A DNA stretch of 64,000 nt from contig JAFKAC010000025.1 in assembly GCA_025766275.1 (NCBI GenBank), forward strand, positions 682,001-746,000, read 5' to 3'. The notes under the pieces are model-generated. The model saw only the letters and a list, made by a program, of their open reading frames with translations, had not been told where the DNA came from and made no database searches. This DNA comes from Lactarius indigo (lineage: Eukaryota > Basidiomycota > Agaricomycetes > Russulales > Russulaceae). Shown piece after piece: positions 1 to 64,000 of this stretch; positions within the stretch are counted from its first letter, which is position 1; every line of letters starts with the position of its first letter. A program made the position numbers and the translations under genes.

Positions 1-18
1 CCGAAAGCCCACGCGCGA

Positions 19-1034
19 ATGCAAGTCCCCGTGCCCATGCCATGCACGCCCGCGCCAAGCACGCTCGCGGACATGCAGAGTCTCCTCGACGTATACTTCC
101 GCTCCACGAGCGGGACCACATCCGCAGCCGCGCCCGCCCGCGCATCGTCGACATTCGACGGCCTGATCTGCGTCGCGGCGCCCGACCCAGTGCCAGATTA
201 CCCACCTCCGTCACCGTCGCCCAGCGCCGGCACCGGACGCGATAAGCCCCTCCCTAAGCGCCCGCCGCCGCCGCCCGACCGCGACAGCGTGTTCGCGTGG
301 TCCTGGCTCGGACGTATGGCCCCCGATGACCCGCGCGAGCCCTGGAACGTCGACGCGCGCGCCAATACGGACGCCAATGCCAACGCGGGCGGGTTCGGGT
401 GCGCGTATTGGCCATCGACGGCGGATAGCGGGTACGAGAGCGAGACCGGGTGCGACGACGGCGACTCGTTCTACTACACGCCGCCCGAGCTCGAAGATCC
501 GAACGAGGTACGCCTGCGTCCGTCCCCCCTTCATCCCATCCATGGTTGATTGAAAGCGAATTCAATTGAAGTGCTCAGCGTTTTCGGTGACGACGACGTC
601 GACGTCAGAATATATTGACGTGCCCGGACGTGACTGCGACTCGATCTGGTCCGCCAACGTGCTCGCATACGCATACCCTGCCTCTGCCACCACCACCACC
701 ACCTCTACATGCCCAAGAGCGGGTACGCGAGCACCGGCGCGGGCGTGTGGTCGGGCCCGCTCACACACGCAGCCGTCGTCGCCGTCGTCGCCTGCACAGG
801 CACTTCTACATCCCTGGCGGTTGCTACGCTCGCGCACCTCACACTCTACGTTTGCCGGTGCCGGCGCGAGTACTGGCTCTCTGCAACGGCGGGCATCACG
901 GGCCGCGAGCATGTTCACGAAGCTCGGTCGGCTCGCCTCAAGAGATGACGCGGATTCATGGATCTACGTTGAGGTGGTGCATACCATCACGCAGCGTACG
1001 TTGCGTGATTGTGAGTGGTGAATGTATAGGTTGA
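19..1034 (+). CDS. Hypothetical Pro/Ser-rich protein, probably two exons (possibly 5'-incomplete)
   Basis: I do not recognise this gene. An open frame starts at ATG 19 and runs with strong GC-rich codon bias to about 510. The product is rich in Pro, Ser, Ala and Asp, with a proline run near residue 80 and an acidic, aromatic end (DSFYYTPPELEDPNE). A good donor (GAG|GTACGC, about 511) follows. An acceptor near 606 (GTCAG) would join in phase to a second frame ending at about 1034; that exon is low-complexity and arginine-rich, so I trust it less. No signal peptide or membrane segment is evident. The true start could lie before the window. Its 3' end, from about 970, lies in the tandemly duplicated segment that also involves the Chs7-like gene. 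Confidence 0.4.
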
Positions 1035-2112
1035 TTCAAGCTGATGAGAGCGAGAGTGGTGATGAGTAATATCTATTCCTTCCAGCGCCCGGTGCTGCCT
1101 ACACGCTCCTTTCTCTTCATTTTCGCTTTTTTTCTTTTTTACCTTTTACCCTCGTTTCTCATGTAACGTTCATCCTCCCTTTATGCGGGATTGAGTATGT
1201 ATGAGTAAGCTTTGAAATGAAACGTACAACAAGCTCAGAGTCTCATAGTTTAGGGAAATAACGAGTCTTTTGCCGATAATGGACTAGGTTCACCTAACGA
1301 AACAAGACTGCAGCAAACACTCGACGCGAAAAGAGCCCAGTTATCTGGTGCGAACCAGAGGTGTACAATGTCGGGAGAAAGGGCATGCTTTTGGTAATAC
1401 AGCAAGTACACTGTCGCGAGCGCCGTCGATCTTCGCGTTGTACTCTAGCCAGAGGAAGAAGTCATAGGCGAGCTGTGGGGAATTAAAAGGCATAGCAACA
1501 AGCGCAAAATGGATCAGATGACGCAGCTCGCTTAGGACAGCAGGCCATCAGGGCGAAACACAGCAACACACACTGCGAAGCGAAATAAGTGACGTCAGGC
1601 ATCAGTATTGTAATGACGCAGGATAAAACGCACGCGAATTGCCATAATGTGAGTACGAAGAGGGCGAAAAAATAGGGGAGTAAGGGTTTCCAGGTTCTAA
1701 CGTGAAAGCGACGTCAAGGGAGACGTGAGTGGTGGCGGCCACGAAGACAACGGTGGGGAATTAAAACGGCCGAACCACGTGTCGGTAGGGAAAGGACCGA
1801 CATGAGCGGGGGGTAGAGCACACAACCAACAAGGGGGGGTGCTGTTCTTGGTCACCTGAGTGGAGATTAGGGTACCACCGAGGAGGGTCCAGAACAAAGC
1901 CACGAAGGCACCAGCGTGTATAGCAGTGAAGACGACGAGGGTGGTACCCTGTTTGTGGGAGGAACCCGTGGTGATGGAAGTGTACGACGGGTGACTGAGC
2001 GATACCGGAATGGTGATAGGAGAACGGAGGTCATGGAGCCGATGGATAGATATTTGAACCAATGGGCACTGACAGAGTACAGTAAAAGTGGTGATGTTAG
2101 CGAGGGCATCAA
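970..2112. repeat. Left copy of a ~1.1-1.4 kb tandem duplication (right copy ~2337-3440)
   Basis: Blocks here recur in the same order about 1.35 kb further on. GAGGTGGTGCATACCATCAC at about 970 matches a variant at 2336. The 1160-1240 block matches 2445-2510. CCAGTTATCTGGTGC at about 1338 matches 2649. GTGAAAGCGACGTCAAGGGA near 1700 matches 3105. The 1870-1960 block matches 3270-3370. The copies have many substitutions and indels, so the duplication is old. Confidence 0.75.
1330..2112 (-). pseudogene. Decayed duplicate of the Chs7-like gene
   Basis: Read on the minus strand, this is a broken copy of the neighbouring Chs7-like gene. It keeps pieces matching the loop and transmembrane exon (SSHKQGTTLVVFTAIHAGA, then LFWTLLGGTLISTQV at about 1850-1960), a TSPLTSLSR segment that is frameshifted relative to the intact gene, and a remnant of the terminal exon near 1340. 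The N-terminal exons are absent and the exon corresponding to 2712-2956 is largely deleted. No continuous frame can be assembled. Recognition rests on direct comparison with the intact copy downstream. Confidence 0.7.
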
Positions 2113-2622
2113 CGAGGTTTCTTAAACCTAGTGCTTGTCAATGGAACGCTATGCGCCATACACCCACCAAAGAAGGTGCTACCGCGTAACTGCGTCGGAC
2201 CAGCCGCGCTCGCACTCGGAACTTCGCGAACGCGAGCCGGACCGTAAAGCGCCACCCCGGGTTATTGTGCATCGGGGGCCGCGGCGGACATTAGCGAGGT
2301 TACTCGACTCGGCTACGGAGGTCGTGGAAATGCGCTGAGGTGGTACATACCATCACCCGTGATGCAAATGAAACACAAGGGGTTCAAGCGGGTGAGAATG
2401 AGTTAACCAAGCACCCATTGACGTTGACACACCCCCGTCGATAATGTTTCACCCTCCCTTTTCGCGAGATTGGAGTTGCACACGGTAGCTTCGAAACGAA
2501 ACGTACCGACATTTCGATCAGACCCCCATCAATGCAACGGAATAAAAGAAAACAAGAGAGTACCACTACCGATAAATGGGTCATAATGCACATACATCTA
2601 GTGAGACAGTCCTGCGATACAC

Positions 2623-3858
2623 TCAGTGCGGAAAATATGCCTCGTCAACCCAGTAATCTGGTGCAAGCGTCAATGGAGAAGGCATAGAACATAGAAGAGA
2701 AGGGGACATACCTTCGGTGATACTCCGCCAGGCGAGATAGAGCACAACGACAGTCGCGGTGTCCAGCACCGTCGCGATGAACGAGCCGTCGATCTTCGCG
2801 TTCGTGCCGTTGCAAATAGGGCGGGACAGGAGGAAGAAGGCGAGCTGTGCGAGAATGAAGAGCAAACCAGCAAGCGCGTAATAAATTAATGGGCGCATCT
2901 CGCGTAAGACGGCGGCGACGATCCATCCCATTAGGATGAAATACACCAACGCCGCGCTGAGTTAAGGTTGACGTCAGTCAACGGCAATGACGCAGGGCAG
3001 GAAGGAAGGAAGACGTACGCGCCAGGCCATATAGATGTGAGTATGAAGAGAGTGATCGAATGAAGGGAATCCTTCGGGTTTCCCGGCTCCAACGTACTTG
3101 AGATGGTGAAAGCGACGTCAAGGGAGACGTAAGTGGTGGCGGCCATGAAGACAACTGTGAGAAAGTAAAAGGGCTGAACAAGCACGTGGTCGTGAGCCAG
3201 AACTGATAAGGGCGAAGATAGGACGCACAACCAAGGAGGATGGGGTACCATCCTCAACAACCTGAGTGGCGACAATGGCATTTCCGAGGAGGGTCCAGAA
3301 CAGAGCCGCGACGGCACCTGCGTGAATAGCAGTGAAAACGACGAGGGTGGTGCTGCCCTGTTGAAGGAAAGAGCCAGTGGTGACGAGTTGGAGGGGAAGT
3401 GTGAAGAGGTATACGACGAGGAAAGCGCGGAGCTCGACACGGCCTAGCAAGTTGGATTCTTAGCACATAAATCCAGGAGGGGGTAGAGAGAGAATAAAGG
3501 ACGTGCCCACGGCGGCTTTACGATGGTTACAGCGATAGATGAGAAAAAAGGTAACGACGATGCTGAAGGCGCAAGCGATGATGTTGGCGACGTTGCCAAT
3601 GGAGTTTTCAAAGCCGGTGCGTGGGATGCCACACTTTGGGTTGATGCCTACGGGTGCCGACTTTGTGTCGACAGACGCACCGAGGAGGGCGGCGGGGGCG
3701 CGATGTTGAAGCTGGGTGCGGGTGTGGGAAATCGATACGATACGCATTTGAAAACAAAAACAAAAAAAAGTCGAACATACCTCGCGATAAAAAAGGTTGC
3801 ACCAGGGATATGAGGGAACGTCTCTGCATAGAGGTTTGAAGTCACCAAAACGGGTCAT
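2623..3858 (-). CDS. Chs7-like chitin synthase III export chaperone, multipass membrane protein
   Basis: Six exons can be joined on the minus strand: 3858-3781, 3711-3507, 3443-3232, 3173-3019, 2956-2712 and 2657-2623. They total 930 nt, or 309 residues plus stop, close to yeast Chs7 (316 aa). The family (Pfam Chs7) consists of seven-helix ER proteins that let class III/IV chitin synthase leave the ER. Visible family features are an N-terminal Cys-rich loop (DFKPLC, WCNLFY, INPKCGIPRTG), hydrophobic segments such as NVANIIACAFSIVVTFFLIY, the RKAAVGRVELRAFL junction, ATQVVEDGT, MAATTYVSLDVAF, and the late signature FLLSRPICNGTNAKIDGSF followed by an acidic tail DYWVDEAYFPH. The exon 2-3 joint needs a GC-AG intron. 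A decayed 3' duplicate lies immediately downstream. The family call is firm; whether it acts on Chs3-type enzymes here is inferred. Confidence 0.85.
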
Positions 3859-5547
3859 CGCTGCGGGGTATCGGTGTCGCGGAGGACGACGAGTCGAGGG
3901 AGGGAGACAAGTCGATGGTGGTAGAGGTCACTCCGAACCGGGGGAGAAAAAAAGAATGCGAGGTACAGTCAGTTGGCAGTTGGACCGTGGACTCGGATTT
4001 CCCTGTGAAGCGCAATCTAAGCTATTGTTCCTGATATCAATCATGGTGTCTTCATTACCTTATAGCTACTTGCCGGCGCGCAGCTGCGTACAGAAATACG
4101 AGTCGGTGAGCCACCCAGCAGCCCACGACGGGAGATTGCCAGAAAGACTGCGTGTGTGTCTTCTACGTTGCTGTGCTGCTGAACAAGTGCAGGGTCTGAG
4201 ACGACTCGGTTTCCAAATTACATAATACACATCCCCACTTGGTTGCCATGCTGCACACACAACACATGTTCCATCATGTGCCACTGCCGAACCTGTTTAT
4301 TGTGGCGTGATGCGCAGGCCGCATGGCTGACGTTACAGTCCTTCTTTTCAATCTGTATCGCCATCTCACTCCGGGTCGGTCATACAGTACTTTAATTTCA
4401 GGGTTACTCTCGAGGCCATATATTGATCCGTGGGGCGCGTGTAATAACCTTCACCTGCTGGCAAGTGCGCAACCCTTCGAGAAACAGGACTCTGGCGCAG
4501 AGTATCCTATTCACTTTTGCTATTCGTCCTTCTTCTGGTTCTACAAATACACTCGGCGGTCATGGTTGGGTTCTTAAAAGTTCTTGCGTGGTTTTTCCGT
4601 CACCAGTCTTGGCAAGTACGGCAACATCCTTCTCCAATAATTGTGCCGAAGACCTGTTTGTTACGCGTCACATTTAGAACAATGTTGTGGCATTGGCCAA
4701 CGTTTTGATCGACCGAGCAACTTCGGGAGGCTTGCATCCATTACAGCGCCACGCCGTGCAACCTAGACCATAGAGGAACATAGGTCTTCTTCTCTACCAC
4801 TCTACCTTGGGAAGGTTGGCATGATTGTGTGCTCCGCGGTTAGAGCTTACATTAAAAGATTGCCATCGAACAGAACCCAAACCTGGGGATCTATTTCACG
4901 ACATTGGGTCCCGATCAAAGGTGTGAGCTTCCTCCCCTTACGGTATGTCGCCGGTGTCCGCCCAGTGTCCGCCCCAACGCTCCAGTGGACACGATTAGCG
5001 TACTTCAGATCCCTCTGCGACGAAGTAGCCATCAACCGGGGCGTAAGTTGAAACTTCCTGCATGGCTAGAGCCGAACGCAGCTGAGATCGGAGCACATGA
5101 GACGTGGTGAGTAGATGCTACATAGGGGGGGGGATATAAAGCGCTGTGTTTCATGAGTACAAACGCGGATTTTGAGAACGGGATAATGAGATTTATGCCT
5201 ATTTCCTGAGCCTGACCTGTGACTTGCCAGTGTCTGGGCTGTCGACCATTCACGCCACCGCGGCAGCTGAATCGTTGGCGATGTGATTGCACATAAGTAT
5301 GGAACGGCCCTGTTCAAGTAGCACGAACAACTATCAGCGTCGTGAGTGGCGGACGATTCGTGCACGCGTAGTAGTTAGGCGTAAGTAGTGCCAGTGACAC
5401 GGTGACGCGGGGACTTGAAAGCCAAGGCCGCATTCAAGTCTCGTGGCACGCGATACCGTGACCGTGACTGCAAACGGCCTGCGCGTGAACGACGGTTCTC
5501 TCACAACCATCTAAACCCTGAAATCCGTGATTCGGGGCAACACACGA
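3859..5547. other. Intergenic, no recognisable gene
   Basis: Only short, low-scoring frames on both strands. No protein family, RNA gene or repeat stood out. The far right presumably holds the SMC5 promoter; no clear TATA box was seen. Confidence 0.4.
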
Positions 5548-10310
<4,763 letters not shown>

Positions 10311-10950
10311 TCATACTCTTGGGTAAGATTGATTAGTTTCCGAACCGACTTGGTTGGGTGCGGCGAAACAGCTAATTTTTTAAAATTCCACATTAGGTCT
10401 CAGCTGCCACCTGATCAGTGGTCTGTCGACCTCAAGATCTAACATTACCCGTTACTACTAGTGAAAGTATTTGTTTAAATGGTGTTGCAATTATGTATTT
10501 CTCAAGGAATCTACATATTCCTAGTACACAAACAAGCGTAAGGGCAGTTGATAGTCTGTACACAGTTTTTTTCCTCTTGTTATCGGGCTCCACAACTAAT
10601 GCCCGTGGCAAAAGGGTTTGAGAGAGAACCTAAATAAGACGAACCTATACTGATGACATGCCAATAAGGGAGACGTCCTTACAAAAGGTGGGTAGCGGGG
10701 CCAAAAACGAAGGCCTAGGAAGACAATGAGACGGCGGAGGAACAACGGCTAGGAACGATGGCAAGAAAGGCAAAGAAGATAGTGAGAGTCGAGCAGTGGC
10801 CAACGAGGTGGTGGAGGAACCAGGGACTGGGAGAGGTGGTGGGAGAGTGGAAGCCTGGGACCGGGACAGACAACGAGGGGAGGTCCGAGTCAGGAGAGGG
10901 AATCGGTGAGGCGTTGGCCTGGGAAAGGAGGGCTGGCAGTAGTTATACTA
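10311..10950. other. Intergenic, no recognisable gene
   Basis: Short frames only. An open frame at 10758-11033 encodes a basic, Trp-rich peptide with no family resemblance and is probably chance. Nothing else supportable. Confidence 0.35.
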
Positions 10951-13115
10951 GTAGTACTGCATCCGCGACTCGACTATCTCACCCCCCGGGACAGGTTGTA
11001 CTTAGCCACAGTTATAGAATGAAGTTCGTGTGACGAACTGCGTCGGATCACCCATTCACACAACCCACCAAGCCGACAGATCCTAGTATTGGCGTGGTGT
11101 CTAGATCCCTTCAACCCAGCTCGGGCTGGAGGGGTGGCACTATGGCGACAGAAGAAATACGTTCAGTACAAGTTGCTGGCATCAGCGGTCCAAGGGAGAT
11201 ACGAGGCAGATTTGCGGATCAACGAAGATTGAAGATTGAACCATGTGTTCGAAGCCTGCCTATGATGGGAAAACATGGGCAGATGTCGGTATTTGTTCGC
11301 CAATCACTTGGAAGTCTAGTTGCTGCTGTGTATTCTATCCGAGCTTGGAAGTCCTTGATTTTCCCTACTCTGGTGCAGTGCCTCCCTACCGTAAAATTCC
11401 ACATACCGTCCGCTGATTGAACTGTCGCACAGGAAATGTACCCCCCCCCCCCCTCGCCGCTGGGAACTCCGATGTCAGTTTGCGATGCATTGCTTTGCCG
11501 CCCCTCCGCATCATTCTAGTAAGACTTCAAAGGAAACGTGGCACGTCAAAGTAGCGCGTGCCAATTCGTTCCGTGTTTCGTCACCATATTCAAGTTAATA
11601 GTCGTGTTTGCGTTCCAAGTCTCCCTTTCTTGGAAGAGCGTGTGTAGCAGTCGCCATCAGCTGCTCGCGTGAGTGAAAAAAATGGTTTAGGCCCCTCCTC
11701 GAACCCACAGCCTCAAGTTCCGAATATGAGCGCCGTTTACCTGCGCCTTTTCCCTACGCCTGCTCTCACGTCAACGCCAATACTGTAAGTAACTGTCATA
11801 GCACGGTTGTCAGAGTGCTACTCTACCCTGTCTCTTGAAAATGTCGGACAAATTCCTCTTCATTTATCGATCTCCGAGTCCCTGAGCCTGAGGTCTCAAC
11901 CCCATTTCGTCAGGTTGAACGATGTCAACACTCGACGGCGTCAATGGGACTGACTGCAGTGATGCGCACCAGAACAATCAATCCTTTTCAATCGACATCC
12001 ATTCCTCCATATAGACAAATGGTCAGACCATCCGGCTTGGCTGTGAGCGTTCTCTCGTCTACCACCCAATTTACGCTCAGTCGCATGCAGCTGACAGCTG
12101 AGGCGTCCTTCCTCAGATTTGGTGCTGTGATTTCGTTTTTGTTTTGATCGTGGTATCTTATGTTCAATCTCTTTTCAGTTGTGCAGTCCAGCTCATCGAA
12201 ATATTATGTAGAGGAACTTGCTAGGTTATAGAAGGACCCTCCCAATCGGTGACTGGAAGCTTCTACGGACTCCTACTAACATATTCAAGGTCTGCTCCAT
12301 GATATCACGGCTTGCACAAAGTCTAATCCTGGCTACGTCACAGCTCTCCCTTTTTCATGCGATATTGTGCAGGCAGTCGGTGGTATCCTGAATGTGCGAT
12401 GGGCCCACGACGGGATCATAACTATGGGCCATATTGCACAGCACAGGGAATCATTAAGCAAATGGGCACACTAGGAGTTGCACATCTTATGCTCGTACGT
12501 ATCGTATGTGGCCTCTCTGCGCATTGATGCAAACCCATCCAGATACTGTACTCATTGTTCACACATTCGCGACAGCTCTATGGAGCGTAGGAGTTGAATC
12601 GCGTTCCTTTGCTTTCTGCATCCTCGCTCTCACGCAAGCTCTCACGTGTCTTTTTGTCGTTCCCTGCCTTCGGCGATTAAGTTACCATTTTCGGTATTGT
12701 CATGTTCCACCTTTCCGAATTCCGATGCCACCAAAATGACCTCTTTTTCTTGATCGTCCGACTTCGCCTCCTCTTCACACCCCCCGAGAAGCTCGGCGAG
12801 TCTAGACGGACTTTCTAACCCAAGAACCAGCTCTGCTGTATTCCCTTGATATAATCCAGCACGACTAAAGACCGCAACCAATGAGGCTGGGACTCATGGT
12901 TGACGTGTGATAGGGCCTGGGAACTGTAGAATAACTATAGCTGTCTCGCATAGCCTAAGTACTGAAGGTCGAGGATATTTGACGACAGAAACCCCTATCG
13001 TATATTTACCTAACATTACTCGTGGGTGTTTCACACGTCTGCGTTTTTAACAGCGTTGTTTCCCCGTAGCTGTCACACTACATAGAGGACATAAACTTTG
13101 GAGAGGCGGTACGTA
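10950..13115. repeat. Left copy of a >2 kb tandem duplication (right copy ~13170-15920)
   Basis: Markers in the same order in both copies: the GGGACAGGTTGTACTTAGCC block (about 10990 and 13200), GCAGTGCCTCCCTACCGTAA (about 11376 and 13813), the ATGTCRRCACTCGACGGCGT gene start (11922 and 14364), CCATATTGCACAGCACAGGG (about 12430 and 14860), CGACAGCTCTATGGAG (about 12570 and 15000), and the tail block near 13050 and 15880. The left copy lacks roughly 500 bp present on the right around 15090-15550. Confidence 0.8.
11922..12880 (+). pseudogene. GPCR-like membrane protein, decayed left copy
   Basis: Starts MSTLDGVNGT like the right copy, but a TAG appears in frame after about 30 codons (around 12012). 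Later blocks still read as the same receptor-like protein (a CDIVQAVGGILNVRWAHDGI stretch near 12350-12410), then lose one base next to the CCATATTGCACAG block (about 12425), and the segment for the middle and late helices is deleted. Family assignment comes from the better preserved right copy. It cannot encode a full receptor. Confidence 0.65.
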
Positions 13116-14363
13116 CCGTCAACAGCTAGGAATATTACATCAGCTGATTCCTGCGGGCACTCTTGGTTGTACTCATCGACTAATCTCCTCACCCTCCTGG
13201 GGCAGGAATGTTGTACTTACTAGCCACAGTCGCGCCAGTGGTGTTGGAGGGCAGTTGGTACCAACCGACTGAGCCCGAAGTTCGGTCGTCCGATCACATG
13301 CAGTTGATTACGGAAAGTTGTAAATTACCTCAGGCCCCAAAGTATGGGAGCTCGTTCCTCATAGAGGGCGCTCATATACAACCTCTTCTCGGGTAATTCT
13401 CTATACGTTGATCGAATTTCGTGTTACAACCTATGTCACATTGTATCGATCGTCTGTTCAAACGACTCGGAGCCACCGGGCTGGTTGGTTTGTCAGGTCC
13501 TGCTGGTATGACGGCTTGGTCAATCCTGTCAACCAGCCGCTGGCATCAATGGTCCAAGAAGCACGCAGACCTGAGGTGAATTCATGGATTATCGAACAGG
13601 TATGGACTGTGTGTTCGAAGACTGCGATTGACTAGATCAGGATGATAGGGAAGGCATGGATTGTCGTCGAGTTGATATTCATGCCAGTCATCTCATTTAT
13701 AAAATAGGAGGCTGTCAATGGCTCTGACAGTGACCAGTCCAGACCAGTCTTCGACAACCTCCAATTTCACAGATGGACTTGGGTGTCTCACTGCTGTATG
13801 TCCGAGCTGGTGCAGTGCCTCCCTACCGTAAAATTCCACCATATCGTCCGCGGATTGAAGCTCCAATGTCATACAGCAAATGCACCTTGCCCCCCTCGCC
13901 GCTGGCAGCTCCCCTGTCAGTTTGCTGCGCTTTACGAACCACCACGTCATTTTAGTAGGGGGACAGCGTGTGCCAATCCGTCCCTAATTTCGTCGCAATT
14001 TTGGTGTTTACAATTTCGTTCTGGGTTGCTCGTGCAGGGAAGACTATGTGTCACAACATGTGCCAGTGGCGTTCGTCGCCACCAGCTGCTTGGGTGGGCG
14101 AAAACTTGGTTCGGGCCCTCAGTGGCAAGTACAAAGCCTTCGAGTGAGTACGAGCGTCTTTCCCCTACACCCTTTCTCACGTCAACGTCGATAGGGTGAG
14201 TAAGTGTCATCGCATGGCTGTAGGCGTGCTGCGTCCCACTCAAATTCAAAAAAAAAAAAGGAGAGAGGGGTCAAGCGGTGCTCTCCCCCTCTTAAAAACA
14301 TCGGGCCAGTCCCTTTCTTTATCGATCTTTCTGAGGTCTCAGCACCATTCATCAGGTCGAACG
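13116..14363. other. Non-coding part of the right duplication copy
   Basis: Mirrors 10950-11921 of the left copy and holds no convincing gene. Contains a purine run (about 14250) and the conserved block at 13813. Presumably upstream sequence of the GPCR-like gene. Confidence 0.4.
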
Positions 14364-15706
14364 ATGTCGGCACTCGACGGCGTCAATGGGACTGTCTGTG
14401 ATGCGCACCAGAATAAGCAACCCTTTGCAGATGCCAACTCGTCTTTGTTGACAAGTGGTCAGAGCATCGGCTTGACTGTGAGCGTTCTCTCATCTGCCAT
14501 CCGACTTACACTCAGTCGCAAGCAGCTGACAATCGAGGCATCCCTCCTCAGTTTTGGTGCTCTGATCGTTGTTTTTATTTTAATCGTGGTATGCTCTATA
14601 TCTATTTGGTTGTGCCATACAGTTTATCGGAATACTATGTAGAGGAACGTGCTACGTTATAGAAGGGCCCTCCCAAATGGCAAGTGGAAGCTTCTACGGA
14701 CTCCCACTGACATATACATGGTCCTGCTCCATGTTTTTACAGCTCGTGTGAAGTCTAATCCTAGTTACATCATAGCTCTCTCTTTTTTTATACGACATTG
14801 TGCAGTCCTGTCGGCGGTATCCTCAATTTCCGGTGGGCACACAATGGGATCGTTACGACAGGCCCATATTGCACAGCACAGGGTATCATTAAGCAAATAG
14901 GCGCACTCGGAGTTGCACTGATCTCACTCGTATGTATCGTATATGGTTCCTCTGCGCACTGATGCAAACTCTACCAGATACTCACCGTCCACACATTCAC
15001 GACAGCTCTATGGAGTGTAGGAGCTGAAGCACGTTCTTTGCCTTCGGATTCGTTACTTTCACATGTCTTTTCATCGGGCTCTCAGTTGGCATCAGCAACG
15101 GAATTCACAAGGACTTTGAGGTGCCTACGCCTGTACATAGTTCTGGTCTTCTCATCACTGCGATTCACTGCTGACACTTTCTGGCTAGTATTGGTGCTGG
15201 ATCAATCCTAAGTACCACGAGCAACGCCTGGCCGGTGAATACGTTTGGATGTGGATTGCTTTATTTGCCTCTGTGGTAATGTACATCCCGCTGCATTTCT
15301 GGATGAAGGGCTACTTTTCTGTCGATGACAAGAAGTGGTACAAATTTCGCCTGGTCAAGTCTCATGTTAAGTACCCAAAGAGGCGAGCGACGTTGGGAGT
15401 CCTTCTGTACGTCCTGGCCGTTCTGTCACGAACGCAGCTGATAGGTTATCCAGCTACCCACTAGCATATACCCTCATGGTGATTCCACTCACGGTTTCCC
15501 GTTGGCTATTGTTCAGTCACAAGCATGTGCCTTCGGCAACTACTTTTTTTGGTCTTACCATGTTCAACCTTTCCGGTGCCCTCAACGTCCTCATTTTCTT
15601 GATCGTACGACCTCGCCTCCTTCTCTTCATACCCCCTGAGGAGTTCGGCGAGTCTGGCATGGAACTTGCCAAAATAAGTACCAACGAGGCCAGGACTTAT
15701 GGATGA
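14364..15706 (+). pseudogene. GPCR-like membrane protein, right copy with compensating frameshifts
   Basis: Exon 1 (ATG 14364) encodes a short extracellular-type N-terminus and a first helix (FGALIVVFILIV). Exon 2 carries RNVLRYRRALPNGKWKLLR and PTDIY-type sequence, then TM segments ending in DIVQ. Later blocks read VGGILNFRWAHNGIVTTG, CTAQGIIKQIGALGVALIS, ILTVHTFTTALWSVGAEAR, YVWMWIALFASVVMYIPLHF and a final helix before the TGA at 15704-15706. The order of helices and the CTAQG and TALWSVG blocks resemble the basidiomycete family-A/cAMP-receptor-like GPCR group; ligand unknown. One base is gained at about 14816-14819 and one lost at about 15034-15038. Between them the frame reaches a stop (CAT TAA), so the copy looks inactive unless the assembly is wrong. 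Confidence 0.6.
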
Positions 15707-15920
15707 CGTGTGAAATAGAGCCTGAAATGCAAATGTAGAAAGAACCATACAGTAGCTTTCTCGCATGGGTCTGAGTAAAGGTCGGGGGACATTTGACGAT
15801 AGAAACACCTATCATAGGACTCTTATGTACTATTTACCTAACGTTAGTCGTAGGAATTTCACGTCCGCACATTTTTATGACCATTGTCTCCCTGTGGTTG
15901 CTGCGCTACTAGTAGATGAA

Positions 15921-16165
15921 GTGGGCGCGCCACAATATTGATTTAGAACTGTCCTTGCTCAACCCCCCCCCTAACACGTCACATGACATCACGTGACCAC
16001 AGATCCACAAACTCGGAACCAAAAATAAAGTTTGGCTCAAAAGTTATATACTTATCATGATCATAAATATAATATAATTGTGCTCTTTTTTTCTTCTTCT
16101 ATTTGTCTTTTTAATCAAAAGAAATATATTTTATTAGCTAATGAAAATTACATAAACTATGTACT
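15921..16165. other. AT-rich spacer without gene
   Basis: Contains a C-run (about 15963), AT-rich sequence (16030-16150) and polypyrimidine stretches. No gene seen. Confidence 0.4.
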
Positions 16166-16169
16166 TTTT

Positions 16170-16861
16170 TTTTGTCCAAGTTGAGAGGGAGATGGGGGGA
16201 GTAAAAAGGGGGCCACATGCCCCATTCTGTAGCCCGTGCGCCCCTGGAATACATTGGGGGAGGGGGGGCGCTTCCACACAACCACGTGGTCACATTTTGC
16301 CTTTGTGGGTGGACCTGAGGGAGTGGGGAGGGCCTCCATGTGGCTGCTTGTTCGCGTTTTTGTCCTGGTGTGAACCCGGGGGGGGTGCAGCTGCCCCCTT
16401 GTGGTTTTGCCCTGATGTGCGAACCCAGGGGAAGGGGGTGCCCAGTGCAGCCACTCCTTTGCGTCTCACCCTTGTGTGTGAGCCCAGGGGAGAGGGGTCT
16501 CCCACCCCCGCCCCCCTCCTTTGCATTTTGCTCTGGTGTGCTCCCTGGTTCACCTGTCACTTGTGCGCACAAACCCAGGGAGAGGGGGGCACTACTCCAG
16601 GTTGGAGCGCACTGCCCCATTCGCACACTGCCCCTGCATACAAATGGGGTGGGGCACAAAGGGTGTGGGGGGCGCTCATTCTCACCCCTGTGTCGGCCCC
16701 TCATTCACGTGTCACCTCTGCGTGCAAACCAGGGGGGGCTGTGGTGCTGCCTCTGGCAAGGCACGTGAGTCCCTGGCAAGAAGGGGGGGAAGAGTGCATG
16801 TGCCTTTCCCACGCCGTCCCGCATCACGTGCCCTGTTTGTGTGTAAACGAGGCAGGGGAGG
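16170..16861. repeat. GC-rich degenerate tandem repeat block, left part
   Basis: Imperfect ~50-65 bp units built around GTGCGAACCCAGGGGAAGGGG-like cores followed by C-rich runs and CTTTGCRTYTYRCYYTGGTG. Clear units begin near 16370, 16412, 16470 and 16560. Long open frames on both strands here are consequences of the repeat composition, not genes. The block is interrupted by a solo LTR and resumes at 17375. Confidence 0.6.
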
Positions 16862-17374
16862 TGTCACGGTTCGAGTTTCACTGTACGCAAACCCTTACTG
16901 CACCGGTTGCAACTATGGCGGTAAGGTAGATTAGTTGTGGACTTAGGCAATTATGATGTAGCACAATAGGTGATATGGTGGATAGCTGACTGATACAATG
17001 ACTCGACCCATATACTAGTAGTAGTAGTATTAGGGTTTGCTCTGTTTCTGCGATACGTTGGATGCTACTTACCGTGACTCATAGCGGCGCTTGTAAGCCC
17101 ACTCGACTTGTATTTATGGTAGCTGGCGAAGACCAAGATATGCCATCTTGGTCTTCTTGAATCGTCACTTGTCTCGTGGAATCATCTCTCTCTTCTCTCT
17201 TCACCTTTCTACTCTCTATCCTTAAGAAGTCCATCATCTCGGGAACATCTTGTCGGTGTGCCTTCGTGCATTCACTCAGGCAAGAGCATGGGTCTTTGAA
17301 CCATTGTGTCTATTCGCTAAGTTGTTACCGCCTCTACCAAGCTCAAGTCGAGCTAACGTTGTAACAACGTTACA
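16862..17374 (+). mobile_element. Solo LTR of the element-1 family, plus orientation, TSD GGAGG
   Basis: 513 bp starting TGTCACGG and ending GTTACA. It is the reverse complement, with moderate divergence, of the LTRs at 17689 and 24988: shared CCGGTTGCAACTA, GGCGGTAAGGTAGATTAGTTG, ACTAGTAGTAGTAGTATTAG and CCATCTTGGTCTTCTTGAATC blocks. It is flanked by GGAGG at 16857-16861 and 17375-17379, a perfect 5-bp target duplication, so it is a solo LTR left by intra-element recombination after a normal insertion. It retains the AAGACCAAGAT / ATCTTGGTCTT pair used for self-priming. Confidence 0.9.
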
Positions 17375-17674
17375 GGAGGGGGGGGAGGAGAGATAGGGGA
17401 TGTAGCTGTCCTGTGTCTGCACCTCATTCCTACGCCTCCTCCTTGTGCGCAAACGGGAGCGGTGGCGGCAGCTTGTCCCACGTTCGCATGTCCTGTTCAT
17501 GCATGAACAAGGGGAGTGGGGGCATACCTGTCATGCCCCCATTGCATGCAAATGGGGGGTGCCACTCTTGCACACCCCCCCATTTGTGAGTCAATGGGGG
17601 CGAGGGTTTGGGTCTCCTATTCAACATGAATGGGGACGGGGAGGCGAAAGGGGACATACCTGTCCCGTGCCTTC
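17375..17674. repeat. GC-rich degenerate repeat block, right part
   Basis: Continuation of the block at 16170-16861 (GTGCGCAAACGGGAG, CATGCAAATGGGGGGTGCC). Ends at the edge of the older LTR at 17675. Confidence 0.5.
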
Positions 17675-17688
17675 TGTAACACCATCAC

Positions 17689-18167
17689 TGTAACGCCGTC
17701 ACGACGTTAGCTCGACTTGAGCTCTGTAGAGGCGGTAACAACTTAGCGATCTTCTTGAAGACACGAAGGTCCAAGCGTAGGTGATGGTGAACACTCGAAG
17801 GCGCACTCCTTATAAGCGATGATAGAGAGGAAGAGAGAGAGAGGGAGAGAGAGAGAGATAGGAAGGAACAAGTGACGATTCAAGAAGACCAAGATGGCGT
17901 ATCTTGGTCTTCACAAGACAGATTAAATACAAGTCGAGCAGGCTTTCAAGCGCTGCTATGAGTCACGGTAATGTAGCGTCCAACGTGTCGCGTAAGTAAC
18001 TCGAATCCTAATACTACTACTACTAGTATTAGTGGCGTAGTCCTCAGTCAGCAATCATCGCGCGATCTCCTATCGTACCCGTAATCGCCTATCGTAAGTC
18101 CGCAACTAATATACCTTACCACCGTAGTTGCAACCGGTACAGTAAGGGTATGAGTCGAAACGTAACA
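17689..18167 (-). repeat. Element 1 3' LTR (479 bp)
   Basis: Downstream LTR of element 1 in transcriptional order. Differs from its partner at about four sites near 17910, 18080, 18112 and 18121 (three transitions, one transversion by eye). Contains a GA-rich tract at about 17825-17865. Confidence 0.92.
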
Positions 18168-18198
18168 TCACCCTCTCTTCTAGCGTGAGACCCCTGGC

Positions 18199-21100
18199 TC
18201 ACCGAAAGTTGCGGGCCGGCCAATCGCGCTGTTCGTCGGCAATGCGTTCCAACGCGGTGGCGCGCTCCAAGCGGTAGATTGCGTCGCGTCGATCGTCCTG
18301 TGCACATTCGATCATGGCGCGGAGCTGACTCACCCTCGCCCGGAGTCTGTCCAGCTCGTAGCTGGCCGCGCGGAAGCGCGTAACCTCGGCGGTGAGCGAC
18401 TCGTCGTTGATGCGGTTGAGCGCGCGGTCGGTGATCTTATCCGCCTCGAAAACGACGAGGTCCTCGTGCGGATACGTGGGGCGGAGCGCCGCGGATACGT
18501 GGGGTTCTGCATAGAGGGGCTTACCATAGACGTGTGGCGAACCCGGTATGACTCCCAATATGAGGGGGTCTGCCCCTCCGATGATTTGGACGTGCGACGC
18601 GTCCCTTTCTACTCCGTCTGGCCCGGTGATGGGGTATCGAATGTGATGGGGTCGTCGGTTCGCCCGGAACCCTTCAGGCGCAATGACATGCGCGGGGTCC
18701 TCGGCGGCGGTGAACGGACGGTGATCGGCGGCACCAGGCACGCGCACACGTCCTCGATACATGGGGGACCCGTCGGAGTAGACGAGCCAGGGCGTGACGA
18801 GGGGATTATCAGGGTCGCGTTTCATTCGAAGGAAGGTGTGTCTCGCCGGGTAATAATCTTCGTCGTCATGGCCAGCCTCAGCTGCCGCCATCGCTGCCGC
18901 CGCTCGCGCATCTCCCTCAGTCGGGCCGCTGCTGAGTCCAACTGCTCCTTCTGCCATGCTGCCGCTACCCTCTTCCAACCCTCCAACTCGTACTCCATCA
19001 GCGCTTGAACGCTGGTCGTTGCTTGGGAAAACTCCGCGAACGCCGATGAGGTCGTCGCTTGGGGGGATAGCGGCGATGGGTTCGCGTTCGCCGCGATCGT
19101 TTCGGAAGACGTGGACGACGGCTCGGTCGTCGTCAGGGGTGGTCGTCGGGTCTGGGAATCTGGTGACGACGTTGATCCATTCTTGTGCGGTGATGGGCCC
19201 CTCTGCTGGTGTAAGAGGTGTCCATGGCGTGAGCTGAGTGTTGGGAATTTCGGTGTCGCTGTCTTCTGCCAAGAGGGCACGGGCGTCTTCTGCGAGGGAG
19301 TCGAGGAGTTGCGCCTGTGTGACATGTCGTAGTGGGGAAGTGGGCATGAGAGTGATGGTAGAGCGAAGGAAGAGGGGATGACTGTCCTCTGTCCGGGCAA
19401 CTCCCACTTTATCTCTTTTACCGTGGGTTTGCGCTTCCTGATACAGGCGAAGTGCTTCCGGCGCAAAGACGTCGTCTTTGTTGACCCACTGGTTCTCCGA
19501 GTCTGGGTACCCCTTCCATTTGATCAAGTATTGGAGGCGCCTTCCTCTGCCGAAGTGCCGAGTGTCTAGAATGGCCTCGACTTCATATTCCTCTTCTCCA
19601 TCTATCAGTTCGGGCGGTGGCCGTGTGAAGTTCTCCCCGTGCAAGGAAGTTTGCTTGTATGGTGTGAGAAGATCGATGTGAAACACTGGATGGATGCTCC
19701 ACTGCGTGGGAAGTTCCAATCGATAGTTGTAAGGGGACATCACCTGCACCACCCAAAAGGGTCCATGACGTCGCGCCGCTAATTTCGCTGTAGGTTGATT
19801 GGTTCGGAGATGTTTGCCCTCGAGCCATACGAGATCATTGATGTTGAACTTGGGCGTATCTTTGTTACGCACCCATGACTCTTGCGCCTTCTTCATAAGG
19901 CGTTGGGCGGCGTCCCTGGCCTCCTTTAGCTGCGTCAGTCGCGCGGTTGTGAGGGGAATGGGAGACGGCTTATCCGTCCAGTCCGCTTGGGGATTATACC
20001 CCATCAGAAGTTGGAACGGCGACTCTTTAGTGTGTTCATGTGGCCAGTTGTTATGCGCAAATTCGGCGATTGGTAGATAAGCTTCCCAGTTGTCTTGCCG
20101 CTCATTTACCCAGAAGCGTAGGTACTGTTCCAGCCATTGGTTAGTTCGCTCGGACTGTCCATCAGTACGTGGGTGATATGCGGTGGATATGTTCTGTTGA
20201 ATTCCCAGAATGCGGCATACTTCTCTGGTGAACTTGGATGTGAAGCGTGGGTCGCGGTCGCTTATTATTTTGCGCGGCAATCCGAAGCGCTTGAACACTT
20301 GGGCGACATACAGAGTCGCCGTTTCTTCTGCGGTGATTTCTTCTCGGCATGGGATAAAGATTGAGGCCTTGCTGCAGTCGTGGTCCGTGACCGTCAGTAT
20401 ACTATCATACCCCTTGGAAACAGGGAGCTTGGTGATGAAGTCTACCGCCACCGTGTGAAACGGCGTGGCTTCCAGTATTGGTGTGATGGGATGTAACGCG
20501 GCTCGTATGGGCCTCGTGTTGACCTTATTCCTCTGACATTCTGCGCAACCTTGTACGTATTCATATACGTCCCTTCGGAGTTGCGGCCACCAGTAGTGTC
20601 TCTCCAGGATGCGTTGAGTTTTTGCAATTCCCGGATGGCCATGTATTGGCAGGTCGTGATGGTCATGTATAAGTACTCGTTGAGTCGATGCTGGCCCTGT
20701 GATTACGAACCTGCCGTCTTTGTACCATTCTCCTTGTATCTTCTTGAGGTGATAAGGGTCGACCCATATTTTGATCACCTCCTCATCTTGTTGGTGGCGT
20801 GGTTGCAGTAGGTTTGGATTTGCGACGAATGTGCGCGCAGTGTTAAGGGTTCGTACGAAGATTTCGGGGGGTAAGACCACCACTTCGCTGTTGTCCTTGA
20901 CGCCTTGGTCGTAATCCGGTCGTCTTGACAACGCATCTGCCCGCCCGTTGTTCTTTCCCTTAATGTGATGAATTTCGAAGTCGTATTCAGAAAGTTCGAG
21001 TACTTCCCTGGCGACTCGCCTGCTGATCTTCTGTGGTGATTTCCAGTACTGTAGGTTCAGATGGTCTGAATAGATTTTGATCTTGTGGGGGGCACCCGCG

Positions 21101-22428
21101 AGGAGTGGTCGCCAATTCCGTAGGGCCTTAACTATTGCGAGCAGTTCTAGGTCGTAGATGTCGTAGTTTCTTTCGGCTTCGGAGAGCGTCGCCAAGTAGT
21201 AGCCTATGGGATGTCGCTTGCCGTCAGATTTCTTTTGTAGTAATACGGCTCCCACCGCATAGCCCGAAGCGTCCACTTCCAATTCGAATGGGTCTTGAAG
21301 GACGGGGTGTGCTAGCACCGGTTCTTCCGTCACGAGTCGTTTTAGGGTGTCAAACGCCCTTTCTTCCTCTTCAGTCCATTGCCAATCTTCGTCTTTTCGT
21401 GTTAGTTTGGTGAGTGGCTTGGCGTGAGTTGCGAAACCGCGGATGAAGAGTCTGTAAAAGTTACAGAAGCCGAGAAAGGAGCGGACGTCTTTGACCTTTG
21501 TTGGTGTTGGCCAGTCCTTGATTCCTTGAACTTTTACAGGGTCCATTCGAGTTACCCCCCTTTCAAGGATTACCCCCAGGTAATCCATCCGCGGTTGATG
21601 GAACAGGCACTTCTCAAGTTTGAAGTAGAGGTCGTGTTCCTCCGCGACGCGCAAAACATCGCGGACGGCGTCTGTATGGGCCGTTAGATCGTGATCGAAG
21701 TGAGTAGCGATACCAATATTGTCCATGTAGACGCGTATGGTAGTGCCCAGCCGTTCGTGCTTCGCTATGGTGTCGCGATAGATGTGGTTCATCATGGCTT
21801 GGAAGGTGGCGGGGGAGTTAGTGAGCCCGAAGAACATGACCGTGGGTTCGAAGAGGCCGAACTTGGTTTTGAACGCCGCCTTCTCTTGGTCGCCGTCACG
21901 AATGCGTATGTTGTTGTAGCCCCATCGGATGTCGAGTTTGGTGTAGATATGGGCATTGCTGAGGTCAAGGATGAGGTCTTGTATTAACGGTAGCGGGTAT
22001 TGATTCTGAATGGTGTGGGAGTTGATGACCCAGTAGTCCTGTACCGGGCGTAGTTTTCCGTCCTTCTTTTTAATGAAGAAAAAGGAGGATGCGTACGGAG
22101 AGATGGAGGGGCGTAGATACCCTTGCTTTAGTTTTTCGTCTAGGAACTCTTTGAGTTCGCCTTCTTCTTTTTGGGTCATAGGGTAGATTTTGCAGTCGAT
22201 GGCGGCCGGCGCGGATGGCTTGAAGTCTATTGCATGATCCCACGGCCTTGCCGGGGGGAAGCGGTGCGAGGCTTGCTTGTTGAAAAGTCTGGTGAACATT
22301 GCGTATTCCTGAGGGAGCACCGCTGCCGTTTGTTGTTGTTTCGCTTGTATGGCCAATTCCGTCGAGGTGGTGGCTTTAGCGAATGTTTCTTCTTCTAGTT
22401 CCCGTACAATGTCTTCCTTTTCGGCCAC
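18199..22428 (-). CDS. Element 1 pol: RT, RNase H, integrase, chromodomain and C-terminal extension
   Basis: 1,409-codon frame continuing the protease frame after one TGA (22438-22440). RT: YPMTQKEEGELKEFL, SSFFFIKKKDGKLRPVQDY, and active site YMDN at about residue 234, where the family has YMDD. Residues normally DYR are DYW (about 22030). RNase H: FELEVDASGYAVGAVLLQ to KNNGRADALSRRP. Integrase: HHCC zinc finger (HGHPGIAKTQRI, CAECQRNK) and a DD35E core (AVDFITKLP, ISDRDPRF, DGQSERTNQWLEQ). Chromodomain: YEVEAILDTRHFG and LQYLIKWKGYPDSENQW, about residues 935-985. The last ~220 residues form a conserved extension (TPWLVYSDGSPMYRGRV, YGKPLYAEPHV, and a coiled-coil end). The active-site change predicts a dead RT; the other catalytic residues I can see are present. 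Confidence 0.9.
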   Translation of the reverse strand: MAEKEDIVRELEEETFAKATTSTELAIQAKQQQTAAVLPQEYAMFTRLFNKQASHRFPPARPWDHAIDFKPSAPAAIDCKIYPMTQKEEGELKEFLDEKLKQGYLRPSISPYASSFFFIKKKDGKLRPVQDYWVINSHTIQNQYPLPLIQDLILDLSNAHIYTKLDIRWGYNNIRIRDGDQEKAAFKTKFGLFEPTVMFFGLTNSPATFQAMMNHIYRDTIAKHERLGTTIRVYMDNIGIATHFDHDLTAHTDAVRDVLRVAEEHDLYFKLEKCLFHQPRMDYLGVILERGVTRMDPVKVQGIKDWPTPTKVKDVRSFLGFCNFYRLFIRGFATHAKPLTKLTRKDEDWQWTEEEERAFDTLKRLVTEEPVLAHPVLQDPFELEVDASGYAVGAVLLQKKSDGKRHPIGYYLATLSEAERNYDIYDLELLAIVKALRNWRPLLAGAPHKIKIYSDHLNLQYWKSPQKISRRVAREVLELSEYDFEIHHIKGKNNGRADALSRRPDYDQGVKDNSEVVVLPPEIFVRTLNTARTFVANPNLLQPRHQQDEEVIKIWVDPYHLKKIQGEWYKDGRFVITGPASTQRVLIHDHHDLPIHGHPGIAKTQRILERHYWWPQLRRDVYEYVQGCAECQRNKVNTRPIRAALHPITPILEATPFHTVAVDFITKLPVSKGYDSILTVTDHDCSKASIFIPCREEITAEETATLYVAQVFKRFGLPRKIISDRDPRFTSKFTREVCRILGIQQNISTAYHPRTDGQSERTNQWLEQYLRFWVNERQDNWEAYLPIAEFAHNNWPHEHTKESPFQLLMGYNPQADWTDKPSPIPLTTARLTQLKEARDAAQRLMKKAQESWVRNKDTPKFNINDLVWLEGKHLRTNQPTAKLAARRHGPFWVVQVMSPYNYRLELPTQWSIHPVFHIDLLTPYKQTSLHGENFTRPPPELIDGEEEYEVEAILDTRHFGRGRRLQYLIKWKGYPDSENQWVNKDDVFAPEALRLYQEAQTHGKRDKVGVARTEDSHPLFLRSTITLMPTSPLRHVTQAQLLDSLAEDARALLAEDSDTEIPNTQLTPWTPLTPAEGPITAQEWINVVTRFPDPTTTPDDDRAVVHVFRNDRGEREPIAAIPPSDDLIGVRGVFPSNDQRSSADGVRVGGLEEGSGSMAEGAVGLSSGPTEGDARAAAAMAAAEAGHDDEDYYPARHTFLRMKRDPDNPLVTPWLVYSDGSPMYRGRVRVPGAADHRPFTAAEDPAHVIAPEGFRANRRPHHIRYPITGPDGVERDASHVQIIGGADPLILGVIPGSPHVYGKPLYAEPHVSAALRPTYPHEDLVVFEADKITDRALNRINDESLTAEVTRFRAASYELDRLRARVSQLRAMIECAQDDRRDAIYRLERATALERIADEQRDWPARNFR

Positions 22429-22437
22429 AATGAGGGC

Positions 22438-22926
22438 TCAGATGGTCGTTGTCGATAGCAGTGCTTCGTTTGTGGCCAACATTATTGGCTGCATGTCGGG
22501 GTGTAAGGTTGCGGTAGCCCAGCTAATCGTTGGTTCGAAGGCGCTTAGCCATGGGTAGCCTAGCACCATGTCTTCGCTTCCAAGGTCAGTGACCAGGAAG
22601 GTCATTTGCTTTATCTGTCCTCGTGTTTTCACCTCTAGGTTAACGTAATGAGTGATTAACCCAGCTTTATTTTCCGTGTTGTCTATATTCCATATCTTGC
22701 GGGGCGTACTCAACGGCTGTATTTGGATACCCGCTCGTTTGGCCAGGTTGGGTCGGATGAAGTTGTCGGTTGCGCCAGAGTCGACTAGCGCATTTGTTTC
22801 AGTCATTTGGTAATTCGTACGGACAGTCACTGGGATTCTCATAGATCGGTAGCGCGTTGTCACAATTACAGAATTACATTGAAGAGCCCTCACCCAGACT
22901 GACGGGTTCAGGCGTCCCGAAAACCC
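22438..22926 (-). CDS. Element 1 protease segment, entered by -1 frameshift and ending at an in-frame TGA
   Basis: Aspartic protease region read in the -1 frame relative to gag: FSGRLNPSVWVRALQCNS, then the catalytic ALVDSGATDNFIRPNLAK and the flap-like WNIDNTENKAG. It ends at TGA 22438-22440. The RT frame continues in the same phase directly after it, and in element 3 the same region is uninterrupted. The TGA is therefore either an inactivating CGA-to-TGA change or, less likely, a readthrough stop. The likely entry point is the GGGTTTT heptamer at 22926-22920. An open frame extends upstream to 22998 but overlaps gag. Confidence 0.8.
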   Translation of the reverse strand, partial: GFSGRLNPSVWVRALQCNSVIVTTRYRSMRIPVTVRTNYQMTETNALVDSGATDNFIRPNLAKRAGIQIQPLSTPRKIWNIDNTENKAGLITHYVNLEVKTRGQIKQMTFLVTDLGSEDMVLGYPWLSAFEPTISWATATLHPDMQPIMLATNEALLSTTTI

Positions 22927-24968
22927 TCCTTTCCCCATAGATCTTGAAGTATAAGATCCTTTACTTCGTCCGTACTGTTGGCCACCTGTGTGAGCCATTC
23001 TTTAGCTTGTTCTCCTGCCGTTTTTGTGCTTGCCGCGTTGATTTGGGGTGCGGGCGTCACGCTTGGCGCCGGCGACATATACCCGGGTAGCGATGGCGCG
23101 TACTGCGACGGCGCGTACTGCGAGACGGGCCCTTGAGGATATCCAGTGGTTTCAGTCATGCGACTACTGGATGGGGTCGCCTGCCATGGTTGCGGCGTTC
23201 GCGGGTATGGGCAATTTCGTGAGAGGTGGCCGGGAGCGTGACAGTTATAGCAAAGGACATTCCTTAAGTCCCTTCGAGCTCCTCCCCTTCCTCGTCCCCT
23301 AGCTCCCGGCCCTCCCCTCGGCGGGAACGGTGGCGTAGGCCAGTCGCGATGTGGCAGCTTGTTGAAATCGATGTCTTCGGATCCCGCGAGCCTCACTTTT
23401 GCACGGTCAGCCGAGGTATCCATCGCCCACGGGTTAGTTTGCGGTAGGTTCTGCGGAAGCGTCCACCCCGCGTTGCCGCCTTGCTTCTTTGGTTGCGTCG
23501 TCGTATTTTTGTATTCATTGAGTCGTGCCTTGAGGTGGATATAGTTCTTCTGCCGCTTGAGGATGGCCCTTTTCCAGTCGTCGAACGTGACGGGGTCATC
23601 GAACTGGAATGCGTTCTTGAACAGTTCCTTGGGTAGACCCGACGTAAAGAGGTCAATGGTTTGGGGTTCATTAAGGCGGTAGTGAGCTTTCCGTGCGAGC
23701 TGTTCAAAGTCATTGACGTACTTGTCAATGTCTTCCCCCGTCATTTTGTATCCTTTCCGTAGCACAGCTTGGGCTTGCTCTCTTTCTAATGTATTTTCGA
23801 ATCTTTGGCTGAATCCATCGGCCACGGCGTCCCATAGGTCGCGAGTATAGGGGCTTATTCCCCGTTGTATCTGCCTGTTGAGCCAGTTCAGGAAGGATAG
23901 AACCCATTCGCTGACCGCTCCGCCTTTGATGTAAGAGAGGAACAGAAGGCATCTTCTGTAGTCGTTGCGCATGATAGGGGCGTCTAAATTCATACCCCAA
24001 TACACGTGCCACTGCGTTAGAAATTGGTCTACTTTGAGTCTGTCTCCATCGAAAATGGAGGGTGGCTCGCCGGTTAGTTTTTCGTTATGATGCCCCCCTC
24101 CTCCGCCACCTCCGCCACCTCCTCCTCCGCCACCTCCGCCACCTGGCGGTCCTGTGGGTGGCATTCTTGGTGGTTCGGTTCTTCGTAGATCAAACGGGAT
24201 ACCCCCTCCTGGTGGCGGTGGCGGATCTTCGCCTGGTCCTCCCGTTCCTGGTGGGAGGTCTAGTGCGGGTTGTCGTCCTGATGGGGGGTCTCCTCGATCT
24301 GACCCTATTGCCCGGAAGATGGCCGCGTCGTCTGCAGTCATTCGTACACCGGTTTCAGGGTTGATGGGCATGAGGATTTCTCGTGCCTCTTCTCGTATTG
24401 CGCGCTCTTCTTCAATAGTGACTTCTTCCATTGCTCTAGTTATTGTTGCCATAATGGCTGGTGATCGGATGTGAATTGGCTCTGGTTCGGTAATGTGTGC
24501 GGACTCAGCTCGTTCGATGAGGAGATCTTGTATTGCTCCTCCGCTAGTTTCTGTTTGGTTGGGCTCGCGTCCTTCACTCTCGTCTTGGCTTTGCTCTTCT
24601 TCTCCTTCTGATACCACTTCCCCAGTGGAGTGTTCTCGTACTTGCCCGTCAATGGGGCCCCAATCTGCTCGGCTGTTGAGCTCTCGGGCGTCGATGTCGC
24701 ACCGATACCTAGGTCCTGCTGGTCGTATGACGTCCCACTGGGAATCTATGGGATTCCACGTAACCTCCGTCCAACACAAGTGGTCGAAGTTGAACTCAAC
24801 TGGTCGGAACCTACTAGGTCCGTTGAACTCTATGAAATATCCGGTTTCTTCTTGTCTTTCCCTCCAACTAGCAGCTTGTAGAAAGCGCGTGGGGACGTTA
24901 CGTTCTCCTCTTCTTGGGAGCGTATATGGACGGAAACTCGTCCACTGGTCTCTTGTTGTTACGGCCAC
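22908..24968 (-). CDS. Element 1 Gag, apparently initiated at GTG
   Basis: 686 codons. The N-terminal ~110 residues (DQWTSFRPYTLPRRGERNV, FRPVEFNFDHLCWTEVTW, DARELNSRADWGPIDG) are strongly conserved with element 3 but have no in-frame ATG before them. The first in-frame start-like codon is GTG 24968 in context CACCGTGGCC. A Pro/Gly run follows, then a retrotransposon capsid domain (FLTQWHVYWGMN, LLFLSYIKGG, ALLRRGYKM-like region) and one CCHC knuckle (CYNCHAPGHLSRNC). It packages RNA in the virus-like particle. It ends in DLWGKEGFRDA, overlapping the protease frame. Confidence 0.88.
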   Translation of the reverse strand: MAVTTRDQWTSFRPYTLPRRGERNVPTRFLQAASWRERQEETGYFIEFNGPSRFRPVEFNFDHLCWTEVTWNPIDSQWDVIRPAGPRYRCDIDARELNSRADWGPIDGQVREHSTGEVVSEGEEEQSQDESEGREPNQTETSGGAIQDLLIERAESAHITEPEPIHIRSPAIMATITRAMEEVTIEEERAIREEAREILMPINPETGVRMTADDAAIFRAIGSDRGDPPSGRQPALDLPPGTGGPGEDPPPPPGGGIPFDLRRTEPPRMPPTGPPGGGGGGGGGGGGGGGGGHHNEKLTGEPPSIFDGDRLKVDQFLTQWHVYWGMNLDAPIMRNDYRRCLLFLSYIKGGAVSEWVLSFLNWLNRQIQRGISPYTRDLWDAVADGFSQRFENTLEREQAQAVLRKGYKMTGEDIDKYVNDFEQLARKAHYRLNEPQTIDLFTSGLPKELFKNAFQFDDPVTFDDWKRAILKRQKNYIHLKARLNEYKNTTTQPKKQGGNAGWTLPQNLPQTNPWAMDTSADRAKVRLAGSEDIDFNKLPHRDWPTPPFPPRGGPGARGRGRGGARRDLRNVLCYNCHAPGHLSRNCPYPRTPQPWQATPSSSRMTETTGYPQGPVSQYAPSQYAPSLPGYMSPAPSVTPAPQINAASTKTAGEQAKEWLTQVANSTDEVKDLILQDLWGKEGFRDA
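22920..22926 (-). promoter_or_regulatory. -1 frameshift heptamer GGGTTTT at gag/pol overlap (element 1)
   Basis: In the gag frame the codons are GAG GGT TTT CGG, giving X XXY YYZ = G GGT TTT. Slipping back one base gives GGG TTT TCG and enters the protease frame. The same heptamer lies at the equivalent place in element 3. Confidence 0.7.
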
Positions 24969-24974
24969 GGTGGT

Positions 24975-24985
24975 ATCTTGGTCTT
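24975..24985 (-). promoter_or_regulatory. Element 1 primer-binding site for self-priming
   Basis: On the minus strand AAGACCAAGAT lies two bases inside the 5' LTR. Its exact complement ATCTTGGTCTT occurs in the same LTR with its 5' end at 25194, about 30 nt after an AT-rich TATA-like TATTTAAT (about 25222-25229). This fits Tf1-type self-priming rather than a tRNA primer. Confidence 0.75.
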
Positions 24986-24987
24986 AA

Positions 24988-25466
24988 TGTAACGCCGTCA
25001 CGACGTTAGCTCGACTTGAGCTCTGTAGAGGCGGTAACAACTTAGCGATCTTCTTGAAGACACGAAGGTCCAAGCGTAGGTGATGGTGAACACTCGAAGG
25101 CGCACTCCTTATAAGCGATGATAGAGAGGAAGAGAGAGAGAGGGAGAGAGAGAGAGATAGGAAGGAACAAGTGACGATTCAAGAAGACCAAGATGGCGTA
25201 TCTTGGTCTTCGCAAGACAGATTAAATACAAGTCGAGCAGGCTTTCAAGCGCTGCTATGAGTCACGGTAATGTAGCGTCCAACGTGTCGCGTAAGTAACT
25301 CGAATCCTAATACTACTACTACTAGTATTAGTGGCGTAGTCCTCAGTCAGCAATCATCGCGCGATCTCCTATCGTACCTGTAATCGCCTATCGTAAGTCC
25401 GCAACTAATCTACCTTACCGCCGTAGTTGCAACCGGTACAGTAAGGGTATGAGTCGAAACGTAACA
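24988..25466 (-). repeat. Element 1 5' LTR (479 bp)
   Basis: Promoter LTR of element 1. On the minus strand a TATA-like motif (about 25225) precedes a predicted RNA start at about 25194. An inverted repeat of the priming sequence (AAGACCAAGAT ... ATCTTGGTCTT, 5-nt spacer) spans that start. Confidence 0.92.
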
Positions 25467-27577
25467 ATCACGACGTCAGCTTGACTTGAGCTCTAAAGGG
25501 GGTGACTTGACTTAGCTGAATCACATGTAAAAGTGTATGGCATGAAGGCAACCCTAGATGTTTGAAGACACTAGATAGATAAGGCACTCTTATAGAGGCG
25601 TACAAGATAAGCAGGGATGATACAAGACAAGAAGTGATGATTGAAGAAGACCAAGATGGCATATCTTGGTCTTCTGCTACTACCTTATATACAAGAAAAG
25701 CAGGCTTTGAAGTGCTGCTATGAGTCACTGTAAAGTAGTGTCCAACGTATCGCAAAAACACATCAAACCCTAATACAACTACTACTAGGGTTGAGTCATA
25801 GTCTCAGTCAGCTATCATGCACGAATCTCCTATCATACTACATCATAAACCCCTAAGTCCATGACTAATATACCTTACTGCCGTAGCCACAACTGGTACA
25901 GTAAGGGTACACACATGAATCATGACATCACCCCCTTTTCAGTGTGAGACTCCAGACTCACTGGAAATCATAAGATGCCCACTTGTGCTGTTTGTCCTCA
26001 ATATGCCTAAAGACATCGGCACGCTCCAGCCAATAGATGCAGTCCAACTTATCCTCACGGGTGGTGAGGACCATGGCGCACAGCTGGCAGACGTGTGCCT
26101 GCAGGCGCATCTCTTTGTGGGCCACGGTGCGATAGCATGTCACCTCTGCAACCAGGGACTTGTCCCCTATGCGGTTAAGTGTGTGGTCAGTGAGCTTGTC
26201 GGCGGCAAGGATAACAAGATCCTTGTGAGTGATGAAGGCGCGATTCACAGCTGAGAGTTGTGGATGGGCATAAAGGGGTTTGCCATAGAGATACAGGGAT
26301 CCTGGGATGACTCCCAGGATGAAGGGGCTTGCACCTCCAATAATCTGAACATGACTTGCCTGTTGCTCTATGCCATCTGGTCCGGTGATGGGGAAAGGAA
26401 TGTAATGGGGCTGTTGATTCGCCTGGAACCCCTCAGGTGCAAGGACCTGCGCGGGGTTGTTGTTGGGCGTGATGGTGGTATGTGGTGCGATGCTGGGCAG
26501 TTGCACATGTCCTCGAGACATGGGGGTTCCGTTGGTGTGGACAAGCCATGAGGTGATTTGGGGATCAGTAGGGTGGCTGTGTGTTTGAAGGAGGGGGTGT
26601 CTGACTGGGTAGTAATTTTCGTCGTCATGGTCAGCTTGGTCAGGCATCACTGCCTGCACCACCACAACTCACTCAATCTCTCCTGCGCTAACCTCAACTG
26701 TTCGCTGGCCCATTCCCTGGCCGTCCTCTGCCAGACCTCCTCGGCCTCCCTCTCCAGCTGGTCCCTTGATAGGTCAATCAGTTGGGAAAACTCCCCTAAC
26801 ACCAATAAGAGTGTCATCTGGGGGGATGATGGCAATGGGTTCCCAATTGCTGTTGTCATCTTGGAAGATGTGAGTGATGGCATACTGCTTGTCGCTGGGC
26901 TGGCACGCAGGGTCTGGGAACCTCTATAAGAGGCTAGCCCATTCTTGAGCAGTGATATGCCCCAGTCGCACATTTGCAGGTGTGTACGGAGTGAGCTGGA
27001 CCTGTGGAACCATGGTTTCTTCATTGTCTTGGAGGATGGTGGTGGCATCTTGTGTGACTTGGTTGAGGAGGATCGCCGTGGTGACATGTCTGAGAGGGGA
27101 AGTGGGCATGGAAGTGTAAGACAATCAAATGTAGGAGGGATACTCTCCTTGATTGTCTGAGGGCTGGCTTTTAAGATGTTGTGTGGTTGTCTGGCCTGCC
27201 CAATATGCCTCTATTGCTTCTGGAGCAAATATGTCATCCTTATCAACCCACTGATTTTCCAAGTTGGGATATCCCTTCCATTTGATGAGATACTGAAGTT
27301 TTCTTCTCCAGCTGAAATGCTGAGAGTCTAGAACTGCCTTGACCTCATATTCTTCTTTGCCCTCCACAAGATCTGGGGGTGGATGTGGGAAGTTTTCGCC
27401 ATGAAAGGCAGTACTCTTGTATGGTGTGAGAAGATTGATGTGGAACACTGCATGGGAAGTTCAAGGTGATAGTTGTAAGGGGACATTACCTTGGTTATCC
27501 TGAATGGTCTGTGGTGTCGTGCCACTAATTTTGCCATTGGTTGATTGGTCCGGAGATGTTTCCCTTCTAACCTGTAA
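25467..27577 (-). mobile_element. Element 2: older truncated relative, host of element 1
   Basis: The LTR starts at 17675-17688 (TGTAACACCATCAC), is split by element 1, resumes at 25467/25472 and ends at about 25927 (ATGACA), total about 470 bp. It is clearly related to element 1's LTR but well diverged. Internal sequence follows from 25928 and stops at about 27577 in the middle of the integrase C-terminal region (homologous to about 19820 of element 1). No second LTR is seen. 27578-27725 is unassigned sequence starting TGTTACAG, perhaps another LTR scrap. Confidence 0.85.
25958..27560 (-). pseudogene. Element 2 pol C-terminal remnant
   Basis: Several minus frames together reproduce the end of an element-1-like Pol. 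They include the GPY/F-like region (AKLVARHHRPFRITKVMSPY, about 27530), a chromodomain (EEYEVKAVLDSQHF, LQYLIKWKGYPNLENQWVDK, about 27250-27360), the linker MPTSPLRHVTTA ... ITAQEW (about 26950-27110) and the 230-residue extension (ENYYPVRHPLLQ, PAQVLAPEGFQANQQPHYI, YGKPLYAHPQL, about 25960-26600). Frames change between these parts, so it is dead, but the extension itself stays open. Confidence 0.85.
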
Positions 27578-27725
27578 TGTTACAGTAGGAACATTCAGCT
27601 TGGCATAAGCAAGTCTGGTCTTTCTATGTCAATGAGCGAGGGTTCAGCTGGTAGTGGCAAGGTTTAAGTGGTTGACAAGGATCTCAGAGTATGACACAAT
27701 ACTCAAGATGTGAATGGAGTTCAGG

Positions 27726-28233
27726 TGTTACGGTACGGACTTAATGACTCATTACACATGACTCATGACCGGTTATGACTACGGTCCGGTATCAGTATTA
27801 GTCATGGACTCTTACATCGCATCAGTCAGCATAGTAGTTCGCATGTGATTGTGACTCCTGTATGACTCATTCCTAGGATAGCTGTACTAGGGTTCGAGCT
27901 AGTTACGCTATTGGTTATCTACTATTCCAGCGGCGCTTTAAAGCCCGCGCGTATCTGTATAAGTAGTCGACTCGGAAGACCAAGAGTCCCCATCTTGGTC
28001 TTCTTCAATCCACCATTTGATTCGTCTTCTGCCTGCCTTAGTCTTGGACTAAGCGTGCTTCCGCTCGTATCCATCAGAGATACTCCTCTTTATCCCTTTC
28101 GCTGCAGCGTGTGCCAGTGCGCCCCTGTTCAGCCTGCGTTGGGTTGACACGTGTTCCCCATTCGCCTAGCTTCCGCTAAGTCGATTACACCCTTCATGAG
28201 TCCAAGTCGGACTAACGCCGGTGGAGCGTAACA
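27726..28233 (+). repeat. Element 3 5' LTR (508 bp)
   Basis: Carries TATAAG at 27958-27963 and ATCTTGGTCTT at 27992-28002, the predicted RNA 5' end, preceded by an inverted partner AAGACCAAGA at 27976-27985. Confidence 0.9.
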
Positions 28234-28235
28234 TT

Positions 28236-28246
28236 AAGACCAAGAT
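28236..28246 (+). promoter_or_regulatory. Element 3 primer-binding site for self-priming
   Basis: AAGACCAAGAT, two bases after the LTR end, is the exact complement of 27992-28002 in the LTR, 34 nt downstream of the TATA motif. Confidence 0.75.
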
Positions 28247-28254
28247 CCTCAAAC

Positions 28255-30210
28255 GTGGCGTATTCAACTAGAGATCAGTGGACGTCTTTTCGTCCTTACC
28301 ATATCGAACGACGAGGAGATCGCAACGTACCAACAAGATTCCTGGGAGCAGCCCAGTGGAGAGAACGAGGAGAGGATACCGGGTACTTTGTAGAGTTCAA
28401 CGGTCCTAACCGCTTCCGACCCGTTGAGTTCAATTTCGAACACCTCTGTTGGACCGAGGTTACTTGGAACCCCGTAGATTATCGCTGGGACATAATACGA
28501 CCAGCCGGGAGAAACTACAACTGTGACATCGATACAAGAGAGCTCAATAGCCGGGCAGATTACGGTCCCATTGACGGACAAGCACAAGAACATACAGACG
28601 AAGGAATTAGCGGCGGAGAAGAAGCCTCCGAGAGCCAATCACCAAGTAGAGGAACGACACCAGCGGAGGAAGCCAGCCTAGGAGCCATCGGAGACCACAT
28701 CATACAACGAACTGAGTCCCTCACCATTCATCAACCCGAACCAGAAGTAATTCATATTCACAGCCCAGCAGTCGCGATGGCCACTGCTACTATCACACAC
28801 AAAGAAGTCCTTACCACCGAGGCAAGAGATCAAATAGCCTTAGAAGAGCAGAGACACATAGCGGAAGAATCCCGAGCCAACCTAGCCCCTATCAACCCTT
28901 ACACCGGTCATCGAATGACCGACGACGATGTAGCAATTCACCGAGCCATCGGGCCGGACGTAGCAGACCCTCCTAGTGGAGGAAGAGGAGGACCCCCTGA
29001 ATTACCAGGAGGAGGAGGACCCCCATCAAGAGGACCCGGATTCGGCGGATTCCCCGGAGGGTTCCCAGGGGGGCCACCAGGGGGAGGACCACCGGGAGGA
29101 GGATTACCAGGTGCAGGTCCCATTATTCCCCCTCCAAGTAACAAATTAGCTGGCGAAGCACCTACAGTATTTGACGGAGAACGTACCAAGGTTGAAGCGT
29201 TTCTCACTCAATGGCATGTCTACTGGGGCATGAACGCCGACAAAGGCATTATGGCAACTCCATACCGACGTGCCTTACTTTTTCTCTCCTACATCAAAGG
29301 CGTCAACGTCAGCGAATGGGTATTAGCCATGCTCACCTGGCTCAACGGCCAGATACAAGCTGGGATACCTCGTACCAGCGAAGGATTATGGAACGAAGTC
29401 ACGCGCAGTTTCATGCAGCGCTTCCGAAATACGATGGAGCAAGAGCAAGCTCAATACGAACTCAAAAAGGGAGTTAAAATGATTGGGGGCAATCTAGATG
29501 AGTATTGCACCCAATTTGAACAACTAATACGCCGCGCTCAATATCGACTCGATGATCCTCAGACATTGGATCTCTTCGCAAGCGGGCTACCAAAAGATCT
29601 GTATGAGAAGGTCTATACCCTCAATAACCCCCACAACTATCGCGAATGGAAGGAGGCTGCAACTACCCGCCAGCAGCAATATCTTCACCTTAAAGCGGTA
29701 TTAAACAAAGGAGTTCCTCAAGGACAGGGGAGATCACGACAACAGGGCCAGTGGCAGGGGCCGCCAAGAAGTTCTTGGCAACCACGGAACCTACCCCGAG
29801 ACCCAAATGCAATGGACACCTCGGCAGACCGAATTCGAGGGCGACTTGCAGGAGCCGAAGACATACTTGCTCCTCGTCCCCCATATCGACCAAGGGGAGG
29901 GTTCCTCCAAAGAGGAGGAGGACGTAACAATCAAAGGCCAGTCACCTGCTATAACTGTGGGAAGGACGGACATATGGCCTGTGATTGCAGGCAACCACGA
30001 GGAGGCTATCAACCTCAAGCATCAACCAGTCGGTATATCGATACCGACTATCATCAACAAGAACCAGAAGTCGCTACCAGGGCGGTTCAAGAAGTACCCC
30101 CTCAACAGCGCGCCAGCGACTGGCTTAATGGAGTAGCGGGAGAATCGGATGACGTAAAAGACATTATCCTCCAACAATTGTGGAAGAAGGAGGGTTTTCA
30201 GGACGCCTGA
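28255..30210 (+). CDS. Element 3 Gag, apparently initiated at GTG
   Basis: 651 codons. GTG 28255 (context AAACGTGGCG) is the first start-like codon; the upstream frame is open only back to a TAA at 28213 and has no ATG. The conserved N-terminal domain matches element 1 (DQWTSFRPY, FRPVEFNFEHLCWTEVTWNP, RELNSRADYGPIDGQ). The first in-frame ATG comes only near residue 175 (AVAMATAT). Then come a Gly/Pro linker (about residues 240-290), a capsid domain (FLTQWHVYWGMNADK, LLFLSYIKGVNVSEWVL), and a CCHC knuckle CYNCGKDGHMACDC at about residue 564. Ends QLWKKEGFQDA. Confidence 0.88.
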   Translation: MAYSTRDQWTSFRPYHIERRGDRNVPTRFLGAAQWRERGEDTGYFVEFNGPNRFRPVEFNFEHLCWTEVTWNPVDYRWDIIRPAGRNYNCDIDTRELNSRADYGPIDGQAQEHTDEGISGGEEASESQSPSRGTTPAEEASLGAIGDHIIQRTESLTIHQPEPEVIHIHSPAVAMATATITHKEVLTTEARDQIALEEQRHIAEESRANLAPINPYTGHRMTDDDVAIHRAIGPDVADPPSGGRGGPPELPGGGGPPSRGPGFGGFPGGFPGGPPGGGPPGGGLPGAGPIIPPPSNKLAGEAPTVFDGERTKVEAFLTQWHVYWGMNADKGIMATPYRRALLFLSYIKGVNVSEWVLAMLTWLNGQIQAGIPRTSEGLWNEVTRSFMQRFRNTMEQEQAQYELKKGVKMIGGNLDEYCTQFEQLIRRAQYRLDDPQTLDLFASGLPKDLYEKVYTLNNPHNYREWKEAATTRQQQYLHLKAVLNKGVPQGQGRSRQQGQWQGPPRSSWQPRNLPRDPNAMDTSADRIRGRLAGAEDILAPRPPYRPRGGFLQRGGGRNNQRPVTCYNCGKDGHMACDCRQPRGGYQPQASTSRYIDTDYHQQEPEVATRAVQEVPPQQRASDWLNGVAGESDDVKDIILQQLWKKEGFQDA

Positions 30211-33200
30211 ACCCATCGGCCTGGGTGAGGGCAGTTAATTGTAACAGTGTAATCATGACTCGCTATCGTTCTATGAGAGTTCCAGTATCGATTCGCACCA
30301 GTTACGCAATGGCCGACATACGCGCATTAGTTGACTCTGGAGCAACCCACTGCTTCATGAAACCCTCCTTCGCAAAAAGGATGAGGCTCGGGACCAAACT
30401 ACTCGACGTCCCAAAGAAAATATGGAACATTGACAATACAGAAAACAAATCGGGGCGTATCACCCATTATACCGACGTTGATGTTCAAACTAAAGGCATC
30501 CATAAGGAAATTCGCTTCCTTATTACAGACATCGGCAACGAAGACATTGTATTAGGCTATCCCTGGCTTGCCATCTACGACCCGCACATCAAATGGTCGC
30601 AAGCAGCCATTCACGAGGATATGCTTCCCATTGTTATCCGTTCAACTAACCCTTATATCAAAACAACACCAGTTGTGGCGACAACTACCGTCCAAAACGA
30701 TGACTATGAAATAGTACACTCTTGTGTCGTCACGGACGAACAGCGGCAACAGTTTGAAGAAGAGTGTCGGATCAGGGCCACTGCCACTGACCTCGCCATT
30801 GCCGCTCAACAATATGTTACTAAAGCTGAGTTACCCCCTGAATATCGCGAATTCGAACGTCTCTTCAGCGAAGAAGCATCGGACAGGTTTCCACCCAGCA
30901 GGCCCTGGGATCATGCCATCGAATTCAAACCAGGAACCGCTGACGCTATCGATTGCAAGATATACCCTATGACGCAAGAAGAGGACAAGAAACTACGTGA
31001 ATGGATCGACGAACAGCTCAAAAAGGGGTATATACGACCTTCTAAGTCTCCATACGCGTCTTCTTTCTTCTTTATCAAGAAGAAAGATGGGAAACTACGG
31101 CCTGTTCAAGACTATCGGAAAATAAATGCCGTCACTATTCGCAATCAGTATCCTCTTCCTCTCATCTCCGACCTCATCACAGATCTCAGTAATGCCCACA
31201 TTTACACCAAACTTGACGTTAGATGGGGGTATAACAACGTGCGTATTAAGGAGGGGGATGAAGAGAAAGCGGCATTCAAAACGCGTTATGGATTATTTGA
31301 ACCAACGGTGATGTTTTTTGGCCTAACCAACTCCCCCGCAACGTTCCAGATGATGATGAATTTCATCTTCAGGGATATTATCGCGAAGCATGAAAAACGG
31401 GGCACCGTTATTCGCGTTTACATGGACGACATCGGTATCGCAACCGGACTAAAACACTCCCTGTCGGATCATATAGAAGCGGTCAAGGACGTACTCCACG
31501 TATCCGCGGAACACGATTTATACTACAAACTCGAAAAATGCCTCTTCCACTCCCCACGTATGGATTACCTGGGGGTAATCCTTGAAAAGGGGGTGACACG
31601 CATGGACCCTGTCAAAATTTCGGGCATCAAGGACTGGCCCACACCAACCAAGGTCAAGGACGTCCGCTCTTTTCTCGGCTTCTGCAATTTTTACCGACCC
31701 TTTATACGAGGCTTCGCAACCAAGGCACGACCTCTCAACAAGCTCACGCGCAAAGATACCGAATGGCGCTGGGGAACAGAAGAGGAGAAGGCATTTCAAG
31801 ACCTCAAGACCCTTGTCACTAGCGAACCTGTCCTTGCACACCCGGACCTCACGCAACAATTTGAACTAGAAGTCGATGCATCCGGATTTGCCACCGGAGC
31901 TGTCCTCCTCCAGCGCAAAGCGGACGGTAAAAGACATCCCATTGGCTATTATTCATCTACTCTTAACGAAGCCGAGCGAAACTACGACATCTACGACCTT
32001 GAACTCCTGGCAATTGTTAAAGCTTTCCACCACTGGAGACCCCTTTTAGCAGGTTCCCCCCACAAAATCAAAGTATTCTCCGACCATCTCAATCTACAAT
32101 ACTGGAGATCGCCACAGAAGATAAGCAGACGCGTGGCCAGGGAAGTACTCGAACTTTCGGAATATGACTTCGAAATCCACCATATCAAAGGTACTTCCAA
32201 CGGGCGCGCTGATGCACTGTCGCGAAGGCCAGATTACGACCAAGGGGAAAACGACAACGAAGGAGTCACAGTGCTGCCCGAAAGCATCTTTGTACGCGCT
32301 ACTACACTGGAAGAACCACAACATCCGCACTGGAGACCTGAGATCTTACCGGTAGAAATGACTCCAGAACACCCTATTTACGAGCAGGACACAGCTAAGT
32401 TGAAACCTTGGGTTGACGCTCACAAGCTAAAAGACATCGAAGGGACATGGTATAAGGATGGGCGTCGAGTAGTCACCAGCGGCATTCACGACAAACGCAC
32501 CATTATTGCCGCTCACCATGACTCCCCCGTCTACGGTCACCCAGGTATCAAACGTACTCTTCAACTCACTGAACGGCATTACTGGTGGCCGCAAATGAAA
32601 AACGACGTCATAGACTACGTCAGGGGCTGTGCAGAATGCCAGCGGCACAAAGTCAACCTTCGTCCCATCAGGGCGCCCTTACAACCCATTTACCCCAAAC
32701 CGGAAGCTTTACCGTTCGAGACTATCGCCGTGGACTTTATTACTAAACTCCCTATCTCTCGTGGCTACGACTCTATTCTGACGGTGACAGACCACGATTG
32801 CACTAAAGCTGCCGTCTTTATCCCGTGCAATGAAGAGATAACGGCCGAGGGAACGGCCGCTCTGTATGTTTCTCACGTATTCCCACGATTTGGACTCCCC
32901 TCGCGCATTATCAGTGATCGAGACCCCTGTTTTGCATCCAAGTTCATGCGAGAGATATGCAAAATTCTTGGCATCAGCCAAAATATCTCAACCGCTTATC
33001 ATCCCCGAACCGACGGCCAATCGGAACGAACCAACCAATGGCTAGAGCAATACCTCCGCTTTTGGGTAAATGAACGACAAGATGATTGGGTTCGTTATCT
33101 GCCAATGGCAGAATTCACGCATAACAACTGGCCTAACGAAACGACACGGGAGTCCCCTTTCTTTCTCTTATCTGGGTTCAACCCTCGCGCTGATTGGACC

Positions 33201-34985
33201 GATAGGCCTTCCCCTATCCCACAAGTGTCGTTACGGCTAGATCAGTTTAAACAAGCGCGACAGCGCGCTTTCTCCTGTATGCTCCGGGCGCAAAAGTCAT
33301 GGGTCAAGCACAAAGATATGCCCAAATTCAAAGAAGGAAACCTTGTATGGCTAGAAGGACGCCACTTACGCACTCATCAACCAACCGCAAAACTAGCGGC
33401 TAAACGACATGGACCATTTAAGGTTATCCAGGTGATGTCCCTTGTCAACTATCGACTCGAACTTCCCACGCAGTGGAGCACCCATGACGTGTTCCACATA
33501 GATCTTCTCACACCTTATTGCGAGACACCCACGCACGGACCAAACTATCAGCGCCCACCACCTGATTTGGTCGATAACGAAGAAGAATACGAGGTCGAAA
33601 AGATTCTAGACTCTCGGCGATTCGGCAGAAGACGTCGGCTCCAATATCTCGTCAAATGGAAGGGCTACCCGGACTCCAATAATCAATGGATAGATAAGGA
33701 TGACGTATTTGCCAAAGAAGCCGTTCGGGAGTTCAAACATTCTAACCCCGACAGGGAAACACATATAAGAAGGACCTCTTGTCGTGATAAGTCCCCATCA
33801 CCCACTTCTTCTATGCCTTCTACTCGACGCAATGACCAGCTCGCACTCCTCTCTACCCTCGTCAACGACTCCTCCGCCACGCTTGTCAACCCCGACTCCG
33901 CCAACGACGCCGCAACCACTAGAACTACGGGAGGAAGCTGTCCCTCCATGCAGCATGAGGAAGACGGCCCTATCACTAGCGAAGAACTGCACCAGACACT
34001 GCAACGATTCCCTCTGCCCCTACAGGGAGTTGTCGACGACGATCCAGCAGCAACTCAGCCAGCACCTCCACCAATGTACGCCATCACAAATCCCAACACC
34101 GGTGAGCCCGAAACCTTCCTCACCAAAGACGAGTTATTTCGGCTTCAAGCAGCTGTCCCGCGCGGTGAAGCCACCCAACGCCATAGAGAAGTACGAACGA
34201 GAGTGGAAGGAAACGGCGGCGCGGTGGCAGCGGGAGCAACTGCATATCGCCGCTTGCCGACGCCGAATGATGAAGGAGCAGAGGGAGTATTGGACAAGGA
34301 TGAGGATGAAGACGAGCTTGGAGACCACTACCCCATCAGGCACGCATTCCTTAACCATAAATTCTATGCTGAAGATCCAGCCGCCACTCCCTACCTCGTC
34401 GACGCAGCGGGGGGGCCTTTACACAGAGGACGAGTCGCCGTGGCACAAGCGACTCGTTATACACCAATGGGCGAGCGAGACCCAGCAACCAGAGTCGTCG
34501 TCCCTGAAGGGTTCCGGGTCAATGGAGGACCCGATTACATTCCGTTCCCGATCAAACTCCCCAACGGACCGACGGTACAAGCATCCCACGTACAGGTTAT
34601 CCGAGGAGGAGACCCCTTCGTACTCGGATTAGCTCCGGGGTCGGGCTTCCTTTATGGTAAACCCCTCTACGCCACTCCTCACCTCCCCAAGAACAACCGC
34701 GCTTTCATCCCACATGAGGAGTATTTCTTACTCCGCGACCGACACCCCACGGACCTGTTACTAATGCGCATTGGGGATGTCACCCTCACTCAGGAACTGC
34801 GCCGGTTCCGCCAGTTTGCTTTCGCCGAAGACCAACTGGAGAAGCGGCTACGGCAGCTACAGCTGGAAAAGGAGATGGTGGTTCAGGACAAAAAGGACAG
34901 TCTCTATCGCCTCGAAAGGGCTAACATACTAGCGCGGATGGAAGATGAAGCGGAGAAGATGAGAAAAGAATTGGTGGCGGACTAG
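30180..34985 (+). CDS. Element 3 Pol polyprotein with chromodomain and C-terminal extension
   Basis: Continuous 1,601-codon frame in -1 phase to gag, overlapping it by about 30 nt; actual translation should begin at the GGGTTTT slip (30192-30198). Protease ALVDSGATHCFM near residue 52. RT with FFFIKKKDGKLRPVQDYRKI and intact YMDDIGIAT near 414. RNase H VDASGFATGAVLLQ and DALSRRPDYDQ. Integrase HHCC (HGHP-type YGHPGIKRT, CAECQRHK) and DDE (AVDFITKLPIS, ISDRDPCF, DGQSERTNQWLEQ). Chromodomain YEVEKILDSRRFG / LQYLVKWKGYPDSNNQWI near 1137-1180. Residues ~1380-1601 are the conserved extension (DHYPIRHAFLNHK, TPYLVDAAGGPLHRGRV, FLYGKPLYATPHL, then a coiled coil). The chromodomain presumably steers integration to marked chromatin. 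Confidence 0.93.
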   Translation: MEEGGFSGRLNPSAWVRAVNCNSVIMTRYRSMRVPVSIRTSYAMADIRALVDSGATHCFMKPSFAKRMRLGTKLLDVPKKIWNIDNTENKSGRITHYTDVDVQTKGIHKEIRFLITDIGNEDIVLGYPWLAIYDPHIKWSQAAIHEDMLPIVIRSTNPYIKTTPVVATTTVQNDDYEIVHSCVVTDEQRQQFEEECRIRATATDLAIAAQQYVTKAELPPEYREFERLFSEEASDRFPPSRPWDHAIEFKPGTADAIDCKIYPMTQEEDKKLREWIDEQLKKGYIRPSKSPYASSFFFIKKKDGKLRPVQDYRKINAVTIRNQYPLPLISDLITDLSNAHIYTKLDVRWGYNNVRIKEGDEEKAAFKTRYGLFEPTVMFFGLTNSPATFQMMMNFIFRDIIAKHEKRGTVIRVYMDDIGIATGLKHSLSDHIEAVKDVLHVSAEHDLYYKLEKCLFHSPRMDYLGVILEKGVTRMDPVKISGIKDWPTPTKVKDVRSFLGFCNFYRPFIRGFATKARPLNKLTRKDTEWRWGTEEEKAFQDLKTLVTSEPVLAHPDLTQQFELEVDASGFATGAVLLQRKADGKRHPIGYYSSTLNEAERNYDIYDLELLAIVKAFHHWRPLLAGSPHKIKVFSDHLNLQYWRSPQKISRRVAREVLELSEYDFEIHHIKGTSNGRADALSRRPDYDQGENDNEGVTVLPESIFVRATTLEEPQHPHWRPEILPVEMTPEHPIYEQDTAKLKPWVDAHKLKDIEGTWYKDGRRVVTSGIHDKRTIIAAHHDSPVYGHPGIKRTLQLTERHYWWPQMKNDVIDYVRGCAECQRHKVNLRPIRAPLQPIYPKPEALPFETIAVDFITKLPISRGYDSILTVTDHDCTKAAVFIPCNEEITAEGTAALYVSHVFPRFGLPSRIISDRDPCFASKFMREICKILGISQNISTAYHPRTDGQSERTNQWLEQYLRFWVNERQDDWVRYLPMAEFTHNNWPNETTRESPFFLLSGFNPRADWTDRPSPIPQVSLRLDQFKQARQRAFSCMLRAQKSWVKHKDMPKFKEGNLVWLEGRHLRTHQPTAKLAAKRHGPFKVIQVMSLVNYRLELPTQWSTHDVFHIDLLTPYCETPTHGPNYQRPPPDLVDNEEEYEVEKILDSRRFGRRRRLQYLVKWKGYPDSNNQWIDKDDVFAKEAVREFKHSNPDRETHIRRTSCRDKSPSPTSSMPSTRRNDQLALLSTLVNDSSATLVNPDSANDAATTRTTGGSCPSMQHEEDGPITSEELHQTLQRFPLPLQGVVDDDPAATQPAPPPMYAITNPNTGEPETFLTKDELFRLQAAVPRGEATQRHREVRTRVEGNGGAVAAGATAYRRLPTPNDEGAEGVLDKDEDEDELGDHYPIRHAFLNHKFYAEDPAATPYLVDAAGGPLHRGRVAVAQATRYTPMGERDPATRVVVPEGFRVNGGPDYIPFPIKLPNGPTVQASHVQVIRGGDPFVLGLAPGSGFLYGKPLYATPHLPKNNRAFIPHEEYFLLRDRHPTDLLLMRIGDVTLTQELRRFRQFAFAEDQLEKRLRQLQLEKEMVVQDKKDSLYRLERANILARMEDEAEKMRKELVAD
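30192..30198 (+). promoter_or_regulatory. -1 frameshift heptamer GGGTTTT at gag/pol overlap (element 3)
   Basis: Gag codons GAG GGT TTT CAG give the slippery site G GGT TTT. A possible stimulatory hairpin, ACCCA-TCGGCC-TGGGT, starts at 30211, 12 nt downstream; element 1 keeps ACCC...GGGT in the same place. Confidence 0.7.
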
Positions 34986-35017
34986 TGAGGTGGGCCTCAC
35001 TCCTGAAAAGGGGGTGA

Positions 35018-35506
35018 TGTTACGGTACGGATTCGGTGACTCATTACATACGACTCATGACCGGTTATGACTACGGTCCGGTATCAGTATTAGTCATGGA
35101 CTCTTACATCACATCAGTCAGCATAGTAGTTCGCATGTGATTGTGACTCCTGTATGACTCATTCCTAGGATAGCTGTACTAGGGTTCGAGCTAGTTACAC
35201 TATTGGTTACCAACTGTTCTAGCGGCGCTTTAAAGCCCGCACGTATCTGTATAAGTAGTCGACTCAGAAGACCAAGAGTCCCCATCTTGGTCTTCTTCAA
35301 TCCACTACCTGACTTGTTCTCTTTCTTGCCTTAGTCTCAGACTAAGTGTGCTTCCACTTGCTTCCTTGTCTTAAGCTGCAGCGTGTGTTGGAGTACCCCT
35401 GTTCAGCTCACGTTGGGTTGACACGTGATCCCCATTCGCCTATCTCCGCTAAGTTGATTACACCCTCATAGTGTCCAAGTCGGACTAACGCCGGTGGAGC
35501 GTAACA
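35018..35506 (+). repeat. Element 3 3' LTR (489 bp)
   Basis: Same TG...CA ends as the left LTR but shorter and visibly diverged (for example TACGGATTCGGTG versus TACGGACTTAATG at the start). Its right edge lies directly against the truncated minus-strand gene at 35507. Confidence 0.9.
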
Positions 35507-37831
35507 CAAATCCCTTTGATGGGAAAAACCTTCTGAACTGGAGGTTCTCCCAGTCCTTGGGACTCACGACCTTGACTACCACTCGAGAGAACAGCCTCCG
35601 AAGGTCGGTGTTCTTGAAGATCTTGGTGGTTGCTTCTTTCCGCTCTTCATTTGTCATGAGTAGATGGCTTGATTCACGGTTGGACCTGCGATTGGGTGCA
35701 TTTTCGAGGAGATCGTAAGGGAACTGCCTCCAGATCCGTGCGATGATATTGTCGATGCTTTCTGAGCCACCCTGACCTTCATCCGTCTGATCTACATCCA
35801 GAGGGGCAATATCAGGACCGGCCTCTTGAGGCAGGGGCATCATGGCAATGCCTTGATCACTGAGGGTCCTATCTCGAGCTTTCAACTCTTCATCAGCCAC
35901 GACATGCCATATGTCTACAGGATGCTTCCGACGGTTTTGAATGCGGTTTTTGTTCCTCTCCTGTGAATTACCGTGCCAGGACTTGACATTGAATCTGATG
36001 TTGAAGTCTTGCTCATCGGCGATGCCATACAGCCAGCAAATGGAATCCATGGCAATACTGTCACCTCCTCCCATTTGCAGAGCAACTCCTTGCTGTAGTG
36101 TGATGCCTGAGATGAAATAGAGACCATGGGCCAGCATAATGGGCACCGGGTCAGAATCCTCATGAGGCTCCGTTTCGTAGAGGTTCCAGCAACAAGTTCG
36201 TGTGAGCTCTGTCTCCGCTCGCCCTTCTGCTGGACGGTAGTTGATGGCATTCAACATGTAGATGAGGATGGCACCAAGGGTGAGTGACGAGCGCATCGGT
36301 CTGTATCGGACTGGTGTCTCCATCAACATACCCAGTGCAGTATATATTGCACCCATGCGAAAATATTTGAAGTGCCTAGATATCATATGAGGATGACCAT
36401 GCATAAATTGACGGAAGATCTCACCACCACATAATTGGCGACAATGTGTAAGTCCACCCTGCGATAATGTCCTCAGGTGCACTTCTAAGAGCATCTTGGG
36501 CGAGTACCAATGGGACGCAAATTTCGAGATGAGCGCAACCTTCTTGGGGTTTCTGGCCCATGCTACCAGCACAAGCCTTGTATGTCTCCGACATTTTTTC
36601 GAGCTGGTCTACCAGCTTCTCGAGCATCTTCGGGAAGAGCTCCTTGCACCTCCGGCGCCTCCAGATACCTTGGTGGAGCTGATATGTTGGGCATTTGTCT
36701 GTGGTGTAGACATTGATGTAGTTGATGTCATTCCTCCCCCCGAATGGGCCAGGTTCGCAACGGAAGCCCGCAAAGTCATCCAGTTGGGAGACATTGTCGA
36801 GATGGAATGTCTTTCGTCTCTGCAATGCCGCTATCTCTGCATCGCTCAACAAAGGCATCAGGTACCTGAGAATTGCTGGGTGGCAGTGTCTTGACCATTG
36901 AACGACCATTCCCGTATCATAGACCTCCAGTCCAACATCGACAAGCCAGTTATCTTGGTCAATACGTGCTGTATCCACATGCTCAAAGAATGTATTGAAG
37001 GCTTCTTCAGGAAGTGTTCCTTCGTCATCATGAGCAGTACCACCTTTGAGCCCTCTAAGTTCATGTCCGAAATATGCCATCTCAAATTCGGGGATGTCGT
37101 CCAGACGATTTGTCAGAGCCGTACAAAACTCTACGAGGAAGATAGGAGGGACCGCCAAAGAGCCAAGGTGTCGACGGCCAGCAGTATCCTGTGATTGTAC
37201 CATGGCACTGTGATAGTTGACAGGCCAATGGCTCGCCTGGGTTGGTATGACCTCCATGACTGCAGGCCGGATGCAGTCATCATAGAGTTTTGCGAGTTGC
37301 TCCTGGCGCAGGCATGGCATCACAGATGCACTGTACAGACTTGGGAAGAATATCCTTGTGAGATGCCTACTCCCGACAGTACCGAAGGCGCAATTAGGGA
37401 TTTTCTCGAGGGGGGCATAGGTCACCTTTCCCTGAGAATCGATGGAGTAAGGACAAAGTACAACTACGTTACCAAGGATATACAGTACTCACATCTGGTA
37501 AAAAAATTGGACCTTTGACATGGTTTGGTTTCGTAAGGGTGTCCCTAAAACTTGCAACTGGAAAAACATTGAATGGACTCGTGTAAGGCAAGTTGCGAGT
37601 AACCCCAATGGCAGAATCAAAGTCTCTTGTGAAACGTGGTATAGCCGGGGGATGGAGCCCTTGTCTAGCATTGATGGAGGCACGGTGTGGTACTTGATCA
37701 ATGAGGAATCGACCACAGAGAGCAGTGTTAATGTATTCCATTGGCTCGCGTGATGCAGCATCTTCCATCAAGATGGTGAACTCTTCGAGGGTGAACTGCT
37801 CGGTGGGCAATGTGTTGTGTGGGAAGGCCAT
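35507..37831 (-). CDS. Unknown-function protein, 3'-truncated by the element 3 LTR
   Basis: I do not recognise a named family. Three exons join in phase 0: 37831 to about 37492; a second ending at VPL about 36500 after KVTYAPLEKIPNCAFGTVGS; and a third beginning GGLTHCRQLCGGEIFRQF at about 36450. Introns are about 55 nt with good GT-AG signals. Notable are a FGTVGSRHLTRIFFPSLY start to the second exon, scattered Cys and His, a hydrophobic ITLQQGVALQMGGG stretch, and an acidic Gln/Asp-rich region near 35780. No signal peptide is obvious. The third exon runs straight into the LTR at 35507 and stops about 14 codons inside it (35466), so the natural C-terminus is lost. Probably an Agaricomycete-specific gene, now likely a pseudogene. 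Confidence 0.6.
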
Positions 37832-38240
37832 TTTTCGAATAGATTACGAAGGAGGAATGCCTGAGGGAAACCTGAGAGGTGCTCAAATGGGGGGAAAGAA
37901 GATGCAATGAGGTCGCTGACTGTCAAAGACTTTATAAACCATGGGGGTATGTGGGCAGTTGTTTTTTTCACAGTGCTTTTTAGGTATAGGCCGTGACCAG
38001 GAGGGTCATTGCCAAGATGGGTTAGATAGAACGTAGTTTACTTGACATAAATTTGCAAAATATGTTAGAGTACCTAGGTAGTTATAGAGTCATATGCGGG
38101 ATGTGTGAGCTCATCGGTACGTTCTACTTGATCTGCCACAAGGTGTGTGGAAATAAGCAAACCAATGTTGGCCTGGCTGAGTAATCGATTTGTCTAGTAA
38201 GCCACTATGGTTATCCTGTGGGGGCACACATGGACCCATT
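37832..38240. other. Upstream region of the unknown gene, nothing recognised
   Basis: Contains an AT-rich stretch near 37930-38090 that could be promoter. No gene or repeat identified. Confidence 0.3.
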
Positions 38241-38244
38241 CCGG

Positions 38245-38690
38245 CCTGTGTAAGTTAGTCCAGTTGGACAAGGCACGACACATAGTTTAACACAGGGAAG
38301 GGATCTTGAGAGTCAGGACGTGATGTGTGTACAGGCGTCCAGGACGCCACACACATACACACAGACCAGCTCTATCCAGTACGCATAGTCCAGGTTTGGT
38401 CCAGTGACAAGACATGACATATATGACATACTGGATGTTTGAGAGTCAGAGCGTGATGCGTGTACGGGCGTCCAGGACGCCACGCACATACACACAGACC
38501 AGCTCTTTCCAGTACACATAGTCCAGGTTTGGTCCAGTGACAAGACATGACATATATGACATACTGGATGTTTGAGAGTCAGGATGTAATGTGTGCACAG
38601 GCGTCCAAGACGCCACATACACACACACACAGACCAGCTCTTTCCAGTACACATAGTCCAGGTTTGGTCCAGTGACAAGACAAGACATAC
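38245..38690. repeat. Palindrome repeat array A (three ~133-bp units)
   Basis: Three direct units of about 133 bp, each beginning TTGAGAGTCAGGACGTGATG and holding GGCGTCCAGGACGCC, a 15-bp palindrome with 7-bp arms (38334-38348, 38467-38481, and 38600-38614 with one mismatch). Each is followed by CACACAGACCAGCTCT and GTCCAGTGACAAGACATGAC. The same core recurs in opposite orientation at 45.9-46.4 kb. Open frames on the minus strand here are repeat-driven. Confidence 0.85.
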
Positions 38691-39424
38691 ATAACCCAGG
38701 TGGAAGTGTAGTGCGTGTGGGTCGTTGCCTGGTCTGAGCAGGATGGCGGCAGCGCCGACCTTCCCTTCATGTGCCAAGCCATCTGAGTAGAATTTGATTT
38801 CCTTGCTCCCTTCTTTGTCAGCTTTCTTGGATGCTTCTTTGTTGCTCACTATTTCAATGCTCAATGGTCTCCTGTGTGCCGTTGCTGGGTTTGTTCCTAT
38901 GGCCGGAATTGTTTTGAATTCGTTTGGCTTGATGTTGAACGTTTGCATGAGGTCGTGAAGGGGGACTTGTGTCTCTTGATGTTCTTGTTTGTGGCTTTTC
39001 TTGTGGGTTTGTAAAGGGGGTGCTCCAGAGGTAGCGTTGCGATGCGGGATGTTTCCCTGAAGAGATGTTTTTCTATTTTGAGCTGCATCGGGATGGTGTC
39101 TGCATGTGCGTTAAGCGTGTCAGTTGGAGAGGTGCGAAGCCCGCCTGTGATGGCTAGGCTGCCGTCTCTTTGTACGGAGTTCAGCTTGTTTCTTTGTCTT
39201 TTTATCTTCCCAATTTCACTTGATGTTTCGTTCTTTGCGGCGTGACTTCCCCATACGTCAACCGCGTATAACGTCCTTGGTATTGCGACTCCAATGTAGA
39301 GTTGATGCGCGCGGTTCGGGATGATACCACAGCTTGGTGCCGCTGCAAGGATCAGTACTTTACTACACTTGCCTGACACATACAGACACCCCAGCCACCT
39401 CAGTATCAATACCAACGCCACCAA
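38690..39424 (-). mobile_element. LINE (non-LTR retrotransposon) fragment, RT C-terminus and RNase H
   Basis: Minus-strand sequence reads RAHQLYIGVAIPRTLYAVDV, DGSLAITGGLRTSPTDTLNA, LFRETSRIATLPLEHPLYKP, then after a one-base loss at about 38965 it reads FNIKPNEFKTIPAIGTNP and the RNase H start KFYSDGLAHEGKVGAAAILL. This is the RT-thumb to RNase H region of LINE elements common in Agaricomycetes. The 5' part is missing, and the RNase H is cut off where palindrome array A begins. A dead fragment. Confidence 0.75.
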
Positions 39425-41655
39425 GCCTCGCCGTCACCTACTAGCACGCGTTGGCTCCTCATATAAGCACTTCTAATATGTACTTTGCTTGTTATATAAG
39501 ACCTCGAGCCTGATTTCACATTGGTATTGGCCTTCGGACTGATACTATCCCATTCTCAAACGTGTGAGCTGCCTCTGAACGGAATCGTACCATTTTACTA
39601 CCGCATGACCTACTGTATCGATTATCGTCTCTGTTATCCTCTGTCAACGTCTTTCCCTTGGGTTGACTTCTTCATACTTATACTCCCTACACCCCTACAC
39701 CTTGATGAGTTTCTTGCAAGGCTCCGGAGCGGTCTCAAGGCCCCAAGACCTGAGACAGACCTAACAGGCCATTTGATGTCGATTGACTGACTTCTCCGAC
39801 CACAGCTCTTGGCACTATCAAGAGCCCTGTAGTGAGTCCCTCTTCTTGATGCCACACTCCATGGACTCGTGTCTTGACTTCTTTCAATCTGGCTGAATTT
39901 CAACGATCTCACCCACTCGAACCAACCTGAACCCTGGCTTCTTCTAGGACCTGTATATGTACACAAACTGCCTGCACTTCCGAGTCGCACGTGTGAGTTC
40001 CAAATGGCGATGCCAGTGCGATTCGTGCTTGCAGTAATACACATAGCTCATGGCTGGCTAGGTTAAACTGTCATTTTGCATCTCCTAGTTACTTTCCTGC
40101 ACCACACTGGCGGACCAGACATTCCCGCACTCCGGCCAGTATACCTTCCCCTTGTCTTGTGACCCCGCTGGGTTTCTCCCTGGCCTCCACTACACATTGA
40201 GATCTACATCTCTGTTTGACAGTGTAAAAACTTCTTGTATCTACACCTATTAAGTCAGCAAATATTAGTTCCTTTTCCCTCAGGGCTTAGAGCTCTGTAG
40301 GGCAAGTTCGTCTTGTTCTCATCGTCCCCCAGTGTGCCGCACCTTCACGCGCCCTCAGTTCCTTTGGAGCGACACGTCTCTGATTCAAACAAACCACTAT
40401 ACGAAGTTACGAGCCCCGCAAAGGCCTGCACGACCTGAAACATGGCTTCACGCCCCCCCCTCCAGAACCCAATGTATCCCTAGGCTGCACATAGAAGTGC
40501 CCATTGGCAGTTTAGGGTATCAGTAGGGCATTTTCCAGCAGATAAGATCCTGAAAACATGTAAGCACAGTAGGCAATTGAGTAAGATTGTTGTATACAGA
40601 GATTGTCATCAAATACAGTGATTACTGCGAAGATTATTCAGTTCAAATATAGTTATACAGAGCGATGGCACTACATTGGGTTCTGTGCCACAATGCACAT
40701 GAAAGATGTGTAGAGAACTATGAGTCAGTGAGAGCGGGAAAAGCTCTGTGCACACAAGACGGGGATGCGAAAAGTGACTGTAAGAAAGTAAAGAGGGCGA
40801 GAAAGCGTGCACTACAGACCTTTGTGATGGTGCCTTTGACCAAGACTGACCCTGACAAGCTTTGCAGTCATTCAAGAAGAGCAAGTGAGACCAAGAGTAA
40901 GTACGATGTGGGGAATTATGTCCTTTATTGAGCACAAAAGCTGAGCCTTATACACATCGAGTACATGTAAGGGTGAGCAGAGCAATTTCAAAATGCCAAG
41001 TTGGCTGGTATGAGGCGAAGCGAGGGACAAGCAGTACCTTAGAGTATTGTCTTTGAGTGAACGGGCGAAGTGGCACATCCTCATTCCTCTCTTGTGTGCT
41101 GCCACCTGTCTGCCCACCTTTTCAACTGGTCTGAAGAACCTGGATCCTATCTTTTTTAGAGAGAGAACAGCCCTTTCTTCTGAAATACTATTCCATTGAC
41201 AAGTGTTGGGGCGGATAATACTTCTCGAGATAAACAAAGGTCGACGCCCACCAGGCTTCGTTCCACTCACTGAAGAGGCCGCTCAGCTACTGAGAGAGGT
41301 GCGGGCGAGATGGCTCGCCTGAAATCCCAACTCCTGTAGAACCAAGTCGGCAAAGAGGAGCTAGACCGGCTAGTGCTGGGAGAGAAGGCTGCTCGCATGT
41401 CCCTGCATGACAGAGAGACTGTGGAACAGCGCAACTGGCCAAACTTATCCTGACAGTCGCCGTTTGCGCTGCCGACGTGCACTGCCACTCCCTCTCCCGC
41501 CACCGGGCATGCTCCGTGTGTCGCTCACCGTTTGCGCTGCCCAAATGGTGCTGCCGTCTTCCTCTCACCGCTGGCCTTTGCCCCGCGACGCTCACCGTTT
41601 GCCCTGTCCTTCCGTGTCTTTGGTTTCGTTGACGGAGTCTGTTCGCCAGTGCACC
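39425..41655. other. No recognisable gene
   Basis: Mixed sequence with short frames only. Between 41440 and 41600 the phrase CTCACCGTTTGCGCTGCC recurs two or three times. I see no family, RNA gene or transposon end. Confidence 0.35.
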
Positions 41656-41659
41656 ACTC

Positions 41660-42300
41660 CCAGGATCGGGCGAACGGTGCCACCTATTACAGTCAAAAAG
41701 CGCCCCAAGGCCAGCACGCCTGGGGACCCAGAAGCATGACACTACTCTACAGTGACGTGTGTGTCATGAGACAAGTTGGACGGCGTACATGAGTGGTGGC
41801 ACTCCCAGGGACTCGGACAGATGGTGCTACCTACCACGATCAAAGGGCAGACACAAGTCCGGCGCACCCGGGATGGCACTACTCCACAGTGGCCTCTGCA
41901 TGTCGTGAGATGGGTCGAAGGGTGCATGCGAGTGGCGCAGCACTCTTAGGGACTCGAGTAGACAAGTGGCAGCACTCCCGAGGACTCTGACAGATGGTGC
42001 TACCTATTGCGGTTGATGGGCACATGCAAGTCCGACATGCCCAGGGCTCGGATAATTGGCACTACTCTACAGTTGCGTGCGAGTCGCAAGATGGGTCGAA
42101 CGATGCACGCGAATGGCAGCACCTATGAGGACTCGAACGGGTGACGCTACCTACCGCGGTCGAAGGGCACACCCGAGCCCGGCAAGCATTGGCTTACGCC
42201 ACTCTACAGTGGCCTCTGCGTGTCACGAGATACACAGAACAGCACACGCAAGTGGCGGCGGCACTCCTGGGGGCTCAGACGAACGATGCTACCTTCACGT
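41660..42300. repeat. Minisatellite, about five ~145-bp units
   Basis: The core GATGGTGCTACCTACYRCGGTCRAAGGGCACA recurs, with variation, at about 41677, 41820, 41993, 42139 and 42282: spacings 143, 173, 146 and 143 bp. Other shared phrases are CACTACTCTACAGTGGCCTCTGCRTGTC and GAGATGGGTCGAACGGTGCA. Units have diverged, so it is not a recent expansion. Confidence 0.75.
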
Positions 42301-43500
42301 CAGGTGGTATGCGGAGGTGTGTGCCCCAAATAGTCATAGTGTGCCGGTTGGAGCTAGCTCGCCAACAGAGATGAGGGGTGGTGCGAACACAGGGAGGCGC
42401 GCACTCTGGATAAAAATATCTAGAGTACAGCGCGTACAGCGTGTCACGGTAGGTTCAAGTCATCCAAGCCATCCAAACCAATACTGCATGCAGTCTGGAA
42501 GCATGAACACGAATTCGTGGACACGACGACCATGTGGGATAATTATCCCCTGCAGAAGATTGGAAGGTCATGGCGAGGGAAGACATGGTAGTAGAGGGAA
42601 AGAAAGTGAAGACATGTCGTGTCGCGTAAATTAGCTGAATCCGTCACGCAAAGTCACGTGACCGCTGCGTCATTTCCTTTTAGGAAATGATTGCTAATCA
42701 AATTCGAAACGTTTGTACTGTTTCTTTTTTTTTTTAGAAGGGCACTTTTATTTTAGATATCTAGTTTGTCTACGTGTAGACGACTAAATACCCGTAAATA
42801 AAGTGCTAAGTAGTAGGAGATTTACCATCAGCTCTACCTAGCACACTGTGTTGCCGGGCCTAGAGGGGAACCGGTTTGTGAGGGAAAATGCGCTTACGCA
42901 CATCCCCTGGTAGGGGGGATAGTGTGGGACTCAGACACAGGGCAGCCGCGGTTAGGTGCAGTGTGGTCTCCTACCCACTAAAACCTCACAGATCTCGAGC
43001 CAGTTGGGGGGGGGGGCTCTGGGTGGAAGACGTATAGAGTTTTATGGAGGCAGGCAGCTGGATAGGTGAACAATGTGTGAGTGGGAGTTCCTGAGGAGAG
43101 CGTATGCTCCTCTCTCCTAGATATTATTCATAGATAATCGTTTAACTACGCTAATATTACGATTATCTAATATGTCAATCTAGCCTCAGTTTGCCGGACT
43201 TTGTCCGTTCCGGGCTGTAGCCCAACAAGACGTGTTTCCAGGTGGCTTTGACAGTTTTGTTTTCTTCGTCAGAGGCTTCCAGGGTGTTTGTGTTGGTGAG
43301 CAGTGAGCTGACGTGTCCAGTTTGTCCTTGCTTGGATATTGTATATTCATGTTTGGTGGTGGTTGCTGTGCTGTTGTGTTGAATTGACTGACGTGTCTAT
43401 TTGGCAACTGTTTGGCCAAGTTGTGCTTCTGTTTGGTGTGTTTGGTGTGTGAGTTGGACGTGGCTGGCATGGGGGGCGAGAGGCAAGTGTGCATTGAGTT
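42301..43500. other. No gene; AT-rich hairpin at 43131-43169
   Basis: Holds TAGATAATCGT at 43131-43141 and its perfect reverse complement at 43159-43169 (17-nt spacer). A GTCTAC/GTAGAC palindrome lies near 42770. No protein-coding signal was convincing. Confidence 0.4.
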
Positions 43501-43504
43501 CAAT

Positions 43505-43705
43505 GTTGATGTATACCTAGTGCTACGACAGCGTGTCATTTCGCTGTGTCTTTATCAGAACCTCTATGCCAGCTCATTTGTTCCTTCCTTCTGAATCGTG
43601 TCTGTCAAAGTTCACGTCTTCTCATTTTCTCACTCTTGCCCACTCTTCTGCTGTCCCTTCTAATGTTCTTTTCCATTTCCCCACCTTATCGTGCCCATAT
43701 GCCGT
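43505..43705 (+). repeat. Dispersed repeat, partner at ~59885-60062
   Basis: CGACAGCGTGTCATTTCGCT ... CTCTATGCCAGCTCAT ... CACTCTTCTGCTGTCC ... CCACCTTATCG matches, in the same orientation, 59887-60046. At this locus it lies upstream of the SNF2-like fragment on the same strand; at the other it lies upstream of the SNF2 gene but on the opposite strand. Confidence 0.65.
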
Positions 43706-43816
43706 AACCTTACCCCCCCTGGTAATTTGTACCTGTGTATTCATTATAAGACCCATCCGCAACCGTGACAATACATATGCGCACCATTGCCATTTTGCCA
43801 CTCCATCCCACAATCA

Positions 43817-44422
43817 ATGTCAGCTCGACGTCTTTCGGACGTAATTCTTGCCGTAGGCCCTTCTATCTGGTCTTTCCAGGCCTGGCAGCTCAGGACTCAG
43901 AATCTCGTCCCTCCCTTCGACATCAACGCTACTCCTGCCAATACCCATCTTGCCTCCTGGCAGCTCACGGTCATCAAGAACCTCACATATGACATTCATT
44001 CACTTCCCACCTATGATGAGCGCATACGCTTCATTCTCCGGGCCCAAAAGTCCCTCGCGAAGTTTCAACATGCCCCTGACACCTGGGACGCCTGGGTCAA
44101 TGGTCACATTCGGTCCTGGAGTCTTCAGATTGACACTGAGCAAATCCTGTACGGCTTCGGTCGTCACCCTTCACAGACATACGGATATCCTACCGAGGCT
44201 CGCATGGTCAGTACAATTATTGTCACCTTCATCCCCCTCTGCTTACTTTTCATCAAGGATGACCTCATCCCTTTGGTCCCATTCGTCGCTGAGGAACTTT
44301 TTGGTGTGGATGCATATATGAATCCAACAATCCCCCAACCAATAGTGAAGGATGAACTTCACAAGTTCATCATAGACCTGCTCCACATTGTTTGGCATTC
44401 CGCAGTAGCAACTGATCATTAA
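43817..44422 (+). pseudogene. Truncated paralog of the SNF2 gene N-terminus
   Basis: ATG 43817 starts MSARRLSDVILAVGPSIWSF. Block by block it resembles the N-terminus of the SNF2-like gene at 59511: AVGPSIWSFQAW / AIGKTIWDYPVW; VPPFDINA / VPPFSADA; YDERIRFI / YHERIKEL; DAWVNGHI / DAWVKWF; GFGRHPSQ / HGRHPRQM; VAEELFGVDAYMNPTIPQPIV / IAEALFGNDAFVDPDIAHPFV. An intron at about 44208-44258 matches an intron position in that gene. The frame ends at TAA 44422, just before where the helicase domain would begin, so it is either a stand-alone copy of the N-terminal domain or a broken duplicate. Confidence 0.65.
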
Positions 44423-45895
44423 AATGTCTGATACTTCACCCGAATACAAATGAGCGCTGTACGGAACTTGCACTAAAAGCTCACAGACCCATCTCCCTTC
44501 TCGAGACCATGAGTCAACTCCTGAGGAGGTAGTGGCCAAACAGCTACAATACGACATGGTCATGTACAAACTGATCCCCACCAACAAATGTGGAGCACCT
44601 CCCACCTTCCCTGCTAACCCTGTCACGGCTGCATCATCATCGTAGCACGTGCTGGATTGGCTTGCGTCGGACCTCCATCAGTTGTGGCCATAGTCGCAAG
44701 TGGCTGTGGGTCGACCTGAGGTCGACATCGGGTGGTGGTGAATTCGGTAGTGGCGTCGCACGAATGGTGGGTGGGTGTGGTTGCGAGCCGGCTGTGAGCA
44801 CGAGCGTGTTGTCAGCTTAAAAGGACTAACACCAATTTAATTATTTTTTGCTTTTTTTGTTGTGGAGGCAGTTTACGATATCTGCAGGCATATGTTGGTC
44901 TGTGTATCTGTATAACTGGGGTGTTGGGATTCATGTCTGCAGGCCGTACTTTTTGCTGCTCGTACAGGATACGAGGGTCACGGTCTTGGTCACGGTGGTG
45001 CATCATCTCAATCTCTTTGTGGGCACTGTTTATCCCAGGTTTTTTCACTGCAAGATCCCCACAACAAACGGGTCTCTTCAGACACACTTTGGCCATCCAA
45101 ACCACAACTTAAAGGATCCCGCACTTGATCCCGCATTCCTTTCCTCCCACAACACACTTCTGTAACGCAAGCCAATCATCCTATCTTCTCTCCCACCCTT
45201 TCGGACCTTATTTTTGTATCACTTTATGCACGAATTTTGCACTGCCTGCTCAAGGTGTCACGGTGTTGGAGTGTTCAGCCACACACGATGCACCAGCGTC
45301 GGACAGTCTCGGGCCGGCCGAACTAGAAACACATGAGTGCGTTAGGTCGGGCTCAGCTGCTCGACTGCGGACTCAAAATATACTCTATAAACATAATTTT
45401 CCCTTACACAAATACTTCGCAGCTCACGTAGTACAACCTCAGCCTTTTCTCCCAAACGGCTGAGGCTAGTAGTTTACTCTATTCCGTCTTATGGTACTTT
45501 TACTTACTGTGTACTTAGTCGCGCATTCTCGCGCTCCTACACCAGCCATATTGTGATCGTGAGTTTGATCATGAGTTAGGATGAATTACAGTAAGTTGTC
45601 CCATCTTTAGTGAAGTCAACCCTACATTGTGCCCGAAAGTCCACCCACACACGGTCCCACAGAAAGCCAAAAATCGGGATAGGCTAGGTCACAGTTGACG
45701 AAGTCGACATCTAGTTCCCAATTGAACAGGAATCAGAATCAGAATGTATTAAATTATCAAACTGCTGTGACTAGCCTCTCGTTGCCCATTCCTGGTTGTA
45801 TCTGAACAGTAGGCCATCAGGCATGTCACCTAGGCTGGGGTACACACTCTGCATAGGTGTATATGGGATTGACGAGTGCTTCTCATGTCCAGCCC
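44423..45895. other. No recognisable gene
   Basis: Short frames only; CAGCCTTTTCTCCCAAACGG / GGCTGAGG forms a small hairpin near 45440-45470. Nothing else supportable. Confidence 0.3.
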
Positions 45896-45899
45896 GACT

Positions 45900-46360
45900 G
45901 GGATGCACAGACCAGAAAGAGTCTGTGCGTGGCGTCCTGGACGCCTGTGCACACATCACATCCTGACTCTCAATTTCCTTTCTTCCAGTATGTTATGTGT
46001 GTCATCTCTCTGTGTGGCGTCCTGGACGCCAGTGCACATATCACATCCTGACTCTCAAATATCCTTCCTTCCAGTATGTTATGTGTGTCATCTCTCTGTG
46101 TGGCGTCCTGGACGCCAGTGCACACATCACGTCCTGACTCTCAAAATCCCTTCCCTTCAATGTGTTACATATAAGTTATGTGTGTCATCTCTCTGTGTGG
46201 CGTCCTGGACGCCTGCGCACACATCACGTCCTGACTCTCAAAACCCCTTCCCTTCAATGTGTTACATATAAGTTATGTGTGTCATGTCTTGTCCAAGTGG
46301 ACCACACAGACTGGAAAGAGCCTATGTCTGTATGTGTGTGGCGTCCTGGACGCCTTTGCT
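45900..46360. repeat. Palindrome repeat array B (five units, inverted relative to array A)
   Basis: GGCGTCCTGGACGCC at 45931-45945, 46016-46030, 46102-46116, 46199-46213 and 46340-46354. Each of the first four is followed by CACATCACRTCCTGACTCTC, the reverse complement of the unit start in array A. Spacings 85, 86, 97 and 141 bp. The outer unit also carries CATGTCTTGTCCAAGTGGAC, matching the left edge of array A inverted. Confidence 0.85.
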
Positions 46361-46840
46361 TTAAGTATAGTCAAACCCCTCATAACCTATCAGTACAATA
46401 TATAAAAACTATATATCCTCATAGCTAGTACACCTCCCTCTGCCATGCACCAGTCCCCTTCCCTCCTGCAGCCCGCACCGAATCTAGAACGGAGAGCACG
46501 GAAGTGACTCGCAAGGAATATACATAATTAAGTACCCAGATATGTCAGGCCTGGCAGATTTATGGTAACGTAGTGCGTATTGGCTTATTACTCGACGCCT
46601 TGATCAAGGCCTTGATGTCACAACATCTTTGCTGTCCTTCATTTTTTTCTTGCTGTTCATCATGCATTGAGTTTGATCTATTGTTCACAATGACTCCACA
46701 TGGTAGTACGGTACGATAATCCGGTCGAAATACGTTTGTAATTACATGACTAAAAGAAAGCTCAGGCACGGAGGCCCAGCGCCCAGCGCTCGAAATGGTG
46801 CGGGGACAAGACACCTGGACCATCGAACTGTTCTGGAAGC

Positions 46841-49800
46841 TCACCGTTTGCCTTGGCTGCCCTTCCACTTTTTGCCAAAGTCCTTAAATGATGTGGACGA
46901 GTCCGGGGAAAATCGTTTCGCGCTCGCCTTGTGCTTTAGTGGACGCAAAGATGGGCCCGTCTCAACACTCAGGAACTGCTCATCTGTGGCAGGCATCGAT
47001 AGTCCAGAGCTGTTACCTTGCCTGTACATTCCCTTCTGCGTCACACCTTCCTTGCTCCCAGTCAGTGACTTGGACTTGGACTTGCCCGCGCCCACTCGCT
47101 GTCAGTTCGACGACCGCTCACTTCCTGACGAACTTGCTCGGCTCAGGCTGCAGCTGCGCTTAGAGCCGGCTGAAAGAGAGGTTGCTCCCAACTCATCGGT
47201 GCTAGTGCCAGGAAGGCTCGCCAATTCAGTGAGCGGAGAGTCGGAAAAGAGATCACCATCTGCTTTATGTATTCAGTTTTTCTTGTGCACAACAGTCCCA
47301 TCACTCACTGGTACTCACCTCTGATGACCATGTCCATATCTGCATCCACCTGCACTGCGGGGATATCTTTCCCTATTGCTGCTTTCACATATTGTTCCGA
47401 CAAGGCTCACAACGCTTGTTCCCTTGCTTCCAGAAGCCGCAGACCCTCAGCATGGTTCGCGTCTCTCAGCGCACCACGGTGGTCACCAAGAATGAGTAAG
47501 CAGGCCTTTACATATTTGAACATGTCTGGGTTGGCAGAGGACTTGAGCTCTTCTATCTGCTCGTCGTAATCTGGGTCCACCTGGTCGATGACACCTGTTG
47601 GCAGATTGAATGGTGGGATCAGTTCCTCCAGCTCTGCAATGGTCTTGGGAATGCCCTTCTCTCTCTGGTCGGAGGTGGACTTCTGCAGCAAAGGGGAAAC
47701 CTCAGCCCTCAGTATGCAGAGTTTACTCAGGTACTACCTCCTGTGTATGTTTGCCCTTCGAACTCTTCGCTGGTGCGTTCGAGGTCGAAATCACTGAGCC
47801 AGCAGCAGGCTCGACCTCTGTTCTTGGCTCTACCTGCTTTGGCTTCCCCCGTCTACTGGCATGTGGTGCTGCGGCGGTCTTGGTCTTCTGCTCCCTCCCC
47901 TTCGGTAACGCTTCCACCTTGCGTTTCTTGTTGGACACGCTTGGCTCCTCGTCTGGAAGCTCGACCACCATGTCATCTGTGATGTCCTCCTCATCACCGA
48001 GCTCCAGCGCTTTCCCTGTTAGTCACTCTCTGTCAGCATTCAAGTTCTCCATCTTTCCACCTCATTCCACACTCACTGAGCTTGTCTCCGATGTTGGCAA
48101 ATGACTCCAGTATGAAGCCCTTGCTGAATGATATGTTGTTCAGGAAAATGTCAGGAGACTTCGCCCCAATCAGCCGATAGACCTTCACAGTCTTTGGCTG
48201 GGGGTGCCTCCAAATATGCCCAATTAGCTGCTGGTCATCCAGCGCAGACCATAGCACGTCCTATGATTGTTGCATCACATATCAGTTATTTTGGTCACAT
48301 GATCATTTGTACATACGACGATAATGAGAATATTTGCGAATGCGATGTTGAGCCCCACTGAGCCCACATTTGATATGAGCAGAACGCGCTTTCCATCGTG
48401 TCTGCTCTCCTTGAATTGCTTGAGCTTCTCTGTCCTCTGCCGCAGTGGCATAGACCCATCGATCCAAAGCATCTTGATCTTGTTCGCTTCGAGTACCTGC
48501 CAGTGGCATATAATGATCAGCAATTAGATATTCGGCCACACATCTAAGACTCCTTGGTGCTATGTTTGGGGACGTACCATGTTTATCAAGTTGAATGCGG
48601 TCGTAAAGTATGCGTATATGATAACCTTGTCAGGCAATGTAGATGCCTGCTGTTGCCGCTGCTGCTTCTGAGATGAGCTGGTCACTGAGTGAGACCACGG
48701 GATATGTCGCGTTGGGAATATCATCGGTGCACCGTCCTCTGCCAAGTGGTGCTTTAGGATCTCAACAAGTGAGTCGAGCTTTGCCGATGGTACCCTTCTG
48801 TATAAGTCTGGGTCGTTGGCTTTCACCGCTGGTCCAATCTTCACACAGGAAGGGTGGAGCAGACGTTGCTGAATCTTCAGGTAGAATTTCTGTGTCATGG
48901 GTCAGTTCCCTTCCTCTCAAATGAAGGCACATTGACACTCACCTCCCCTGCAAACTGCTTCACGAATGACTTGTCGTCAATTGCTTGCTCAGAAAGTGTC
49001 TCCAATGCGTCGTACTCGTGGTCATATAACTCGACCACACATTTATGCTCCTCATACGGTTCAAGTCCAGAGATTGTGTTGTCCATGAAGTCCAGTGAGT
49101 TCACCGTCCGCCGTATTACAGCCCCCTTGTACTTCTCCCGAATCTTCGTGATCCACGACGCAGTCTCCAACCTGGTGTGTACTTCTGTTGGCGGTGCATC
49201 CTTCTCACCCTCCATGAGTGCACGCAGTTGCCCCTCCAGCTCGTCCTGATTGGCTGCCTTCTTCTGCTTGTTGTCTGCTCGTTTGGCACGACCTAGCTCT
49301 TTCTTCATCTCATCAAACTCATGGTCATAAGCATCATCAAATTGGGGCAGCCCAAGAGCCTTCCCGATGTGCCACAAATCCTGCGGTCGAGGTCATCGTT
49401 AGCTCTCAAATGCGCGCACACTCAACCTCTGGTATACGCACATCAGCTCGCGTAGTCACCGGTGTCGCCGTCATCCCAATGAATATATCAGTTTTCTCCC
49501 GTAGTGCACGCACCGCACCATACAGCTTGTTCGCATTTCTGAAGCCATGTGCTTCGTCGATCGCGACCGCAAGATACTGTCGCCCAAAGATGGACTGCCC
49601 TTCATGCGCACCCGCACGTGCTGCCATCGTCGGCTTACCTCGGCCATGCAGTACATGGACAAAGCTAGAATCCAACATCAGTGCCTGCAGCGTCTGACTG
49701 TCAGCCAATCCCTCTGTAATTATAGACATGGCTCATGCTAAACGCATGCTCACTGATGTGGACGTGACATACAGCCTCATGCCTGCGGCCACCTTTGACC

Positions 49801-50494
49801 ATTCAGCCACCTCTGTCCATAATCCCTTGCGCTGCAACAACCCTCCAGTGACCTTGACCACATCCAGCGAGCCAGCTTGCAGAAAGCGCACACACTCGGA
49901 TGTCACCTGGTCCAAAAGAGGTGGTGGCACGACAATCAAGAACGGGTGATCGGGTAGCACGGCATGTTTACCAGCCCAGTCTGACCATCCATTCGTCGTC
50001 CCTTTCATATGTGTCATCTTGGGTGTCTCTGAACTTATTGCACGATAAATATTGCTTACCCCACATCCCTGGGTATCTCCCGCTCTCCCTGTGCACCATA
50101 CGGTAGTACGCCAGCATTGCAAAGAAGGCTAGGACCTGGACAGTCTTTCCGAGCCCCACGTCGTCCATCAACAAGACAGGTTGCGACGCCTGCGCACGTT
50201 CGACCATCCTTGTAACCCCAACGAGTTGGTGCCATCGCAAGGAAAATGGTTCCATTCTACTGGCACCAGATTCCCCAGGTGTGTCAAGCTCTTCAGAAAT
50301 TTCATCCCTGAAGAATGGGATCGCGTGTCTCTCCAACCTGAGCAGTTGGTACAGTTCCTCAGGTGTCTTCTTCTGCAGGTGTTCCACCCCCTCAGACCAG
50401 TCCATCGCGGGCTCAGGCGCAAAGTCGAACACCACCTCGTCTTCCATGTGGGCCTTCTCCAGCTCCAGGCGTTCTGACAGTTGCTGGCACATTA
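46841..50494 (-). pseudogene. SNF2-family ATPase, 3' part (gene split by element 4)
   Basis: Continuation of the gene starting at 59511. Many exons with short introns encode the SNF2 helicase core: Walker A MDDVGLGKT (about 50147-50173), DEAH box AIDEAHGFRN (about 49540-49566), motif III GMTATP (about 49465-49482), helicase C LISNVGSVGLNIAFAN (about 48320-48370) and motif VI-like QLIGHIWRHPQ (about 48200-48235). A basic, Lys-rich linker and a Ser-rich tail follow. These enzymes move or remodel nucleosomes in the nucleus. Two in-frame TGA codons interrupt the tail (47407-47409 and 47102-47104). The exon at the left border is cut by element 4 in the middle of GREVDIMCQQL, so no full protein can be made. 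Confidence 0.85.
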
Positions 50495-51073
50495 TGTTAC
50501 GCCCTAGCAGGGGCGCGGGTTCTAAAGGTTCTGAATCACACAGGTATCAAGCGAAGACTTCTGTTGTCTTATTGCTATGAAATACGAGTGATAAAAGTGT
50601 GGCACAAGGTGCAGCACGGCTCTGCTATGTAGGACTCCTCGTCCGAAGTGTCTAACACTTCTCTACACTTGGTCTTGCTAGTGCGCAGAGTATAACAGGT
50701 GTAACGCGTTGATATAGTTCAACTGCAAAGACTTTGAAGTGTCCTGGTTAAGGACTGAGGTAGGGGATGCACAAGAAGAGAGGGATAAGGCGAGGTCACA
50801 CCAAAGTACGAAGGCAAGGTTGCTAGATTGCAAACGAAGCCAAGTCTGGCTTCCTACGGTCTATGGTACAGGTTTATATAGGACAGGGTTCCAAACAACA
50901 TGAACACAAGTCCACACAATATCAAAGAGACTAAACGGAGTAAACAGAAGTTCGGATCAAAGAAACAGCGCCACTAGTAACAGTAGCTCCTTTGGTAACA
51001 AAGTATGGTACAGAAGGGGAAAGGCAGGGTGGAGACATACTGTGGCTTAGGTCCGAAGCGTCGGATCATAACA
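50495..51073 (-). repeat. Element 4 3' LTR (579 bp)
   Basis: TGTTACGCCC ... GGATCATAACA as read on the plus strand. Identical by eye to its partner. Confidence 0.95.
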
Positions 51074-51099
51074 TGAGCCCCTCTCTAAGTCAACTCTCC

Positions 51100-54000
51100 C
51101 TAGAGTGCTTCGAAGTCCATCAGGTCATAGACATCATTGTCTACATTGTTGGAGGGGGTGCTTTCGCGAGGGAGGGGGCAGCGATGTTGGCGAAGGAAGT
51201 TGAAGGGACCATGGGCCCCACACTTGCGACAATTTTCATACTTGGGGCACTTGATTTCTTCGTGGCTGTTGCTGGTAAAACACTTGCCACACCACTGAGT
51301 GCGTTCTTCTGGGGCTGGCCAGAGGCATTGGTAGGGGAAGTGGTCAGTGCTAGAACACCTCCAGCAGAACTTCTGTTTTTGAGGGCAGGCGAAGGAGAGG
51401 TGGTCTTCAGACTGGCACCTGTAACAAAGTCGAATGGTGCCAGTCTCCTTCTTGTTGGCTCTGCGCTTGCGTCTCTTCTTCCTTTCTGCAGAGGGGCTAG
51501 GTCCTTCTGGTTCGTCGTGGAGTCGTGGCATGGAGTGGTAGCGAGGTGGAGCAGGGGCAGGAATGGGGTGGACTTCAAAGGGGTGAGTTTCTTCTTCCGG
51601 AGGAGGGGGGTGTAGTGTGAGCCATCGATCTGCAATTCGGACATAGGCCTTGTGTTCTTGCAGCCTTCTTCGGGTGCTGGTTAGTTGCATGTCCATGTTG
51701 AGGAGGTGCCTTTTGAGGGGCTCCATCGTCTTGTACAGGCCTTCAATCTCCTTTCGGAGGGCCTTCTGGTTTCGCAAGAGTCGGCGAGTCCTGGAGATTT
51801 CTGCTGTGAGGCGGTCATCTTTCAGATCTTCTAGGACTTCGTCGACTTGTCTGGCTGTGGGGGAAGCTTCGTCCAAGTTCTGCATCTGAGCTGGGGTGAT
51901 GGGGGGAGCTGGGTTGTGGGGGTCGTCGTCTCTGGGAAGGAGAAAAAGGGGGAGGCCATAGTGAGGGAGGTTTTTGCCCATGGTGCCGATGACATCTTCT
52001 TTGTTTTCACTGATCTTGATCCATTTGGCATCTTTTCGGATGTACGAGGTTGGGTCAGCGTCGTCAGGGATGAGGAAGTGGACATAGCGGCTGCTCCAGG
52101 GGTCATTCAAGAAGAAGGGGTAGCCAGGGTCGTCGTCTTCTTCAGCAGCGATGTGCATCCTTTCATAGTTAATGGGGAGTGCATCCATGATTGGGTTGTT
52201 GGTTATTTCGCTGAGACGAGCCATGGCCACTCTAGGATCAGGGGGGGAGGTGGTAGGTCGGTGTATCTCGGGAGTAGGGGGAGCTGTGTGTCCAGGAGGG
52301 GGAACGCGAAGGGCTATTCCTCCTCCTTCTGTTTCTATGACGCTGGGCATGGTGGGATCAATGGGTTGTGGTTCCTGGATGAGTGAAGGCAAGGAAGGGG
52401 GTCGTGCTGGGAAGGGAGAATAGCCAGAGGAGGGTGTGACAGAGGGTGTTTCGTCAAAGGAGCCTCTTTCCATGGCACGAGCAACAAGATGTTCTACAGA
52501 GGAGGAGCGAGAGGGCATGGTGAGGAAGCTAGTGGGGAAGGTGGTTGCTGTTCGTACTGTTACTTCCTTTCGTTTTAACCATTGCTTTGCTCCTTCGCTT
52601 CTGGGGTTGCTCTCAAAGTGTTCCTGAATAAGTTCTGGGGCGTTGAGGTTCTTTTCTGGTTCCCAACTGTTGTGTGCATCGGAGTATCCCTTCCACTTGA
52701 TTAGGAACTGTAACTGGTTCCTGTGGCGTCTTGTTTCTAGTATTTTCTCGACTTCCCACTCCTGTTCCCCATCTACTAGATCTGGGGGTGGTTCCGTAAA
52801 GTTCTTTCCATGTATGGAGGTTTCTTTGTATGGCATCAGGAGTGACGCATGGAATACTGGGTGGATCCGCCACTGATGGGGAAGTTTCAGGGCATATGTG
52901 GTGGCAGAGATCTTCTTTGTGACCCTGAAGGGTCCATATCTTTTTGGGGCTAACTTGAAACTAGGGTGCGTTGTTTTCAAGTTCCTGGCATCCAGCCACA
53001 TGCTATCTCCTTCTGCATGTTGTTCGAAGCGAGAGGATCCTTTGTAGAGTGACTGTGCATGGGTAATTGCTGCTTGGGCGGTCCTTCTGGCTTCCTGGAT
53101 TCGCTCCAATCTCTCTTGTGTTCCTGGTACTGTGGTCGTTCTTTCTGGTTGGTGTACTCTTGGAATGTACCCAAGGATTAATTCGTAGGGTGCCTTTTTA
53201 GTGGTTGCGCTTGGCCAGGAGTTGTGGGTGTACTGTGCCAGTGGTAGTAGTTCCGTCCAATTGTCTTGTTGATGGTTTATGAACATTCGGAGGTACTGTT
53301 CTAACCACTGGTTTGTTCGCTCTGATTGTCCGTCTGTTTGTGGGTGGTATGCTGTGCTGATGTTTTGTTCTATGTCAAGTACTCTGCACAGTTCTTTGAT
53401 GAACTTCGCTGTGAATCTGGGGTCTCTGTCGGAGATGACCCTTCTTGGTAGTCCATAGTGTGGCAGGACAGTTTTGGCATAGAGTTTTGCCACTCCTTCT
53501 GCGTCTATTGTTTCGCTGCATGGGATAAAGAAGGCTGCTTTGGAACAGTCATGATCCGTGATGGTGAGAATTGTGTCATTGTCTTCTGATTGGGGTAGCT
53601 TTGTGATAAAGTCTAGAGCGATGGTTTCAAAAGGGAGTGCTTCTGGGTTAGTCTTGATGGGGAATATCGGTGGTTTCGGGTTCCCAGGGAAGTTCTTGTT
53701 TGATTGGCATGTGGCACAGCCCTTTACATATGCGGATATGTCGTCTTTCATGTTTGGCCACCAAAAGTCTTGTGACACTAACCACAAAGTCTTTGTTATT
53801 CCGGGGTGTCCAGCTGTTTTTGTATCGTGAAACAGGGAAATTACCCCCCTCTTTAGCGGTGTGTTGTCCACAACCACCAGTTTGTCACCTCTCCACCAGT
53901 GTTTGCCTTGTTTTACTAGGTGGAAGGGGGCGGCCCACTCGTCCAGAGTGTCTTGGTGGTCTAATTGGTGTGCCATGACCCGGTCATCTATTCTTATGGA

Positions 54001-55968
54001 GAGAGCGGAGTTTGCGAAGATGGTTGGGGTCAGGACCACTACATCAGTGTTATCCCCTGCTCCGGTGTCGTGGTCAGGGCGTCTTGACAAGGCATCCGCA
54101 TGGTTTTGGGGTCCAGGTTTGTGGTGAAGTTTGATGTGATAGTCTGCAAGTCTGGGGATGTAGCGCGCTACTCTCCTATTGATTTGTCGAGGGTGGCGAT
54201 AATACTCTAGGTTTTTGTGGTCTGTAAACACTGTGATTTCGTGGGGGGATCCTAAAAGAAGGTGTCTCCAGTGTTCCAGTCCTCTGATTACTGCCAGGAG
54301 TTCCCTGTCATGGATGTCGTAGTTGCGCTCCGCTTCGGAAAATGATTTGGAGAAGTATCCCACAGCTTGTGGTTTGTTTCGGCTGTCTCTTTGTGTTAAG
54401 ATTGCCCCTGTGGCGAAAGCGGAGGCATCTACTTCTAGTTCAAAAGGTTTGTCCATATCTGGTTGGCATAAGATGGGGTCTTTGCACACAAGCGTGATGA
54501 GAGCTTCTAAGGCTTCTGCTGCTCCCTTTGTCCATCTGAAGGGTCCTTCTGACGTCTTTATTGTGTCCGTGATGGGTTTTGCTAAGTGGGCGAAGTTGGG
54601 GATGAAGGGTCGCTGATAACTTAACGTTCCCAACACGCTTCTTGCTTGTTTGACTGACTTGATGTCTCTTGGCCAGTCTCTTAGTCCTTCTACCTTCTTT
54701 GGGTCGATTTTGATTTGAGACCCATCGATGACAATGCCTAGGTAGTGGATCTTTCTTTGTTCGAACACGCATTTTGACGCTTTAAGGAAATAAGATTCCT
54801 TTTCACAGATTTCCAAGAATTCGTGTACAATTTGTCTGTGGCGTTCTGTATCTTCTTCTGTGGCTATCAGGACATCGTCCATGTACACAAATAGCTCTCT
54901 TGGGTATTTGTCCATAAGGGGTCGAAGTATTCTGCTCATGGTTCTTGCAAAGGTAGCTGGTGCATTTGTGAGGCCGAAGGTCATGACTCGAGGGATGAAC
55001 AGCCCCCTTGGTGTCTTGAAGGCTGCCTTCCACTCGTCCTCCTCTTTTATGCGGATATTATGGTACCCCCATCTGATATCGAACTTTGAGAACAGTGTTT
55101 TCCCATTTAAGTTGGTCAGGATGTCGGAGATGAGAGGTAGTGGGTAAGTGTCTTTTATTGTCCAGGTGTTTAGGGGTCTGTAGTCCAGGATAGGGCGCAA
55201 CCCTCCGTCTGTTTTCTTTCTGAAGAAGAAGGAGGAAGCGTAGGGGGAGCTCCCTTCATAGATGTATCCTTTTGCTATGTTTTCGTCGAGATATGCCTTC
55301 AACTCCTTGTCTTCTTCTGGAGTCAAGGGGTAGATTTTGCAGTTGATCTTGTTGGGTGCGTCTGGTTGCAATGTGATGGGATGGTCTTCTTCTCTTTCTG
55401 GGGGAAAGCGCTGTGCTTCTTCGTCTGAGAATACTTTGTTGTGGCGCTGGTATTCTTCTGGGATTGCAGTTTCTTTTACTGGGTCAAAGGTTGTTTTGGT
55501 TGCTGCCACTTTCGCTTCTTGGTGTCGCTTTCTTCGGAAGCGGTACCCTCCTGTCAGGATGGTGATGGCTTCTCCTTTCAGCTCTTGTTTCTTCCAGTCT
55601 ATGTCTGGGTTTTCGTGTTCGAACCAGGGGTATCCAAAGATCATTCTGTCTTCCCCTAGGCTAGTTACAAAAAACTGGAAAGGAGTTTCTTCTTCTCCTC
55701 TTTTTATCCATAGCTGGCATGTTTCTGTCATGGTGCCATCTTTGTTTAGCGATCCATCTACATTCCGGACCAATCTGGGTGGTTTCAGAGGAGTGGTTCC
55801 TAGTCCAAGTTTTTGGATTAGGTTTCGGTCGATTAGGTTGTCTGTTGCACCGCTGTCTAGCAGCACATTTATGCGAGCTTCTTTGTAGTAAAGGCGAACG
55901 AGGACTTTGATTGTCATAGCACTATCGCGAACACTATACATTGAATTGGCCTCCCTGTCAGCTCTCAC
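51100..55968 (-). CDS. Element 4 Pol with chromodomain and C-terminal zinc knuckles
   Basis: 1,622 codons. Protease VLLDSGATDNLIDRN near residue 38. RT FFFRKKTDGGLRPILDYRPL and active site VYMDDVLIATE near 360. RNase H VDASAFATGAILTQ and ADALSRRPDHD. Integrase HHCC (AGHPGITKT, CATCQSNK) and DDE (ALDFITKLPQS, ISDRDPRF, DGQSERTNQWLEQ). Chromodomain WEVEKILETRRHRNQLQF / LIKWKGYSDAHNSWEP near 1066-1110. Then about 400 residues of linker, a domain with HYGLPLFLLPRDDDP, a coiled coil, and at the end four Cys/His clusters (CYRCQSEDHLSFACP, CWRCSSTDHFPYQC, CGKCFTSNSHEEIKC, CRKCGAHGPF). The frame overlaps the gag stop by a few bases. Likely functional. Confidence 0.93.
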   Translation of the reverse strand: MRADREANSMYSVRDSAMTIKVLVRLYYKEARINVLLDSGATDNLIDRNLIQKLGLGTTPLKPPRLVRNVDGSLNKDGTMTETCQLWIKRGEEETPFQFFVTSLGEDRMIFGYPWFEHENPDIDWKKQELKGEAITILTGGYRFRRKRHQEAKVAATKTTFDPVKETAIPEEYQRHNKVFSDEEAQRFPPEREEDHPITLQPDAPNKINCKIYPLTPEEDKELKAYLDENIAKGYIYEGSSPYASSFFFRKKTDGGLRPILDYRPLNTWTIKDTYPLPLISDILTNLNGKTLFSKFDIRWGYHNIRIKEEDEWKAAFKTPRGLFIPRVMTFGLTNAPATFARTMSRILRPLMDKYPRELFVYMDDVLIATEEDTERHRQIVHEFLEICEKESYFLKASKCVFEQRKIHYLGIVIDGSQIKIDPKKVEGLRDWPRDIKSVKQARSVLGTLSYQRPFIPNFAHLAKPITDTIKTSEGPFRWTKGAAEALEALITLVCKDPILCQPDMDKPFELEVDASAFATGAILTQRDSRNKPQAVGYFSKSFSEAERNYDIHDRELLAVIRGLEHWRHLLLGSPHEITVFTDHKNLEYYRHPRQINRRVARYIPRLADYHIKLHHKPGPQNHADALSRRPDHDTGAGDNTDVVVLTPTIFANSALSIRIDDRVMAHQLDHQDTLDEWAAPFHLVKQGKHWWRGDKLVVVDNTPLKRGVISLFHDTKTAGHPGITKTLWLVSQDFWWPNMKDDISAYVKGCATCQSNKNFPGNPKPPIFPIKTNPEALPFETIALDFITKLPQSEDNDTILTITDHDCSKAAFFIPCSETIDAEGVAKLYAKTVLPHYGLPRRVISDRDPRFTAKFIKELCRVLDIEQNISTAYHPQTDGQSERTNQWLEQYLRMFINHQQDNWTELLPLAQYTHNSWPSATTKKAPYELILGYIPRVHQPERTTTVPGTQERLERIQEARRTAQAAITHAQSLYKGSSRFEQHAEGDSMWLDARNLKTTHPSFKLAPKRYGPFRVTKKISATTYALKLPHQWRIHPVFHASLLMPYKETSIHGKNFTEPPPDLVDGEQEWEVEKILETRRHRNQLQFLIKWKGYSDAHNSWEPEKNLNAPELIQEHFESNPRSEGAKQWLKRKEVTVRTATTFPTSFLTMPSRSSSVEHLVARAMERGSFDETPSVTPSSGYSPFPARPPSLPSLIQEPQPIDPTMPSVIETEGGGIALRVPPPGHTAPPTPEIHRPTTSPPDPRVAMARLSEITNNPIMDALPINYERMHIAAEEDDDPGYPFFLNDPWSSRYVHFLIPDDADPTSYIRKDAKWIKISENKEDVIGTMGKNLPHYGLPLFLLPRDDDPHNPAPPITPAQMQNLDEASPTARQVDEVLEDLKDDRLTAEISRTRRLLRNQKALRKEIEGLYKTMEPLKRHLLNMDMQLTSTRRRLQEHKAYVRIADRWLTLHPPPPEEETHPFEVHPIPAPAPPRYHSMPRLHDEPEGPSPSAERKKRRKRRANKKETGTIRLCYRCQSEDHLSFACPQKQKFCWRCSSTDHFPYQCLWPAPEERTQWCGKCFTSNSHEEIKCPKYENCRKCGAHGPFNFLRQHRCPLPRESTPSNNVDNDVYDLMDFEAL

Positions 55969-57029
55969 AGGTCAGCATCGCAAAAATCCTGATCTAAGGC
56001 ATAGTAGCGTCTTTTTTCATCCTCAGTCATGCCTTGGACGAGTGCATGGGCTTGTCGGACTTTATCTTCGGTTGTGGTAGCAGCCACTGATGAGGTGCTT
56101 GCTTCTGGGGTGTATGGGGGTGCAGTGTCCGCTTCTTGGGTGTCTGTGGCTCTGGCTTTGGTTTGGTTGGTGGTGTTTTGTCGTTGACAGTTCCTAGCCA
56201 TATGTCCTTGCTGTCTGCATTTGAAGCAGCGTCCTTCTTTCATGAGAGTTTTCTTTTCTTCTTCAGTAAGCTTCTTAAAGGGGGTGGAGGTGGTGGCATC
56301 CACATCCATCGCATTTGGGTCTCGCTTTGGTCGTCCTTGGTGGACATTCTGGGTTGGCCCTGGGTTTCTATTCCCTGGTCTGGCTTTTAGTAGCTTCCAG
56401 CGTTGGTGTTCTGCTCTGGCAGCAGTTTGCCACTCGTCCATGGTGTTTGGGATGGTGGTTCGCATGAGGCAAGCACGATACAGTCCTGTGGGTAGTCCTC
56501 TTTTGAAGAATTCCACTGTTCCAGGGGCATCTCTTGCCCATCCTGCTATTCCTGCAAGGTGTTCAAAGTCGAGGATGTAACTGTCCAATGCTCCACCCTG
56601 CATCGTCAAACTGATGAGCTTCTGATAGGCTCTTTCTTTGTTTAGAGTGTCGGTCCAGTCTCTGTCGAAGGTGTCAAGAAAACCGTCCCAAAGATCTTTG
56701 CTGTTTTTGGTGAGGGCTTTGGTGGGGTCTGCTAGTGCCGCTTCCATGTCATCTTCGGTTTGGTTGACCCACAGCTGTACACCGGGTCCTTTGAACATTG
56801 TAAGGGCGAATAGTACCCGTGCATAAGGTTCTTTGATGAGTTCATTCTCGCTATTTAACTTGATGTATCGTAGTAGTTCTCGTTTGAACTGACCACTCTC
56901 TGTTCTATCTCCGGTGAACGGAGTAGGGGGTGCTCCTTTGAGTCCTCCTGAGCTTGTTGTTGGTGTTCCTCCTGTTCCGGTGCTTGAGCCGGTACCTGTG
57001 CCAGTGCCTGTAGCGTTTATGGCTGACAT
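55965..57029 (-). CDS. Element 4 Gag
   Basis: The first in-frame ATG is 57029 (MSAINATGTG), 354 codons. Low-complexity Thr/Gly start, then capsid domain (TPFTGDRTESGQFKRELLRY, ARVLFALTMFKGPGVQLWVN), and a CCHC knuckle CFKCRQQGHMARNC near 56220. Ends DQDFCDADL-stop. The same frame stays open upstream to a TGA at 57450-57452 with coding-like sequence, and beyond it to about 57653, so an ancestral longer Gag is possible. Confidence 0.88.
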   Translation of the reverse strand: MSAINATGTGTGTGSSTGTGGTPTTSSGGLKGAPPTPFTGDRTESGQFKRELLRYIKLNSENELIKEPYARVLFALTMFKGPGVQLWVNQTEDDMEAALADPTKALTKNSKDLWDGFLDTFDRDWTDTLNKERAYQKLISLTMQGGALDSYILDFEHLAGIAGWARDAPGTVEFFKRGLPTGLYRACLMRTTIPNTMDEWQTAARAEHQRWKLLKARPGNRNPGPTQNVHQGRPKRDPNAMDVDATTSTPFKKLTEEEKKTLMKEGRCFKCRQQGHMARNCQRQNTTNQTKARATDTQEADTAPPYTPEASTSSVAATTTEDKVRQAHALVQGMTEDEKRRYYALDQDFCDADL

Positions 57030-57850
57030 GGTAAGTGTTGGCTGTGGTGTGGTGGGGATCTGGGGTGGTTCGACTGGGGAGGACAATCTGATTGGTGGTA
57101 GTGGGGCTGGGAATCCTTCTTCTGCTGGGGATGGTTCTATCCAGATAGGGATAGTGGGGCTGGTTTGTGACGAAGCTTGTGTGGGTACTGTAATGTCTAG
57201 GCGGTGTTCTGAGGAGTGGGATAGTTCTGAGTGTGATTCCGCTTCGTCTGAGCTGGGTTCCTCTGATGAGTCTTGTTGTAGTCCGTATGTTCCCCTAGTG
57301 TTTCTTGGTGCTGCGGATGATTGTTGTGTGGGCGTTTCTGGGTTCTGTTCGTCTTCTTCGTTCCACCAGCCTAGTCCTTCAGCAAATCTGTGTGGTGTGA
57401 TGTTTATGGCTCTGGTGTGGTATGTATTCTGAAAGTATCGGAGGATGTATCAGTTGTTGTTGATGAATTCCACTGGTCTGAGTTCGCCTTTGATGAGGCA
57501 CTTGTAACAAGGTGGTCTGCCTGATGTTGTGGCCCAGCAAGCTCCTTTTCCTAGTTGACTGCTTTTAACGTGGTGTGGGAGGTCGTCTTGTGTTCTGGTT
57601 GTGACTGGGGTCCAATCGTTGTCTGATTCAAAGGTGACACTGATGCTAGCCACGATTGTGGTCTGTCTTGGGTGCTGATTTGTGTAAGGGGATGGCTGAA
57701 GCGGCCTCTTGTGTCAAGGAGGATCCGTCGCCCGGCTATGCCATCGTTTTCTGGGTTCTGTGGAGTGTCTGGTTGTTGGCTGATGCGTCCTCTTGGATCG
57801 TCGCCCACTCTGCTGTGTAGCAGTAGTGTCTTGGGTGTGTTGGGAGTTGT

Positions 57851-57861
57851 AGACTTGGCTT
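57851..57861 (-). promoter_or_regulatory. Element 4 primer-binding site for self-priming
   Basis: AAGCCAAGTCT lies one base inside the 5' LTR on the minus strand. Its complement AGACTTGGCTT starts at 58215 in that LTR, about 33 nt after TATATAAA (about 58240-58248). Confidence 0.75.
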
Positions 57862-57862
57862 A

Positions 57863-58441
57863 TGTTACGCCCTAGCAGGGGCGCGGGTTCTAAAGGTTCT
57901 GAATCACACAGGTATCAAGCGAAGACTTCTGTTGTCTTATTGCTATGAAATACGAGTGATAAAAGTGTGGCACAAGGTGCAGCACGGCTCTGCTATGTAG
58001 GACTCCTCGTCCGAAGTGTCTAACACTTCTCTACACTTGGTCTTGCTAGTGCGCAGAGTATAACAGGTGTAACGCGTTGATATAGTTCAACTGCAAAGAC
58101 TTTGAAGTGTCCTGGTTAAGGACTGAGGTAGGGGATGCACAAGAAGAGAGGGATAAGGCGAGGTCACACCAAAGTACGAAGGCAAGGTTGCTAGATTGCA
58201 AACGAAGCCAAGTCTGGCTTCCTACGGTCTATGGTACAGGTTTATATAGGACAGGGTTCCAAACAACATGAACACAAGTCCACACAATATCAAAGAGACT
58301 AAACGGAGTAAACAGAAGTTCGGATCAAAGAAACAGCGCCACTAGTAACAGTAGCTCCTTTGGTAACAAAGTATGGTACAGAAGGGGAAAGGCAGGGTGG
58401 AGACATACTGTGGCTTAGGTCCGAAGCGTCGGATCATAACA
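57863..58441 (-). repeat. Element 4 5' LTR (579 bp)
   Basis: Promoter LTR with TATATAAA and predicted start at 58215 (minus strand). Ends TG/CA. Confidence 0.95.
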
Positions 58442-59511
58442 CATTATGTCGACCTCTCTACCCGACGCCAACCTCATCACCGCATCCCGAAGATTTTTGT
58501 TCAGTCCTGTGGTAGGGAAGGTGGCTGGCGTCAGTCTCATGCCCCTGTAATCGAGTGCGCGTGTTACCGCCAAGTTAACCAGGCTCACCTTTGACCGTCT
58601 CAGGGGCGACCTGCCCAGTGAGCACTTTATACATTTCTCCGATATTCCCCAGCTGTTCCTTCAACACGTCCCCACTTGGCTTGTCCCCAAAGGCAGTTGC
58701 GAGCACCATCAGGCGGTCTACTTTCCTGAACCACGGCTGAAAATCGGCCGCCTTTGGTCTGTAGTCGTTATCGAAACGACTGAGCTCTAGAAAGCGGTCC
58801 ATCGTCAATATACACTGAAGGTGCATTGTTACTTACTCTCATACTCCTGTTTGACTTCCTCCTTGCCTTTCTCCAGCTGAGCGTATTGGGTCTTCACTGC
58901 CTTTCGCGTCTGGTTCCAAATGTACGATAGCAACATCGAGACGAAGCTGCTGATGTCAGGTTTGACAAATGGGTGTGCGATGTCAGGGTCCACAAACGCG
59001 TCATTGCCGAACAACGCCTCCGCGATTGCTTCCACTGCTTGTCCGATCTGGGCGTCCTTCATCGTCGGCACCTTGTCTACCTGGGCAATACAACTCATTG
59101 AGCGCTCACATACACAAGGCAATCATTATCCCCTCGACTCACCGTTCCAAATCCCATGACCATCTGTCGTGGGTGGCGTCCGTGTATGTCCAATACTGCC
59201 TCCACATCCTTCCGAACCCGCCAGCCTGGGTATTTTGTCTTGAACCACTTCACCCATGCGTCCTTCCCCACCTTGTCATTGTCTTCTTCCTGGGCGAGCT
59301 CTTTGATCCGTTCATGATAGGCTGTCATTCCGTGCACCCGGCTGGCCAGCGCTCTCACAGCCTCCAGCTCGCGGGGATCTAGTCCAGTCTCTGTCGAGGC
59401 ATCGGCGGAGAAAGGTGGGACAGCGTCTTTTGTACGCTCTCTCCAAACGGGGTAGTCCCATATGGTTTTACCAATAGCAAAGACTGCATCGGCGACCGTT
59501 CCAGAGGGCAT
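58442..59511 (-). pseudogene. SNF2-family ATPase, 5' part (gene split by element 4)
   Basis: ATG 59511 (MPSGTVADAVFAIGKTIWDY). Exon 1 ends at MVMGFGT|GTGAGT. Exon 2 carries VPTMKDAQIGQAVEAIAEAL and a charged helix ending KEEVKQEYE. A 50-nt phase-1 intron leads to KLSRFDNDYRPKAADFQPWF, then a further intron to GLNKNLRDAVMRLASGREVD, where element 4 has inserted. Removing the element and one CATTA rejoins the frame into MCQQLSERLELEKAHM at 50492. The N-terminal domain has no family I can name but has a second copy at 43817. Confidence 0.82.
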
Positions 59512-59884
59512 AGCAAGGTGAGAGCAAAATAAAAGTGCCTGGTTTTCAGCCTGAGAAAAGTGGGATTCGCAGAGTTTGCGTTGACAGACACCCCGCACTA
59601 TATACCTCCTCCCCCACCAGCGTGGTGCCTCAAAGGCCCATCCCTCACATACACATCATTGAATCTCCACGTCAGCGTTGTTGGTGGCAGCCACGTAGTT
59701 CTCGTCAAAAGGTTCCTATCATCTACCCGGCAGATTCTTGGATCACTTCATTTGAGCCATGCATGGTAGCGTTCGTTCTTGTGTCGCCCCCTCCACATTC
59801 TTGCTCCACGTCGCCCTTCCATATGGATTTTTCTAGTATCACTTCAGCTTCAGCTTTAATCCCACACTTGATTCCACAGCAGCA

Positions 59885-60062
59885 CGACAGCGTGTTGTCT
59901 CGCTCTGGCTCCTTAACAAAACTTCTATGCCAGCTCATCGCTCCTTCCTTCGTGCCTGTCAGCGTTCACGTCCTCATTTTTTTTCATTCCTGCCTACCCT
60001 TCTGCTGTTCCTTTCCTATACCCTTTTCCATCTCCACCTTATCGCACTGGCGTGTCGTAAGC
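59885..60062 (+). repeat. Dispersed repeat, partner at ~43505-43705
   Basis: See the partner entry. Shared phrases CGACAGCGTGT, CTATGCCAGCTCAT, CCTTCTGCTGTTCC, CCACCTTATCGC. Confidence 0.6.
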
Positions 60063-61540
60063 CTGGCTGGCGGTGGGAGCCACGTATCAGAAAAAACATG
60101 TCACTTTTTTGAGCCCCTCTCAGTTTCCAGATGTGGCAGAAGCGGTAGAAGCTGGAAAGGGGTTTTTGCTTTCGGTAAGCATGGCCCAAATCTTCCGAAG
60201 GACCCCTGGATGTGCAATACCTTTCAAAGTTCTGCTAGAAGGATACTTACCGGTCTGCAGCTTGGCAAAAGATACTGAGAGGGTCACTCGAAAGATCATT
60301 CAAAGAACATGAGAAATAATAATGTCTTCTGCGTAAACACTAAAACACACTAAGCTGAATATCACTACGCTGGATATGCTGTCCCCGCCATCCTCGCCGC
60401 CGCCGTCTCGTGCGCTTCATCGTCGCGCACTTCGTCGTCGATCATCGCCGTTATGGCTGTGGCTGCGGCTGTCTTCAGCGCACGCTTCGTCGTCGCGGTT
60501 GTCATGGCCATGGTCGCGTTATTGTCACTTCGTCGCTGTGGTTGCGTCGTTGTAATTGCCATCACTGTTGCTGTCGGCAACAGAGTCAGGGTGGTAGCAA
60601 TGTGATCCGGGGAGGCGGGGGAGTTGCCGCAATGACCAGGTACAGTGATGGGGTAGCGGCAGTTGGGAAAGACGGGGTCGGTGCATCGTTGCATGGGCAA
60701 AGGAGTCGATGCGGTAGCAACTGGCGAATGGGAGTGCTTTCATGCGCGCAAGGAACGGCGGCAATGTTGTGGCTGCCGTTGTCCTACCCTCGATGAGACA
60801 GAACGGAGGGAAACAAGAAAAAACAAAACAAAGCTAAATGTTTTGTAAGTGGCGCAAAGTGGGAGTGGTAACTCGTAAGTGGTGATGTACTGGCGGGTGT
60901 AAAGGGTGCCCTGTGGATGCGCGAGCTGGAATGGAGATGGCAGGGATAAACATTACCTTTTTGTGGGTGGTACTACAGTAGGTACAGTGAGCGACTCGCG
61001 TGTACCTTCGAGGGGTATGAGGGACAGGTAGGTGGTCATGAGGCGTAAAGGCGGGGGAGAAGGCGAAGGCAGGATGTACACACTGGTTTGTAAAACGGCA
61101 GCTTCAGAGTTGCAACGATGATGTGGCGATGGTGATGACTGGGGCAGTAGCATCAAAGGGCACCTTGTCAGCCAACATGGTCTTCTGTATGCAGTTCTAT
61201 GGATAGTTGCAGTTGTGGAGCGTGGAGCGGGGCAGCTGTGAAGCGGTTGGGGTGAATGAAGGCGTGGTAACGTACTACTGTATCACATACAAGCTATTGC
61301 AAATGCACAACCTTTCTGTGCACGCAGATCCCAATGATCTTCCAGAAAAAGTAGAGATCTGCCAAAACAGGGTGTTAGTGCATGTAAAGGAGACTTACTA
61401 TGACAATTTTGGACTGACCAGGTTGAAGCGATCAACTTGTGGAAAGGAACGAAGTGAAAAGCATCCCACAGGTGACAGACACGTGACGCCCAGTAAAAAA
61501 GGAAAGTCAGGATTAGTCACCAGCGGTCCGGCAGGGGTCG
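60063..61540. other. No recognisable gene
   Basis: Trinucleotide-rich stretch around 60390-60560 (CGTCGTCGC-like) gives Cys/Arg-rich frames without family resemblance. Other frames are short. No gene assigned. Confidence 0.35.
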
Positions 61541-61550
61541 CACTATGAAC

Positions 61551-61975
61551 GAAAAATTGGATGAAATTCATCCTAAAATTAAGAATTAAATTAAGTCTTC
61601 CGTAGGATGACTGTAGGATGACCGTAGATGAATATTAGATGGTTTTCAGTATCAGATAGGATGACGAAATAGGCTTAAATAGATCCAAGATATGGCCAAA
61701 AGCAGCAACCCAAAAGTGAGACACTGTAAGCCGATCTTAGGATGAAAATCAGTAGATACTATTGGATGAAAATCAGCCTCAGTTTCAACTGAAAATCAGT
61801 CTCGATCGTTGGATGAATATCAGTATCGGGCTTTGGATGAAAACCAGTCTCTATATTTAGCTGAAAATAAGGACCGATCTTTGGATGAAAATCATTCCAT
61901 ATCATTGGATGATAATCATCAATAATCATCATTCCGTTGGATGACTTTCAGCACGCCTTATGTTGATATTCATCC
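61551..61975. repeat. Degenerate GGATGAAAATCAG subterminal repeat array
   Basis: About a dozen units of ~22-30 bp around TTGGATGAAAATCAGTCTCGAT, most regular from 61735 to 61955. Variants include GGATGAATATCAG, GGATGAAAACCAG, GGATGATAATCATC and TGAAAATAAGGACC. Lies immediately inside the CACTA terminus. Confidence 0.8.
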
Positions 61976-62248
61976 ACAAACTATTCTATAATAGTGTTTA
62001 GAAAGATATAATAATATAAACAATATACCGATTACGACCAGATCAGCCTGGGTATTTATCATCGCTGCCCCAGCCCCAGAAGGATCTCCAACCTCAGGAA
62101 TCGAAGTTGAAGCTCTACACCTGCGTGCGCACTGGCACGTGCTCAAAGCTGTCATCATGAGGTAAGCTTAAGGGGATCCGGACATGCGTGTATGAGGGTG
62201 GAAAATGGCACATACCATTAACGTTGTGTTGAGCTGCGGCCTCAAGGC

Positions 62249-63433
62249 CTATTCCTCCATATCCACCTCATTGATATCCAAAACCCTAACGTCCTCGGGC
62301 TCATCACTCTCACCTGCGTGGCTGTCAATCTCGAGCTCTTGACTCGCCTTTTGCTTTCCGTTGGCCCTCAAGCTGAAGCGTGTTTTTGCAGTAGTAGCAG
62401 TACCGGTATTGGACTTCTGCTTCTTCCTCAGCTGCTGGGTGGCTACAGTTACTGATGCTGCACGTTTGGATTTTGAACCCGTGGCGACCGCGGACGTATC
62501 GGCCAATTCATCGCTGTCATTGGTTCCTTCCTTGTCGTCATCCGACTGGGGTGCTGGTGTGGCTTTGGCACTGCTGTGCCCTCGTGGGCGTCTCTTAGCC
62601 GCATTGATCTTCAAGTAAGCGTACTTCTCTGGTACTTCAAGATAGCCAGAGCGATAAGAATGGCCCCGCTTATTCTTCAACAACTGCTTGGCGAGCTCTT
62701 CTGTTGCCCAGTCGTTGGAGAACCTCTTCAAGTAGGGCGCTTGTTCACGAGCCTGGAATACAAGGTACGTTTAGATATCGCCGTTAGTACTGCTTGAACT
62801 CACTGCTTGATAAAGTTTCGCTTTTTTGCTAGCTGGGATATCTGCCCATCGCACTTCCCAATTTATCCCCGCTGCTGCAACCATATCCGTTACAAGACGC
62901 TAAATAATGATAAGTTTCTGTCCCGCTTGCAAGCTTCACACGTGAATGCACCCTGATCGCATGGTACCTAGGCTTGTCGTTCGACAACTTCATCCCGTTT
63001 TGGATGTTTGTTCCTTTGGGCGGGTGCTCAATCTTGGGCAACGAGGCGGCGGTGATAGCAGAAGCCTCGGTAATCTCTTTGGTAAGTGTTTCCTTCTGTG
63101 CCTCGAGTGCTTTGAGTTCCTCTAATCCCACCGTGTAAGCCCTGGGTTATCATCTTTCTTGTCTCGCGCTGTCTCACCTTTGGCCTTTTCGATCTGCGCC
63201 ATGATATCATTCTCGTCTTCCTCAGCAACACCCTGACTACCATTTGCAGGAGGGGTCTGGGTAGCAGACGCTGGTTTGGCCTGCTGGCCAGGCCCCTTTT
63301 TACCCTCTGTAACATGAGCCCGGGTGAGTTGACAACTTGTATTCAATTGTTCGGACTTACTTTGCTTATTTCCAGCTGCTGTGGACCTTCTTGTACGTTT
63401 CGGGGGGGCATCTTCATCCATGTTAAGAGGCAT
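62249..63433 (-). CDS. Unknown basic coiled-coil protein, possible TnpA-like accessory factor
   Basis: Five or so exons join cleanly: MPLNMDEDAPPKRTRRSTAA (63433), KGKKGPGQQAKPAS ..., EELKALEAQKETLTKEITEA (coiled coil), SNDKPRYHAIR, RLVTDMVAAAGINWEVRWAD, then AREQAPYLKRFSNDWATEEL and KNKRGHSYRSGYLEVPEKYA. The tail is Ser/Lys-rich and acidic, ending NEVDMEE (stop 62249-62251). Introns are about 55 nt. It is basic, probably nuclear, and has no named domain I can assign. Similar proteins occur, to my recollection, as multi-copy hypotheticals in Agaricomycetes. Position between a subterminal repeat array and a divergent putative transposase (178 bp away) suggests it may bind the repeats; this is inference. 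Confidence 0.6.
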
Positions 63434-63610
63434 GTATGCAATATAACTGACTCAAGCGGGAACAGGTTACGGCGGGGGGTGGGGTGAAATGGTTCGTTTT
63501 TTCCTCAGTTCAACTTGACAAAATATTGTGCACATGCAACAATTCGAATTCAACTCTATTGATTCTATTTGGGCTGCTTCCGCCCGCTCTGTTCTACAAG
63601 TCCTGGCAAT

Positions 63611-64000
63611 ATGGCTGGTCAGCAGCTCGTCTTTTGCGTCTGCTGTAACAAGCACATACCCCATAAGCGTGAGCGCGAACACCGCCGTCGTGTCAACAAC
63701 TTGAAGCTCCTCGCAACCCCCACTCCCCACAAACGTCCTCGACTCGCATTTAAAGACACACGCACTCCTCGTAACAAGCCTCGGCCTAAGACAAACCCCA
63801 CCTCTGAACTCCCAGGATGTCAAGACATATACACCACTGATCCTGACCCAGACACGGCGCTCTTCCAAGACACGGAAATTCTGGAGCCCTCAACTTCAAA
63901 TGGCAAAAGTAATCACCAGTACCATTTTGAAGACTCGAGACAGGGACACGCAGATGAACTACTCGCGGCCTGCATGTCACGACGATGGCACCGCGGCCAT
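63611..64000 (+). CDS. N-terminal part of a zinc-finger-like protein, possible transposase (3' end beyond window)
   Basis: ATG 63611 opens a frame with no stop through base 64000 (130 codons). It starts MAGQQLVFCVCCNKHIPHK, with Cys at 9, 11 and 12 and His at 15 and 18, then a basic REREHRRR region and a Pro/Arg/Lys-rich, later acidic stretch. This resembles the cysteine/histidine-bearing N-termini of large basidiomycete Tnp2/CACTA-like transposases, but no catalytic domain is in view. It is divergent from the minus-strand gene ending at 63433, sharing a 178-bp promoter region. Confidence 0.45.
   Translation, partial: MAGQQLVFCVCCNKHIPHKREREHRRRVNNLKLLATPTPHKRPRLAFKDTRTPRNKPRPKTNPTSELPGCQDIYTTDPDPDTALFQDTEILEPSTSNGKSNHQYHFEDSRQGHADELLAACMSRRWHRGH

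Follow-up and report, generated by a model that had tools for sequence, protein, structure and literature searches.

The DNA that follows the chromodomain in retrotransposons of the window (the whole stretch of 64,000 nucleotides analysed) is best read as an accessory cassette in the 3′ part of Ty3/gypsy chromoviruses, where two genes would overlap, one in the Pol frame and one in the +1 frame; we put the probability of this reading at about two in three. Judging from codon variation, the +1 gene is almost certainly real. The predicted +1 ORF, which was absent from the initial annotation, overlaps the larger part of the linker and the beginning of the domain. Substitution patterns show a predicted second protein in the +1 frame, of 238-267 residues depending on the family, both in the element 1 and element 3 families and in the element 2 relatives examined. 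A second protein in the other frame of the same DNA, preserved in many copies, resembles what is found in compact viruses.

The Pol-frame module after the chromodomain

Element 3 has an open Pol frame of 1610 codons (30153-34985, + strand) with PR, RT, RH, IN, SH3_Tf2-1 and a chromodomain, followed by the C-terminal module. By the order of its Pfam domains (PR-RT-RH-IN-chromodomain) and its LTRs, it is a Ty3/gypsy chromovirus; terminal direct repeats are present in elements 1, 3 and 4. The Pol of element 1 is an open frame as well (18199-22437, − strand), and many of the genome matches listed for the element families have an open Pol frame of about 1610-1622 codons. A dUTPase-bearing basidiomycete element was rejected as a candidate, as Pfam matched no dUTPase family to the Pol of element 3.

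The initial annotation had proposed a conserved module outside PR-RT-RH-IN-CHD in elements 1-3 and had placed a series of motifs after the chromodomain. The motifs were found at these places and the module does exist, the C-terminal regions being common to all three elements at 41-42% identity. Counted from a conserved Met (AUG1), which is kept in 41/41 element-3 and 21/21 element-1 copies, it spans 33813-34985 (+; 390 residues, pI 5.4) in element 3 and 18199-19347 (−; AUG1 at 19347) in element 1. In the decayed element 2 the domain still lies in an open stretch (25958-26668, −) of 236 codons, in agreement with the more than 230 claimed. The core, from PEGF to YRLERA (34503-34922, +, in element 3), is common to distant related elements and is probably beta-rich. 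The RFP block was attributed to elements 1 and 3, where it occurs, but it is not confined to them; element 2 has RFP just after a stop (LL*RFPDP).

Codon substitutions show that this predicted protein module (linker, core and long helix) is kept by purifying selection. Pol-frame dN/dS in element 3 was 0.02-0.17 in 7/7 90-nt windows from 34338 to 34967, compared with 0.00-0.04 in RT. The outcome named in advance as refuting, dN/dS near 1 with RT constrained, therefore did not occur in the folded part. In windows at 33888, 33978 and 34158, Pol dN/dS was 2.63, 1.25 and 2.71 and that of the +1 frame was 0.13, 0.09 and 0.15, respectively. Because Pol dN/dS is high and +1 dN/dS low there, reading the linker half of the interval first annotated requires the +1 frame as well as the Pol frame.

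As had been supposed, no named domain was found for elements 1-3: all Pfam families were below the cut-off and PDB searches gave no convincing match. The best sub-threshold Pfam match, DUF6347 (PF19874), reached 19.4 bits in L086 against a cut-off of 25 and was absent from two element 1 type sequences and six related Pol proteins; 4 of 12 members of the set searched matched it at E up to 1, and it was rejected. The PDB sequence search with the domain returned no chain at E up to 10, a further search returned a single, unconvincing chain at E 0.52, and a search with the +1 alignment gave nothing convincing. AlphaFold2 models of the domain and the +1 product (three window sequences each) had mean pLDDT of 50 and 54, with only helices confident; in the Pol-frame product of 34290-34982, a long helix is predicted at residues 164-230 (block pLDDT 75-90 from 181 on). 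Because of the low mean pLDDT of the domain model, the outcome of Foldseek (nothing at E 0.001 or better; best E 1.5) has little meaning.

Neither the post-chromodomain region nor the +1 ORF found homologues in a set of 5.8 billion proteins. In contrast, a profile search with the region, as the initial annotation had suggested, matched 24 of 120 listed related Pol proteins with E-values under 1e-8. That search covered the final 700 residues of each protein, its E-values refer to the set of 120, and the 120 are the matches listed from a search of the protein set with the RT region. Because 24 of these RT-found relatives carry the domain, the null result with the post-chromodomain region reflects limited word sensitivity. 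The viral contigs searched contained no relatives, and a search of this genome for P0014-type families gave scored matches at most 34% identical, the places compared being known families. The domain represents an unnamed protein domain family that is present in many related Pol proteins of public data.

The module may be more than a tail of Pol, namely a gene unit in its own right that begins at a conserved start codon. Alternatively, it could extend integrase at the C-terminus, be processed by the protease and serve the intasome or targeting beside the chromodomain; the Met would then mark a flexible border and the +1 gene would be a separate matter. The module directly follows IN and the chromodomain and is in frame with Pol without an intervening stop, and long open Pol frames are common, as such an extension would have it. 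However, in 30 of 38 related proteins, which are not independent of one another, a Met immediately before S, P, T or A lies no more than 110 residues past the chromodomain Trp, mostly 33-57 residues beyond it. In addition, P0021 and P0025 are identical at 81/90 positions before this Met and at 72/485 after it; the recurrent Met and such unrelated 3′ parts fit a gene border better, although one pair is thin evidence. We give the integrase extension somewhat less than an even chance.

Start codons and proposed expression of the +1 frame

The overlapping +1 ORF of element 3 extends from AUG2 to a TAG (33832-34632, +; 266 codons, pI 9.5). Its predicted product is basic and Ser/Thr/Pro-rich with one long helix, modelled by AlphaFold2 at residues 115-166 (34174-34329, +; mean pLDDT 92-96 in blocks covering residues 121-160), in which W125, W132, E135, Q136 and L137 are invariant among 13 aligned sequences. 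Element 1 has the ORF as in its family (18609-19325, −; AUG2 at 19325, stop at 18611-18609), and its window copy carries a premature +1 stop at 18824-18822. In element 2 the +1 frame is open from AUG2 (27087) to a stop at 26649-26647 (26647-27087, −), a stretch in which the Pol frame has three stops.

AUG2 and the TAG were each invariant in 62/62 copies, while the overlying Pol codons varied (AAT/GAT/CAT at AUG2 and CTA/TTA at the TAG). AUG2 lies 19-22 nt downstream of AUG1, with no ATG between them by eye. Every one of the 62 copies of the element 1 and element 3 families has a pyrimidine at −3 of AUG1 and a purine at −3 of AUG2. The sequence thus has the weak first AUG, the stronger second AUG and the lack of an intervening one by which candidates for leaky scanning are recognized. 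Because the context of AUG1 is poor and that of AUG2 better in both families, ribosomes could pass AUG1.

Expression is probably by internal initiation with leaky scanning. The Pol-frame module would be made both as the C-terminus of Pol and alone from AUG1. A 3′ RNA, either spliced or internally started, would carry the AUG1/AUG2 pair, and scanning ribosomes that skip AUG1 would initiate at AUG2 to make the +1 protein. We consider it marginally probable that these two starts are the ones used. Stretches of low variation precede AUG1 at about 19390-19362 in element 1 and about 33786-33797 in element 3, but they offered no arguable branch point or donor, and neither a splice site nor a promoter was established. 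A full-length RNA would hold several AUGs upstream of AUG1, which counts against the model.

If ribosomes instead made a programmed +1 frameshift within the linker, the +1 protein would arise as a Pol fusion, in which a shortened Pol ends in a different tail, and a subgenomic RNA would be unnecessary. A frameshift would also agree with where constraint sets in: the first ~20 +1 codons of element 1 are without +1 constraint, which begins near 19260, and in element 3 the constraint is clear only from about 33888. However, AUG2 is kept throughout despite changes of the overlying Pol codon, and when L083 was compared with L084-L086, the first 40 codons had a +1 ratio of 0.34 and a Pol ratio of 1.51. 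The two boundaries share no slippery sequence, by eye only. A frameshift is therefore unlikely.

Codon variation within the overlap

The overlapping gene is under purifying selection, as seen in frame-specific constraint together with conserved start and stop codons, and this constraint is uneven along the ORF. Among 41 element-3 and 21 element-1 copies, Pol-synonymous sites were far less variable within the +1 ORF; third positions were variable at 38% inside versus 90% outside in element 3, and at 33% versus 82% in element 1. Parsimony counts of changes that are nonsynonymous in Pol and synonymous in +1, versus the reverse, which inter-copy recombination may inflate, were 463 versus 372 inside the +1 ORF and 279 versus 6001 elsewhere in the examined pol stretch of element 3, and 135 versus 176 inside and 175 versus 2348 elsewhere in element 1. 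The copies were 40 of 149 other matches of the element-3 family, 20 of 149 of the element-1 family and 14 of 88 of the element-4 family, and the genome lists, taken from a far larger number of candidates, gave the best-scored 150, 150, 89, 144, 150 and 150. Pol-stop counts are biased because mostly copies with long Pol frames were taken.

The +1 ORF was open in 39/41 element-3 and 16/21 element-1 copies, and the +1 frame was stop-free in 131/144 and 136/150 of the best-scored genome matches, as ranked by similarity. In element 3, 4 of 1068 changes inside the ORF created a new +1 stop, versus 134 of 7126 elsewhere. On terminal branches of element 1, the ORF gained +1 stops no less often than the remaining sequence did (7 of 290 changes inside, 37 of 2168 outside). 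Together with the 5 of 21 element-1 copies whose +1 ORF is broken, this suggests that many recent copies do without the ORF or that its product acts in trans.

The comparison of L083 with L084-L086 gave +1 ratios of 0.30-0.63 in 5/6 first windows. At greater distance, between the element 1 family and L083-L086, the ratio was 0.50-1.46, which counts against constraint. The +1 ratio was also high in element 3 windows 34428 and 34518 (1.33 and 1.39) and in element 1 windows 19350 and 19170 (2.21 and 1.89). For this reason, the case for the first ~20 codons of the element 1 ORF and for the last ~60 of the element 3 ORF comes from reduced variation overall and not from the ratio.

Reduced variation could also arise if conservation of the +1 frame were a by-product of DNA-level constraint (RNA structure or a cis element) or of mutational bias, and some parts, including much of 18900-18660 in element 1, do vary little at all codon positions. 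However, the most variable stretches (33888-34067, 34158-34277 and 18990-18931) change mainly at Pol first positions; these are the third positions of +1 codons, where an overlapping gene is expected to vary. The difference between inside and outside persisted with transversions alone and at never-CpG sites. Moreover, variation in element 3 recovers at the +1 stop, rising from 30 to 93 changes per 30 nt just past it, and the start and stop codons are kept. We regard the by-product explanation as very improbable. With such copy numbers, selection on an overlapping gene becomes measurable in a cellular genome.

Possible function and related elements

The suggestion of an envelope-like function did not hold: a gene for cell-to-cell spread is extremely doubtful, and an envelope-bearing element (errantivirus/retrovirus-like env) was rejected, as neither element 3 product has a hydrophobic membrane span (highest 19-residue Kyte-Doolittle mean 0.93 for the Pol-frame and 0.11 for the +1 product) and no env family was among the Pfam matches. 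Instead, the two oppositely charged helical proteins would cooperate as accessory factors of genomic RNA or host defence, a proposal of low confidence. The likeliest single role would be handling or export of unspliced genomic RNA, by analogy with CERV of the C. elegans Ty3/gypsy element Cer1, although we consider even this role rather unlikely. According to the passages of PMC10309623 on Cer1, CERV is a species-specific, non-envelope protein required for genomic RNA export. As these passages describe it, CERV belongs to an animal element and is translated from an mRNA spliced from five exons, whereas the Lactarius elements have a long overlapping ORF inside pol; the proposed likeness is one of analogy.

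If the two-gene reading is correct, fungal LTR retrotransposons use gene overlap, probably with internal initiation, like complex retroviruses, and a second gene may hide in many annotated Pol proteins. Sendai virus P/C and lentiviral vif are viral examples of overlapping genes, and vif overlaps the end of pol. The viral genes treated in PMC2832772 likewise lie in the +1 frame over another gene and are reached past a first AUG by leaky scanning; the present case is a fungal LTR retrotransposon, and no homology is claimed. The fungal elements of PMC2864245 are also Ty3/gypsy chromoviruses with a chromodomain, and a figure legend there gives an 'add. ORF' of unknown function, but its section 5 and matched passages make no mention of a post-chromodomain module or overlapping gene. 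Bdelloid LTR elements with varied ORF3, as presented in the main text of PMC5408684, similarly have modules downstream of pol that are specific to single families and were in some cases gained repeatedly; these differ in being DEDDy-, GDSL- or env-like, and that text does not use the word 'overlap'. Among the open-access full-text papers listed by the literature searches, judged by title and the start of the abstract, none described the overlapping gene or the module.

In element 4 the Pol-frame module begins at a conserved Met (52518, ACCATG), spans 51100-52518 (−) and ends in CCHC knuckles; the Met and the A at −3, where the families of elements 1 and 3 have a pyrimidine, are present in 15/15 copies. 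The claim that this region is analogous stood in part, in that profile-profile comparison indicated a remote relative (110 columns, E 1.9e-4, probability only 48%), but pairwise BLAST was not significant (E 0.079). Element 4 gave no consistent overlap signal, and across the analysis interval containing AUG1, stops close the +1 frame in 15/15 copies. In windows 52806, 52356 and 51636 the ratio of another frame was below that of Pol, among copies that are 96-99% identical and have few differences. A 179-codon +1 stretch (51141-51680) is open without consistent +1 constraint.

More broadly, basidiomycete-type chromoviruses could have a complex-retrovirus-like layout, with a swappable 3′ accessory cassette that starts at a conserved AUG beyond the chromodomain and that in many lineages would include a +1 protein overprinted long ago; we hold this to be possible, though not the expected case. 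If this reading is correct, the apparent exchange of the cassette between elements offers a direct approach to the origin of accessory genes other than envelopes in retroelements. When 12/13 positions of the +1 helix motif had to be permitted, only 2 of 160,603 windows in the 120 proteins qualified, and both lie in post-chromodomain linkers, those of P0003 and P0066. These related linkers fit such a layout.

Constraint on the post-chromodomain module

The assembly containing the window comprises 90.3 Mb in 291 contigs, and four Ty3/gypsy elements lie in the window. Terminal repeats begin at 17689 and end at 25287 in element 1 (minus strand), begin at 27726 and 35018 in element 3 (plus), and begin at 50492 and end at 58159 in element 4 (minus); the decayed element 2 (minus) occupies about 25600-27700. 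Because repeat detection gave 300-nt pieces, the outer LTR ends are approximate. Two of the named relatives of these elements are from Lyophyllum shimeji. Outside the elements there are short tandem arrays at 38306-38706 and 45989-46268, with 133-nt and about 97-nt units.

Element 3 Pol matched the Pfam protease, RT, RNase H, integrase, SH3_Tf2-1 and chromodomain families and extends 414 residues beyond the chromodomain match. The conserved module that the initial annotation had described in this region is real and has no name: elements 1, 2 and 3 share 41-42% identity over their C-terminal regions, including the motifs originally listed. Copies are numerous in the same genome: the best 150 matches were scored among 1594, 1802 and 1479 candidates for the domains of elements 3, 1 and 2, respectively, and the best 89 among 847 for the element 4 region. 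The element 4 counterpart is remote (hhalign, 110 columns, E 1.9e-4, reported probability 48%). Among 120 related Pol proteins, a profile search recovered the Pol-frame core in 24 (E below 1e-8) and more weakly in P0096 (E 0.0066); its first 48 positions, which fall within the part overlapped by a second frame, were matched only by P0003, P0004, P0012 and P0082.

Selection was analyzed in 40 fetched copies of the element 3 family and 20 of the element 1 family, using Nei-Gojobori rates in 90-nt windows and all three frames. From RT through the chromodomain, Pol-frame dN/dS was 0.00-0.09. The folded part of the element 3 module gave 0.02-0.17 (seven windows from 34338), not the ratio near 1 beside a constrained RT that would have spoken against it.

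Element 4 Pol ends (51170-51430, minus) in zinc knuckles of the CCHC type, with a Pfam match slightly below the cut-off. Purifying selection on them is strong: windows 51456 and 51366 gave dN/dS of 0.01-0.02. Gag also has a knuckle-like motif, so the Pol knuckles are a second set. P0096 ends much like element 4 Pol, and a Cys/His motif (such as CARCGEQREYCHGH) occurs in the post-chromodomain linkers of other families (P0014, P0020, P0037, P0040 and P0066).

An overlapping gene in the +1 frame

The stronger finding is an overlapping gene in the +1 frame, at 33832-34632 (plus) in element 3 and 18609-19325 (minus) in element 1; both kinds of system involved, the chromovirus and the overlapping accessory gene, were known already. 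In the element 3 linker, the first part of the module, windows 33888, 33978 and 34158 gave Pol dN/dS of 2.63, 1.25 and 2.71 and +1 dN/dS of 0.13, 0.09 and 0.15, and element 1 window 18990 gave 1.59 and 0.03. Other windows within the +1 ORF favoured Pol: 34068 (Pol 0.17, +1 0.83), 34338 (0.06, 0.54), 34428 (0.17, 1.33) and 34518 (0.07, 1.39) in element 3, and 19170 (0.13, 1.89) and 18720 (0.24, 0.82) in element 1. Because some windows favour Pol and others +1, these rates indicate use of both frames, with stretches of one alternating with stretches of the other. In the Pol-favouring windows, the sole sign of +1 coding is reduced variation at Pol third positions.

Changes were counted on a tree of the first 2500 aligned bases (RT-IN). 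Within the element 3 +1 ORF, 463 changes were Pol-nonsynonymous and +1-synonymous versus 372 of the reverse kind, compared with 279 versus 6001 elsewhere; the element 1 counts were 135 versus 176 inside and 175 versus 2348 elsewhere. The contrast was kept with transversions alone (79/68 inside and 41/846 elsewhere in element 3; 18/23 and 14/262 in element 1) and at never-CpG sites (222/199 and 92/3553; 69/66 and 49/1508). In 30-nt steps, changes rose from 30 to 93 directly past the +1 stop of element 3 and more softly in element 1 (10, 20, 33). When the related family sequence L083 was compared with L084-L086, the third of the first six 40-codon windows had a +1 ratio of 0.99 and the other five had 0.30-0.63; past these six, the ratios were 1.40-2.18. 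The element 1 family compared with L083-L086 gave a weaker signal over the same stretch (0.50-1.46), where saturation is likely. No +1 constraint was seen in about the first 20 +1 codons of element 1, which counts against the gene, and element 4 showed no consistent overlap signal, with exceptions at some windows.

Of the 41 element 3 copies, 39 have an open +1 ORF, as do 16 of the 21 element 1 copies; the five element 1 copies with a premature stop include the one in the window (18824-18822). Changes creating +1 stops were depleted inside the element 3 ORF (4/1068 versus 134/7126 outside). In element 1 they were not depleted on terminal branches (7/290 inside, 37/2168 outside), and internal branches had 0/76 inside versus 10/798 outside. 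The premature stops and the lack of depletion on terminal branches in element 1 weigh against the gene. Scored genome matches were stop-free in 131 of 144 cases (element 3 type) and 136 of 150 (L085 type), in lists that favour intact copies because they were ranked by similarity.

Candidate translation starts and predicted products

The +1 ORF starts with ATG (AUG2) and stops with TAG in all 41 element 3 and all 21 element 1 copies. Over the start, element 3 has AAT, GAT or CAT as its Pol codon, with the T constant, and its Pol leucine codon at the stop is CTA or TTA only; among two-fold codons with an invariant residue in Pol-only sequence, the third base was invariant in 8 of 190 for element 3 and 25 of 181 for element 1. 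AUG1, a Pol-frame Met that could start the module, is kept in 41/41, 21/21 and 15/15 copies of elements 3, 1 and 4. At -3 it has a pyrimidine in 62/62 copies of the two +1-ORF families and A in 15/15 element 4 copies. AUG2 lies 19 or 22 nt downstream with a -3 purine (62/62), and L083-L086 have the same arrangement. About 15-45 nt upstream of AUG1, a low-variation stretch amid variable linker codons (33786-33797; 19390-19362, minus) is a candidate promoter or splice signal.

We propose that this 3′ cassette codes for two helical proteins: a Pol-frame protein produced with Pol and perhaps also separately from AUG1, and a +1 protein that would be initiated at AUG2 through leaky scanning. The main support for this proposal is the weak AUG1 and better AUG2, in contrast to the strong AUG1 of element 4. 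The predicted element 3 products have 266 residues and pI 9.5 (+1) and 390 residues and pI 5.4 (Pol frame, from AUG1), with no membrane span in either by hydropathy. AlphaFold2 predictions were confident only for helix 115-166 of the +1 product (best at 121-160) and helix 164-230 of the Pol-frame fragment, with a block of pLDDT 75-90 from 181. The nearest role in kind may be that of Cer1 CERV, an accessory protein that serves genomic RNA export (PMC10309623); a targeting or intasome role is possible.

Twelve of the 13 +1 helix-motif positions were permitted in only two of 160,603 windows, both in linkers (P0003 at 1270, P0066 at 1173). Six windows permitted 11, five of them in post-chromodomain tails (P0073, P0044, P0012, P0059 and again P0066) and one in the RT-RNase H part of P0119. 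Because the motif was derived from the window's own families and tail composition may add to the matches, this result gives a lead and falls short of proof.

A possible cassette border and the 5′ end

A Met with S, P, T or A as the next residue lies at most 110 residues beyond the chromodomain Trp, mostly at 33-57, in 30 of the 38 usable proteins among the 120, many of them closely related. The other eight lack such a Met, and the only one in P0033 is at 108. Between P0021 and P0025, 81 of 90 positions agree ahead of the Met and 72 of 485 beyond it, and the P0025 tail aligns with that of P0048 (107/312); different cassettes seem to have been attached at one shared point.

At the 5′ end, about the first 170 Gag codons (DQWTSFRPY...) seem well conserved between element 1 (24983-24400, minus) and element 3 (28240-28800) and contain no in-frame ATG in either, and the Gag start may be non-AUG or supplied by an upstream exon. 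Just past the 5′ LTR, a short segment (28233-28250; 24988-24974, minus; 57861-57851, minus) is complementary to part of the LTR region. In elements 1 and 3, AAGACCAAGAT pairs with ATCTTGGTCTT, and in element 4, where the LTR end is approximate, AAGCCAAGTCT pairs with AGACTTGGCTT; we take this to resemble Tf1-type self-priming.
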